This document shows positions 1 to 64,000 of a DNA stretch of 64,000 bases, piece by piece. Below the pieces are notes generated by a model. The model was not told the DNA's origin. It worked only from the letters and a program-made list of their open reading frames with translations, and did no database searches. The position numbers were made by a program, and so were the translations under genes. Source of the stretch: Arenicola marina (Eukaryota; Annelida; Polychaeta; Arenicolidae); NCBI GenBank assembly GCA_964019135.1, contig OZ025260.1, positions 23,120,254 to 23,184,253 on the forward strand, in the 5' to 3' direction. Every line of letters starts with the position of its first letter. Positions within the stretch are counted from its first letter, which is position 1.

Positions 1-3000
1 GATGAGGTTCTTAGTGTGATGCCATGGCCAGCGTGGGTTGATGCTCAGTCCAGACTCTGGTGATCGATGAGGTTCTTAGTGTGATGCCATGGCCAGCGTG
101 GGTTGATGCTCAGTCCAGGCTCTGGTGATCGATGAGGTTCTTAGTGTGATGCCATGGCCAGCGTGGGTTGATGCTCAGTCCAGGCTCTGGTGATCGATGA
201 GGTTCTTAGTGTGATGCCATGGCCAGCGTGGGTTGATGCTCGGTCCAGGCTCTGGTGATCGATGAGGTTCTTAGTGTGATGCCATGGCCAGCGTGGGTTG
301 ATGCTCGGTCCAGGCTCTGGTGATCGATGAGGTTCTTAGTGTGATGCCATGGCCAGCGTGGGTTGATGCTCGGTCCAGGCTCTGGTGATCGATGAGGTTC
401 TTAGTGTGATGCCATGGCCAGCGTGGGTTGATGCTCGGTCCAGGCTCTGGTGATCGATGAGGTTCTTAGTGTGATGCCATGGCCAGCGTGGGTTGATGCT
501 CAGTCCAGGCTCTGGTGATCGATGAGGTTCTTAGTGTGATGCCATGGCCAGCGTGGGTTGATGCTCGGTCCAGGCTCTGGTGATCGATGAGGTTCTTAGA
601 GTGATGCCATGGCCAGCGTGGGTTGATGCTCGGTCCAGGCTCTGGTGATCGATGAGGTTCTTAGTGTGATGCCATGGCCAGCGTGGGTTGATGCTCGGTC
701 CAGGCTCTGGTGATCGATGAGGTTCTTAGTGTGATGCCATGGCCAGCGTGGGTTGATGCTCGGTCCAGGCTCTGGTGATCGATGAGGTTCTTAGTGTGAT
801 GCCATGGCCAGCGTGGGTTGATGCTCGGTCCAGGCTCTGGTGATCGATGAGGTTCTTAGTGTGATGCCATGGCCAGCGTGGGTTGATGCTCGGTCCAGGC
901 TCTGGTGATCGATGAGGTTCTTAGTGTGATGCCATGGCCAGCGTGGGTTGATGCTCAGTCCAGGCTCTGGTGATCGATGAGGTTCTTAGTGTGATGCCAT
1001 GGCCAGCGTGGGTTGATGCTCGGTCCAGGCTCTGGTGATCGATGAGGTTCTTAGTGTGATGCCATGGCCAGCGTGGGTTGATGCTCAGTCCAGGCTCTGG
1101 TGATCGATGAGGTTCTTAGTGTGATGCCATGGCCAGCGTGGGTTGATGCTCAGTCCAGGCTCTGGTGATCGATGAGGTTCTTAGTGTGATGCCATGGCCA
1201 GCGTGGGTTGATGCTCGGTCCAGGCTCTGGTGATCGATGAGGTTCTTAGTGTGATGCCATGGCCAGCGTGGGTTGATGCTCAGTCCAGGCTCTGGTGATC
1301 GATGAGGTTCTTAGTGTGATGCCATGGCCAGCGTGGGTTGATGCTCGGTCCAGGCTCTGGTGATCGATGAGGTTCTTAGTGTGATGCCATGGCCAGCGTG
1401 GGTTGATGCTCAGTCCAGGCTCTGGTGATCGATGAGGTTCTTAGTGTGATGCCATGGCCAGCGTGGGTTGATGCTCGGTCCAGGCTCTGGTGATCGATGA
1501 GGTTCTTAGTGTGATGCCATGGCCAGCGTGGGTTGATGCTCAGTCCAGGCTCTGGTGATCGATGAGGTTCTTAGTGTGATGCCATGGCCAGCGTGGGTTG
1601 ATGCTCGGTCCAGGCTCTGGTGATCGATGAGGTTCTTAGTGTGATGCCATGGCCAGCGTGGGTTGATGCTCGGTCCAGGCTCTGGTGATCGATGAGGTTC
1701 TTAGTGTGATGCCATGGCCAGCGTGGGTTGATGCTCGGTCCAGGCTCTGGTGATCGATGAGGTTCTTAGTGTGATGCCATGGCCAGCGTGTGTTGATGCT
1801 CAGTCCAGGCTCTGGTGATCGATGAGGTTCTTAGTGTGATGCCATGGCCAGCGTGGGTTGATGCTCGGTCCAGGCTCTGGTGATCGATGAGGTTCTTAGT
1901 GTGATGCCATGGCCAGCGTGGGTTGATGCTCGGTCCAGGCTCTGGTGATCAATGAGGTTCTTAGTGTGATGCCATGGCCAGCGTGGGTTGATGCTCGGTC
2001 CAGGCTCTGGTGATCGATGAGGTTCTTAGTGTGATGCCATGGCCAGCGTGGGTTGATGCTCAGTCCAGGCTCTGGTGATCGATGAGGTGCTTAGTGTGAT
2101 GCCATGGCCAGCGTGGGTTGATGCTCAGTCCAGGCTCTGGTGATCGATGAGGTTCTTAGTGTGATGCCATGGCCAGCGTGGGTTGATGCTCGGTCCAGGC
2201 TCTGGTGATCAATGAGGTTCTTAGTGTGATGCCATGGCCAGCGTGGGTTGATGCTCCGTCCAGGCTCTGGTGATCGATGAGGTTCTTAGTGTGATGCCAT
2301 GGCCAGCGTGGGTTGATGCTCGGTCCAGGCTCTGGTGATCGATGAGGTTCTTAGTGTGATGCCATGGCCAGCGTGGGTTGATGCTCCGTCCAGGCTCTGG
2401 TGATCGATGAGGTTCTTAGTGTGATGCCATGGCCAGCGTGGGTTGATGCTCAGTCCAGGCTCTGGTGATCGATGAGGTTCTTAGTGTGATGCCATGGCCA
2501 GCGTGGGTTGATGCTCAGTCCAGGCTCTGGTGATCGATGAGGTTCTTAGTGTGATGCCATGGCCAGCGTGGGTTGATGCTCAGTCCAGGCTCTGGTGATC
2601 GATGAGGTTCTTAGTGTGATGCCATGGCCAGCGTGGGTTGATGCTCGGTCCAGGCTCTGGTGATCGATGAGGTTCTTAGTGTGATGCCATGGCCAGCGTG
2701 GGTTGATGCTCGGTCCAGGCTCTGGTGATCGATGAGGTTCTTAGTGTGATGCCATGGCCAGCGTGGGTTGATGCTCGGTCCAGGCTCTGGTGATCGATGA
2801 GGTTCTTAGTGTGATGCCATGGCCAGCGTGGGTTGATGCTCAGTCCAGGCTCTGGTGATCGATGAGGTTCTTAGTGTGATGCCATGGCCAGCGTGGGTTG
2901 ATGCTCGGTCCAGGCTCTGGTGATCGATGAGGTTCTTAGTGTGATGCCATGGCCAGCGTGGGTTGATGCTCGGTCCAGGCTCTGGTGATCGATGAGGTTC

Positions 3001-6000
3001 TTAGTGTGATGCCATGGCCAGCGTGGGTTGATGCTCGGTCCAGGCTCTGGTGATCGATGAGGTTCTTAGTGTGATGCCATGGCCAGCGTGGGTTGATGCT
3101 CGGTCCAGGCTCTGGTGATCGATGAGGTTCTTAGTGTGATGCCATGGCCAGCGTGGGTTGATGCTCGGTCCAGGCTCTGGTGATCGATGAGGTTCTTAGT
3201 GTGATGCCATGGCCAGCGTGGGTTGATGCTCGGTCCAGGCTCTGGTGATCGATGAGGTTCTTAGTGTGATGCCATGGCCAGCGTGGGTTGATGCTCGGTC
3301 CAGGCTCTGGTGATCGATGAGGTTCTTAGTGTGATGCCATGGCCAGCGTGGGTTGATGCTCAGTCCAGGCTCTGGTGATCGATGAGGTTCTTAGTGTGAT
3401 GCCATGGCCAGCGTGGGTTGATGCTCAGTCCAGGCTGTGGTGATCGATGAGGTTCTTAGTGTGATGCCATGGCCAGCGTGGGTTGATGCTCAGTCCAGGC
3501 TCTGGTGATCGATGAGGTTCTTAGTGTGATGCCATGGCCAGCGTGGGTTGATGCTCGGTCCAGGCTCTGGTGATCGATGAGGTTCTTAGTGTGATGCCAT
3601 GGCCAGCGTGGGTTGATGCTCGGTCCAGGCTCTGGTGATCGATGAGGTTCTTAGTGTGATGCCATGGCCAGCGTGGGTTGATGCTCGGTCCAGGCTCTGG
3701 TGATCGATGAGGTTCTTAGTGTGATGCCATGGCCAGAGTGGGTTGATGCTCAGTCCAGGCTCTGGTGATCGATGAGGTTCTTAGTGTGATGCCATGGCCA
3801 GAGTGGGTTGATGCTCAGTCCAGGCTCTGGTGATCGATGAGGTTCTTAGTGTGATGCCATGGCCAGCGTGGGTTGATGCTCAGTGCAGGCTCTGGTGATC
3901 AATGAGGTTCTTAGTGTGATGCCATGGCCAGAGTGGGTTGATGCTCGGTCCAGGCTCTGGTGATCGATGAGGTTCTTAGTGTGATGCCATGGCCAGCGTG
4001 GGTTGATGCTCGGTCCAGGCTCTGGTGATCGATGAGGTTCTTAGTGTGATGCCATGGCCAGAGTGGGTTGATGCTCAGTCCAGGCTCTGGTGATCGATGA
4101 GGTTCTTAGTGTGATGCCATGGCCAGAGTGGGTTGATGCTCAGTCCAGGCTCTGGTGATCGATGAGGTTCTTAGTGTGATGCCATGGCCAGCGTGGGTTG
4201 ATGCTCGGTCCAGGCTCTGGTGATCGATGAGGTTCTTAGTGTGATGCCATGGCCAGCGTGGGTTGATGCTCAGTCCAGGCTCTGGTGATCGATGAGGTTC
4301 TTAGTGTGATGCCATGGCCAGCGTGTGTTGATGCTCAGTCCAGGCTCTGGTGATCGATGAGGTTCTTAGTGTGATGCCATGGCCAGCGTGGGTTGATGCT
4401 CGGTCCAGGCTCTGGTGATCGATGAGGTTCTTAGTGTGATGCCATGGCCAGCGTGGGTTGATGCTCGGTCCAGGCTCTGGTGATCGATGAGGTTCTTAGT
4501 GTGATGCCATGGCCAGCGTGGGTTGATGCTCGGTCCAGGCTCTGGTGATCGATGAGGTTCTTAGTGTGATGCCATGGCCAGCGTGGGTTGATGCTCGGTC
4601 CAGGCTCTGGTGATCGATGAGGTTCTTAGTGTGATGCCATGGCCAGCGTGGGTTGATGCTCAGTCCAGGTTCTGGTGATCAATGAGGTTCTTAGTGTGAT
4701 GCCATGGCCAGCGTGGGTTGATGCTCGGTCCAGGCTCTGGTGATCGATGAGGTTCTTAGTGTGATGCCATGGCCAGCGTGGGTTGATGCTCGGTCCAGGC
4801 TCTGGTGATCGATGAGGTTCTTAGTGTGATGCCATGGCCAGCGTGGGTTGATGCTCAGTCCAGGCTCTGGTGATCGATGAGGTTCTTAGTGTGATGCCAT
4901 GGCCAGCGTGGGTTGATGCTCAGTCCAGGCTCTGGTGATCGATGAGGTTCTTAGTGTGATGCCATGGCCAGCGTGGGTTGATGCTCGGTCCAGGCTCTGG
5001 TGATCGATGAGGTTCTTAGTGTGATGCCATGGCCAGCGTGGGTTGATGCTCGGTCCAGGCTCTGGTGATCGATGATGATCGATGAGGTTCTTAGTGTGAT
5101 GCCATGGCCAGCGTGGGTTGATGCTCAGTCCAGGCTCTGGTGATCGATGAGGTTCTTAGTGTGATGCCATGGCCAGCGTGGGTTGATGCTCAGTCCAGGC
5201 TCTGGTGATCGATGAGGTTCTTAGTGTGATGCCATGGCCAGCGTGGGTTGATGCCCGGTCCAGGCTCTGGTGATCGATGAGGTTCTTAGTGTGATGCCAT
5301 GGCCAGCGTGGGTTGATGCTCGGTCCAGGCTCTGGTGATCGATGAGGTTCTTAGTGTGATGCCATGGCCAGCGTGGGTTGATGCTCAGTCCAGGCTCTGG
5401 TGATCGATGAGGTTCTTAGTGTGATGCCATGGCCAGCGTGGGTTGATGCTCGGTCCAGGCTCTGGTGATCGATGAGGTTCTTAGTGTGATGCCATGGCCA
5501 GCGTGGGTTGATGCTCGGTCCAGGCTCTGGTGATCGATGAGGTTCTTAGTGTGATGCCATGGCCAGCGTGGGTTGATGCTCAGTCCAGGCTCTGGTGATC
5601 GATGAGGTTCTTAGTGTGATGCCATGGCCAGCGTGGGTTGATGCTCAGTCCAGGCTCTGGTGATCAATGAGGTTCTTAGTGTGATGCCATGGCCAGAGTG
5701 GGTTGATGCTCGGTCCAGGCTCTGGTGATCGATGAGGTTCTTAGTGTGATGCCATGGCCAGCGTGGGTTGATGCTCTGTCCAGGCTCTGGTGATCGATGA
5801 GGTTCTTAGTGTGATGCCATGGCCAGCGTGGGTTGATGCTCGGTCCAGGCTCTGGTGATCGAGGAGGTTCTTAGTGTGATGCCATGGCCAGAGTGGGTTG
5901 ATGCTCGGTCCAGGCTCTGGTGATCGATGAGGTTCTTAGTGTGATGCCATGGCCAGCGTGGGTTGATGCTCTGTCCAGGCTCTGGTGATCGATGAGGTTC

Positions 6001-9000
6001 TTAGTGTGATGCCATGGCCAGCGTGGGTTGATGCTCGGTCCAGGCTCTGGTGATCGATGAGGTTCTTAGTGTGATGCCATGGCCAGCGTGGGTTGATGCT
6101 CAGTCTAGGCTCTGGTGATCGATGAGGTTCTTAGTGTGATGCCATGGCCAGCGTGGGTTGATGCTCGGTCCAGGCTCTGGTGATCGATGAGGTTCTTAGT
6201 GTGATGCCATGGCCAGCGTGGGTTGATGCTCAGTCCAGGCTCTGGTGATCGATGAGGTTCTTAGTGTGATGCCATGGCCAGCGTGGGTTGATGCTCGGTC
6301 CAGGCTCTGGTGATCGATGAGGTTCTTAGTGTGATGCCATGGCCAGCGTGGGTTGATGCTCGGTCCAGGCTCTGGTGATCGATGAGGTTCTTAGTGTGAT
6401 GCCATGGCCAGCGTGGGTTGATGCTCGGTCCAGGCTCTGGTGATCGATGCGGTTCTTAGTGTGATGCCATGGCCAGCGTGGGTTGATGCTCGGTCCAGGC
6501 TCTGGTGATCGATGAGGTGCTTAGTGTGATGCCATGGCCAGCGTGGGTTGATGCTCGGTCCAGGCTCTGGTGATCGATGAGGTTCTTAGTGTGATGCCAT
6601 GGCCAGCGTGGGTTGATGCTCAGTCCAGGCTCTGGTGATCGATGAGGTTCTTAGTGTGATGCCATGGCCAGCGTGGGTTGATGCTCAGTCCAGGCTCTGG
6701 TGATCGATGAGGTTCTTAGTGTGATGCCATGGCCAGCGTGGGTTGATGCTCGGTCCAGGCTCTGGTGATCGATGAGGTTCTTAGTGTGATGCCATGGCCA
6801 GCGTGGGTTGTTGCTCGGTCCAGGCTCTGGTGATCGATGAGGTTCTTAGTGTGATGCCATGGCCAGCGTGGGTTGATGCTCGGTCCAGGCTCTGGTGATC
6901 GATGAGGTTCTTAGTGTGATGCCATGGCCAGCGTGGGTTGATGCTCGGTCCAGGCTCTGGTGATCGATGAGGTTCTTAGTGTGATGCCATGGCCAGCGTG
7001 GGTTGATGCTCGGTCCAGGCTCTGGTGATCGATGAGGTTCTTAGTGTGATGCCATGGCCAGCGTGGGTTGATGCTCGGTCAAGGCTCTGGTGATCGATGA
7101 GGTTCTTAGTGTGATGCCATGGCCAGCGTGGGTTGATGCTCGGTCCAGGCTCTGGTGATCGATGAGGTTCTTAGTGTGATGCCATGGCCAGCGTGGGTTG
7201 ATGCTCGGTCCAGGCTCTGGTGATCGATGAGGTTCTTAGTGTGATGCCATGGCCAGCGTGGGTTGATGCTCGGTCAAGGCTCTGGTGATCGATGAGGTTC
7301 TTAGTGTGATGCCATGGCCAGCGTGGGTTGATGCTCGGTCCAGGCTCTGGTGATCGATGAGGTTCTTAGTGTGATGCCATGGCCAGAGTGGGTTGATGCT
7401 CGGTCCAGGCTCTGGTGATCGATGAGGTTCTTAGTGTGATGCCATGGCCAGCGTGGGTTGATGCTCGGTCCAGGCTCTGGTGATCGATGAGGTTCTTAGT
7501 GTGATGCCATGGCCAGCGTGGGTTGATGCTCAGTCCAGGCTCTGGTGATCGATGAGGTTCTTAGTGTGATGCCATGGCCAGAGTGGGTTGATGCTCGGTC
7601 CAGGCTCTGGTGATCGATGAGGTTCTTAGTGTGATGCCATGGCCAGCGTGGGTTGATGCTCGGTCCAGGCTCTGGTGATCGATGAGGTTCTTAGTGTGAT
7701 GCCATGGCCAGCGTGGGTTGATGCTCAGTCCAGGCTCTGGTGATCGATGAGGTTCTTAGTGTGATGCCATGGCCAGCGTGGGTTGATGCTCGGTCCAGGC
7801 TCTGGTGATCGAGGAGGTTCTTAGTGTGATGCCATGGCCAGCGTGGGTTGATGCTCAGTCTAGGCTCTGGTGATCGATGAGGTTCTTAGTGTGATGCCAT
7901 GGCCAGAGTGGGTTGATGCTCGGTCCAGGCTCTGGTGATCGATGAGGTTCTTAGTGTGATGCCATGGCCAGCGTGGGTTGATGCTCGGTCCAGGCTCTGG
8001 TGATCGATGAGGTTCTTAGTGTGATGCCATGGCCAGCGTGGGTTGATGCTCAGTCCAGGCTCTGGTGATCGATGAGGTTCTTAGTGTGATGCCATGGCCA
8101 GCGTGGGTTGATGCTCGGTCCAGGCTCTGGTGATCGATGAGGTTCTTAGTGTGATGCCATGGCCAGCGTGGGTTGATGCTCGGTCCAGGCTCTGGTGATC
8201 GATGAGGTTCTTAGTGTGATGCCATGGCCAGCGTGGGTTGATGCTCGGTCCAGGCTCTGGTGATCGATGAGGTTCTTAGTGTGATGCCATGGCCAGCGTG
8301 GGTTGATGCTCGGTCCAGGCTCTGGTGATCGATGAGGTTCCTAGTGTGATGTCATGGCCAGCGTGGGTTGATGCTCAGTCCAGGCTCTGGTGATCGATGC
8401 GGTTCTTAGTGTGATGCCATGGCCAGCGTGGGTTGATGCTCGGTCCAGGCTCTGGTGATCGATGAGGTGCTTAGTGTGATGCCATGGCCAGCGTGGGTTG
8501 ATGCTCGGTCCAGGCTCTGGTGATCGATGAGGTTCTTAGTGTGATGCCATGGCCAGCGTGGGTTGATGCTCAGTCCAGGCTCTGGTGATCGATGAGGTTC
8601 TTAGTGTGATGCCATGGCCAGCGTGGGTTGATGCTCGGTCCAGGCTCTGGTGATCGATGAGGTTCTTAGTGTGATGCCATGGCCAGCGTGGGTTGATGCT
8701 CAGTCCAGGCTCTGGTGATCGATGAGGTTCTTAGTGTGATGCCATGGCCAGCGTGGGTTGATGCTCAGTCCAGGCTCTGGTGATCGATGAGGTTCTTAGT
8801 GTGATGCCATGGCCAGCGTGGGTTGATGCTCGGTCCAGGCTCTGGTGATCGATGAGGTTCTTAGTGTGATGCCATGGCCAGCGTGGGTTGATGCTCAGTC
8901 CAGGCTCTGGTGATCGATGAGGTTCTTAGTGTGATGCCATGGCCAGCGTGGGTTGATGCTCGGTCCAGGCTCTGGTGATCGATGAGGTTCTTAGTGTGAT

Positions 9001-10405
9001 GCCATGGCCAGCGTGGGTTGATGCTCGGTCCAGGCTCTGGTGATCGATGAGGTTCTTAGTGTGATGCCATGGCCAGCGTGGGTTGATGCTCGGTCCAGGC
9101 TCTGGTGATCGATGAGGTTCTTAGTGTGATGCCATGGCCAGCGTGGGTTGATGCTCGGTCCAGGCTCTGGTGATCGATGAGGTTCTTAGTGTGATGCCAT
9201 GGCCAGCGTGGGTTGATGCTCAGTCCAGGTTCTGGTGATCAATGAGGTTCTTAGTGTGATGCCATGGCCAGCGTGGGTTGATGCTCGGTCCAGGCTCTGG
9301 TGATCGATGAGGTTCTTAGTGTGATGCCATGGCCAGCGTGGGTTGATGCTCGGTCCAGGCTCTGGTGATCGATGAGGTTCTTAGTGTGATGCCATGGCCA
9401 GCGTGGGTTGATGCTCGGTCCAGGCTCTGGTGATCGATGAGGTTCTTAGTGTGATGCCATGGCCAGCGTGGGTTGATGCTCAGTCCAGGCTCTGGTGATC
9501 GATGAGGTTCTTAGTGTGATGCCATGGCCAGCGTGGGTTGATGCTCAGTCCAGGCTCTGGTGATCGATGAGGTTCTTAGTGTGATGCCATGGCCAGCGTG
9601 GGTTGATGCTCAGTCCAGGCTCTGGTGATCGATGAGGTTCTTAGTGTGATGCCATGGCCAGAGTGGGTTGATGCTCGGTCCAGGCTCTGGTGATCGATGA
9701 GGTTCTTAGTGTGATGCCATGGCCAGCGTGGGTTGATGCTCGGTCCAGGCTCTGGTGATCGATGAGGTTCTTAGTGTGATGCCATGGCCAGCGTGGGTTG
9801 ATGCTCGGTCCAGGCTCTGGTGATCGATGAGGTTCTTAGTGTGATGCCATGGCCAGCGTGGGTTGATGCTCAGTCCAGGCTCTGGTGATCGATGAGGTTC
9901 TTAGTGTGATGCCATGGCCAGCGTGGGTTGATGCTCGGTCCAGGCTCTGGTGATCGATGAGGTGCTTAGTGTGATGCCATGGCCAGCGTGGGTTGATGCT
10001 CAGTCCAGGCTCTGGTGATCGATGAGGTTCTTAGTGTGATGCCATGGCCAGCGTGGGTTGATGCTCGGTCCAGGCTCTGGTGATCGATGAGGTTCTTAGT
10101 GTGATGCCATGGCCAGCGTGGGTTGATGCTCAGTCCAGGCTCTGGTGATCGATGAGGTTCTTAGTGTGATGCCATGGCCAGCGTGGGTTGATGCTCAGTC
10201 CAGGCTCTGGTGATCGATGAGGTTCTTAGTGTGATGCCATGGCCAGCGTGGGTTGATGCTCGGTCCAGGCTCTGGTGATCGATGAGGTTCTTAGTGTGAT
10301 GCCATGGCCAGAGTGGGTTGATGCTCGGTCCAGGCTCTGGTGATCGATGAGGTTCTTAGTGTGATGCCATGGCCAGAGTGGGTTGATGCCCGGTCCAGGC
10401 TCTGG
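1..10405 (+). repeat. 65-bp tandem array (about 160 copies, continues beyond the left edge)
   Basis: Unit starts GATGAGGTTCTTAGTGTGAT and ends GGCTCTGGTGATC. Period is exactly 65 bp from 1 to 5070, then a 10-bp duplication of TGATCGATGA, then 65 bp again to 10405 (last unit 60 bp). Common variants: A or G in CTC(A/G)GTCC, C or A in CCAG(C/A)GTGG. No spacers, no dyad suggesting CRISPR, and no long open frame because the unit carries stops. Homogeneous satellite/minisatellite, presumably in the TMEM131 intron upstream of 11598. Confidence 0.98.
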
Positions 10406-11597
10406 CATCCTGGTCTACGCTCGAAGTACGTATTACGTTGGAGACCATTGGAGACCCTGGTGAGATACATCTTGCTTGTCGCTGGGTGTAACGTAACGTG
10501 TAACGTGTCAGTGTGTTCTTTAACCTGCCGTCCTTGGCCCAAGCAACCAAGTCTCTGGTAAATTCATCTCGATTTAATTAACGCAAAATAATAATTGTAA
10601 GTACAGTCCAGGCCAGCTCGAAGCCTAGAGGGGGCACCCCCCCCCCCCCCCCAAAAAAAATGAATGGCTGGACGTCAAGACGTCACCGGCGGCGGCAAGT
10701 GTTCAGCCCCCCCCCCCCCTCCACTGTTTCAAGAAGCGGCTGCCAAATCAGTTTCTTATTGTTTCCGATGGTACTGTGGGTGCATGTATGGTGTAACCCA
10801 CCACCAATATCAATGTGGTCGACGATCACTCCGGTTTGGGTTGTGACCGGCCGTTAATGCCTGTTAATACGTATAGCCCGGTATTTATAGCCACTATCGC
10901 CACGTGCCGCGGACCGCTCGCTGATCCAACCGCAGCGGAATGTACTAAAAAATAACAGGCTCCTTTTTTTGTGTATGGATGGATTGCAGCCATGGAATAC
11001 CCCGCTGGAGTAAGAGGCTAATAACCAAGAACGGGTAGGAGTAAGACGTCCCGGGTGACCCCCCGCCCCCCCCCCTCGCCCCGCCGGCCCGCCCGCCCCT
11101 CACCGCTACCCAAACATCCAGGGTCCGTGAAAACAATCACAGAACGAGTATGAAGTGGGCCCCCTCCCTGTGTTTTTTAGCATCGCGATGGGAGGCACGT
11201 GGTTACGGAAGACGGAAGGGAAGGATATGGGCTCCTCCGACGTGTCTCCTGACTGCTGGGCAATCCGGGATACACGATGTCATGATGTCGCTGCGATTGG
11301 CAGCCGTTTTAATCCACATCCGAGTGATGAGCCTCCGTAGTTTAGTTGGTAGCGCACCGAGCTTCGGGCCGACGGTGCTGGGTTCGATCCGCGCTCGATC
11401 ACGCTCGGCATGCGCATCCCGCAAGCGATTCATGACGTCACATATCCTTTTCTTCATCGTCCCAGGAGGTTCCTTGACCTGGTTTAGCTTTACGTGTACA
11501 CAAAGTTGGCTCAAAACACCATTCAGATCAGCAGGTTATTTTGCCTTGCATTGCTAATCCTACCGGCATGTAACATTCTCCACTTTTTTCGTTGCAG
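10406..11597. other. Intron, mostly unique; C-runs; no exon recognised
   Basis: Holds poly-C at about 10636-10652 and 10708-10718, a C-rich stretch at 11059-11100 and a SINE relic (11331-11521). I looked for the exon that precedes PPGGNTSF (family motif FHASFF...) and did not find it here. Confidence 0.6.
11331..11521 (+). mobile_element. tRNA-derived SINE, type B, degraded
   Basis: tRNA-like head with A-box-like TAGTTTAGTTGGTAGCGC and B box GGGTTCGATCC, followed by a body ATCGTCCCAGGAGGTTCCTT and a GTGTACACAAAG tail shared with 12984, 22610, 29185 and 59868. Internal pol III promoter type. Superfamily of the body not assigned. Confidence 0.7.
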
Positions 11598-11711
11598 ATG
11601 GTGCCGCCTGGCGGTAACACATCGTTTGAGGTGGTTTTCTTGGCCAGGCAGGTTGGCATTGTGGAAAACACCCTCTTCATACACACCTCCCAAGGGTCCT
11701 ATCGATACCAT
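11598..11711 (+). CDS. TMEM131: TMEM131 exon a (PPGGNTSF...VENTLF)
   Basis: 114 bp, phase 0 at both ends. Acceptor TTTTTTCGTTGCAG, donor CAT|GTAAGT. Encodes the end of the N-terminal PapD-like domain: MVPPGGNTSFEVVFLA, then VENTLFIHTS, ending YRYH. The donor is the first of 23 tandem copies (mirage minisatellite 11712-12871), so the exon end is chosen by homology: the next residues of the family are VFG, supplied by the following exon. The ATG at the exon start is internal, not an initiator. Confidence 0.92.
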
Positions 11712-13811
11712 GTAAGTACAGCTGCCATTCACAGTAAATCTCAAGTTAACTATCGATACCATGTAAGTACAGCTGCCATTCATAGTAAATCTCAAGTTAA
11801 CTATCGATACCATGTAAGTACAGCTGCCATTCACAGTAAATCTCAAGTTAACTATCGATACCATGTAAGTACAGCTGCCATTCATAGCAAATCTCAAGTT
11901 AACTATCGATACCATGTAAGTACAGCTGCCATTCATAGTAAATCTCAAGTTAACTATCGATACCATGTAAGTACAGCTGCCATTCATAGTAAATCTCAAG
12001 TTAACTATCGATACCATGTAAGTACAGCTGCCATTCATAGTAAATCTCAAGTTAACTATCGATACCATGTAAGTACAGCTGCCATTCATAGTAAATCTCA
12101 AGTTAACTATCGATACCATGTAAGTACAGCTGCCATTCATAGTAAATCTCAAGTTAACTATCAATACCATGTAAGTACAGCTGCCATTCATAGTAAATCT
12201 CAAGTCAACTATCGATACCTTGTAAGTACAGCTGCCATTCATAGTAAATCTCAAGTTAACTATCGATACCTTGTAAGTACAGCTGCCATTCATAGTAAAT
12301 CTCAAGTTAACTATCGATACCATGTAAGTACAGCTGCCATTCATAGTAAATCTCAAGTTAACTATCGATACCATGTAAGTACAGCTGCCATTCATAGTAA
12401 ATCTCAAGTTAACTATCGATACCATGTAAGTACAGCTGCCATTCATAGTAAATCTCAAGTTAACTATCGATACCATGTAAGTACAGCTGCCATTCATAGT
12501 AAATCTCAAGTTAACTATCGATACCATGTAAGTACAGCTGCCATTCATAGTAAATCTCAAGTTAACTATCAATACCATGTAAGTACAGCTGCCATTCATA
12601 GTAAATCTCAAGTCAACTATCGATACCTTGTAAGTACAGCTGCCATTCATAGTAAATCTCAAGTTAACTATCGATACCTTGTAAGTACAGCTGCCATTCA
12701 TAGTAAATCTCAAGTTAACTATCGATACCATGTAAGTACAGCTGCCATTCATAGTAAATCTCAAGTTAACTATCGATACCATGTAAGTACAGCTGCCATT
12801 CATAGTAAATCTCAAGTTAACTATCGATACCTTGTAAGTACAGCTGCCATTCATAGTACATCTCATGTCAATGGTAACGCCTTCATCGGTTACTAAGCAA
12901 GTACCCCTTTCCCAAGTGAGATCATGTTGAGATAGTAGTATTGTTATAATATATGTGACTACATAGTTCACCATTACATTCAGAGGGGAGCGATCTTCTT
13001 GGTGACATGGTTAGCGTACTAGACCACATACCAGTAGGTCCCATGAATCTGGGCCCGGGCGCCGAATCTGAGGCACGTGGTGTCATCCGCTCAATCTGGG
13101 GCCTGTGTCATTCATTGGGAGGTTCATTGGAGGCCCAGTTTTAACCCTTATGTGCGCAAGCACTGCCTAAAATACCGAAGCATTCATTGTACAACAGCTT
13201 CTACGCCGTACGGGGCCGGCCCGGTAGCTCAGTGGCCACGTGAGACCCAAACGGCACGTGGATCGATGGTCCGCGGTGGCCAGGTCTGTTTGGTCGCAGG
13301 ATAAAGATTCCATGTCCTTCTTCGCAAAAAGTAGGAGGTTACCCCCGGGTGCATGGCTCCACTCTTCCCTTCCTTCTCCCATTGACGCGATATGATCAGA
13401 AGTGGTTAAAGCGTCCTGAATATACAACCAATCTACGGCGTGCATATGATGTGTAACATGTATGTATCTTATCGTTCCAGGTATTTGGTATCGGTGTTCC
13501 GAACCCTTACAGAGTGCGACCCTTCTTAGGGGCCAAAGTCCCAATCAATAGCAGCTTCTCTCCACTCATACAAATGCACAACCCACATAGTTCAATATTG
13601 CAGGTAGGTGAATCACCACCCCCCCCCCCCTGCCTTTACGGCCCCTTCTCACCTTGTAATAAAGTTTGGACAGACAACACGCAAGAAAAGAGCCTACATA
13701 GAGGCCAAAACATTGCCTTTTTTTTTATTCCGGTGTCATGTAAATTGGAATTTAAGTATTCGCAATTATGAAAACTGTCGTAGTCATCTTCATAGCCACT
13801 TGAATGAATGA

Positions 13812-13857
<46 letters not shown>

Positions 13858-16800
13858 GGGTTTTATTATTGGGTTACGCATATCATGATTGACTGAGTGA
13901 ATATTGTTTCACCCTGAATTCGTTTCGGTGGAATGTCTATGTAGAACGTACATAGATATTTTGGAATCCATCTGTGACCGAGATATGCATATGTAATTAT
14001 CGCCCTTAGGTTGAAGAAATATACACGAGTGGTGGGGATTTACACCTGGAGCTACCCACCGGGGAAAAAGAGGCTTCACGAGAACTCTGGGTGAGTGTCC
14101 ATGGATACGGTAACAACTGTGCAAGATAATTAGTTTTAAGAAAGTTGAATGAGGTCATGACGAAGGAATATTCATTATTATTGCGACCGACATATCGCCA
14201 GTTGATATATAGGTAAGCGTTTTTATAGAATAAATCAAACATGATCTGTTATTCATGGTTGGTTAGGCAAGTGGAGAATGGAGGTAGCGGTCAGGAGGGA
14301 TCCGATATCCTGGTCCCGACCCACGTGACCAAACAAAAACCACGTGATCGATAATATAGATTCCCTCCTATGTTAGATTCAGGGATTGCTCAATTTCAGT
14401 TTTTCACCCAAGCCCTGTCGATTGTCACTGGTGTCTGGTTGTGGTTACCAGCCTCTTTGTTCTCCTCACACAGTCTTTAAGCTTTCTTTTTTATTACTTG
14501 TGTTGACTACGATGCTTGACCCATTTTTTGTCTAATGCTTATACTAAGCCATTGATGTTACAGGAGATACCTCCGTACGAGACTAAACCCATTATGAAGG
14601 CCAGCTTCGTGGGTCGAATAGAAAACAACCACACAGCTTTTATACGAATAAAAACCAACAAGGAGCGTAAAGATGACATTCTGGTGCTCCCCGTGGAGGT
14701 CGAGGTTTCTTCAGGTACGGCTTGATGACGTCATGGGTTGTTACAGACATATGTTTGTGACGTCATCATTCATTAAATCTGTGACTATGACGTTCTTAAA
14801 GACGTCATTTTTGCGACGTCATCATTTATTGAACATGTGTCTATGACGTCACCATTCATTGTATACTTTACGTTGACGTCTTCGTCATTGAAGACCTTTG
14901 CCTTGTGAAGTCAATCTTGCGTTGAATATGTAACTTGCATACTTTTAGTGAATTTCTGACGTCATCATTTATTTTTTGACGTCTTCCGTTCAAGTTATAA
15001 TGATGATGTCATTATTCGCTGAAGATGTAAGGTTGGGACGAGTTGAAATAATTTTTGAGTTGTGTATTACCTAATTTATTGAAATCATTTCGATGTTTAA
15101 GGGCTCTTTATTTTACTATTTTGAGGCTTAATTTACGGTTTTAAAGTACGGGAAAACCTCTGTAAATGATCGATTTCTCAAGTATTAGGGTTAGCTCAGT
15201 AACACTATTGTTGCCTATTTAATAATCGTTCGCTGTATTTGCCTCCTACGCAGATCCCGGTCTATATTCGCCGTTAGAAATGCTCGACTTCGGCATTCTT
15301 CGGACACAAGACGAGCCTCGAGTGTTGCGGCTCAACGTATTGCACTCTGGGAGCAAGTCTATACACATAACGGTAGGGGGCGCCACTCACCCAGCTCCAA
15401 CCCTAGGCACCATACTTTTCTGAGCCTGTTCTAAGCCTGCATAATTGTGAATTGCTTCATATCGAATGATACTCATGAATTTAAAATTTTTAAAGTTTTT
15501 TTTTGTCATGTTTAATTTGTACTTTGTTCCGATATTAACCATGGATGACTTCTTCCCGCAGAATATAACGGTGGAACCTCCCAACCCAGCAATCACCATA
15601 GAGTTCAGACCCACGCAGTTACGGCCTGACATCCTCCACCCCACCACTGTGGCCCTCATTTCATTCAATGGTCAGTACACGGTGTGCCGCACAAAAGTTT
15701 AGAAATTAAATTTTAAAAAACAATGATATTGCTGTGTCGCGTTAGCCATCGTTTTTGTACACGCTAGCGACCGTTCTGCTTGTGTCATTTTTGCGGTTGT
15801 GCTTCGGTCCATCTGCGTTATGACCCTCCACAACTTGTGTTTATGTTGATACAGAAAAGATGAAATTATACTTGAGCATGTCTTTGGATAGTGTTTCTAT
15901 AAATGAGATAATGTATGGATCTCGACTTCCTAATTTTTTTCTGTGCATATATATAACTCTCGGTTTGTCTTGAGTTAATTTAGAAATCAATTACTTATTA
16001 CTAGATGGTCTAAAAGTCCGTTTTGCGTCATTTTAGCGTCAAAAGCGAGGCAGCCGAAGTACTGGAGTGGTAACCTGGTAGTCAAGTCGAAGACTGATCA
16101 ACAGGTGGCCATACCGTACCAAGCCATGGTGCTCAAAGGGTGAGTCTAACGGCACGGCTGTATCAGATACAGCTGGTGGCCATACCGTACCAAGCCATGG
16201 TGCTCAAAGGGTGAGACTAATGGCAGGGCTGTATCAGATACCGCTGGTGGCCATACCGTACCAAGCCATGGTGCTCAAAGGGTGAGTCTAACGGCAGGGC
16301 TGTATCAGATACAGCTGGTGGCCATACCGTACCAAGCCATGGTGCTCAAAGGGTGAGTCTAACGGCAGGGCTGTATCAGATACAGCAGGTGGCCATACCG
16401 TACCAAGCCATGGTGCTCAAAGGGTGAGTCTAACGGCAGGGCTGTATCAGATACAGCTGATGGCCATGCCGTACCAAGCCATGGTGCTCAATGGGTGAGT
16501 CTAACGGCAGGGCTGTATCAGATACAGCTGGTGGCCATACCGTACCAAGCCATGGTGCTCAAATGGTGAGTCTAACGGCAGGGCTGTATCAGATACAGCA
16601 GGTGGCCATACCGTACCAAGCCATGGTGCTCAAAGGGTGAGTCTAACGGCAGGGCTGTATCAGATACAGCAGGTGGCCATACCGTACCAAGCCATGGTGC
16701 TCAAAGGGTGAGTCTAACGGAAGGGCTGTATCAGATACAGCTGGTGGCCATACCGTACCAAGCCATGGTGCTCAAATGGTGAGTCTAACGGCAGGGCTGT

Positions 16801-19800
16801 ATCAGATACAGCTGGTGGCCATACCGTACCAAGCCATGGTGCTCAATGGGTGAGTCTAACGGCAGGGCTGTATCAGATACAGCTGGTGGCCATACCGTAC
16901 CAAGCCATGGTGCTCAATGGGTGAGTCTAACGGCAGGGCTGTATCAGATACAGCTGGTGGCCTATTTCCAGTACATACTTTAGCCGGTTACGGCGCCTAG
17001 TCGGCTAAAATCGCCCATCATTTACATGATAAGTGCAGCCGGGTCGTATGCTAAATTGCGTTCGTAAAATCCACGACAGGTGGCTGGTCAAGGAATGTCC
17101 ATCTAAATATCGACTTCCAAACTATTTCCTGGACATTTACTGCCTGATGTTGTCTAATAGAAATATGTATTGTCATTATTAGTACGATCGCTTTAAATGG
17201 CAAAGAGGGGCCGCCTCGATAGCTCAGTGGGTTAGAGCGCTCGCTCAAGCCACCTGAGAGCCTAACGGCACGTAGATTGGTGGTTCGAGCCCCGCTGTGG
17301 CCGTTTCTTTGTCGCAGGATCAAGATTCCATGTCCTTCTTCGCAAAGAGTAGAGGGTTACCCCCATGGACATGGCTCCTCTCTCTCTTCCTTCTCCCATT
17401 GACGCGATATGACCAGAAGTGGTTAAAGCGTCCTGAATATACAACCAATTAAATGGCAAAAAAAAGGCATTCCCATGTCTGATGACGTAGTGAAATAGAA
17501 CGCCCCTTACAGATATGCCCCTGCAGCTTTTTTCACACTATTCATTTTCGTTTAACCTAATTCTACCTTAATTTCCGTTAGAATAATTTTCAGCGTTTCG
17601 TACTGGAAAAATAACTAGTAAATTTCCAAGGCAGCATCGTCTGATATAAATTCAGCACTTTCGTTACTGGGTTGTTGACCGACATCACATAATGCTTAAT
17701 GTTACCTGCGGCTGTGGCCGGCCCGATAGCTCAGTGGGTTAGTGCGCTCGCCTTGAGTGCTCTGGCCACCTGAGAGCCTAACGGCACGTGGATCGGTGGT
17801 TCGAGCCCCGCTGTGGCCATGTCTGTGTGGTCGCAGAATAAAGATCCCATGTCCTTCTCTTACAAAGAGTAGAGAGTTACCCCCGGGGACATGGCTCCAC
17901 TCTCTCGTCCTTCTCCCATTGGCGCGGTATGACCACAAGTCGTTAAAGCGTCCTGAATATATACAACCATCCATGTTATCTGACGCTGTGTGTGTGTGTG
18001 TGCTCCCGCAGGTCGCTGGGGTATGACGTCAACGGGACGCTGTTCTACACCGGGGAGTCTCCGCCACAGAACATCTCGCGAGAACTGCCGCTCACCAACG
18101 CATTCAACTTCACGCTGGTCGTCTACAATGTCTCACTGGGCAGTGAGATGCTGCAGTACTTCTCGGTAAGCAGCTGTGTGGGTTACGGTGTGAGGCTACC
18201 GTTTTACTACATTATTTAACTAATTGCCAGAGATAATGTCTGTGAGGCGCATATTACGATGGATACACATTATAACGATGTTTGTAACTGTGCAGTGCGA
18301 TTTGTATAGCGTGTATTTGATTTTTTACCAATAATAATATTTAAAAAAAAAAAAAGCTGTGTGGGTAGCGCCCTGGGACGAAGGAGGGGTGGGGGGGGGA
18401 GGAGGCTGCGTAGCTCTGTCCATAGCTTCATAGTTATGGTCGTGGGTTCGATCCTCGCAGCCACTCTGTCTTGGGGAAAATAGTCGCATATACATACAGT
18501 ATTACAGACAGCCTTTTAACGCCAAGACCATGTGTATGATAAGGCCAGCGCATGTCTCTCTCTTAGCCTCTACCCATTGCCCCATAGACGACTTATGATA
18601 GACGCCAATCATAGTTTAGGTTACTCCACTGTGAGGCGCCACTGCATGTGCAATGCATTCTGGGTATTATTTTGGTCTTTGCGAGATGACAAGATGGCGT
18701 CATCGCATGACAACGTATTTTGTAGACACTTAAACATGCAATATTGTAATCTATGTAACAGAAAATGTACGTAATCTGGATGTAAGTTAGACCTGCTCAT
18801 AATTTTTATGTATGTCTTGAAAATAACCTGGAAATGCGGTATTTATCTCCATAGAAAAAACAACAAGATAACACCAAAATATTTCCCAGAACTCTTTGCG
18901 CCAGTCACGCTTTTTCCAAGATGGCGTATAATTGCGATGTCGTGTATTGTGTGCGATATTTATGTGTCTGGCCTTGACCTGACCTTGATCTGACTGACCT
19001 TGTTCCGTCCGCAGCTGGAGAACTTCCACAAGCCGATGTTCCTCCAGCCAGACAAGACGTCGGCGGCCTTTAGTCTGCGGTTCGATCCCAAGGGGGTACA
19101 TCTCCACTTTACCTCCTACATCACGCTGCACACCAACGCCTCTCTCTTCTACATTCCCGTGCACGTGTACAACGGCAGACTCAAGGTGAAGGTCGTTGTA
19201 ATGTCCCCCTCCCGGTTCATTGTAACCCGCTTGGCTCCAGTTGCGCTTAAATTTGTCTTTGTTAAGCGTTCTCAATGGTTATTACAGCTGTCAGCAGGGT
19301 ATTAGCCAGAGACCCGCCTGCCGGCAGTTTAAATTTGGGCGGGCAGATTTTCAATTTGATAGGCACTTGGGTGCTGTGTATTTACCCGCCCAAAATTAGG
19401 CAAAAAGGGCCTTTTTGTCAGGAGGTTTAGAAGAAAATCATAGCGCTCACAATTTTATATGACATCGTGAACTACTTTTTTTAATAGATTTGTAAATTGC
19501 GAGCTCAAAATGTGACCTGATCTGCTGGCGCCATGTTGTGTGTGTACACTGAACACTTCTGGCTATTCTGGCTAATACCCTGGATGTTAGACATACAGAT
19601 ATGAGGTAATCTCCCTGTGGCTCAGTCGGTAGCGCACCGAGCTTTTATATCGACAGATCCGTCTGAAAACGTCCAACAACGGGTCTCCCTTGCCTTGTCC
19701 GGCTTAACATTACGCAACGACATCGGACGCGCACATATGTAGTACCTAACTGTATTTTGAGTGAGTTCCTTGTGTAGTGGTTAGCGCACTGGACTGCATC

Positions 19801-22800
19801 CGTTTATCATCCCGGGAAGTTCTTTGGCCCAGTTTAGCCATAGTGTACGCAAACGCGGCCTAAACGCATATGCCTTCCATAGCTATGGGGCCGGCACGAT
19901 AGCTCAGTGGGTTAGAGCGCTCGCCTTGAGTGCTCTGGCCACCTGAGAGCCTAACGGCACGTGAATCGATGGTTCGAGCCCCGCTGTGGCCTTGTCTGTG
20001 TCCATGGTTCCTGGATAAAGATATCATGTCCTTCTTCGCAAAGAGTAGGGAGTTACCACCGTGGACATGGCTCCGCTCTTCCCTTCCTTCTCCCATTGAC
20101 GCGATATGACCAAAAGTAGTTAAAGCGTCCTGATATATACAACCGGCCTTCCATAGCTGTGTTGACCTGCCTGACAGCCACGCCTGTATGTTGTTATGTA
20201 TGGCACGCCGTGTGCTTCAGATCGTTCCCCACCGACCTGAGCAGTCCAAGGGATCGCTGGACTTCGGGACGCTAGGCATCAAGGAGCAACGCGCCATGAC
20301 CTTTACTGTCAGAAACAACAACCCTGTAGATGTAAGTCCTCATTATTACTGTCAGAAACAACAACCCTGTAAATGTAAGTCCTCATTATTACTGTCAGAA
20401 ACAACAACCCTGTAGATGTAAGTCACTCGCTTTATAGATACAGGTACCCTTATTATGGGTGAGGTTAATGAACCACCCTGTACAAGTCCCACACTTTATA
20501 GATTACCTCATTATTTTTGAAGTCCGTGACGTCACTGGGAGTGGCCCTGACCACAAAGTAATTGGAAATGGGCAGGGGTTTTTCGCAGTAGTTATATAGA
20601 ATGTGTCCCAAGTAAGTCTGAAACTGGTTGCCTATTCTTTTTAAAGGGTCCTATATCTTTTCCTCTGGTTTGTCTTTTCTTGACCATCGTATTAGTTACA
20701 CAGAACAACTCCGAACGAAGAGATTGCCATGAACTTTTCTGATTGTTTTCCTTCTCCAGATTTTAATTACCGAATTCCGAGTTTCGAATTTGGGGGAGAC
20801 GAGTATTGAACTTCTCGGTGTGGAGAAAGGCAACGGCACCAGCCTGACCCAGAAACACAACATCACCGAGAAGGACATCAACCCGGTAAGCGCTGCTCGC
20901 CTCATCGCCTTGTGTCTCCGCCAGATGGCGCCACCATACGGCGGCCGATATAACCTTGTCGGGGACCGTATTGTCCGAGTCTCCGCGTCGTGACCAATGT
21001 GTCTGCCGTATTGATGGCTACTATAGTCATATCTAATTGGAATAGCCTGAGGATTTACTCCAGACCTACCATCAATATAACTGTGATATGAGTCCGGCAA
21101 ATGTAATGCGGACGAAAGGGACGAAGTTATTGGCAATACGGCACCTGAAGATGTAACAAGAATGAATAGAATGGAACATCATTCGTGTGTGACATCCATG
21201 TTTTCATTTCTGTTATTTTTGATTTTGTCATTTATGTTAACTTCTTCACTCTGTCATTTATGTTAACTTTTTTCTCTGTCATTTCTGTGGATTTCTTGAT
21301 TATCTCACATGTGGTTTCGGGTCACAAATCCACACACATATATCCATTTACCATTTAAATACCGTGCATTTAATATGTACCATGCGTCTGAGGTCGAAAA
21401 ATACGTTCATGGACTTCTTCCAATAGTCCACACACACCCTTATTTCTTGCAATTTGTAATAGGTCACAGGTAAAGCCTAAAAGTGCGAGAGCAATATTTG
21501 GCATTGCAATTGCAATTATACGTATTATACGCCATTTGCAATTTCTGTCCATTTCTCGGACCGTCGCACTCACCGTTTGGCACTCTCCTTCAGCTGACTC
21601 TGCCGCCCAACCACCTGGCGGTGTTTCGCGTCAACCTGGTTGCCCCGGATACGGAGGGATCCTTCCGGCCCGAGGTTGTCATGTGGACGCGTTTCGACAT
21701 CCTACCGCAGAAGCTGCAGAAAGAATCTGTAAGCGAGCCATCCACTGGTCCTCACTTCATGCTCCCTTCTCAAGCTATTTATATATGCGTGGCTTAGTCC
21801 CCTGTCCATCCATTTCCGGAGCCATTGTGCCTCCCAGAATAGACTCTACAGCGTGTCATATGTTTATTGCCGAAGTTTTGGATTTTTTTTTTTTTTTTTT
21901 TTTTTTAGGGGGTGGGAGGGGAGGTTTGGTTTTTTTATATAGATTATAGATCCATACGGAAGTGTAGAAGTCTAACGAATATACAGATGTGTATGAACTT
22001 ATGCGAGCATCGCGATATGTCATCATGACGCTTGAATCCTCTTATCATTATATCCTCTCATCGCATGACGCTCAAACCGAAACCGGTGCATTGGGTTCGG
22101 GAATGACCTTGATCTTATCTTGAGCGTGACCTTGATTGGCGTGACCTTGACCTTTGCAGAGTCTCTACGTGCCGATCACGTTCACCACGGCGGCGGGCAG
22201 TTTAACGTCGATTCCAGATCGGATTGTGATGGAACACTGTTTCCCGGTAAGTTATCGGAGGAGGAGGAAATTATGGGTCTCATCATGTACATTAATTAAT
22301 ATAGCCTTTGCTATTGTCACCGCTGTCTGTATAAAGGTGAGATCCTGTTGCTAGACGAGGACATGGCTCCACTATCCCTTCCTTCTCCCATTGACGCGAT
22401 ATGACCAAAAGTGGTTAAAGCGTCCTGAATATACAACCAACCTGTTACTAGAATTACTTTAAATAATAAACTTAAATGGAAATGTATCTGCCCCCGAAGA
22501 TGTGTGTGACCTGTTACTGAAATGACTTCGTAACAAATGTATCTTCCCCCCGAAGATTTGTCTGTTACCTCTTTCTTTATGATGTTAGTGGAGGATGTTT
22601 CGAAGGTGTGGTCATGAACTCACATCTCAAACGGCCTCCTGCTTATCAATTGGTAAACAGGCTGAGCTGAAGATCAACGGGTCGTGGGTTCGAACCCCAA
22701 TACCGGCCTCTGGGTCAAGTTTCAAGTTTCTTGTATCTCCATTTCTCTGGACCCAGTTTAGGCTTCATTTGTGCACACAAGTGGCCCAAGAGACCAATAT

Positions 22801-25800
22801 TTACTGGTTGCAATGTGAGCGCTATGATACGTGAATGGCGGATACCGTATGTCTGGATCATCCAGAGGGTGTGTGGATAAAAGTGGATATCCTGGGTGCA
22901 TTCTGGTATCAGGGCGTAATACATGGATTTCTGTCTGTATCAGCTGAACGTATGGCATTTTCCGGGTATGAAGCCCTGGTCCTGAGGCATTCGTTTGAGA
23001 GAGGGAAAGAGAGAGAAAGACTATGGTCTTAGGGCGTGTTCGATTTACATGAAACCAAAACAGGTTTGTTGAACTGACTGCTAGACACGAGAAACCGGTT
23101 TGCTCGAAACCGTGAAACTATCGAGAGAGCTGGTTTGACGGCTTCGGTTCCGCTGAACTGTCTGCGGAACTGTCAGTTGATCATAAATGTCATGAATAGA
23201 GACTTCTGGACAAAGGTATGAGACTAATTTACTAACGGACACTCCAATCGCGGGTAGAAAATGAAACCGACGGCATATTTATGCCGGCACAATTTCATAG
23301 CCACATGGCCCTAATTAAATACATGCTGAAGCTGTAATCAACTGAAGCGATGCGGTCGCATTTAATTGGGCAAACCGTTGAAATCGGTTTCAAAAATGGT
23401 TTTGCAATCCCGTCGGTTTCAGGTAAATCGAACACGCCTTTAGTGAGTAAAGGCTAGCACTACATCTGACTGGGTCAGGTAGCTGCTATAGGCTGCAAGG
23501 CATATTGATATTTAAGGCATATTGTGTTGATGTGGAGAGCATGTATCAGGATATTATTCACCACCATATAAGCCTTCCCCAGTAAAATACCTCCCCGCCC
23601 TGGGGGGCCGGCTTGGTAACGCCGAGAGAGAATGAGCGAATCCGACACGTGAGCGCTGGTTTCCCGCCACCGCGTTTGTTTATTTTTTTATCGTTGTCGT
23701 CTGCTCCGCGTGTGACGTCACGTCAGGTCCAACTACTTGTGTGCAGCACTCGCCAAACGACAAGCCGCGATGCGTTTTTTTTTTGTTTTGTTAACCCCAT
23801 TAACCTGAGACTAGTGGAGCCGATTGTCGAGAGCACCCCCCCCCCCGTCTGTATCCCCTACCCCACCCCCCTTGAGACTGAGGACTGATTGTTTTGGTGA
23901 TCAGGTGACGTGAATTGCTCTCCCAGCTAAACCATTAACTCGTCCGCGGTCTGTCCTGTTTGTGGCGCATGGAATCCGGTCTCTGTCCTGTTATGGCGCA
24001 TGGAGTGCGGCTTCTGTCCTGTTTGTGGCGCATGGAGTGCGGTTTCTGTCCTGTTTGTGGCGCATGGAGTCCGGTCTCTGTCCTGTTTGTGGCGCATGGA
24101 GTGCGGTCTCTCTCCTGTTATGGCGCATGGAGTGCGGCTTCCATCCTGTTTGTGGCGCATGGAGTGCGGTTTCTGTCCTGTTTGTGGCGCATGGAGTCCG
24201 GTCTCTGTCCTGTTTGTGGCGCATGGAGTGCGGTCTCTCTCCTGTTATGGCGCATGGAGTGCGGCTTCTGTCCTGTTTGTGGCACATGGAGTGCGGTTTC
24301 TGTCCTGTTTGTGGCGCATGGAGTCTGGTCTCTGTCCTGTTTGTGGCGCATGGAGTGCGGTCTCTGTCCTGTTTGTGGCGCATGGAGTGCGGTCTCTGTC
24401 CTGTTTGTGGCGCATGGAGTGCGGTCTCTGTCCTGTTTGTGGCGCATGGAGCGCGGTCTGTGTCCTGTTTGTGGCGCATGGAGCGCGGTCTGTGTCCTGT
24501 TATGGCGCATGGAGTGCGGCTTCTGTCCTGTTTGTGGCGCATGGAGCGCGGTCTGTGTCCTGTTTGTGGCGCATGGAGCGCGGTCTGTCCTGTTTGTGAC
24601 GCATGGAGTGCGGCATCTGTCCTGTTTGTGGCGCATGGAGTCCGGTCTCTGTCCTGTTTGTGGCGCATGGAGTGCGGTCTCTCTCCTGTTATGGCGCATG
24701 GAGTGCGGCTTCTGTCCTGTTTGTGGCGCATGGAGTGCGGCTTCTGTCCTGTTTGTGGCGCATGGAGCGCGGTCTGTGTCCTGTTTGTGGCGCATGGAGT
24801 GCGGCTTCTGTCCTGTTTGTGGCGCATGGAGCGCGGTCTGTGTCCTGTTTGTGGCGCATGGAGTGCGGCTTCTGTCCTGTTATGGCGCATGGAGCGCGGT
24901 CTGTGTCCTGTTTGTGGCGCATGGAGTGCGGCTTCTGTCCTGTTTGTGGCGCATGGAGCGCGGTCTGTGTCCTGTTTGTGGCGCATGGAGTGCGGCTTCT
25001 GTCCTGTTTGTGGCGCATGGAGCGCGGTCTGTGTCCTGTTTGTGGCGCATGGAGTGCGGCTTCTGTTCTGTTTGTGGCGCATGGAGCGCGGTCTGTGTCC
25101 TGTTTGTGGCGCATGGAGTGCGGCTTCTGTCCTGTTTGTGCGCATGGAGCGCGGTCTGTGTCCTGTTTGTGGCGCATGGAGTGCGGCTTCTGTCCTGTTT
25201 GTGGCGCATGGAGCGCGGTCTGTGTCCTGTTTGTGGCGCATGGAGTCCGGTCTGTGTCCTGTTTGTGGCGCATGGAGCGCGGTCTGTGTCCTGTTTGTGG
25301 CGCATGGAGTGCGGCTTCTGTCCTGTTTGTGGCGCATGGAGCGCGGTCTGTGTCCTGTTTGTGGCGCATGGAGTGCGGCTTCTGTCCTGTTTGTGGCGCA
25401 TGGAGCGCGGTCTGTGTCCTGTTTGTGGCGCATGGAGCGCGGTCTGTGTCCTGTTTGTGGCGCATGGAGCGCGGTCTCTGTCCTGTTTGTGGCGCATGGA
25501 GTGCGGTCTCTGTCCTGTTTGTGGCGCATGGAGTGCGGTCTCTGTCCTGTTTGTGGCGCATGGAGTGCGGTCTCTATCCTGTTTGTGGCGCATGGAGTGC
25601 GGTCTCTGTCCTGTTTCTGGCGCATGGAGTGCGGTCTCTGTCCTGTTTGTGGCGCATGGAGTGCGGTCTCTGTCCTGTTTCTGGCGCATGGAGTGCGGTC
25701 TCTGTCCTGTTTGTGGCGCATGGAGTGTGGTCTCTATCCTGTTTGTAGCGCATGGAGTCCGGGTCTTCTATCTATAGATATGTCGCTTCGTCTCGCCCAC

Positions 25801-28800
25801 GCCACTCCCCGTCCGGGGGCGCTGCGAGCGTTTGGACAGAAGGATATAGGGGGAGGGGGGTAGCCAAAGTACGCATACCACCTGTCATTAACGTTCCGAG
25901 GAAGGGTTTTTATGGAGTGCGCTAATATTATGTTGGATAGTGGGTGGATCTGTGTGTGTCTGTGTGGTGTGGGTGTCCGGAGAGGATTAGTAACAAAGTG
26001 TGGGCGTGGAAAAGGTGCCAATATACACACGCGAACCGCTCGCCCCCCTCCCCCCCTCCCCCCCCCCCCCCGCTCCTCCTCCTCTAACCCACCCACCCAC
26101 CCCCAACTCTCTGGCTCCTCCACTGCTATCCCTGGCTGTCACTAAATAGCCACATCGAGTCGCAATCAAGGGACCCCTCAGCTTACGATTAAGCTGCGGT
26201 AAGTAGAATAGTATAGCATAGTTTTATAATTATAGCCACGCACTAATAGCTCTTGCCGCCGTCTGTCTTGCCAGGTAAGCAGGTGTATAGGACTCACTCG
26301 TTGAACGTGGCTTGTGTCGAAATTGGCTTGGTTACGTCGGTCGGTCAGGGGATGCCGGAGTCTGTACACCGGGCGTGTTCCATTCACATAAAACCAAAAC
26401 CGGTTTGCCCAACCGACTGTTCGACAGGAGAAGAACCGAAACCGGTTTGCTCGAAACCGTGAAACTATCGAGAGAGCTGGTTTGACGGTTTCCATTCCGC
26501 GGAACTGCCAGTTCAATCAACACATACACCATAGTTAAGCATAAATGTAATGAATAGAGATTTACATGGACAAGTATGACACTAATTTATTTACGGAGAA
26601 TCCAATCGCGGGTAGAAAATGAAACAGACGTCATAGTTATGCTGGCATAAACTTCATAAGCACATGGCCATTGCCAAAATACATGCTGAAACTAAACAAA
26701 GGCGTCCGCCTTTAGGTGGGTAAACCTTTAAAACCGGTTTTTAAAAACGGTTTCGGTTTCCCGTCGGTTTCAGGTAAATCGAACACACCCTTACTGTGCC
26801 CATCATTTAGTCGAGTTGCTAGTGAGTCGTGTATCCCAATAGTGACTCAACCAAAAAGATGTCTTGATGGTACACAAGTAATGACCTCGGATATCGGTAT
26901 CAAGCTGAAGAGTTCGTTGTATGGCCGTCATTATATGAGGCAATATATGAAATCAAAGCTGTTTTTTTTACGTTGCTGTTTGTCTCCATTATAATTGTTT
27001 ACGTCAGATAGGTGGCAGGTAGCATTTCAAATGGCTCTTCGGCCACCCGCCTCAGTCCTCTCCCCTCCCCTCCCCCTACCTCTCACGCCCTGCCCCACCC
27101 CTCCCCTCCCCCTACCTCTCACGCTCTGCCCCTCCTCTCCCCTTCCCTCCCTTCCCCCTACCTCCCACGCCCTGCCCCTGCCCTCGCTCCCCTTCCCTCC
27201 CCCCCTCTCCCTTCTCCCTACCTCTCACGCCCTTCTCCTGCCCTCCCTCCCCTGCCCTCCCCCCTCCCCCCCTCTCCTGCCGTTCCCCCTCCCCCTACCT
27301 CCCCACCCCCTACCTCCCACGCCCTGCCCCTGCCCTCCCTCCCCTTCCCTGCCCTCCCCTCCCCTCCCCCTACCGCCCACACCCTGCCCCTCCCCCTCCC
27401 CCTACCGCCCACACCCTGCCCCTGCCCCTCCCCCTCCCCCTACCTCCCACACCCTACCCCTCCCCACCCCCTCCCCTATTTCCGTGACGTAGCCAGTGTT
27501 AAGTGTCCTCGGCGCGAGGCATCGATTTGGTCCGCCAGACGACTGTCTGGTACCCTTGGTTACACCTGTCTGTGCCTCCCGCGGGCTCCCCCTGTGGCAT
27601 ATGGAAGAGGCGAGGAGAGGGGGAGGTGGGGGGGGGGTTGTCGTTAGGCGTCCATCAAACATTAAACAGGTGGGCTATATATATATAAAAGTATACGTTG
27701 CGGGGCGCATGCGCCGTGGGTGTGCCACGTGGCCGAGCCGGGTTCGGGTCTGGTGTTCATATAGTTTTATTGCTACTGCATTATGTACGTATTTGCCCCC
27801 CCCCCACCACCACCCACACGCTTCCCCCCCCCCCACCACCACCACCACCCACACTCCTCTCTCCTCGTCTGTGTCTCCACCTTTTGTGTCACGCCTGTGT
27901 TGTTGGGTGGTAAATGGACAACATTGGTCCCTCTTTCTTTTCTCTCTCTTCCTCTTCCTCTCTCCCTCCCTCTCCCTCCCCCTCCCCATCTCTCTCCCCC
28001 TCCCCCTCTCCCTCCCCCTCCCCCTCTCCCTCCCCCTCTCCCTCTCCCTCCTCCTCCCCCTCTCCCTCTCCCTCTCCCTCTCCCTCCCCCTCTTCCTCCC
28101 TCTCCCCCTATGTCTCGCTCTACGTCTCTCCCATTCCCAAGCTCTGCGACAACCAGATGAATGACTCTGGTAAATACCATTAAGACAGTTTGTGGAGCGA
28201 TGGTGCGCGATGCGTTGCCCGTGTTGTCCCCAGAGCCACGGTCTATGACTCCCCTATCGCCGGCGCCACGGCCTATGGCCTATACGTCATTCCCGGCGCC
28301 GCTGTATGATGCCTGCCTAGGTCGCTGCCGCCATGGAGTTCGCGTGGAGTGCCGTTACCTGCTGGGGGCTGATCAGAGCTGTCTGTCTGGTGGAGACTTA
28401 CATGGTCGTTATTCATTAGTATTACCATGACGTCAATGATCTTATGTGGCCATGTTTGCTTCTTTTGTCATGGCCTCATATGGTTGTGCTTGGATCATGT
28501 TGTCATGGTCTCATGATTGTGCTTGCATCATGTCATGGTCTCATATGGCTGTGCTTGCATCATACTGTCATGGTCTCATATGACTGCATGCATCATGTTG
28601 TCATGGTCTCATATAGATGTGCTGGCATCATGTTGTCATGGTATATGGCTGGGCTTGCATCATGTTGTCATGGTCTTATATGGCTTTCCTTGTATCATGT
28701 TATGGTCTCATGGCTTTGCTTGGATCGTGTTGTCATGACGTCAATGATCTTATGTGGCCATGTTTGCTTCTTTTGTCATGGCCTCATATGGTTGTGCTTG

Positions 28801-31800
28801 GATCATGTTGTCATGGTCTCATGATTGTGCTTGCATCATGTCATGGTCTCATATGGCTGTGCTTGCATCATACTGTCATGGTCTCATATGACTGCATGCA
28901 TCATGTTGTCATGGTCTCATATAGATGTGCTGGCATCATGTTGGCATGGTATATGGCTGCTTGCATCATGTTGTCATGGTCTCATATGGCTTTCCTTGCA
29001 TCATGTTGTCATGGTCTCATGGCTGTGCTTGCATCATGTTGTCATGGTCTCATGGCTGTGCTGGCATCATGTTGTCATGGTCTCATGCCTGTGCTGGCAT
29101 CATGTTGTCATGGTCTCATGGCTGTGCTGGCATCATGTTGTCATGGTCTCATGTTTGTGCTGGCTTGAGAAATATTTCATTGATTCATCCTTCATCGTCC
29201 CGGGAGGTTCCTTGGCCCAGTTTAACCCTTGTGTGCGCAAAAGCGGCCTAAAACACCGATTTATCCACCCGGGTAGCGCAACGTGACGTCATTGCTGCCA
29301 CACTGACACACGCCGTGATCCCTGACCGCTCAACAGTCACTCGCTAGAGCTACACACTCTGAAAAGTGAAAAAATATTGTCCCCTACTTGTGTTGATGGA
29401 CCGTTCCCGTTGTTCTGTCCGACAGGGTAAGATCTGCAGCCAAGACCTCCACATCCACAGCTCCTTCAGCCACCACATGGAGGTGCGGCAGGTGAACTTC
29501 AACCCCGGCGACCCCAGGTTTTACTACGTACCGCGGAAGGATAAGTCCATCCCTTTAGAGACTCATCAGGAAAACCACGTGAGCCTATTTACATTGTCCC
29601 CAGCGTTAACTAAATCCAATACCGTATTTTCCGTTTTGTAAGTCGGTTTTTTTTAACGAGCGTCGTGCGTAAATACGCTCTTTTCTTTCGTGTTTCATTC
29701 CAGCAAATACGGTATTGATCGTCCGTACCGAAAATGTTAAGCATTTCTTTCGTTTCTTTATGTTAATGTGCTAACGTGATAACGAATTGCCTGGTATTTT
29801 CGTTTTTTCATAACGACTTATATGCCGGCAATTACGGTATATTTTATCAGTACCGAATTGTTTTTAATAATTTCGTCTCCTTAGGTTAATGCTAAAAACA
29901 GATTGTATAGTTTTCGTGGTCAGTCCTTTAGTCTAAATTTCCTACGGTCATTTTGATTGCAGGACTGATTTCTTGGCAATCTGACGACTATATGTCTTGG
30001 CGTTTGTTTCATTTATAGATTGGTCAAGTTCACTTTGACCCAAAGCGGCAATGTCAAGAAAATTGTTACTTGGGATTACCAACACATATTCCAGGTTTGT
30101 GTTACATTAATAGCTGATCCATTGTAAGCTACCAGTACATTTGTGTAAATGTTGGTTTTGATTCGTGAGTCTGACTTGGTGTCGCTTGCGTGCGTGCAAC
30201 GTGCAGCAACAAATACATACGTTGATTCGATACGTTAAGTCCTGTGGTTTTTATATAAATCATCATTTAAGGCTAATATTTATTTTTGTACATATCAACA
30301 CAAAATTGTTGAGGACATTATCCGAATTTCATATTTTGACATGAAAATATGTATTTGGCGTGTACATCTGAAATGATACATTTATTTGTATATCATCATA
30401 AGAGCGAGAACTAGATCGCTTTAAAGATTTAGACTTCAGGGCCCGTATTCTCGAACAAGTTGCGATCATCGCAATATTTAGGAAGAACTATTTGCGAAAA
30501 ATCGTAGCTGCGAAAAATCGCAAGTTCCTATTCTCGAAAGTTTTGCGATTTATCGCAGCTACGAAGTTTCGCAAGTAGTTTTTCGCGGTTGTCAGGGATA
30601 ATTTTCTCGTAGCAACTGGTCTAAACGAACGCGCGCTTTTTTGCAGCGGTGGATATTAACATGTATTGGGCATTAACATTTAGTATTTGCAAATGTGAAT
30701 AAATATAAAACTCCAGAAATATGACTGAGGGGGGTGGGGGGGTGGGGAACTGGCAAATATGTCTGAGGCTGAAAGCGGAGCCTCTGTGTCTATACCCCCT
30801 CCCCTCACATGTACTGCGTAGATCTACAGTGCCGAACATTGTGATGGGCGGACATCAGGCCCAAATTTAAATTAAGCTCAGGACAATATGCGACTATTCT
30901 ATACCTATGGTATGGCATGTTTAACAATATCAAGGCAAAGTAAGCTAAACGACTTACGCACATTAGCCTAACTTACATTGGCAAGCGTAAGTGACGCTGT
31001 CGTCGTCGTATGTTGCAGATTTATATAGTATCCAATATCATGAATAGATCTACGAGACACGGTCACGGGTGGGACGCTTGGTCATGGTAATCCACTAGCA
31101 CAGACCATGCAGACACTATCTCAGGTTATTTAAGATCTTGTAAAATTGTAATCCATTAATTAGACTTTAGCACTGAGGCACTTTGACAACTGACGCCGTG
31201 ACGGCGCGACTAAACGTGTCATGCTTCCAACCTGAACCACTCAAATGAGTGAAGGAGGCTTTTAGTAACTTAGTTTTTTGCGTGTTGATACCACTGTATA
31301 CATGGTATACATGGTGTAGCAGAAACAAATCTTTACAACGTGCACTCGCGCCATTACTTGAAGCAAAGTATGGGTAGTCTCTGTGACATAACACGTACGT
31401 GAACATGAACGAAAGCGCACATTTCCACAAAAAATTAAGTTCAAAATAAATTTTAAAAAAAGAATTATTGTCTGGACTGGATAATGCAACATATGCTCCG
31501 TATCTCATATAACAGCAAACAAGCAGCCTAGATCTAGCAAGAAATAAGTGAGCCCAATCTTCTGAATCTCGAATCTTTAAATTTGCCGATTCAATCCTCA
31601 TTAACTAAATTAATCCACCTCCGGGGCAGGCAGGCGACACAACTCGCATGCCGGCCCCCAGGGGCGGATTAATTTAGCATATATATATGATCAGAGATTA
31701 TTCCCTATAGTATACGATCTCTGACATGCAGGCCCCACTCACGGTCAGTCGGAATCACATTTTGTAATTGTATGCTACATTTAGCCAAATAACAGTTATG

Positions 31801-34800
31801 CAAGAATGACAGCGTGCTCGCTGGTCGTGACGCTCGATATGACGTCAATAAAGAAATAAACGATACAAAGTTGCAAAAATCATGAGTGCACATCACGCTC
31901 ATCACTTCGCCTTGCTAGCAGGAGCAAGGATTTAGGAAAGGGCGGGGGCATTGTAGATGTACTGGTAAAGCCTAAAGTATGTACCATGGATACCCAAATT
32001 GTCGGAGTGCGTAAACATGGTAAAATATATGTAGTAAATGGTCGAATGTAGAGTTGTCACAGAATAGCAAACTTAGACATAAGCGATATCGACTTCGCCC
32101 ATTCACTTGCTGTTCAACTTAGCTTGTCACTTCACCAGGACAAATTTAGATAAAATGCTAGAAGTTTAAGAAAATCGAAGCGACACATTCACAGCAACAT
32201 TGATAGATATATATTATGTTATTGCGCTACATTCACGTGCAACCCGCGATTCCAGACATCAATATTATTTCAGCGATTACGCAAAAACAGTCGCTTCGAT
32301 TTTACAGAAATTTCCGCACTTTAAAGGGAATGCCATGATCAAGTGACATGCCAAATATTACAGAAATCGTATGGGCAGTTATTGTTTTGTTGCATATGGA
32401 GCGTAACATATTCGAGGCACTTACGTACAGCGCCAAAACCATCGCTTCGACTAGGGTTAATTTTGAATGCACATTAACAGATAACTTTATTGCTGTACAT
32501 GTATTAGATCTAAATTTATTTATATGATAATATAAATGTCTCGCTTCGATTTTCTCCGCTTTATCCTAAATATAATAATATAGGTTACTAAAGCAGTTGA
32601 TGGTGGGGGGGGGGGGTGTCGGTGTCACTTGTACGTATAGCTCGCTGCTAAGTAACATCTTTGATGCATTGCGTCACAATACATTTGACGTCACTTAATT
32701 AGCAACGCGCGCTTAGATTGGAACAAAGACGCTATTTTAGCTGCACTGCGGCCTGATAATGATACCACAACATATCCATATAAACACCTTATTGTTGTTG
32801 AGATTCGTGAATAGATCTTCACGAAGCCTAACGATCCGCTGTCGGAGCCTTCGTCGAAATAAGTGACTCGCCATGAAAATTGCCACCATGATTACTGACT
32901 AGTTGCGACTAGTTGCGAGACGTATGAACACATCGCAAATTTTGCGATGAAAGTTAGGAAGATCTTTATCCTAAGTTTTCGAGAATACCACTTGCGATGA
33001 AACGCAACTTTTGGGATTTTTCGCAGCAATATTTGCGAGGATGTGTATTATCAAACTATATAATATATATATATATATATAATATGTATATATAGAAATA
33101 TATGGAAATTATCAAAGTATACAATGTATATATAAAGTATATATCAATATTTGCGAGGAAGCCCAGTATTGTATTGTGTTGACGTGAGTGCGTTGCTCTC
33201 CAGCGGGTCACCAGTGGCTGTTGGGCTCCACCCTGGACAAGGAGGTGGCCGACACGGACCAATACCTCTACTCCAGGTTTCGGCAGCTCTGGCTCGAACT
33301 CGTCTCCAGCCACGCCTCTGTGTAAGTCAGTCACATCACCATAGCAACCTATCTGTATCTGTAAGTCCGCCACATCACTATGGCAACCTATCTGTATCTG
33401 TAAGTCCGCCACATCACTATAGCAACCTGCTTATATCTGAGTCAACCACATCACTATGGCAACCTCTATATCTTACATCTCAGTATGGCAACCTATTGAT
33501 ATATACTTTATATATACATTGTATACTTTGATAATTTACATATATTTCTATATATACATATTATATATATATATATTATATAGTTTGATAATACACATAT
33601 TTATATATATATATCCTACCGTGTTGGGTTTAAGAGCCTACACGCCGCCATGGCTCGCCACGAGTGCCCGATGGTCAGCTTGACGTCACCCGACCGTAGA
33701 TCTGTGCCCTCCTTACCCAATGTGTCCACTTCCTTCTCCAGCGTCAACGTGACCATGCAGCTGGACACCAACAAGGTGCTGGGGTTTTTGTTCCCGGCTC
33801 AGGCCCGGCTGCACTGGCCGTCCCTGGCCAGACCCAAGGCCATCAGCTTCAATCTCACGCAGATTGGAAACATATCAGTGAGTACTACTGGTTGTAGTGG
33901 TAGCAACTGGGGCTGTTTTATCATCGACAAGCGCCGCTGACAACCACAGCTGTCTATTGCCACCACCACCCGTGCCACCTTTGCCCCCACCACTCCCACC
34001 CTCCCTCCATGCAACCGTGTTCATGCCGCCACCACCCTCCGCCACTACCGCCCTCCGCAACCACCAACCTCCACCTCCACCTCCACCCTCCGCCCTCCAC
34101 CACCACGCCCTTCCGGCCAACATTCTCCACGACCACCCTCCACCTTCGCCACCATGCAGCCCCACCATGCCCTCACCACTGCCCCCCCACCATCGCCCCC
34201 CCCCCCTTGTTACATCACTATGTCTAATCTTAAGTGTTAAGTGATTCTCCCGCGAATGGGTCAAAGGTAACTTCCTGCTCACCATGAAGTGGCAACCTGT
34301 CTTGATTAATCGTACTATGCACCACCAACCCCTCCATCCCACACCACATCTCCTCCCCCACCCGCCCCCACCACCAACCCCTCCACCCCCACCACCAACC
34401 CCTCCACCCCCAGCCCCACCACCAACCCCTCCACCCCCACCCCCACCACCATCCCCTTCCCCCACCACCAACCCCTCCACTCCCACCCCCACCACCAACC
34501 CCTCCACCCCCATCCCCATCACAAACCCTTCCACCACACCACCACCTCACCAACTTGACTGACTGTGTGACAGCATTGACATCATAAGTCCTCGCTCTGA
34601 TCCACTTGGTCGGGTCGTAGCAACAGGATGAGGCAAAAAACACTGATATAGCACACACCGATTGTCAAAGAACGGGAGAATGTGGCTCTGAATCGATTGC
34701 CTTTATTAACAGGACATGCCAATTAGAACTGCAGCCCCGGTGTCCCTTATTTGCCATGATTGACTCTGCAGTAACGGTAACATATGCATAGTAAGGCGAC

Positions 34801-37800
34801 AGATTACAGGCAACAGATTGACAGATCATTGTGTACAATTCCTGCTGGTGCTTTTGGTCTTGCCCCGTAGAGAGCCTTGCTGCTCTCAAGGCAAGATTTA
34901 TAGATTCTCGTAAACACAATCTGTTTAAATGTAATCCCCGATGTCTTATCATTGTTGTATCATTGTTTTATCATTGTCTTATCATTGTTGTATCATTGTT
35001 TTATCATTGTTTTATCATTGTCTTATTATTATTGTATCATTGTTTTATCATTTGATTTATATCCTGGGGTTATAGATGTGATCCATCTACCCTGTAAGAA
35101 CCCACAAAATGTATTATTGTAGTAAACGTTAGGCGTGAGTAATACGTGAGATATGCTTAAACAATGATGTTCGGGGTTCCATGGGATAACGGCCATAGAT
35201 GTTTGATGATCATTGTCAAGGCACATTGTCCGGAATATGACTTGGGTGAAACCTTCAGGTTGGAGACTAGGGGATAAAGCCCTTGATGTGTCAGCATCTG
35301 TTGTACTCATTCGCAGCCTTACGCAGCACAATTGACTTGATGCCATGTCCCTTCGCTGTGTCTGGGGCAACGAGGAACGCATGGGTGTGGTATTAATTCA
35401 TCGTTTTGACCCATTTTGTCTTTCTCTTCCTTGCAGATATCAGAGTTTGTGTTGGAGAATCCAAGCCACACCCCTGTGATAACACAGATCCTGCCCCTGT
35501 CTCTCTACCCCAGCCCGCACACCGTCCTCGACCTGATAGAACCTGACAGTGGGTGAGTACCCCTCCCCCCCTGTCTCTCTACCCCAGCCCGCACACCGTC
35601 CTCGACCTGATAGCACCTGACAGTGGGTGAGTACCCCCCTCCCTGTCTCTCTACCCCAGCCCGCACACCGTCCTCGACCTGATAGAACCTGACAGTGGGT
35701 GAGTACCCCCCCCCCCCCTGTCTCTCTACCCCAGCCCGCACACCATCCTCGACCTGATAGAACCTGACAGTGGGTGAGAACCCCCCTCCCTGTCTCTCTA
35801 CCACAGCCCGCACACCGTCCTCGACCTGATAGAACCTGACAGTGGGTGAGTACCCCCCTCCCTGTCTCTCTACCACAGCTCGCACACCGTCCTCGACCTG
35901 ATAGAACCTGACAGTGGGTGAGTATCCCTCCCCCCCTGTCTCTCTACCCCAGCCCGCACGCCGTCCTCGACCTGATAGAACCTGACAGTGGGTGAGTACC
36001 CCCCTCCCTGTCTCTCTACCCCAGCCCGCACACCGTCCTCGACCTGATAGAACCTGACAGTGGGTGAGTACCCCCCCCCCCTGTCTCTCTACCCCAGCCC
36101 GCACACCGTCCTCGACCTGATAGAACCTGACAGTGGGTGAGTACTCCCCCCTCCCCCCACATTTTCATCTTCACTTCCGTCGCCATCTTGAGGCGCCATC
36201 TTGAAATGAATTGTAATGCAATCGCTGTCCTCAATGGTACTTCTCGGTATTAAATACAACGTGAAACACATTAGACAGGCAAACTGAGTAGAAACTCGGG
36301 AAGTCTCGTTGGATTATTGGGTAGTCTCGTGAAATCTCGTGTAGTCTCAGACAGGCTCGTGTAATCTCGTGCATAAACGTGGCCTGAAACACCACATGGT
36401 CATGTCGTATTTTATCAATATTACCGGTTGTTTTCTCCCCCAGCATTTCCAGTGACCTCACTGACTTCTTGGACTCAGACGGCACTGGTGTCTTCGTTTT
36501 ACCAGATCTCATAGCTCAGAATAATGTAAGTATACATTTTTGCGTATTACTCCACGTACTTTGCCGCCCCCCCTCTCCCCCTTAGGGGGTCGTTTTAAGG
36601 GGGGGGGGGGGAGGGTCACCTTAACCATACAATGGCTTCCATATACTAAACATGTACTAGTATGCCGGGCGCGTACAGATTTGTATATGTAGTCACAGGA
36701 TCTCGCCACTCATTACGGTCCGAAAATGACGGCGTTATTTACGTCATATCCAATAAAGAAACAAATGGTTTATCATAACACGCTCACAGAATGACGTCAT
36801 CTTGCCTACGTCATAATAACCAGAGATCCTGTGCTTATAGTAGCAGTCATTGGCGTCAAGGGAAAGGGAGAGCATCGTGTCTTCGAGATAGTTGACTATT
36901 CTTTTCGAAAGATGCCATGATATCCTTATCCTACGCACGGGGTGGTGCTCGTTTGATATAGTACGTAGAGGCGACTCTTTGCTTAGTCCGTGGATTTCAG
37001 AGTGTACCAGCGATATTCTCAGAACATTTCTATACAGGCAAAGAAGGGAAGCTATTAAGGGAGGTATCCCTGAACGTGGCTCTTCACTTACTCTTTCATA
37101 CGATGATAACAATAACATAAGTATTACAAAAAAAGAAGTAATTTGTATTATGATTTCCGTCATTAGTTTCTGCTATAACCTTGACGTGTGTTATCTCTCC
37201 TCCACCCCCGCCCTCTGTCACCCCTCTTGCCCCCTGTCACCGCCCCCCCCCCCCCCTCCAGCTGCCGACCCCTGAGGTTGCCCAGCACCGGGAGCTGCTG
37301 GAGAACACGCTGGGGGTGAAGCCCCACCGTCAGTCCATCACCTTACTGCTGAAACCAGGCGCCAAGGAGACCGTCAGGGTCAGCTTCCAGCCCAGGAACG
37401 ACCTCCCGCAGACATCGCTCATACTAATACGGTCAGTGCCCGACCCCGGACTGCCCCAAGTGCCAGACCGCCCCCAGTGCTAGACTGCCCCCAGTGCCAG
37501 ACCGCCTCCAGTGCCAGACCGCCCCCAGTGCCAGACCGCCCCCAGTGCTAGACTGCCCCCAGTGCTAGACTGCCCCCAGTGCCAGACCATACTGCCCCCA
37601 GTGCCAGACCGCCCCCAGTGCTAGACTGCCCCCAGTGCCAGACCATACTGCCCCCAGTGCCAGACCGCCCCCAGTGCTAGACTGCCCCCAGTGCCAGACC
37701 GCCCCCAGTGCTAGACTGCCCCCAGTGCCAGACCGCCCCAGTGCTAGACTGCCCCTCAGTGCCAGAGCATACTGCCCCCAGTGCCAGACTGCCCCCAGTG

Positions 37801-40800
37801 CCAGACCGCCCCAGTGGTAGACTGCCCCCAGTGCCAGACCATACTGCCCCCAGTGCCAGACCGCCCCCAGTGCTAGACTGCCCCCAGTGCTAGACTGCCC
37901 CCAGTGCCAGACCATACTGCCCCCAGTGCCAGACCGCCCCCAGTGCTAGACTGCCCCCAGTGCCAGACCGCCCCCAGTGCCAGACTGCCCCAGTGCTAGA
38001 CTGCCCCCAGTGCCAGACCGCCCCCAGTGCTAGACTGCCCCCAGTGCCAGACCGCCCCCAGTGCTAGACCGGCCCCAGTGCTAGACTGCCCCCAGTGCCA
38101 GACCGCCCCCAGTGCTAGACTGCCCCCAGTGTCAGACCATACTGCCCCCAGTTCCAGACCGCCCCCAGTGCTAGACTGCCCCCAGTGCCAGACCAGACTG
38201 CCCCCAGTGCCAGACCAGACTGCCCCCAGTGCCAGACCCGACTGCCCCCAGTGCCAGACCAGACTGCCCCCAGTGCCAGACCCGACTGCCCCCAGTGCCA
38301 GACCGCCCCCAGTGCTAGACTGCCCCCAGTGCCAGACTGCCCCAATGCCCGACCAGACCGCCCCAGTGCCAGAATGCCCCAATGCCCGACCAGACCGCCC
38401 CCAGTGCCAGACTGCCCCCAGTGCCAGACCAGACTGCCCCCAGTGCCATACCAGACTGTCCCCAGTGCCAGACCGCCCCCAGTGCCAGACCAGACCGCCC
38501 CCACTGCCAGACTGCCCCAATGGCCGACCAGACCGCCCCCAGTACCAGACCAGACCGCCCCCAGTGCCAGACCAGACCGCCCCCATTGCCAGACCAGACC
38601 GCCCCTAGTGCCAGACTGCCCCCAGTGCCGTACCAGACTGTCCCCAGTGCCAGACTTCCCCCAGTGCCATACCAGATTGCCCCCAGTGCCATACCAGACT
38701 GCCCCCAGTGCCCGACTGCCCCCAGTGCCAGACTGCCCCAAGTGCCATACCAGACTGCCCCCAGTGCCCGACTGCCCCCAGTGTCAGACTGCCCCCAGTG
38801 CCAGACTGCCCCCAGTGCCAGACTGCCCCCAGTGCCAGACTGCCCCCAGTGCCACTCCAGACCCCGATGCCACACCTCCCCAATGCCAGAAAATTTAAAT
38901 CAAAGAGTGGAATACAAGTTATGATGCTATTTGACGCAAGCCACCACGCCATGGTTACGGCAAGTTGCATTGAAGGTCATTGCGTTCATTCCCTTTAACT
39001 TTCCCTTCAACTCGAGTAATGTCGTATATTTATCCAAATGCAAAGTACTCATGCATTTTTGCGCTAGCCATTGTAAACATTGACAAAATATACGGATATC
39101 GTCAATTATTGTTACAGTACCCAGATCATAAATGACGGCAATCCTATAGTTACATCGCCATAACAAAAGGGCGGATCCGCGTGAGCCAGTAGCCGCTCTG
39201 TGGTGGCTCACCCGTGGGACCTAGTGTGCTGGTTATGCCTCCCATACATTATGTATTTAGCAGCAATGGATGGTGGCGGTGCCTGGTGGCCGGGTCTGAC
39301 TCCTGTGTGGTTGTGTCTCCTACAGGAATAACCTGACAGTGATAGACACAGTGGTAGTCCGGGGACAAGGCGGCCGCGGGGAACTGCTCTTCAGCAAGCG
39401 AAAGGCTGGTTCCCCGATCCCCCTCTCCTTTGAGATTGCTGATAAACATCTCAAAAGCTGTGATAGTAAGTGGCGCCCCCCTCACGGCTGGCTTCAGCGT
39501 TGTATTTCTATTTGTAAATAATTGAGATATTCCAAGAAAATAAAAATTGTAAATACTGACTTATATATCAAAATAGGCAGTAATGCCACAGGAGCAAGTG
39601 ATTGTTGTCCTATTTTATTTTGTATAACTACCGCTTAGTCGGTAATAATTAGATTATTTGCTGAAAACTGTCATGAATGTGGGTACATTATTAGTATAAT
39701 AGTCATTAATAATCTTATTTATACGAAACTTTATTATTCCACTTTAAAACTTCAGGCCCATAATATTATTAATAATCTTTGTTTGTACTACCGGTATGTT
39801 GTCAATCTATTATACTAGTTTCATTATCAATAATCTTCTAACTAATGTACTTTAAGCAACGTTATCTTCCTTTCTTATTACTAATGTACCGGGTAATTAA
39901 TTTTCCCTATTATCGCTCACGTCGTGGCATTGATCTTTGATGCTTGTTATTTTCATGGTTACTATGCCAATACCTGGTTCTATATTTATTGTGTGTGTTT
40001 TTTCTTCAGAAAAGCGGCAGAGTAAAGTATTGCCTCCCAACTTTACCGTGAAGCGGACATTTACCATCAGAAACACAGGCCAGCTGCCCTTCTACGTGCA
40101 CGGCTTCACGATCAACCGCTCCCCGTGCGAGGGCTACGGATTCCGTGTTATAGACTGCCACGGCTTCGAGCTGGCGCCCAACGGCAGTAGAAAAATAGAT
40201 ATAGTGTAAGTAGGATCCCTTGGCGAGTGGGTAATGGTCAGGTGTCGTCAGCCATTTCTCTCTTACTCTTCTATTATTTAGACCCTTTAATGGGTGTAGT
40301 AGGTCTTCGTTAAGACCTCGTGTTGCCTCATTGGTGCCTGGCGTGGTTCTGGAGCAAGTTAAAAGTCCAGAGGAAAGGGATGGGTCACGAGTATCTCCTC
40401 TGGCTACGGCTGATGTCATGATTGTCTTTGGCTTTGAGTGGTGTCATTATCTCCTGGCTGTGAGTGATGTCATTATCTTCTGGCTGTAAGTGATGTCATT
40501 GTGGCTACGGGTGATGTCTTTCCTGGATAGGTGTGATGACATTATCTTATCTGGCCATCGGGGATTTCATTATTTTCTGGCTGCGGGTGATGTGATTATC
40601 GCTTCTGGCTACGAGTAATATCAAAACCTTTGTCCTTGAATTACCTGTCAGCAATCAAACAGCAACCTTTCAATCACATTGCAATATATGCATCTCGCCT
40701 TGCCCTTTCCAATCCTTGCGAGGTGACCTTGAAGGCAATATCCACGATGCCACCCCCCCCCCTCCCCCCTCCCTCCGCCCCTCCTCCCCCCTTCTCCTTC

Positions 40801-43800
40801 TCACCCTCCATCTTCTTACTCCTCCCCCCGACCGACGTCCCGTACCCATGATCTCTATATTACTGGCCTTTGCAGGTTCACGCCCGACTTCACCATGTCG
40901 CGAGTCCGCCGCATGCTGACGGTGCAGACCAGCCTGGGCCCGGCCATCAACTACACGCTACAGGCCACCGTGCCGGCCAACATGCTGACCAAGTGCGCGG
41001 CGGCCCTGCCCCGGCCCCCCTGGGAACCCATCCTCTACTACTCCACCGTCTGCTGCATGGCCTTCCTGCTGTTCTGCGTCATGGCCGCCGGGTACTTCGA
41101 GGCCGACCGCCTGTTTACGGCCGACGTCCTTCGGCGCCGACCCAAGGTCAGCAGCGCCACCCAGACGTTCGACAAGGGCAAAGTGTTCGATCTCAAGACT
41201 GTGGGCGGGTCGCGGCTTCCGCTGGATGTACATCAGACTGGCGGCGGCAGCGGCCTGAGTGGCGGTGGGGGTGGTGCTGTGGGGATGTCGGCTGGTCGTC
41301 ATAACTACCACCAGCAGCTGCCGCAGCACGTGGCCGGCTCGACCAATGGTAGACTGTCGTCGTCCGCCGCTGTCGCCGCCGCCGCCGCCGCGGGGGAGGC
41401 CGCTGCTGCTGCCGCCAACTCAAACGGTCACGTCCACGAGCCCGTGCTCCACGCGGCCGCCGCAGCGACAACCCGTGCCATTATCGCCCAGGCCAAGCGG
41501 AACCGGAAGTCTGAGCAGAGTTCCTGGTCCGCCGTCTTCGGATACATGCTCGGATTCTTTTCCAACGCGACGTCGCCTCTCTCGACGACGGCGACGGCTT
41601 CTTCATCCTCCTCCTTCTCCTCTTCCTCCTCTTCCTCTTCCTTCTCCTCCTCTGTTACTCGCAGTAACGGCTTGGCGGGTAGGGCTTCCGGATCTACTCC
41701 CGCCTCCGGCCCCGCCACCGGCCTCCCGGGCTCTCCACCTGTGCACGGCTCCCCGGCCTCACAGCACCCGGGCGGCGTGAGCGGCGGGAGCAACGGCGCG
41801 CGCCCGCCACCTCGCGACCACGACCCCTGCACCACCAAGTCTCCACCGCAGCCCGCCACCCACGGCGGCGCGGCCAACGGCGCTCCGTCGGGGGGCGCCT
41901 CCAACACCACCAGACACTTCAAAGACACGACCACGACGACATCGAGCGGGGCAGCGACGCCAAGCGGCAGCGGCGGCGGCGGCGGGGACACCCCGGGCGA
42001 CACCGGCCTGTCCTTCCTGGGCCGTCTCATGGGCCTGCTGTCCTTCGCCTCAGCCGCTCCCCCCGGCGCCAAGGCGGCGTCCCAGCGACGGGACGCCGCC
42101 AGCGCCGCGGGAAGCCGGGACGCCGAATCACGGGACGCCAACGCCAACGGCGCATCCGCCTCCGCCGACACCCGACAACAACAACAACAACACGACTCAC
42201 AGCACGACTCGCAACACGAGTCGCTTAGCAACGGCAGCGCGTGCGCGGCTGACCCCCGGCGCTCTAGCAGCGCCGGCGGGAGCCAGCACCCGGACAGATC
42301 CCGCTCAGCGTCCTCGGGACACAAGCGCGGACGCCTGACCCCCCCGCTCAGCCTCGACGCCCACGACCTCGCACACGTCGATGAGGACCCGGATGACGAC
42401 CCCATCATGTCGCGCAGAGACGGTAGGTGGCGCGGTAGTTGCTCGGAGTCGTAGCCTGCAATATTTATTTTTTTCAAAATGGAATGGAGCCTCCCTGGCT
42501 CGGTGGGTTGTATATATTCAGGACGCTTTAACCAATTTTGGTGAATCATATCGCGTCAATGGGAGATTGGGTGTTCAACATAACTCAGTGTTAGGTGTGT
42601 ATCTGGTGTGAAACTGGACATTCTATTGGTTGGTGATAGCGAGACACTGGACATGTTTCTATTGGTTGGCGCTCGACACTGGACATGTTTCTATTGGTTG
42701 ATGCTCGACACTGGACATGTTTCTATTGGTTGGCGCTCGACACTGGACATGTTTCTATTGGTTGGCGCTCGACACTGGACATGTTTCTATTGGTTGGCGC
42801 TCGACACTGGACATGTTTCTGTTGGTTGGTGATGGCGAGACACTGGACATGTTTCTATTTGTTGGCGCTCGACACTGGACATGTTTCTATTGGTTGGCGC
42901 TCGACACTGGACCTGTTTCTATTGGTTGATGCTCGACACTGGACATGTTTCTATTGGTTGGCGCTCGACACTGGACATGTTTCTATTGGTTGGCGCTCGA
43001 CACTGGACATGTTTCTATTGGTTGGCGCTCGACACTGGACATGTTTCTGTTGGTTGGTGATGGCGAGACACTGGACATGTTTCTATTTGTTGGCGCTCGA
43101 CACTGAACATGTTTCTATTGGTTGGCGCTCGACACTAGACATGTTTCTATTGGTTGGCGCTCGACACTGGACATGTTTCTATTGGTTGGCGCTCGACACT
43201 GGACATGTTTCTATTGGTTGGCGCTCGACACTAGACATGTTTTTATTGGTTGATGCTCGACACTGGACATGTTTCTATTGGTTGGCGCTCGACACTGGAC
43301 ATGTTTCTATTGTTTGGTGCTCGACACTGGACATGTTTCTATTGGTTGGGGCTCGACACTGGACATGTTTCTATTTGGCGCTCGACACTGGACATGTTTC
43401 TGTTGGTTGGCGCTCGACACTGGACATGTTTCTATTGGTTGGGCGCTCGACACTAGACATGTTTCTATTGGTTGGCGCTCGACACTAGACATGTTTCTAT
43501 TGGTTGTCGCTCGACACTGGACATGTTTCTATTGGTTGGCGCTCGACACTGGACATGTTTCTATTGGTTGGCGCTCGACACTGGACATGTTTCTATTGGT
43601 TGGCGCTCGACACTGGACATGTTTCTATTGGTTGGCGCTCGACACTGGACATGTTTCTATTGGTTGGCGCTCGACACTGGACATGTTTCTATTGGTTGAC
43701 GCTCGACGCTGGACGTGTTTCTGTTGGTTGGTGATGGCGAGACACTGGACGTGTTTCTATTGGTTGGGGATGGCGAGACACTGGACGTGTTTCTATTGGT

Positions 43801-46800
43801 TGGGGATGGCGAGACACTGGACATGTTTCTATTGGTTGGGGATGGCGAGACGTTGATGATCCGTGTCTCATGCTTTGTATTTTTATGTCACTCCAGGCAA
43901 GAGGTCCAAGTCCCGACGCTCCAAAGTGGACCAGCGTCGGTCCAAAGCGTTGGACTTCGAGCGAGAGGAGACCTCGTCCACGACCACCGAGTCCAGCATN
44001 NNNNNNNNNNNNNNNNNNNNNNNNNNNNNNNNNNNNNNNNNNNNNNNNNNNNNNNNNNNNNNNNNNNNNNNNNNNNNNNNNNNNNNNNNNNNNNNNNNNN
44101 NNNNNNNNNNNNNNNNNNNNNNNNNNNNNNNNNNNNNNNNNNNNNNNNNNNNNNNNNNNNNNNNNNNNNNNNNNNNNNNNNNNNNNNNNNNNNNNNNNNG
44201 GCATCATGTTGGCATGGTATATGGCTGCTTGCATCATGTTGTCATGGTCTCATATGGCTTTCCTTGCATCATGTTGTCATGGTCTCATGGCTGTGCTGGC
44301 ATCATGTTGTCATGGTCTCATGCCTGTGCTGGCATCATGTTGTCATGGTCTCATGGCTGTGCTGGCATCATGTTGTCATGGTCTCATGTTTGTGCTGGCT
44401 TGAGGAATATTTCATTGATTCACCCTTCATCGTCCCGGGAGGTTCCTTGGCCCAGTTTAACCCTTGTGTGCGCAAAAGCGGCCGAAAACACCGATTTATC
44501 CACCCGGGTAGCGCAACGTGACGTCATTGCTGCCACACTGACACACGCCGTGATCCCTGACCGCTCAACAGTCACTCGCTAGAGCTACACACTCTGAAAA
44601 GTGAAAAAATATTGTCCCCTACTTGCGTTGATGGACCGTTCCCGTTGTTCTGTCCGACAGGGTAAGATCTGCAGCCAAGACCTCCACATCCACAGCTCCT
44701 TCAGCCACCACATGGAGGTGCGGCAGGTGAACTTCAACCCCGGCGACCCCAGGTTTTACTACGTACCGCGGAAGGATAAGTCCATCCCTTTAGAGACTCA
44801 TCAAGAAAACCACGTGAGCCTATTTACATTGTCCCCAGCGTTAACTAAATCCAATACCGTATTTTCCGTTTTGTAAGTCGTTTTTTTTTTAACGAGCGTC
44901 GTGCGTAAATACGCTCTTTTCTTTCGTGTTTCATTCCAGCAAATACGGTATTTATCGTCCGTACCGAAAATGTTAAGCATTTCTTTCGTTTCTTTATGTT
45001 TATGTTAATGTGCTAACGTGATAACGAATTGCCTGGTATTTTCGTTTTTTCATAACGACTTATATGCCGGCAATTACGGTATATTTTATCAGTACCGAAT
45101 TGTTTTTAATAATTTCGTCTCCTTAGGTTAATGCTAAAAACAGATTGTATAGTTTTCGTGGTCAGTCCTTTAGTCTAAATTTCCTGCGGTCATTTTGATT
45201 GCAGGACTGATTTCTTGGCAATCTGACGACTATATGTCTTGGCGTTTGATTCATTTATAGATTGGTCAAGTTCACTTTGACCCAAAGCGGCAATGTCAAG
45301 AAAATTGTTACTTGGGATTACCAACACATATTCCAGGTTTGTGTTACATTAATAGCTGATCCATTGTAAGCTACCAGTACATTTGTGTAAATGTTGGTTT
45401 TGATTCGTCTGACTTGGTGTCGCCTGCGTGCGTGCAACGTGCAGCAACAAATACATACGTCGATTCGATACGTTAAGTCCTGTGGTTTTTATATAAATCA
45501 TCATTTAAGGCTAATATTTATTTTTGTACAAATCAACACAAAATTGTTGAGGACATTATCCGAATTTCATATTTTGACATGAAGATATGTATTTGGCGTG
45601 TACATCTGAAATGATACATTTATTTGTATATCATCATAAGACAGAGCGAGAACTAAGATCGCTATTAAGGTTTAGACTTCAGGGCCCGTATTCTCGAACA
45701 AGTTGCGATCATCGCAATATTTAAGAAGAACTATTTGCGAAAAATCGTAGCTGCGAAAAATCGCAAGTTCCTATTCTCGAAAGTTTTGCGATTTATCGCA
45801 GCTACGAAGTTTCGCAAGTAGTTTTTCGCGGTTGTCAGGGATAATTTTCTCGTGGCAACTGGTCTAAACGAACGCGCGCTTTTTTGCATTAACATTTAGT
45901 ATTTGCAAATGTGAATAGATATAAAACTCCAGAAATATGACTCAATGCTAGGGGGGTGGGGGGGGGGGGAACTGGCAAATATGTCTGAGGCTGAAAGCGG
46001 AGCCTCTGTGTCTATACCCCCTCCCCTCACATGTACTGCGTAGATCTACAGTGCCGAACATTGTGATGGCCGGACATCAGGCCCAAATTTAAATTAAGCT
46101 CAGGACAATATGCGACTATTCTATACCTATGGTATGGCATGTTTAACAATATCAAGGCAAAGTAAGCTAAACGACTTACGCACATTAGCCTAACTTACAT
46201 TGGCAAGCGTAAGTGACGCTGTCGTCGTCGTATGTTGCAGATTTATATAGTATCCAATATCATGAATAGATCTACGAGACACGGTCACGGGTGGGACGCT
46301 TGGTCATGGTAATCCACTAGCACAGACCATGCAGACACTATCTCAGGTTATTTAAGATCTTGTAAAATTGTAATCCATTAATTAGACTTTAGCACTGAGG
46401 CACTTTGACAACTGACGCCGTGACGGCGCGACTAAACGTGTCATGCTTCCAATCTGAACCACTCAAATGAGTGTAGCAGGCTTTTAGTAACTTAGTTTTT
46501 CGCGTGTTGATACCACTGTATACATGGTATACATGGTGTAGCAGAAACAAATCTTTACAACGTGCACTCGCGCCATTACTTGAAACAAAGTATGGCTAGT
46601 CTCTGTGACATAACACGTACGTGAACATGAACGAAAGCGCACATTTCCACAAAAAATTAAGTTCAAAATAAATTTAAAAATAAGAATTATTGTCTGGACT
46701 GGATAATTCAACATCTGCTCCGTATCTCATATAACAGCAAACAAGCAGCATAGCAAGAAATAAGGGAGCCCAATCTTCTATATCTCGAATCTTTAAATTT

Positions 46801-48735
46801 GCCGATTCAATCCTCATTAACTAAATTAATCCACCTCCGGGGGCAGGCAGGCGACACAACTCGCATGCCGGCCCCCAGGGGCGGATTAATTTAGCATATA
46901 TATATGATCAGAGATTATTCCCTATAGTATACGATCTCTGACATGCAGGCCCCAACTCGGTCAGTAGGAATCACATTTTGTAATTGTATGCTACATTTAG
47001 CCAAATAAAAGTTATGCAAGAATGACAGCGTGCTCGCTATGTACTGGTAAAGCCTCCGACAATTTGGAGAAGGATTTAGGAAAGGGCGGGGGCATTGTAG
47101 ATGTACTGGTAAAGCCTAAAGTAGACTTTAGGCTTTACCAGTACATCTATACCATGGATACCCAAATTGTCGGAGTGCGTAAACATGGTAAAATATATGT
47201 AGTAAATGGTCGAATGTAGAGTTGTCACAGAATAGCAAACTTAGACATAAGCGATATCGACTTCGCCCATTCACTTGCTGTTCAACTTAGCTTGTCACTT
47301 CACCAGGACAAATTTAGATAAAATGCTAGAAGTTTAAGAAAATCGAAGCGACACATTCACAGCAACATTGATAGATATATATTATGTTATTGCTCTACAT
47401 TCACGTGCAACCCGCGATTCCAGACATCAATATTATTTCAGCGATTACGCAAAAACAGTCGCTTCGATTTTACAGAAATTTCCGCACTTTAAAGGGATTG
47501 CCATGATCAAGTGACATGCCAAATATTACAGAAATCGTATGGGCAGTTATTGTTTTGTTGCATATGGAGCGTAACATATTCGAGGCACTTACGTACAGCG
47601 CCAAAACCATCGCTTCGACTAGGGTTAATTTTGAATGCACATTAACAGATAACTTTATTGCTGTACATGTATTAGATCTAAATTTATTTATATGATAATA
47701 TAAATGTCTCGCTTCGATTTTCTCCGCTTTATCCTAAATATAATAATATAGGTTACTAAAGCAGTTGATGGTGAGGGGGGGGGGGTGTCGGTGTCACTTG
47801 TACGTATAGCTCGCTGCTAAGTAACATCTTTGATGCATTGCGTCACAATACATTTGACGTCACTTAATTAGCAACGCGCGCTTAGATTGGAACAAAGACG
47901 CTATTTTAGCTGCACTGCGGCCTGATAATGATACCACAACATATCCATATAAACACCTTATTGTTGTTGAGATTCGTGAATAGATCTTCACGAAGCCTAA
48001 CGATCCGCTGTCGGAGCCTTCGTCGAAATAAGTGACTCGCCATGAAAATTGCCACCATGATTACTGACTAGTTGCGACTAGTTGCGAGACGTATGAACAC
48101 ATCGCAAATTTTGCGATGAAAGTTAGGAAGATCTTTATCTTAAGTTTTCGAGAATACCACTTGCGATGAAACGCAACTTTTGCGATTTTTCGCAGCAATA
48201 TTTGCGAGGATGTGATTATCAAACTATATAATATATATATATATATATATAATATGTATCTATATATAGAAATATATGTAAATTATCAAAGTATACAATG
48301 TATATATAAAGTATATATCAATATTTGCGAGGAAGCCCAGTATTGTATTGTGTTGACGTGAGTGCGTTGCTCTCCAGCGGGTCACCAGTGGCTGTTGGGC
48401 TCCACCCTGGACAAGGAGGTGGCCGACACGGACCAATACCTCTACTCCCGGTTCCGGCAGCTCTGGCTCGAACTCGTCTCCAGCCACGCCTCTGTGTAAG
48501 TCAGTCACATCACCATAGCAACCTATCTGTAGCTGTAAGTCCGCCACATCACTATGGCAACCTATCTGTATCTGTAAGTCCGCCACATCACTATAGCAAC
48601 CTGCTTATATCTGAGTCAACCACATCACTATGGCAACCTCTATATCTTACATCTCAGTATGGCAACCTATTGATATATACTTTATATATACATTGTATAC
48701 TTTGATAATTTACATATATTTCTATATATACATAT

Positions 48736-48766
<31 letters not shown>

Positions 48767-51700
48767 GTTTGATAATACACATATTTATATATATATATCC
48801 TACCGTGTTGGGTTTAAGAGCCTACACGCCGCTATCGCTCGCCACGAGTGCCCGATGGTCAGCTTGATGTCCCTCGACCGTAGATCTGTGCCCTCCTTAC
48901 CCAATGTGTCCACTTCCTTCTCCAGCGTCAACGTGACCATGCAGCTGGACACCAACAAGGTGCTGGGGTTTTTGTTCCCGGCTCAGGCCCGGCTGCACTG
49001 GCCGTCCCTGGCCAGACCCAAGGCCATCAGCTTCAATCTCACGCAGATTGGAAACATATCAGTGAGTACTACTGGTTGTAGTAGTAGCAACTGGGGCTGT
49101 TTTATCATCGACAAGCGCCGCTGACAACCACAGCTGTCTATTGCCACCGCCACCCGTGCCACGTTTGCCGCCACAACCCCCACCCTCCCTCCATGCAACC
49201 GTGTTCATACCACCACCACCCTCCGCCACTACCGCCCTCCGCAACCACCAACCTCCACCTCCACCTCCACCCTCCGCCCTCCACCACCACGCCCTTCCGG
49301 CCAACATTCTCCACGACCACCCTCCACCTTCGCCACCATGCAGCCCCACCATGCCCTCACCACTGCCCCCCCACCATCGCCCCCCCCCCCTTGTTACATC
49401 ACTATGTCTAATCTTAAGTGTTAAGTGATCCTCCCGCGAATGGGTCAAAGGTAACTTCCTGCTCACCATGAAGTGGCAACCTGTCTTGATTAATCGTACT
49501 ATGCACCACCAACCCCTCCACCCCCAGCCCCACCACCAACCCCTCCACCCCCGCCCCCACCACCATCCCCTTCCCCCACCACCAACCCCTCCACTCCCAC
49601 CCCCACCACCAACCCCTCCACCCCCATCCCCATCACAAACCCTTCCACCCACACCACCACCACCAACTTGACTGACTGTGTGACAGCATTGACATCATAA
49701 GTCCTCGCTCTGATCCACTTGGTCGGGTCGTAGCAACAGGATGAGGCAAAAAACACTGATATAGCACACCCGATTGTCAAAGAACGGGAGAATGTGGCTC
49801 TGAATCGATTGCCTTTATTAACAGGACATGCCAATTAGAACTGCAGCCCCCGGTGTCCCTTATTTGCCATGATTGACTCTGCAGTAACGGTAACATATGC
49901 ATAGTAAGGCGACAGATTACAGGCAACAGATTGACAGATCATTGTGTACAATTCCTGCTGGTGCTTTTGGTCTTTGCCGTAGAGAGCCTTGCTGCTCTCA
50001 AGGCAAGATTTATAGATTCTCGTAAACACAATCTGTTCAAATGTAATCCCCGATGTCTTATCATTGTTGTATCATTGTCTTATCATTGTTGTATCATTGT
50101 TTTATCATTGTTTTATCATTGTCTTATTATTATTGTATCATTGTTTTATCATTTGATTTATATCCTGGGGTTATAGATGTGATCCATCTACCCTGTAAGA
50201 ACCCACAAAATGTATTATTGTAGTAAACGTTAGGCGTGAGTAATACGTGAGCTATGCTTAAACAATGATGTTCGGGGTTCCATGGGATAACGACCATAGA
50301 TGTTTGATGATCATTGTCAAGGCACATTGTCCGGAATATTACTTGGGTGAGACCTTCAGGTTGGAGACAAGGGGATAAAGCCCTTGATGTGTCAGCATCT
50401 GTTGTACTCATTTGCAGCCTTACGCAGCACAATTGACTTGATGCCATGTCCCTTCGCTGTGTCTGGGGCAACGAGGAACGCATGGGTGTGGTATTAATTC
50501 ATCGTTTTGACCCATTTTGTCTTTCTCTTCCTTGCAGATATCAGAGTTTGTGTTGGAGAATCCAAGCCACACCCCTGTGATAACACAGATCCTGCCCCTG
50601 TCTCTCTACCCCAGCCCGCACACCGTCCTCGACCTGATAGAACCTGACAGTGGGTGAGTACCCCCCCCCCCCCCTGTCTCTCTACCCCAGCCCGCACACC
50701 GTCCTCGACCTGATAGAACCTGACAGTGGGTGAGTACCCCCCCCCCCCTGTCTCTCTACCCCAGCCCGCACACCGTCCTCGACCTGATAGAACCTGACAG
50801 TGGGTGAGTACCCCTCCCCCCCTGTCTCTCCACCCCAGCCCGCGCACCGTCCTCGACCTGATAGAACCTGACAGTGGGTGAGTACCCCCCCCCCCCCTGT
50901 CTCTCTACCCCAGCCCGCACACCGTCCTCGACCTGATAGAACCTGACAGTGGGTGAGTACCCCTCCCCCCCTGTCTCTCCACCCCAGCCCGCCAACCGTG
51001 CTCGACCTGATAGAACCTGACAGTGGGTGAGTACCCCCCCCCTGTCTCTCTACCCCAGCCCGCACACCGTCCTCGACCTGATAGAACCTGAGAGTGGGTG
51101 AGTACCCCCCCCCCCGTCTCTCTACCACAGCCCGCACACCGTCCTCGACCTGATAGAACCTGACAGTGGGTGAGTACCCCCCCCCCTGTCTCTCTACCAC
51201 AGCCCGCACACCGTCCTCGACCTGATAGAACCTGACAGTGGGTGAGAACCCCCCCCACCCTGTCTCTCTACCCCAGCCCGCACACCGTCCTCGACCTGAT
51301 AGAACCTGACAGCGGGTGAGTACCCCCCCCCCCCCCCCACATGTTCATCTTCACTTCCGTCGCCATCTTGAGGCGCCATCTTGAAATGAATTGTAATGCA
51401 GTCGCTGTCCTCAATGGTACTTCTCGGTATTAAATACAACGTGAAACACATTAGACAGGCAAACTGAGTAGAAACTCGGGAAGTCTCGTTGAATTATTGG
51501 GTAGTCTCGTGAAATCTCGTGTAGTCTCAGACAGGCTCGTGTAATCTCGTGCATAAACGTGGCCTGAAACACCACATGGTCATGTCGTATTTTATCAATA
51601 TTACCGATTGTTTTCTCCCCCAGCATTTCCAGTGACCTCACTGACTTCTTGGACTCAGACGGCACTGGTGTCTTCGTTTTACCAGATCTCATAGCTCAGA

Positions 51701-54700
51701 ATAATGTAAGTATACATGTTTGCTTATTACCCCCCCCCCCCGCCGCGTTTAGGGGGTCGTTTTAAGGGGGGGGGTCACCTTAACCATACAATGGCTTCCA
51801 TATACTAAACATGTACTAGTATGCCGGGCGCGTACAGATTTGTATATGTAGTCACAGGATCTCGCCACTCATTACGGTCCGAAAATGACGGCGTTATTTA
51901 CGTCATATCCAATAAAGAAACAAATGGTTTATCATAACACGCTCACAGAATGACGTCATCTTGCCTACGTCATAATAACCAGAGATCCTGTGCTTATAGT
52001 AGCAGTCATTAGCGTCAAGGGAAAGGGAGAGCATCGTGTCTTCGGGATAGTTGACTATTCTTTTCGAACGATGCCATGATATCCTTATCCTACGCACGGG
52101 GTGGTGCTCGTTTGATATAGTACGTAGAGGCGACTCTTTGCTTAGTCCGTGGATTTCAGAGTGTACCAGCGATATTCTCAGAACATTTCTATACAGGCAA
52201 ATAAGGGAAGCTATTAAGGGAGGTATCCCTGAACGTGGCTCTTCACTTACTCTTTCATACGATGATAACAATAACATAAGTATTACAAAAAAAGAAGTAA
52301 TTTGTATTATGATTTCCGTCATAAGTTTCTGCTATAACCTTGACGTGTGTTATCTCTCCTCCACCCCCGCCCTCTGTCACCCCTCTTGCCCCCTGTCACC
52401 GCCCCCCCCCCTCCAGCTGCCGACCCCTGAGGTTGCCCAGCACCGGGAGCTGCTGGAGAACACGCTGGGGGTGAAGCCCCACCGTCAGTCCATCACCTTA
52501 CTGCTGAAACCAGGCGCCAAGGAGACCGTCAGGGTCAGCTTCCAGCCCAGGAACGACCTCCCGCAGACATCGCTCATACTAATACGGTCAGTGCCAGACC
52601 CCGGACTGCCCCAAGTGCCAGACCGCCCCCAGTGCTAGACTGCCCCCAGTGCCAGACCGCCCCCAGTGCCAGACCGCCCCCAGTGCCAGACCGCCCCCAG
52701 TGCTAGACTGCCCCCAGTGCTAGACTGCCCCCAGTGCCAGACCATACTGCCCCCAGTGCCAGACCGCCCCCAGTGCTAGACTGCCCCCAGTGCCAGACCA
52801 TACTGCCCCCAGTGCCAGACCGCCCCCAGTGCTAGACTGCCCCCAGTGCCAGACCGCCCCCAGTGCTAGACTGCCCCCAGTGCCAGACCGCCCCAGTGCT
52901 AGACTGCCCCTCAGTGCCAGAGCATACTGCCCCCAGTGCCAGACTGCCCCCAGTGCCAGACCGCCCCCAGTGGTAGACTGCCCCCAGTGCCAGACCATAC
53001 TGCCCCCAGTGCCAGACCGCCCCCAGTGCTAGACTGCCCCCAGTGCTAGACTGCCCCCAGTGCCAGACCATACTGCCCCCAGTGCCAGACCGCCCCCAGT
53101 GCTAGACTGCCCCCAGTGCCAGACCGCCCCCAGTGCCAGACTGCCCCAGTGCTAGACTGCCCCTCAGTGCCAGACCATACTGCCCCCAGTGCCAGACCGC
53201 CCCCAGTGCTAGACCGGCCCCAGTGCTAGACTGCCCCCAGTGCCAGACCGCCCCCAGTGCTAGACTGCCCCCAGTGTCAGACCATACTGCCCCCAGTTCC
53301 AGACCGCCCCCAGTGCTAGACTGCCCCCAGTGCCAGACCAGACTGCCCCCAGTGCCAGACCAGACTGCCCCCAGTGCCAGACCCGACTGCCCCCAGTGCC
53401 AGACCGCCCCCAGTGCTAGACTGCCCCCAGTGCCAGACTGCCCCAATGCCCGACCAGACCGCCCCAGTGCCAGAATGCCCCAATGCCCGACCAGACCGCC
53501 CCCAGTGCCAGACTGCCCCCAGTGCCAGACCAGACTGCCCCCAGTGCCATACCAGACTGTCCCCAGTGCCAGACCGCCCCCAGTGCCAGACCAGACCGCC
53601 CCCACTGCCAGACTGCCCCAATGGCCGACCAGACCGCCCCCAGTACCAGACCAGACCGCCCCCAGTGCCAGACCAGACCGCCCCCATTGCCAGACCAGAC
53701 CGCCCCTAGTGCCAGACTGCCCCCAGTGCCGTACCAGACTGTCCCCAGTGCCAGACTTCCCCCAGTGCCATACCAGATTGCCCCCAGTGCCATACCAGAC
53801 TGCCCCCAGTGCCCGACTGCCCCCAGTGCCAGACTGCCCCAAGTGCCATACCAGACTGCCCCCAGTGCCCGACTGCCCCCAGTGTCAGACTGCCCCCAGT
53901 GCCAGACTGCCCCCAGTGCCAGACTGCCCCCAGTGCCAGACTGCCCCCAGTGCCACTCCAGACCCCGATGCCACACCTCCCCAATGCCAGAAAATTTAAA
54001 TCAAAGAGTGGAATACAAGTTATGATGCTATTTGACGCAAGCCACCACGCCATGGTTACGGCAAGTTGCATTGAAGGTCATTGCGTTCATTCCCTTTAAC
54101 TTTCCCTTCAACTCGAGTAATGTCGTATATTTATCCAAATGCAAAGTACTCATGCATTTTTGCGCTAGCCATTGTAAACATTGACAAAATATACGGATAT
54201 CGTCAATTATTGTTACAGTACCCAGATCATAAATGACGGCAATCCTATAGTTACATCGCCATAACAAAAGGGCGGATCCGCGTGAGTTAGTAGCCGCTCT
54301 GTGGTGGCTCACCCGTGGGTCCTAGTGTGCTGGTTATGCCTCCCATACATTATGTATTTAGCAGCAATGAATGGTGGCGGTGCCTGGTGGCCGGGTCTGA
54401 CTCCTGTGTGGTTGTGTCTCCTACAGGAATAACCTGACAGTGATAGACACAGTGGTAGTCCGGGGACAAGGCGGCCGCGGGGAACTGCTCTTCAGCAAGC
54501 GAAAGGCTGGTTCCCCGATCCCCCTCTCCTTTGAGATTGCTGATAAACATCTCAAAAGCTGTGATAGTAAGTGGCGCCCCCCTCACGGCTGGCTTCAGCG
54601 TTGTATTTCTATTTGTAAATAATTGAGATATTCCAAGAAAATAAAAATTGTAAATACTGACTTATATATCAAAATAGGCAGTAATGCCACAGGAGCAAGT

Positions 54701-57700
54701 GATTGTTGTCCTATTTTATTTTGTATAACTACCGCTTAGTCGGTAATAATTAGATTATTTGCTGAAAACTGTCATGAATGTGGGTACATTATTAGTATAA
54801 TAATCATTAATAATCTTATTTATACGAAACTTTATTATTCCACTTTAAAACTTCAGGCCCATAATATTATTAATAATCTTTGTTTGTACTACCGGTATGT
54901 TGTCAATCTATTATACTAGTTTCATTATCAATAATCTTCTAACTAATGTACTTTAAGCATAACGTTATCTTCCTTTCTTATTACTAATGTACCGGGTAAT
55001 TAATTTTCCCTATTATCGCTCACGTCGTGGCATTGATCTTTGATGCTTGTTATTTTCATGATTACTATGCCAATACCTGGTTCTATATTTATTGTGTGTT
55101 TTTTCTTCAGAAAAGCGGCAGAGTAAAGTATTGCCTCCCAACTTTACCGTGAAGCGGACATTTACCATCAGAAACACAGGCCAGCTGCCCTTCTACGTGC
55201 ACGGCTTCACGATCAACCGCTCCCCGTGCGAGGGCTACGGATTCCGTGTTATAGACTGCCACGGCTTCGAGCTGGCGCCCAACGGCAGTAGAAAAATAGA
55301 TATAGTGTAAGTAGGATCCCTTGGCGAGTGGGTAATGGTCAGGTGTCGTCAGCCATTTCTCTCTTACTCTTCTATTATTTAGACCCTTTAATGGGTGTAG
55401 TAGGTCTTCATTAAGACCTCGTGTTGCCTCATTGGTGCCTGGCGTGGTTCTGGGGCAAGTTAAAAGTCCAGAGGAAAGGGATGGGTCACGAGTATCTCCT
55501 CTGGCTACGGCTGATGTCATGATTGTCTTTGGCTTTGAGTGGTGTCATTATCTCCTGGCTGTGAGTGATGTCATTATCTTCTGGCTGTAAGTGATGTCAT
55601 TGTGGCTACGGGTGATGTCTTTCCTGGATAGGTGTGATGACATTATCTTATCTGGCCATCGGGGATTTCATTATTTTCTGGCTGCGGGTGATGTGATTAT
55701 CGCTTCTGGCTACTATAGAGTAATATCAAAACCTTTGTCCTTGAATTACCTGTCAGCAATCAAACAGCAACCTTTCAATCACATTGCAATATATGCATCT
55801 CGCCTTGCCCTTTCCAATCCTTGCGAGGTGACCTTGAAGGCAATATCCACGATGCCACCCCCCCCCCTCCCCCCTCCCTCCGCCCCTCCTCCCCCCTTCT
55901 CCTTCTCACCCTCCATCTTCTTACTCCTCCCCCCGACCGACGTCCCGTACCCATGATCTCTATATTACTGGCCTTTGCAGGTTCACGCCCGACTTCACCA
56001 TGTCGCGAGTCCGCCGCATGCTGACGGTGCAGACCAGCCTGGGCCCGGCCATCAACTACACGCTACAGGCCACCGTGCCGGCCAACATGCTGACCAAGTG
56101 CGCGGCGGCCCTGCCCCGGCCCCCCTGGGAACCCATCCTCTACTACTCCACCGTCTGCTGCATGGCCTTCCTGCTGTTCTGCGTCATGGCCGCCGGGTAC
56201 TTCGAGGCCGACCGCCTGTTTACGGCCGACGTCCTTCGGCGCCGACCCAAGGTCAGCAGCGCCACCCAGACGTTCGACAAGGGCAAAGTGTTCGATCTCA
56301 AGACTGTGGGCGGGTCGCGGCTTCCGCTGGATGTACATCAGACTGGCGGCGGCAGCGGCCTGAGTGGCGGTGGGGGTGGTGCTGTGGGGATGTCGGCTGG
56401 TCGTCATAACTACCACCAGCAGCTGCCGCAGCACGTGGCCGGCTCGACCAATGGTAGACTGTCGTCGTCCGCCGCTGTCGCCGCCGCCGCCGCCGCGGGG
56501 GAGGCCGCTGCTGCTGCCGCCAACTCAAACGGTCACGTCCACGAGCCCGTGCTCCACGCGGCCGCCGCAGCGACAACCCGTGCCATTATCGCCCAGGCCA
56601 AGCGGAACCGGAAGTCTGAGCAGAGTTCCTGGTCCGCCGTCTTCGGATACATGCTCGGATTCTTTTCCAACGCGACGTCGCCTCTCTCGACGACGGCGAC
56701 GGCTTCTTCATCCTCCTCCTCCTCCTCTTCCTCCTCTTCCTCCTCTTCCTCTTCCTTCTCCTCCTCTGTTACTCGCAGTAACGGCTTGGCGGGTAGGGCT
56801 TCCGGTTCTACTCCCGCCTCCGGCCCCGCCACCGGCCTCCCGGGCTCTCCACCTGTGCACGGCTCCCCGGCCTCACAGCACCCGGGCGGCGTGAGCGGCG
56901 GGAGCAACGGCGCGCGCCCGCCACCTCGCGACCACGACCCCTGCACCACCAAGTCTCCACCGCAGCCCGCCACCCACGGCGGCGCGGCCAACGGCGCTCC
57001 GTCGGGGGGCGCCACCAACGCCACCAGACACTTCAAAGACACGACCACGACGACATCGAGCGGGGCAGCCACGCCAAGCGGCAGCGGCGGCGGCGGCGGG
57101 GACACCCCGGGCGACACCGGCCTGTCCTTCCTGGGCCGTCTCATGGGCCTGCTGTCCTTCGCCTCAGCCGCTCCCCCCGGCGCCAAGGCGGCGTCCCAGC
57201 GACGGGACGCCGCCAGCGCCGCGGGAAGTCGGGACGCCGAATCACGGGACGCCAACGCCAACGGCGCATCCGCCTCCGCCGACACCCGACAACAACAACA
57301 ACAACACGACTCACAGCACGACTCGCAACACGAGTCGCTTAGCAACGGCAGCGCGTGCGCGGCTGACCCCCGGCGCTCTAGCAGCGGCGGCGGGAGCCAG
57401 CACCCGGACAGATCCCGCTCAGCGTCCTCGGGACACAAGCGCGGGCGCCTGACCCCCCCGCTCAGCCTCGACGCCCACGACCTCGCACACGTCGATGAGG
57501 ACCCGGATGACGACCCCATCATGTCGCGCAGAGACGGTAGGTGGCGCGGTAGTTGCTCGAAGTCGTAGCCTGCAATTTTTTTATTTATTTTTTTCAAAAT
57601 GGAATGGAGCCTCCCTGGCTCGGTGGGTTGTATATATTCAGGACGCTTTAACCAATTTTGGTGAATCATATCGCGTCAATGGGAGATTGGGTGTTCAACA

Positions 57701-60700
57701 TAACTCAGTGTTAGGTGTGTATCTGGTGTCGAAACTTAATGAAACTGGACATTCTATTGGTTGGTGATAGCGAGACACTGGACATGTTTCTATTGGTTGG
57801 CGCTCGACACTGGACATGTTTCTATTGGTTGATGCTCCACACTGGACATGTTTCTATTGGTTGGCGCTCGACACTGGACATGTTTCTATTGGTTGGCGCT
57901 CGACACTGGACATGTTTCTATTGGTTGGCGCTCGACACTGGACATGTTTCTGTTGGTTGGTGATGGCGAGACACTGGACATGTTTCTATTTGTTGGCGCT
58001 CGACACTGGACATGTTTCTATTGGTTGGCGCTCGACACTGGACATGTTTCTATTGGTTGGCGCTCGACACTAGACATGTTTCTATTGGTTGGCGCTCGAC
58101 ACTGGACATGTTTCTATTGGTTGGCGCTCGACTCTGGACATGTTTCTATTGGTTGGCGCTCGACACTAGACATGTTTTTATTGGTTGATGCTCGACACTG
58201 GACATGTTTCTATTGGTTGGTGCTCGACACTGGACATGTTTCTATTTGTTGGCGCTCGACACTGGACATGTTTCTATTGGTTGGCGCTCGACACTGGACA
58301 TGTTTCTATTGGTTGGCGATCGACACTGGACCTGCTTCTATTGGTTGGCGCTCGACACTAGACATGTTTCTATTGGTTGTCGCTCGACACTGGACATGTT
58401 TCTATTGGTTGGCGCTCGACACTGGACATGTTTCTATTGGTTGGCGCTCGACACTGGACATGTTTCTATTGGTTGGCGCCCGACACTGGACATGTTTCTA
58501 TTGGTTGGCGCTCGACACTGGACATGTTTCTATTGGTTGACGCTCGACGCTGGACGTGTTTCTATTGGTTGGTGATGGCGAGACACTGGACGTGTTTCTA
58601 TTGGTTGACGCTCGACGCTGGACGTGTTTCTATTGGTTGGTGATGGCGACACACTGGACGTGTTTCTATTGGTTGGGGATGGCGAGACACTGGACATGTT
58701 TCTATTGGTTGGGGATGGCGAGACGTTGATGATCCGTGTCTCATGCTTTGTATTTTTATGTCACTCCAGGCAAGAGGTCCAAGTCCCGACGCTCCAAAGT
58801 GGACCAGCGTCGGTCCAAAGCGTTGGACTTCGAGCGAGAGGAGACCTCGTCCACGACCACCGAGTCCAGCATGGAGACTGACGACAAGGTAGGGACTGCA
58901 GGCTACTTCCTATCTGGCATCCCTTATCTATGTAGTATAGGGTCTTTATATGCATCACATACCATGGTAATATTGCGGTGATTTTGCAAGAAAAAGCAAA
59001 AAATAGCATTTAACAAATAAATGTTACAATAAATAAATATTTTGTTAATGAATTAACTTGAATAAGAAGACAATAAATTGACCCGGGGCTGTCGTGTGGG
59101 TCGGGCGAATGGCTACGGGTACAAAATATGACTTGGTATTTACATGCAAATGGACGCATTGCTACACCATTGTATTATCTAAGGGCGGACGCGTTGTGGA
59201 TACGGCAGCAGGCGATATCATCTTGGTATCCTAGAGCCACCAATGTGTGCTAAAGCGTTTCTGTTAATAATCAAAACGGTAGGATTCTGTGGCCTGCACA
59301 TGCACACCGCATGAACACGCAACGGCGGTTCTACGGTAGTTTAGGTCTGACGACATGAAGGCTGTCGGTGTTTGCCCCCCCCCCCCCCCCCCCACCGCCT
59401 ATATCATTGCTCTTCTTGGCGTTGCAGACATTCAGCACTCGTGACACGACCCCCGACAGCCAGCCGCCCCGGACCAGGAAGACCAAGGGCAGGGGCAGGC
59501 GGGACAGGGTCACCAAGGCGACCAGCGCCGACGTCGATGACGACAACAACGATGAGGACTTTATCATCACCTCCAAGTCGAAGGCGCACAAGAAGATCCG
59601 CGTAGACCCCAAGAGTGCGTACGGCGGCAACATCATGCGACCTCGGTACGTGCCGCGTCATCCTGCGCCACAGTGACGTCACAGTGGCGGTTTTAATGAC
59701 GTCACGACGTTTCTCGTGCCTTGGAAAAGCCACAGTTGTCGTTGGTTTTGTGGTATTCTGGTTTAATCTAGGGGAGGTATTTAATCTTTAGGAATGTATT
59801 TTTATAACTACACTGTATTATTTGCCTTTATCCAGACATAGAGGCCTTTAACTCGACGATGGGGGCATCCTTGGTGGTGTAGTGGTTAGCGGAGTAGACG
59901 GCAGATCATCAAAAAGTCCTGGGTTCGAATCCCGCCCCCGGGCACCTACTTCATTCATTCGTTCTTTATCCCCACAAGAGGTTCCTGGGCCCAGTTTAGA
60001 GCTTGGGTGCACATAAGCGGCCTAAACGCCAATCCATACATTCATTGCCTCAATGAAACTACAGTTTGGACGACGATTCGCTTGAACCTATGGCACGATA
60101 TAGCCTAGCAGACGCCTTGCAGGACTAAAGTAATATTAAATCAAAATCACTTTGTTGCAAATATGATTGAGAATCATTGCCTCGATCTCAGTAAACAATG
60201 CGAAATTGTGTGGATGGGAAATATTACCATTCGGGAACTTCCCTTGGAGCTTTTGACCTCTCATAGTACACCGAGTGTAGCGCTCGCGCATGACTAATCC
60301 CTCCTGCAGTCTCTATCTGTACATGTATTGATTTGCACGTATTTATGCAATGTCTGTTTCTACACCATGGACGTTGTGCCTGAAGTACTCCCCCCCCCCC
60401 CCCTAATAGAATTATTATTGAAAATATGTTGTTTAGAACAAAACGTCAAAATACCCTCTTCATTCCTTCCTTACCGTTTCGTCTCCCTGCAGCACCCTAG
60501 AGCTGCCCTACGTCACCAAACTGGAGGCGGCGGAGGCAAACAAAGAAAACGAACTGAAACCGGATGAGATCTCGACGGACAAGACACTGAAGAAGAGTCT
60601 GAGAAACAAGGGAAAGAACAAATCTGGTCAGCAGTTTGTCCATGCCGAGAGTGTCCGCGTGCTCTGTGGTCATGTAGACTCTCCCGTTGATGGTTTTATC

Positions 60701-62907
60701 CTCGTTTCGTGATTGCATTTGATTGACAGTATCGGGCGTAACGCATGGGCTGATTGAGATGTTAGTGTCCCAACTAAACCTCTATGTTGGCTGATCTGTT
60801 AGTAATCCGTGTATAATCCCTCCTAATCCCTGACTAATCCGTTACTGGCCGGTGTAGCTTATCCCGTTTTGGCTGACGTCGTGTGCCAAATCAATCAAAC
60901 TGTGAGTCTCAGCTTCACTGTAGAAACCCATGCGTTGCTTGTGACGTCATTTTCACTGATGGTGACGTCATTTTCATTGGTGGTGACGTCACTAGTTGAA
61001 TTAGTAGTTTGTAATTATCTCGGAGGCACATTTCCCGTTCGGTTTCGCATCGCTTGGAAGTAACTGCCTCGCCTAGTGAATAACCCGGAGAAACATTGCT
61101 AACTAACTACACCGGATGACTATAGACACTCCTATCAAATCAAACATGGCGCTAGGCAATAGAACATGAACGGGCAGCGTGTCTCCTTCGGTTTACATTT
61201 CGGGTGTACGTATTGTAAAATCTTATGACTTATATATATATGTACATTACCTGGCTGGGACACGTTATACTAAAGCTACCCGTTGCCTTATTATGGCCAT
61301 GGTTTCCAACACTTATGTTTCAAGCTATGCATACAGCATTTGCACACGTAAAACATGCATTAAAATGGAATTTGTACCTATTTTTTGTTGTCTAAATCAA
61401 GTACTTAAACTACAAAGGGGATTTTGGTAATTAACAGTTTGGACTCTATCGGCATTCTAGGAATATGTAGGGAAAACTTTGGCATTACAGCCTATTTTGG
61501 TCTATTTATACGAGAAGAAATGCCGTCTTAAAATATCATTATACATGGGGGTTGGATAAATGCCGTATGTACATCTCGAATGAATTGCAAATTTAATATA
61601 TCGTATATCGTACCATACCTTTCTGTATCCCACCTCTTTCTTCGTTATTCTGTTTTCCCAATATAAATATATATATATAGAAATATATATATATATGATC
61701 ACATCTATCTGGCCTGTATGTAAAGTATCTTTGTCCTTTACTCGTCCACATCCTGCGTTGTGTCCTTCTGTCGTTCCATTTTTTAATTTTTGTGTTCCGC
61801 CTGCCCTTGTGACATTGTGACCCGGTTTGCTGTGGCTGTTGTTACCCTACATCCTTGATAACCCCTCTCCCGTGAAATCCTACCCCCCACCCCTCCCGCC
61901 ATCCCACCTCACCGGTCCATCTTCCATGTTAGGGCCCAGGGAGTCAATTATCATAGTAATGGGTAAGCGTGAGTAATATGTGAGCTATACTGAAACTATG
62001 GTTGGCCCTAACATGGAAAAAAACGACCGTCCTAACGCACCCGTATTCAGTGTGACCCCTGGCTGATTGTCGTGACCTCTGTGTTGTTCGAGCAGACGAC
62101 ATTTCGCACCCTGCGCGCGGGCTTCACCTGCAGGAGTCAGGCCGGGACTCGCCGCCCCCCGTCTGGGATGTGCCTCTTTCCCGCCATTCTGGTCAGCTCT
62201 CATGCTTTATAGTCTCATCATTAACAGTGGTTTCAGGTGACGAATGATACGTGAACTTAGTGTGTTTGTTCAGTAACATGATCGATTATTAACTGAACAG
62301 CGGGTGTAAGCGTTGATTGGTTTTTCGATTGTTACTTACTTGTTAATGTTATTATATGATAGCTTATGTGACATTTATCCTACAATCCTAAGAAGAAAAA
62401 TACTATCATATAGCCAGTCTTGTTCTTGACCTTGATGTCTAGTTCCAGAGTGGAAAATATGTTTGCAGTAGCTGTGTTACTTGTACAAGTTCAATTCTTG
62501 ATGCCCTATTTCATTTTATGAAGGGTTTCTACGGCCTTTATGTCATCGTAACCAAGGATACCTGCGTAAATGTAAGTGTTTTGACTGCGCCCTGAATCAT
62601 GCTCATCTTGCCCTTTGTAGGTGAGCTAAGCGACCTCGCGCTGCAGACGGAACAGTTCTCTCGACTACAACAGCCGCCGCCTGGAGCGCCACTGTCCTCC
62701 GGCGGCCTTACCAGCATCGGCAGCGGTAGCAGCGGCAGCGGCGCCAAGCCTGCGTACGGCCCGAACGAGCAGCTAGCCAGCAGCTCTCGCTCTTCCTCCT
62801 ACAGCAGTGTGGTCAGCAGCGGCAGCGGCCCGGTCCCCGTCCCAACCCCGGGGCCGCCAACCGTCTCTGTCCCGGACTCGAACCCCCGACCCGGCCGCTC
62901 CGGGATG

Positions 62908-62939
<32 letters not shown>

Positions 62940-63124
62940 ACCTGCCACCACCTCCTCCTCCTCCCCTCCGCCACTCCCCACCACCACCACTAGCGTCCCG
63001 GTCTCCGCCCCCGCCTCCGCTGCCCCGGTCGCCACTCTCGCGAACGCCAAGTCGCTAGGGGGCGCCAGCTCCGGTGACGGGAAGAAGGCTGCGTACGGCG
63101 GACATGGAGACACGAGACACGCAG
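11598..63124 (+). CDS. TMEM131: TMEM131 orthologue, partial gene (span of 28 exons; 11 appear twice)
   Basis: Known role of the family: a type I membrane protein of the early secretory pathway, with N-terminal PapD-like/Ig-like luminal domains that engage procollagen and a cytoplasmic tail that contacts the TRAPP tethering complex, promoting collagen export. Seen here: exons joined by GT-AG introns with matching phases give about 1,799 codons using one copy of the duplicated block. Landmarks shared with vertebrate TMEM131 are PPGGNTSF, VENTLF, PNPYRVRPFLGA, PHSS, EIPPYETK, NHTAFIRIKT, LDFG, IPYQA, RFYY, NNLTV, NTGQL, EGYGF, FTPDF, ALPRPPWEP followed by one membrane helix (about residues 976-997 of the assembled part), SSTTTESS, LELPY and DSPPPVWDVP. 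Many N-glycosylation sequons (NTS, NHT, NIT, NGT, NFT, NVS, NAS, NYT) precede the helix, as expected for a lumenal region. The 5' end (signal peptide and roughly the first 130-170 residues, judged from the human protein) and the 3' end are outside the window. The paralogue TMEM131L is the alternative; the DSPPPxWDxP tail motif favours TMEM131 or the pre-duplication ancestor. Confidence 0.93.
11712..12871 (+). repeat. 51-bp mirage minisatellite carrying 23 donor sites
   Basis: Unit starts at the donor of exon a, GTAAGTACAGCTGCCATTCA, and ends CTATCGATACCAT, which copies the last 13 exonic bases. Donors recur every 51 bp from 11712 to 12834 (22 steps). 51 is divisible by 3 and the unit is open on both strands, giving long frames on both strands that are not genes. 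Variant units (CTATCAATACC, AAGTCAACT, CTTGTAAGT) recur as a block 408 bp apart (12159 and 12567), so eight units were duplicated together. Confidence 0.95.
12984..13195 (+). mobile_element. tRNA-derived SINE, type B, degraded
   Basis: Head with GGTTAGCGTACTAGACCAC, body with GGAGGTTCATTGGAGGCCCA and the shared tail TTAACCCTTATGTGCGCAAG. Interrupted or diverged in the B-box area. Directly followed by a type A SINE at 13213. Confidence 0.6.
13213..13431 (+). mobile_element. tRNA-derived SINE, type A, internally shortened
   Basis: Starts GGGCCGGCCCGGTAGCTCAG, lacks part of the region between A and B boxes, and keeps the body (CATGTCCTTCTTCGCAAAAA, CCTTCTCCCATTGACGCGAT) and the 3' end GCGTCCTGAATATACAACCA. 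Confidence 0.85.
13481..13603 (+). CDS. TMEM131: TMEM131 exon b (VFGIGVPNPYRVRPFLGA)
   Basis: 123 bp, phase 0 to 0. Acceptor TTATCGTTCCAG, donor CAG|GTAGGT. Encodes one of the most conserved stretches of the family, VFGIGVPNPYRVRPFLGAKV, then PINSSFSPLIQMHNPHSS. Lumenal. Confidence 0.95.
13813..13857 (+). repeat. (TTA)n microsatellite
   Basis: About 15 perfect ATT/TTA repeats in the intron between exons b and c. It gives the poly-Asn frame on the opposite strand, which is not coding. Confidence 0.97.
14010..14090 (+). CDS. TMEM131: TMEM131 exon c (SGGDLHLELP)
   Basis: 81 bp, phase 0 to 0. Acceptor CGCCCTTAG, donor TGG|GTGAGT. Encodes VEEIYTSGGDLHLELPTGEK and ends REL-W. It is found by homology (human SSGGDLHLELPTG and the W before EIPPYETK), and no single long frame marks it. 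Confidence 0.92.
14091..14563. other. Intron without recognisable elements
   Basis: Unique, moderately AT-rich sequence. Two CACGTG hexamers at about 14321 and 14341; no repeat, SINE or exon recognised. Confidence 0.5.
14564..14714 (+). CDS. TMEM131: TMEM131 exon d (EIPPYETK...NHTAFIRIKT)
   Basis: 151 bp, phase 0 to 1. Acceptor TGATGTTACAG, donor TCAG|GTACGG. Encodes EIPPYETKPIMKASF, NNHTAFIRIKTN and LVLPVEVEVSS, close to the family consensus. Contains a sequon (NHT). Lumenal Ig-like region. Confidence 0.95.
14715..15000 (+). repeat. Degenerate tandem repeat rich in TGACGTCA
   Basis: Roughly 40-55 bp imperfect units, each with TGACGTCATCATTCATT-like sequence (about 14724, 14758, 14815, 14848, 14958). 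The octamer is the palindromic CRE (CREB/ATF) site. I infer decay of an old minisatellite; regulatory use is unproven. Confidence 0.6.
15254..15372 (+). CDS. TMEM131: TMEM131 exon e (LDFGILRTQDEPRVL)
   Basis: 119 bp; two bases complete the split codon, then phase 0. Acceptor CCTCCTACGCAG, donor ACG|GTAGGG. Encodes PGLYSPLEMLDFGILRTQD and LRLNVLHSGSKSIHIT, typical of ASPM-SPD2-Hydin-like beta sandwiches. Reading continues exactly from exon d. Confidence 0.93.
15562..15670 (+). CDS. TMEM131: TMEM131 exon f
   Basis: 109 bp, phase 0 to 1. Acceptor TCTTCCCGCAG, donor AATG|GTCAGT. Encodes NITVEPPNPAITIEFRPTQL then VALISFN, the end of one Ig-like sandwich. One N-glycosylation sequon at its first residue. 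Confidence 0.9.
16037..16139 (+). CDS. TMEM131: TMEM131 exon g (IPYQAMVLKG)
   Basis: 103 bp, phase 1 to 2. Acceptor GCGTCATTTTAG, donor AAAGG|GTGAGT. Encodes SKARQPKYWSGNLVVKSK and VAIPYQAMVLKG (human: KLEIPYQAEVLDG). The last 38 exonic bases plus the donor are the seed of the 71-bp mirage array that follows. Only the first donor keeps a sensible protein, because reading through gives TGA at once. Confidence 0.92.
16140..16963 (+). repeat. 71-bp mirage minisatellite carrying 12 donor sites
   Basis: Unit starts with the donor GTGAGTCTAACGGCAGGGCT and ends with the last 38 bases of exon g (GTGGCCATACC to GCTCAAAGG). Donors every 71 bp from 16140 to 16921. Each unit also has an AG before the exon-derived part (GATACAG). 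Confidence 0.95.
17205..17448 (+). mobile_element. tRNA-derived SINE, type A, with perfect target site duplication
   Basis: Flanked by the 12-bp direct repeat TTAAATGGCAAA at 17193-17204 and 17449-17460, which fixes its ends. Head GATAGCTCAGTGGGTTAGAG (A box) and GGTTCGAGCCC (B box), a tRNA-unrelated body, and a 3' end ATATACAACCAA without a poly-A tail. The long TSD implies LINE-mediated insertion. Confidence 0.93.
17714..17971 (+). mobile_element. tRNA-derived SINE, type A, near full length
   Basis: GGCCGGCCCGATAGCTCAGT head, GTGGTTCGAGCCCCGCTGTG B box, body to CGTCCTGAATATATACAACC. Flanking ATGTTACCTGCGGCTGTG and ATGTTATCTGACGCTGTG look like an 18-bp TSD with three changes. Confidence 0.9.
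18012..18165 (+). CDS. TMEM131: TMEM131 exon h
   Basis: 154 bp, phase 2 to 0. Acceptor GTGCTCCCGCAG, donor TCG|GTAAGC. Encodes SLGYDVNGTLFYTGESPP, then LPLTNAFNFTLVVYNVSLG (human: IYLTNTFSFAILIHDVLLP). Four sequons (NGT, NIS, NFT, NVS). Lies directly after a (GT)n run. Confidence 0.93.
18405..18466 (+). mobile_element. tRNA-like fragment, probable SINE head
   Basis: GCTGCGTAGCTCTGTCCATA and TCGTGGGTTCGATCCTCGCA resemble A and B boxes. Arms do not pair as a functional tRNA and no shared SINE body follows. Confidence 0.4.
19015..19185 (+). CDS. TMEM131: TMEM131 exon i
   Basis: 171 bp, phase 0 to 0. Acceptor TTCCGTCCGCAG, donor AAG|GTGAAG; a second GT three bases further would add residues and cannot be excluded. 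Encodes ENFHKPMFLQPDKTSAAFSL, then TNASLFYIPVHVYNG (human NASKFHLPVRVYTG). Confidence 0.92.
19610..19864 (+). mobile_element. Type B SINE fragments (two heads, one body)
   Basis: A tRNA-like head at 19615-19645 (TGTGGCTCAGTCGGTAGCGC) and a second at about 19766 (TTGTGTAGTGGTTAGCGCAC) followed by the body ATCATCCCGGGAAGTTCTTT and tail GTGTACGCAAACGCGGCCTA. Confidence 0.6.
19885..20145 (+). mobile_element. tRNA-derived SINE, type A, with TSD
   Basis: Flanked by GCCTTCCATAGCT at 19872-19884 and 20146-20158 (13 bp, perfect). Full-length head, body and ATATATACAACCG end. Inserted just behind the type B SINE tail, 75 bp upstream of exon j. Confidence 0.93.
20221..20331 (+). CDS. TMEM131: TMEM131 exon j (SLDFGTLGIKEQ)
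   Basis: 111 bp, phase 0 to 0. Acceptor CCGTGTGCTTCAG, donor GAT|GTAAGT. Encodes PEQSKGSLDFGTLGIKEQRA and VRNNNPVD (human FIDFGVLSATEA, INSNPIEL). Its last 28 bases and donor are repeated twice more just downstream. Confidence 0.92.
20332..20423 (+). repeat. 43-bp nascent mirage minisatellite (three donors)
   Basis: Donors GTAAGT at 20332, 20375 and 20418, each preceded by ACTGTCAGAAACAACAACCC, the end of exon j. Units almost identical, so the expansion looks recent. Confidence 0.93.
20760..20885 (+). CDS. TMEM131: TMEM131 exon k
   Basis: 126 bp, phase 0 to 0. Acceptor TTCCTTCTCCAG, donor CCG|GTAAGC. Encodes FRVSNLGETSIELLGVEKGN, then KHNITEKDINP (human: SIELVAVERGNRT). Two sequons. Confidence 0.92.
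20886..21593. other. Intron; short TTTATGTTAAC tandem repeat only
   Basis: Unique intron. A short imperfect repeat of GTCATTTATGTTAACTT lies at about 21226-21290. Nothing else recognised. Confidence 0.5.
21594..21728 (+). CDS. TMEM131: TMEM131 exon l
   Basis: 135 bp, phase 0 to 0. Acceptor CACTCTCCTTCAG, donor TCT|GTAAGC. Encodes LTLPPNHLAVFRVNLVAPDT, aligned with human ASGYFAVFRVKL, then VVMWTRFDILPQKLQKES. Confidence 0.92.
21881..21906 (+). repeat. Poly-T run
   Basis: About 24 T in a row followed by AGGGGGTGGGAGGGG, in the intron between exons l and m. Confidence 0.95.
22160..22246 (+). CDS. TMEM131: TMEM131 exon m
   Basis: 87 bp, phase 0 to 0. Acceptor CTTGACCTTTGCAG, donor CCG|GTAAGT. 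Encodes SLYVPITFTTAAGSLTSIPD and MEHCFP (human: IPVKAVIAVGSLTCFP...PPSFP). Last exon before the 7-kb intron; the next residue in the family is G of GKI, supplied by 29426. Confidence 0.93.
22355..22440 (+). mobile_element. Type A SINE, 5'-truncated, with TSD
   Basis: Only the last 86 bp of the type A family (GACATGGCTCCACTATCCCT to ATATACAACCAA), between CCTGTTGCTAG (22344-22354) and CCTGTTACTAG (22441-22451). A 5' truncation with TSD is the usual product of incomplete target-primed reverse transcription. Confidence 0.87.
22610..22800 (+). mobile_element. Type B SINE, diverged
   Basis: TCGTGGGTTCGAACCCCAAT (B box), then CTGGACCCAGTTTAGGCTTC and TTGTGCACACAAGTGGCCCA, the body and tail of the type B family. 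Confidence 0.65.
23032..23439. mobile_element. MITE with terminal inverted repeats and TTA target duplication
   Basis: Begins GGGCGTGTTCGATTTACATG and ends TTTCAGGTAAATCGAACACG-CCT, an inverted repeat of about 25 bp, between TTA (23029-23031) and TTA (23440-23442). No coding capacity. Subterminal AACCGGTTT-type motifs occur at both sides. The 3-bp TTA duplication and GGGCGTGTTCG end suggest a non-autonomous PIF/Harbinger element. Confidence 0.88.
23940..25760 (+). repeat. 32-bp minisatellite (about 57 copies)
   Basis: Unit TGTCCTGTTTGTGGCGCATG plus GAGTGCGGTCTC, with 29-bp variants lacking part of TTTGTGG. Not divisible by three and stop-free, so every + frame reads the same 32-residue cycle and frames over 600 codons arise on both strands. 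Two unit types (GCGGTCTCTG, and alternating GCGGCTTCTG/GCGCGGTCTG) dominate different stretches. Confidence 0.97.
26040..26104 (+). repeat. C-rich low-complexity tract
   Basis: CCCCCCTCCCC runs followed by CTCCTCCTCC and (CCCA)n. Intronic. Confidence 0.9.
26371..26790. mobile_element. Second copy of the AACCGGTTT MITE
   Basis: Same family as 23032-23439: GGGCGTGTTCCATTCACATA at one end and CAGGTAAATCGAACACACCC at the other, with shared interior (GAAACTATCGAGAGAGCTGG, CCAATCGCGGGTAGAAAATG). TTA follows its right end; the left flank no longer matches. About 80-85% similar to the first copy by eye. Confidence 0.85.
27050..27478 (+). repeat. Pyrimidine-rich (CCCCT)n tract
   Basis: Over 400 bp almost purely C and T on this strand, built from CCCTCCCC, CTACCTCCCACGCCCTGCCC and similar units. 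Polypurine/polypyrimidine sequence with mirror symmetry can form triplex DNA. Proline-rich frames across it are not genes. Confidence 0.93.
27796..27862 (+). repeat. (CCA)n/(C)n tract
   Basis: CCCCCCCCCCACCACCACCC-type sequence repeated twice. Confidence 0.88.
27936..28109 (+). repeat. (TCTCCCTCCCC)n tract
   Basis: Pure pyrimidine run of TCTC, CCTC and CCCC blocks, about 170 bp. Low-complexity Ser/Pro frames only. Confidence 0.93.
28430..29165 (+). repeat. CATCATG/TCATGGTCTCAT minisatellite with a 308-bp higher-order repeat
   Basis: Units of about 30-36 bp such as GCATCATGTTGTCATGGTCT plus CATATGGCTGTGCTT. The stretch beginning GACGTCAATGATCTTATGTG at about 28429 recurs at about 28737, so a block of some 308 bp was duplicated as a whole. 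The left edge of the 15-kb duplicated block (28932) falls inside this array. Confidence 0.92.
29185..29272 (+). mobile_element. Type B SINE tail, copy 1
   Basis: TTCATCGTCCCGGGAGGTTC, CCTTGGCCCAGTTTAACCCT and GTGTGCGCAAAAGCGGCCTA: body and tail of the type B family, head lost. Same fragment at 44420-44505. Confidence 0.75.
29426..29578 (+). CDS. TMEM131: TMEM131 exon n, copy 1 (GKICSQDLHIHSSF)
   Basis: 153 bp, phase 0 to 0. Acceptor TGTCCGACAG, donor CAC|GTGAGC. Encodes GKICSQDLHIHSSFSHHMEV, then DPRFYYVPRKDKS (human RFYYKRLRGNKED). The exon opens with GGTAAG, itself donor-like. Duplicated at 44661-44813 with one synonymous difference seen (CAG/CAA). Confidence 0.93.
30019..30094 (+). CDS. 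TMEM131: TMEM131 exon o, copy 1
   Basis: 76 bp, phase 0 to 1. Acceptor GTTTCATTTATAG, donor CCAG|GTTTGT (weaker). Encodes GQVHFDPKRQCQENCYLGLP (human ANIYFDPGLQCGDHCYVGLP), with the same two cysteines. Too short for a long frame; found by homology. Confidence 0.92.
30437..33041. mobile_element. Possible 2.6-kb DNA element with inverted, GCGA-rich ends, copy 1
   Basis: Left end CAGGGCCCGTATTCTCGAAC followed by repeats of GCGAAAAATCGCA type; right end contains TTTTCGAGAATACC and GGGATTTTTCGCAGCAATAT, in inverted orientation. The interior is AT-rich with repeated TCGCTTCGATTTT motifs and no transposase I recognise. Superfamily not assigned; ends only approximate. Confidence 0.5.
31605..31677. 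repeat. 73-bp inverted-repeat unit
   Basis: CTAAATTAATCCACC and GGCGGATTAATTTAG form 15-bp arms with one mismatch around a GC-rich centre. Same unit in copy 2 near 46820-46893. Could be a tiny MITE or a hairpin inside the larger element. Confidence 0.5.
33041..33148. repeat. AT-rich inverted repeat, left arm (upstream of exon p)
   Basis: GTGTATTATCAAACTATATA through (TA)n to AAGTATATATCAAT. Bounded by a 15-bp direct repeat CAATATTTGCGAGGA at 33027-33041 and 33145-33159, which looks like a target site duplication. Its reverse complement is 33495-33598. Confidence 0.88.
33204..33321 (+). CDS. TMEM131: TMEM131 exon p, copy 1, inside an inverted repeat
   Basis: 118 bp, phase 1 to 2. Acceptor CGTTGCTCTCCAG, donor CTGT|GTAAGT. 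Encodes HQWLLGSTLDKEVADTDQYL then SRFRQLWLELVSS. Similarity to vertebrates is weak, but phase fits both neighbours and the two copies differ only synonymously in the SRFR codons, which supports coding. About 105-bp AT-rich inverted repeats flank it (33041-33148 and 33495-33598). Confidence 0.78.
33322..33470 (+). repeat. 39-bp donor-containing repeat after exon p, copy 1
   Basis: Three GTAAGT donors 38-39 bp apart and a fourth unit changed to GAGTCAACC. Unit GTAAGTCCGCCACATCACTA plus TGGCAACCTATCTGTATCT. Little exonic sequence is included, so a borderline mirage array. Same in copy 2 (48496-48645). Confidence 0.88.
33495..33598. repeat. AT-rich inverted repeat, right arm (downstream of exon p)
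   Basis: ATTGATATATACTTTATATA to GTTTGATAATACACAT; near-perfect reverse complement of 33041-33148, apart from the length of the TA run. Exon p and its donor repeat lie in the 346-bp loop. Confidence 0.9.
33742..33877 (+). CDS. TMEM131: TMEM131 exon q, copy 1
   Basis: 136 bp, phase 2 to 0. Acceptor ACTTCCTTCTCCAG, donor TCA|GTGAGT. Encodes VNVTMQLDTNKVLGFLFPAQ, then ARLHWPSLARPKAISFNLTQ (human FEVNTDLQK...AELSWPSIL...LKFPLTNT). Sequons NVT, NLT. Confidence 0.9.
33955..34205 (+). repeat. CCACC-rich low-complexity tract, copy 1
   Basis: CCACCACC and CCTCCACC words, C-rich and G-poor, following exon q. Not coding. Copy 2 at 49139-49390. Confidence 0.85.
34319..34550 (+). repeat. CCACCACCAACCCCTCCA minisatellite, copy 1
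   Basis: Imperfect units of about 18-24 bp. Copy 2 (49504-49665) is about 80 bp shorter, an allelic length difference. Confidence 0.88.
34945..35058 (+). repeat. TTATCATTGTTG short tandem repeat, copy 1
   Basis: About nine 12-13 bp units of TATCATTGT(T/C)T. Same in copy 2 at about 50056-50160. Confidence 0.9.
35437..35552 (+). CDS. TMEM131: TMEM131 exon r, copy 1 (seed of the 72-bp mirage array)
   Basis: 116 bp, phase 0 to 2. Acceptor TCTTCCTTGCAG, donor AGTGG|GTGAGT. Encodes ISEFVLENPSHTPVITQILP then LSLYPSPHTVLDLIEPDSG (human ITLENPADVPVYVQFIPLALYSNP). Its last 57 bases plus the donor recur 8 more times downstream. Confidence 0.92.
35553..36143 (+). repeat. 72-bp mirage minisatellite, copy 1 (8 extra exon-end units)
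   Basis: Each unit is GTGAGTACCCC plus a C tract, then 57 bp of exon r (CCTGTCTCTCTACCCCAGCC to CCTGACAGTGG) ending at another GTGAGT. Inside the exonic part CTGTCTCTCTACCCCAG is itself a good polypyrimidine tract and acceptor, so every unit resembles a complete mini-exon with acceptor and donor. Confidence 0.95.
36444..36525 (+). CDS. TMEM131: TMEM131 exon s, copy 1
   Basis: 82 bp, phase 2 to 0. Acceptor TTTTCTCCCCCAG, donor AAT|GTAAGT. Encodes SSDLTDFLDSDGTGVFVLPD then LIAQNN. Poorly conserved linker of the lumenal region; supported by phase and splice signals. Confidence 0.85.
37262..37431 (+). CDS. TMEM131: TMEM131 exon t, copy 1
   Basis: 170 bp, phase 0 to 2. Acceptor CCCCCTCCAG after a long C tract, donor TACG|GTCAGT. 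Encodes LPTPEVAQHRELLENTLGVK then HRQSITLLLKPGAKETVRVS and FQPRN (human LILNLILKPGEKKSVKVKFTP). The GTCAGT donor runs straight into the 17-bp CAGTGCC minisatellite. Confidence 0.92.
37432..38870 (+). repeat. 17-bp CAGTGCCAGACCGCCCC minisatellite, copy 1
   Basis: About 80 units alternating CAGTGCTAGACTGCCCC and CAGTGCCAGACCGCCCC, with TA or GA inserts (CCATACTG, CCAGACTG). It starts within the GTCAGTGCC donor of exon t. Proline/glutamine-rich frames are artefacts. Confidence 0.96.
39326..39465 (+). CDS. TMEM131: TMEM131 exon u, copy 1 (NNLTVIDTVVVRGQG)
   Basis: 140 bp, phase 2 to 1. Acceptor TGTGTCTCCTACAG, donor GATA|GTAAGT. Encodes NNLTVIDTVVVRGQGGRGEL and PLSFEIADKHLKSCD (human NNLTVMDAVMVQGQG, RFKITEALLKDCTD). 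Strongly conserved. Confidence 0.95.
39466..40009. other. AT-rich intron, nothing recognised
   Basis: Several AATAATCTT and TTATTAATAATC words, no clear repeat unit or element. Copy 2: 54567-55110, nearly identical. Confidence 0.5.
40010..40205 (+). CDS. TMEM131: TMEM131 exon v, copy 1 (NTGQL...CEGYGF)
   Basis: 196 bp, phase 1 to 2. Acceptor TTTTTTCTTCAG, donor ATAGT|GTAAGT. Encodes PPNFTVKRTFTIRNTGQLPF, then SPCEGYGFRVIDCHGFELAP (human NFTLKRTFKVENTGQL, YSCEGYGFKVVNCQEFTLS). Last membrane-distal Ig-like domain; sequons NFT, NRS, NGS. Confidence 0.96.
40420..40625 (+). repeat. Degenerate GTGATGTCATTATCTTCTGGCTG repeat, copy 1
   Basis: About eight imperfect units of 25-30 bp, each with TGATGTCAT. 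Copy 2 at 55520-55715. Confidence 0.75.
40876..42422 (+). CDS. TMEM131: TMEM131 exon w, copy 1: membrane helix and start of the cytoplasmic tail
   Basis: 1,547 bp, phase 2 to 1. Acceptor GGCCTTTGCAG, donor GACG|GTAGGT. Begins FTPDFTMSRVRR (human FTPDFTASRVIR), then AALPRPPWEP and one hydrophobic helix from about ILYYSTVCCMAFLLF to CVMAAGYF (41030-41095), followed by basic residues (RRRP), giving a cytoplasmic C-terminus. The rest, about 450 residues, is low-complexity tail: Ala runs, Ser run, Gly runs, a Gln/His-rich segment and an acidic end (EDPDDDP). GC content is much higher than in neighbouring introns, and large frames on both other frames and the opposite strand are shadows. Differs from copy 2 by nine bases in the Ser run and several codons. 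Confidence 0.95.
42506..42568 (-). mobile_element. Type A SINE 3' fragment, reverse orientation, copy 1
   Basis: GGTTGTATATATTCAGGACG, TTTAACC and ATATCGCGTCAATGGGAGA are the reverse complement of the type A 3' end. Confidence 0.85.
42640..43850 (+). repeat. 32-bp minisatellite with an inverted CCAAT box in every unit, copy 1
   Basis: Unit GCGCTCGACACTGGACATGT plus TTCTATTGGTTG, about 37 copies with GATGGCGAGACACTGG variants at the ends. ATTGG is CCAAT on the other strand. Unit length not divisible by three and nearly stop-free, giving false frames in all + frames. Confidence 0.96.
43897..43999 (+). CDS. TMEM131: TMEM131 exon x, copy 1, cut by the assembly gap
   Basis: Acceptor TGTCACTCCAG; two bases complete the split codon. 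Encodes KRSKSRRSKVDQRRSKALDF and TSSTTTESS, the conserved basic/STTTE block of the tail. It stops at the N run at 44000; the intact version is 58770-58888. Confidence 0.93.
44000..44199. other. Assembly gap, exactly 200 N
   Basis: A run of 200 N, a round length used as a placeholder for a gap of unknown size. The sequence on its left ends inside a TMEM131 exon and the sequence on its right begins inside the CATCATG minisatellite; the two flanks are 15-kb near-copies of each other, so the true gap may be zero or negative (overlapping contigs). Confidence 0.99.
44420..44505 (+). mobile_element. Type B SINE tail, copy 2
   Basis: Second copy of the 29185-29272 fragment, with GGCCGAAAACACC instead of GGCCTAAAACACC. 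Confidence 0.75.
44661..44813 (+). CDS. TMEM131: TMEM131 exon n, copy 2
   Basis: Same exon as 29426-29578: 153 bp, acceptor TGTCCGACAG, donor CAC|GTGAGC, encoding GKICSQDLHIHSSF and RFYYVPRKDKS. One synonymous change near the end (CAA for CAG). Confidence 0.93.
45261..45336 (+). CDS. TMEM131: TMEM131 exon o, copy 2
   Basis: Same as 30019-30094: 76 bp, acceptor ATTCATTTATAG, donor CCAG|GTTTGT, encoding HFDPKRQCQENCYLGLP. No coding difference seen. Confidence 0.92.
45675..48210. mobile_element. Possible 2.6-kb DNA element with inverted, GCGA-rich ends, copy 2
   Basis: Counterpart of 30437-33041. The right end here reads TTTTGCGATTTTTCGCAGCA (copy 1 has GGGATTTTT), a better GCGA inverted match. 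Contains the rearranged stretch 47039-47155. Confidence 0.5.
47039..47155. repeat. Copy-2-only rearrangement with a perfect 24-bp palindrome
   Basis: Arms AGATGTACTGGTAAAGCCTA-AAGT (47099-47122) and its exact reverse complement (47125-47148) with a 2-bp centre. Just upstream are an extra direct copy of ATGTACTGGTAAAGCCT and CCGACAATTTGG, the reverse complement of CCAAATTGTCGG found at 47162-47173. Copy 1 instead has about 90 bp of unrelated sequence at 31833-31924. Confidence 0.88.
48210..48323. repeat. AT-rich inverted repeat, left arm, copy 2
   Basis: Counterpart of 33041-33148, with a longer TA run, upstream of exon p copy 2. Confidence 0.87.
48378..48495 (+). CDS. TMEM131: TMEM131 exon p, copy 2, inside an inverted repeat
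   Basis: Same as 33204-33321: 118 bp with identical phase and splice sites. The SRFR codons differ synonymously (CGG/AGG and TTC/TTT), consistent with purifying selection between alleles. Flanked by AT-rich inverted repeats at 48210-48323 and 48669-48782. Confidence 0.78.
48669..48782. repeat. AT-rich inverted repeat, right arm, copy 2
   Basis: Counterpart of 33495-33598, again longer in the TA run. Confidence 0.87.
48926..49061 (+). CDS. TMEM131: TMEM131 exon q, copy 2
   Basis: Same as 33742-33877: 136 bp, acceptor TTCCTTCTCCAG, donor TCA|GTGAGT, encoding VNVTMQLDTNK and LHWPSLARPKA. No coding difference seen, while the intron just upstream does differ. Confidence 0.9.
50538..50653 (+). 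CDS. TMEM131: TMEM131 exon r, copy 2
   Basis: Same as 35437-35552: 116 bp, acceptor CTTCCTTGCAG, donor AGTGG|GTGAGT. The following mirage array has one unit more than in copy 1. Confidence 0.92.
50654..51318 (+). repeat. 72-bp mirage minisatellite, copy 2 (9 extra exon-end units)
   Basis: As 35553-36143 but with one unit more, longer C runs, and some variant units (CCGCGCACCG, CCGCCAACCG, GAGAGTGGG). Confidence 0.95.
51624..51705 (+). CDS. TMEM131: TMEM131 exon s, copy 2
   Basis: Same as 36444-36525: 82 bp, acceptor TTCTCCCCCAG, donor AAT|GTAAGT, encoding the SSDLTDFLDSDGTGVF linker. Confidence 0.85.
52417..52586 (+). CDS. TMEM131: TMEM131 exon t, copy 2
   Basis: Same as 37262-37431: 170 bp, donor TACG|GTCAGT, encoding LLLKPGAKETVRVS and the FQPRN motif. 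The C tract before the acceptor is shorter than in copy 1. Confidence 0.92.
52587..53960 (+). repeat. 17-bp CAGTGCCAGACCGCCCC minisatellite, copy 2
   Basis: Counterpart of 37432-38870, shorter by about 65 bp through loss of a few units. Confidence 0.96.
54427..54566 (+). CDS. TMEM131: TMEM131 exon u, copy 2
   Basis: Same as 39326-39465: 140 bp, acceptor TCTCCTACAG, donor GATA|GTAAGT, encoding NNLTVIDTVVVRGQG. No coding difference seen. Confidence 0.95.
55111..55306 (+). CDS. TMEM131: TMEM131 exon v, copy 2
   Basis: Same as 40010-40205: 196 bp, acceptor TTTTCTTCAG, donor ATAGT|GTAAGT, encoding NTGQLPF and CEGYGFRVIDC. No coding difference seen. Confidence 0.96.
55981..57536 (+). CDS. TMEM131: TMEM131 exon w, copy 2: membrane helix and start of the cytoplasmic tail
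   Basis: Same as 40876-42422 but 1,556 bp: nine extra bases (three codons) in the serine run. Membrane helix at about 56135-56200. Residue differences from copy 1 include GGASNTT versus GGATNAT and SSSAGG versus SSSGGG, all in the low-complexity tail, while the FTPDF and helix region are identical. This copy connects without a gap to the rest of the gene. Confidence 0.95.
57626..57688 (-). mobile_element. Type A SINE 3' fragment, reverse orientation, copy 2
   Basis: Identical to 42506-42568. Confidence 0.85.
57768..58725 (+). repeat. 32-bp CCAAT-box minisatellite, copy 2
   Basis: Counterpart of 42640-43850 with about eight fewer units (about 29-30) and a different order of variant units. 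Confidence 0.96.
58770..58888 (+). CDS. TMEM131: TMEM131 exon x, copy 2 (complete)
   Basis: 119 bp, phase 1 to 0. Acceptor TGTCACTCCAG, donor AAG|GTAGGG. Encodes KRSKSRRSKVDQRRSKALDF, then EETSSTTTESSMETDDK, matching the SSSTTTETS block of the vertebrate tail. Basic first half, acidic end. The copy before the gap lacks the last 16 bases. Confidence 0.95.
58889..59427. other. Intron, nothing recognised except a C run
   Basis: Unique AT-rich sequence. A run of about 17 C precedes the acceptor of exon y (59375-59392). Confidence 0.5.
59428..59645 (+). CDS. TMEM131: TMEM131 cytoplasmic-tail exon y
   Basis: 218 bp, phase 0 to 2. Acceptor TTCTTGGCGTTGCAG, donor CTCG|GTACGT. Encodes TFSTRDTTPDSQPPRTRKTK, a basic stretch, then DVDDDNNDEDFIITSKSKAH. 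Charged, disordered, poorly conserved; supported by continuity of phase to the next exon, which is conserved. Confidence 0.87.
59868..60050 (+). mobile_element. Type B SINE, most complete copy
   Basis: TTGGTGGTGTAGTGGTTAGC (A box), TCCTGGGTTCGAATCCCGCC (B box), body CCACAAGAGGTTCCTGGGCC-CAGTTTA and tail GGTGCACATAAGCGGCCTAA. The 3' end ATTCATTG is near an upstream ATTCATTC. The head cannot fold as a working tRNA. Confidence 0.8.
60493..60626 (+). CDS. TMEM131: TMEM131 cytoplasmic-tail exon z (LELPYVTKLE)
   Basis: 134 bp, phase 2 to 1. Acceptor TCGTCTCCCTGCAG, donor TCTG|GTCAGC. Encodes TLELPYVTKLEAAEANKENE and a Lys-rich end (KKSLRNKGKNKS). Matches the conserved SLELPYTPPLE motif of the vertebrate tail. 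Confidence 0.92.
60627..62095. other. Intron with TGACGTCA repeats, a (TA)n stretch and a small TIR element
   Basis: GTGACGTCATTTTCACTGAT-type units occur three times at 60940-60995, (TA)n at 61660-61696, and a 97-bp TIR element at 61922-62018. The rest is unique; no exon recognised. Confidence 0.55.
61922..62018. mobile_element. 97-bp element with perfect 15-bp terminal inverted repeats
   Basis: TTCCATGTTAGGGCC at the left and GGCCCTAACATGGAA at the right. The interior GCGTGAGTAATATGTGAGCT is also found, diverged, at 35131-35155 and its second copy near 50235-50255, so it belongs to a dispersed family. No clear target duplication. Confidence 0.65.
62096..62191 (+). CDS. TMEM131: TMEM131 cytoplasmic-tail exon aa (DSPPPVWDVP)
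   Basis: 96 bp, phase 1 to 1. Acceptor GTTGTTCGAGCAG, donor TCTG|GTCAGC. Encodes HPARGLHLQESGRDSPPPVW then DVPLSRHSG, matching human KDSPPPEWDSVPVHKPGSS. A symmetric exon, so it can be skipped in frame. Confidence 0.93.
62192..62620. other. Intron without recognisable elements
   Basis: AT-rich unique sequence ending in TTGCCCTTTGTAG, the acceptor of the last exon. Confidence 0.5.
62621..63124 (+). CDS. TMEM131: TMEM131 cytoplasmic-tail exon bb (last exon in the window)
   Basis: 504 bp, phase 1 to 1. Acceptor TTGCCCTTTGTAG, donor CAG|GTAACG. Encodes ELSDLALQTEQFSRLQQPPP, then SSSRSSSYSSVVSSGSG (human SLYKLSLQTLNADIFLKQRQ, GSYSSIVNSSSSS), followed by Pro-, Gly-, Thr- and Ala-rich sequence ending YGGHGDTRHA. 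The exon begins GTGAGC, so its acceptor has the form of a recursive-splice site. The final exons and stop are beyond the window. Confidence 0.9.
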
Positions 63125-63149
63125 GTAACGCTCTGCTCCCCTCACCACG

Positions 63150-63640
63150 TCATTGTTAGTGTTCTAATTATTATTAATATTATTAGTATTAATGTTAATA
63201 TTGTTAGTATTAATGTCAATATAATTAGTATTAATGTTAATATTGTTAGTATTAATGTTAATATTATTAATATTATTAGTATTAATGTTAATATTATTAA
63301 TATTATTAGTATTAATGTTAATACTATTAGTATTATTAGTATTAATGTTAATATTATTAATATTATTAGTATTAATGTTAATATTATTAATATTAGTAGT
63401 ATTAATGTTAATATTGTTAGTATTAATGTTAATATTATTAATATTATTAGTATTAATGTTAATACTATTAGTATTATTAGTATTAATGTTAATATTATTA
63501 ATAATATTAGTATTAATGTTAATATTATTAATATTATTAGTATTAATGTTAATACTATTAGTATTATTAGTATTAATGTTAATATTATTAATATTAGTAG
63601 TATTAATGTTAATATTATTAGTATTATTTGCAGGAGTATT
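63150..63640 (+). repeat. AT-only minisatellite (TTAATATTATTAGTATTAATG)n
   Basis: Units of 15-30 bp built from AATATT, AGTATT and AATGTT, directly after the last recognised donor. Open on both strands, giving Ile/Asn- and Leu/Ile-rich frames that are not genes. Confidence 0.95.
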
Positions 63641-64000
63641 TTCAAATGACACAAACGTAAAATTGGTTAATAAAAAAAGTACAATTTCCATCAGACACTG
63701 AAGCAGTGTTCTGTGCACACTAGGTTATATTATTATCAGTAGTACTAATATTATTGTTAATATCTGTAGTAGGTTTAGTCAGATGGTTGTATTTCCGTAT
63801 GACACAAAACGTTGCATGTACGCCAAAGCATTTTGGCAGGCGCAGTTTTCAGTCACGTCCTAAAGTTGCAAATATGATAACAACAGTAAAATTATATACA
63901 AAATATAATATCATCATACGTATTTGGTATTCGATTTGTCGGCGACTGCGGCGTCACGCATTCTCTGCGAAGAGCCAGGGCATGGTTTCACTAAGACTAT
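63641..64000. other. Intron to the right edge, nothing recognised
   Basis: AT-rich unique sequence. No further TMEM131 exon recognised; the gene must continue beyond the window. Confidence 0.5.

Follow-up and report, generated by a model that had tools for sequence, protein, structure and literature searches.

A mirage minisatellite with 23 in-frame splice donors at an exon/intron boundary of TMEM131 in Arenicola marina

Results

TMEM131 and the 51-bp array behind exon a

The window analyzed here is a stretch of 64,000 nucleotides of the Arenicola marina genome that carries TMEM131 on its plus strand, as the preliminary description had rightly assigned it. Exon a (11598..11711, 114 nt or 38 codons, phase 0 at its end) encodes the end of the TMEM131_like_N domain (PF12371, E 6.7e-8) and is preceded by AG and followed by GT. 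Exon b (13481..13603, 123 nt) is in frame with exon a and encodes the start of the second Ig-like domain (PF24495, E 1.3e-13). Domain scans of the plus-strand frames, with stops read as X, located the further domains PF24498 (around 19015-19170), PF24499 (three pieces, 35425-39371), and PF24501 (two pieces, 40072-40939) in this order, and nothing resembling TMEM131 turned up in the frames of 20001-29999. Fragments of a provisional human TMEM131 sequence match the window in the same order, with the best match across exon b (E 3e-22). A PDB search with exon b returned no solved structure at E 1, and no tRNA was found at 10400-33000. The GC content is around 40% in the less repetitive stretches, a value that, like the mirages, would also fit a lancelet; a search of the genome for the GFP family gave no match, its control being silent as well. 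Upstream of the two exons, a 65-bp satellite of around 160 copies with 98% matches occupies positions 1-10405 and ends approximately 1.2 kb before exon a.

The end of exon a is overlapped by a tandem array on the plus strand (11699..12865) for which TRF reports a period of 51, 22.9 copies, 98% matches, and a score of 2243, which rules out a chance tandem repeat as its origin. This array contains 23 GTAAGT hexamers starting at 11712..12834, and all 22 spacings between them are exactly 51 bp with none of the 23 hexamers mutated, so that the number of donors and the step proposed previously are confirmed. The unit does not start at the donor of exon a as had been described, since the array begins at 11699 and thus 13 bp inside the exon. 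Each unit accordingly combines 13 exon bases, the first 13 being the end of exon a, with 38 intron bases. Tandem repeats that cross an exon/intron boundary and include its splice signal in their units have been called mirages, and this earlier classification stands.

We scored donors and acceptors with a generic weight matrix. On this scale, 18 of the 23 donors reach 9.5, including donors 1 and 2 with equal scores, and the five with CTT before the GT reach 7.5. The last donor (12834..12839, plus strand) belongs to the latter with its weaker context CTT|GTAAGT, and its unit 23 carries 4 differences. The frame of exon a is open from 11598 up to a stop ending at 12896, in agreement with the claim that the unit length is divisible by three and that no stop occurs in this frame. 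Splicing from a later donor would therefore keep the frame and add 17 residues per unit as had been suggested, but the added copies would not all be identical: units 10 and 18 give YQYH, and units 11, 12, 19, 20, and 23 give RYL. The reappearance of units 10-12 as units 18-20 suggests that a block of 8 units has probably been duplicated inside the array. The unit is also open on the minus strand (11523-13010), where it forms a probably spurious frame of 495 residues. Folding of three units as RNA was unremarkable (z -1.45). When exon a plus the first unit was searched against the genome (867 Mb, 762 contigs), only its own locus and its own repeat units were among the best candidates scored.

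Joining exons a and b at donor 1 results in an alignment to the provisional human TMEM131 sequence with a single 1-residue gap and a score of 304, compared to scores of 282, 265, and 181 for joins from donors 2, 3, and 23, respectively. As the donor-1 join scores highest of the four, the conserved TMEM131 protein is, judged from DNA and this provisional reference, the donor-1 product. The boundary at the very edge of the array is thus the one that yields the conserved protein by comparison to the provisional human sequence and by the Pfam matches of exons a and b.

Sister arrays in the same gene

Besides the 51-bp array, four arrays (B to E, all on the plus strand) span TMEM131 donors in the window. 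Mirage B (16104..16962) has a 71-bp unit and 12 donors from 16140 on, and its exon shows a weak match to the provisional human TMEM131 sequence (E 0.04). Mirage C (20303..20424) has a 43-bp unit and 3 donors from 20332 on behind an exon that matches the provisional human sequence with E 6e-4. Mirage D (33321..33465) has a 39-bp unit with 3 intact donors from 33322 on, and its exon was placed by position and splice signals, with neither a Pfam match nor a match to the provisional human TMEM131 sequence at that place. The exons of mirages B, C, and D also gave no match when each was searched singly against Pfam. Mirage E (35495..36155) has a unit of 72-75 bp and 9 donors from 35553 on, 8 of them exact GTGAGT, behind an exon matching PF24499 (E 2e-9). 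Later donors would lead to an immediate stop in mirages B and E (TGA) and in mirage D (TAA), located one base past donor 1 in all three because this donor splits a codon behind its second base. Donors 2 and 3 of mirage C would shift the frame.

Two tandem copies of a 15.2-kb stretch that includes TMEM131 exons (28963-43999 and 44201-58872) show around 95-97% identity in long aligned pieces, with exactly 200 N lying between them (44000-44199). Most likely, these copies are two alleles that the assembly has put one after the other (false haplotype duplication); a heterozygosity of 3.2-4.2% is given for amphioxus in PMC12862219. The second stretch contains copies of mirage D (48495..48639) and mirage E (50595..51334), both on the plus strand and each probably from the other allele. 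Mirage E comprises 9.0 copies at 35495-36155 and 10.1 copies at 50595-51334, while another array comprises 36.8 copies at 42643-43839 and 28.8 copies at 57774-58712. If the two stretches are alleles, then array lengths differ between them, which fits unstable minisatellites. For the 51-bp array itself, only one allele was seen.

Two other repeats lie in the window. A 17-bp array (37434-38854; 37449-38854 according to TRF) starts around 15 bp past a GTCAGT donor that closes a later TMEM131 exon, and it is similar to what directly follows this donor. A 32-bp array of around 57 copies (23950-25762) is open in several frames, and its Pfam matches to FdhE and RecR look like chance.

Donor arrays elsewhere in the genome

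We located exons in the genome by profile, resulting in 264 matches to myosin head (77), dynein N1 (54), and kinesin (133). For 160 of them (68 myosin, 49 dynein, and 43 kinesin), chosen roughly by E-value, we viewed the donor side; matches with internal stops and kinesin matches on small contigs were mostly passed over when fetching by hand. The view downstream generally covered 1500 bases, or 500 bases in the case of 621-base stretches. Donor-spanning tandem arrays were found in 17 of the 160 sampled exons (95% interval 6-16%; 22 flagged and 17 accepted by eye). Their units measure 26 to 126 bp, between 2 and 25 donors are visible per stretch, and the first donor of each was chosen by eye. 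One candidate with two short copies (L121) and four with intronic or unclear repeats (L050, L084, L120, and L124) were left out of this set, and so were L030 and L033. This suggests that donor mirages are common in the sampled exons at about one exon in nine, with the qualification that these exons come partly from the same genes and are not fully independent. Some further arrays start no more than a few tens of bases past a donor (L011, L012, L050, and L058).

In a set of 80 exons viewed on both sides (60 myosin/dynein loci and 20 kinesin exons), 7 arrays span a donor and 1, a weak two-copy case, spans an acceptor (Fisher P 0.064; P 0.014 without the weak case). A larger comparison of non-identical exon sets gave 17 of 160 for donors against 1 of 80 for acceptors (P 0.008). 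The arrays therefore appear biased to donors over acceptors. This bias is not absolute, since an acceptor-side mirage exists in a published amphioxus globin gene (PMC3087553). One likely source is that an array at the donor would spare the exon, donor 1, and the acceptor, while one at the acceptor would set decoys before the true acceptor.

Frame-neutrality of the later donors

Among the 22 arrays, 5 from TMEM131 and 17 from the genome sample, only the 51-bp array has a frame-neutral donor 2 that leads into no stop. When every unit was shuffled around its donor hexamer, kept in phase, and the outcome was multiplied by one third for length, 2.71 such arrays were predicted, so that selection for frame is not supported. 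The offset of donor 2 is divisible by three in 4 of the 22 arrays. Its use would run into a stop or shift the frame in 21 of them, including all 17 outside TMEM131, where single later donors are also frame-neutral in L023 (1 of 6), L080 (1 of 5), and L106 (1 of 12).

The 16 arrays with enough units have lost GT or GC at the donor in 4 of 177 later units. A rotation test on these arrays placed donor variability at a mean percentile of 0.37 (z -1.78), which is a weak hint of conservation. This was not upheld by counting variable columns outside homopolymer runs (14 of 112 at donors versus 113 of 760 elsewhere, P 0.57), and we take the later donors to be under no significant constraint. The repeat peptide of the 51-bp array gave no significant sign of coding constraint, as 3 of its 7 distinct changes are synonymous and 4 are not (P 0.18). 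With fewer frame-neutral arrays than shuffling predicts and with later donors about as variable as the rest, it looks like the 51-bp unit is divisible by three and stop-free by chance.

Discussion

Choice among the 23 donors

We consider it probable, with good confidence, that the 51-bp array is a splice-neutral mirage minisatellite whose donor 1 is used exclusively or nearly so, and this is the best explanation that we can offer from the genomic sequence. A tandem duplication reaching from a point 13 bp within exon a into the intron would have been amplified to 23 units, sparing the original exon, its donor 1, and the downstream acceptor. By exon definition, the spliceosome would then pick donor 1 as the one that ends the 114-nt exon and pairs with this exon's acceptor, and the remaining 22 donors would leave with the intron. 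The length of the unit as a multiple of three and its lack of stops would be chance. This preference for donor 1 is favored because the joins from donors 2, 3, and 23 align worse to the provisional human TMEM131 sequence, because the four sister arrays stop or shift the frame at later donors, because all 17 arrays elsewhere do so at donor 2, and because the mirages of Adh and TnC were reported without aberrant mRNAs. From the sister arrays in the same gene it follows that later donors are normally passed over by the spliceosome, or else that what they produce is purged. Against the use of donor 1 stand its equal score with donor 2, the weak hint of later-donor conservation in the rotation test, and the single frame-neutral later donors of L023, L080, and L106. 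Work by Eperon from 1993 on competing donors also counts against it, since the intron-proximal donor can reportedly win when several are occupied by U1.

The preliminary description had left open whether the redundancy of splice sites is neutral or creates a ladder of protein isoforms, and neutral redundancy fits better. A ladder by design fares poorly given the single frame-neutral array against 2.71 expected and given the sister arrays. If several of the 23 donors were used, TMEM131 would be longer by multiples of 17 residues, and the set of isoforms would differ between alleles or cells because the copy number is unstable. This is distinctly unlikely in our view, although none of the 22 later donors is mutated, shifts the frame, or leads into a stop. 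The tandem array of human UBC is spliced stochastically (PMC10809524), and a public gene model of lancelet PGBD5 treats mirage-like repeats of 108 bp as coding sequence, with an exon of 57 residues, albeit without EST or mRNA support (PMC3902484). Conversely, frame-neutrality is not above chance, the sister arrays forbid similar behavior, the insert would land at the conserved junction of exons a and b, and published mirages were reported without disturbance of splicing. A weaker form of the same idea, which we regard as unlikely, is a low-level ladder of TMEM131 proteins with 17n additional residues. Rare use of later donors would not be purged by nonsense-mediated decay in this case because the 51-bp array is frame-neutral, and the composition of the ladder would follow the unstable copy number and differ between individuals and perhaps cells.

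The array could also be functional without any choice between splice sites if its many U1-binding sites strengthened exon definition or suppressed premature polyadenylation. This would be in line with the donor polarity of arrays (7 against 1 weak case in 80 exons, P 0.064), with the loss of GT or GC in just 4 of 177 later units together with the rotation hint, and with the finding that an appended 5' splice site raised the splicing of a test pre-mRNA (PMC8724738). However, donor columns are not significantly conserved, intact donors are also expected of young arrays, and the polarity can arise from selection against decoy acceptors, so that we judge such a role to be very unlikely. Predominant use of the last, intron-proximal donor, which would add around 374 residues of 17-residue repeats to TMEM131, agrees with a preference for intron-proximal sites described under multiple U1 binding but is hardly credible, given that this donor is weaker (7.5 versus 9.5), that its product is the furthest of the four compared from the provisional human protein (181 versus 304), and that TMEM131 would be destroyed at the sister arrays if they followed the same rule.

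With 23 donors in a row, 18 of them equally scored, and no frame penalty for a wrong choice, the 51-bp array is a natural experiment on 5' splice-site choice. The same gene provides the contrast, since its sister arrays stop or shift the frame when the wrong donor is chosen. cDNA of both kinds of array would thus measure how strictly the first donor is used in a setting where nonsense-mediated decay cannot hide errors.

Comparison with known systems

Human UBC, the nearest known system in which a ladder does arise, likewise consists of tandem units that each have a splice site and gives products of variable unit number; its AGGT sites lie between coding monomers and can serve as either donor or acceptor (PMC10809524). 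In contrast, the junction in TMEM131 is CAT|GTAAGT and its unit is mostly intron; there is no AGGT in the consensus of the 51-bp unit, which rules out dual-specific splice sites of the UBC type. Duplication across splice signals can move the limits of exons and introns in the Rogers model (cited in PMC3087553) and in human internal tandem repeats (PMC2812944), and the globin paper proposes that new introns can originate from mirages (PMC3087553). Unlike in such cases of intron gain or exon elongation, exons a and b of TMEM131 join as in the provisional human ortholog sequence, and no new exon or intron is evident.

The closest relatives of the 51-bp array are the mirages of amphioxus, i.e., tandem repeats over exon/intron boundaries that were named in Adh3 and are also present in globin, troponin C, and PGBD5 genes (PMC3087553; PMC3902484). 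The titles and abstract openings of the open-licence literature on amphioxus or Branchiostoma minisatellites contain no genome-wide survey and no TMEM131 case. In the globin paper, the Adh3 data and the authors' own RT-PCR suggest that splicing is undisturbed (PMC3087553), and the PGBD5 paper cites the mirages of Adh and TnC as cases in which no aberrant mRNAs arise (PMC3902484). As in the mirages of Adh3, troponin C, the globins BflGb6/BflGb9, and PGBD5, the 51-bp array repeats the boundary together with its splice signal. Amphioxus mirages have units of 10-72 bp in Adh3 and up to 150-160 bp in globins, and the mirages vary in length between haplotypes (PMC3087553; PMC3902484); the first repeat directly abuts the splice site in PGBD5 (PMC3902484). 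The 51-bp array is genuine and illustrates this known kind very well. What distinguishes it from the amphioxus mirages are its 23 near-perfect units, none of which has lost its donor or the frame, and its place in a gene with five donor arrays.
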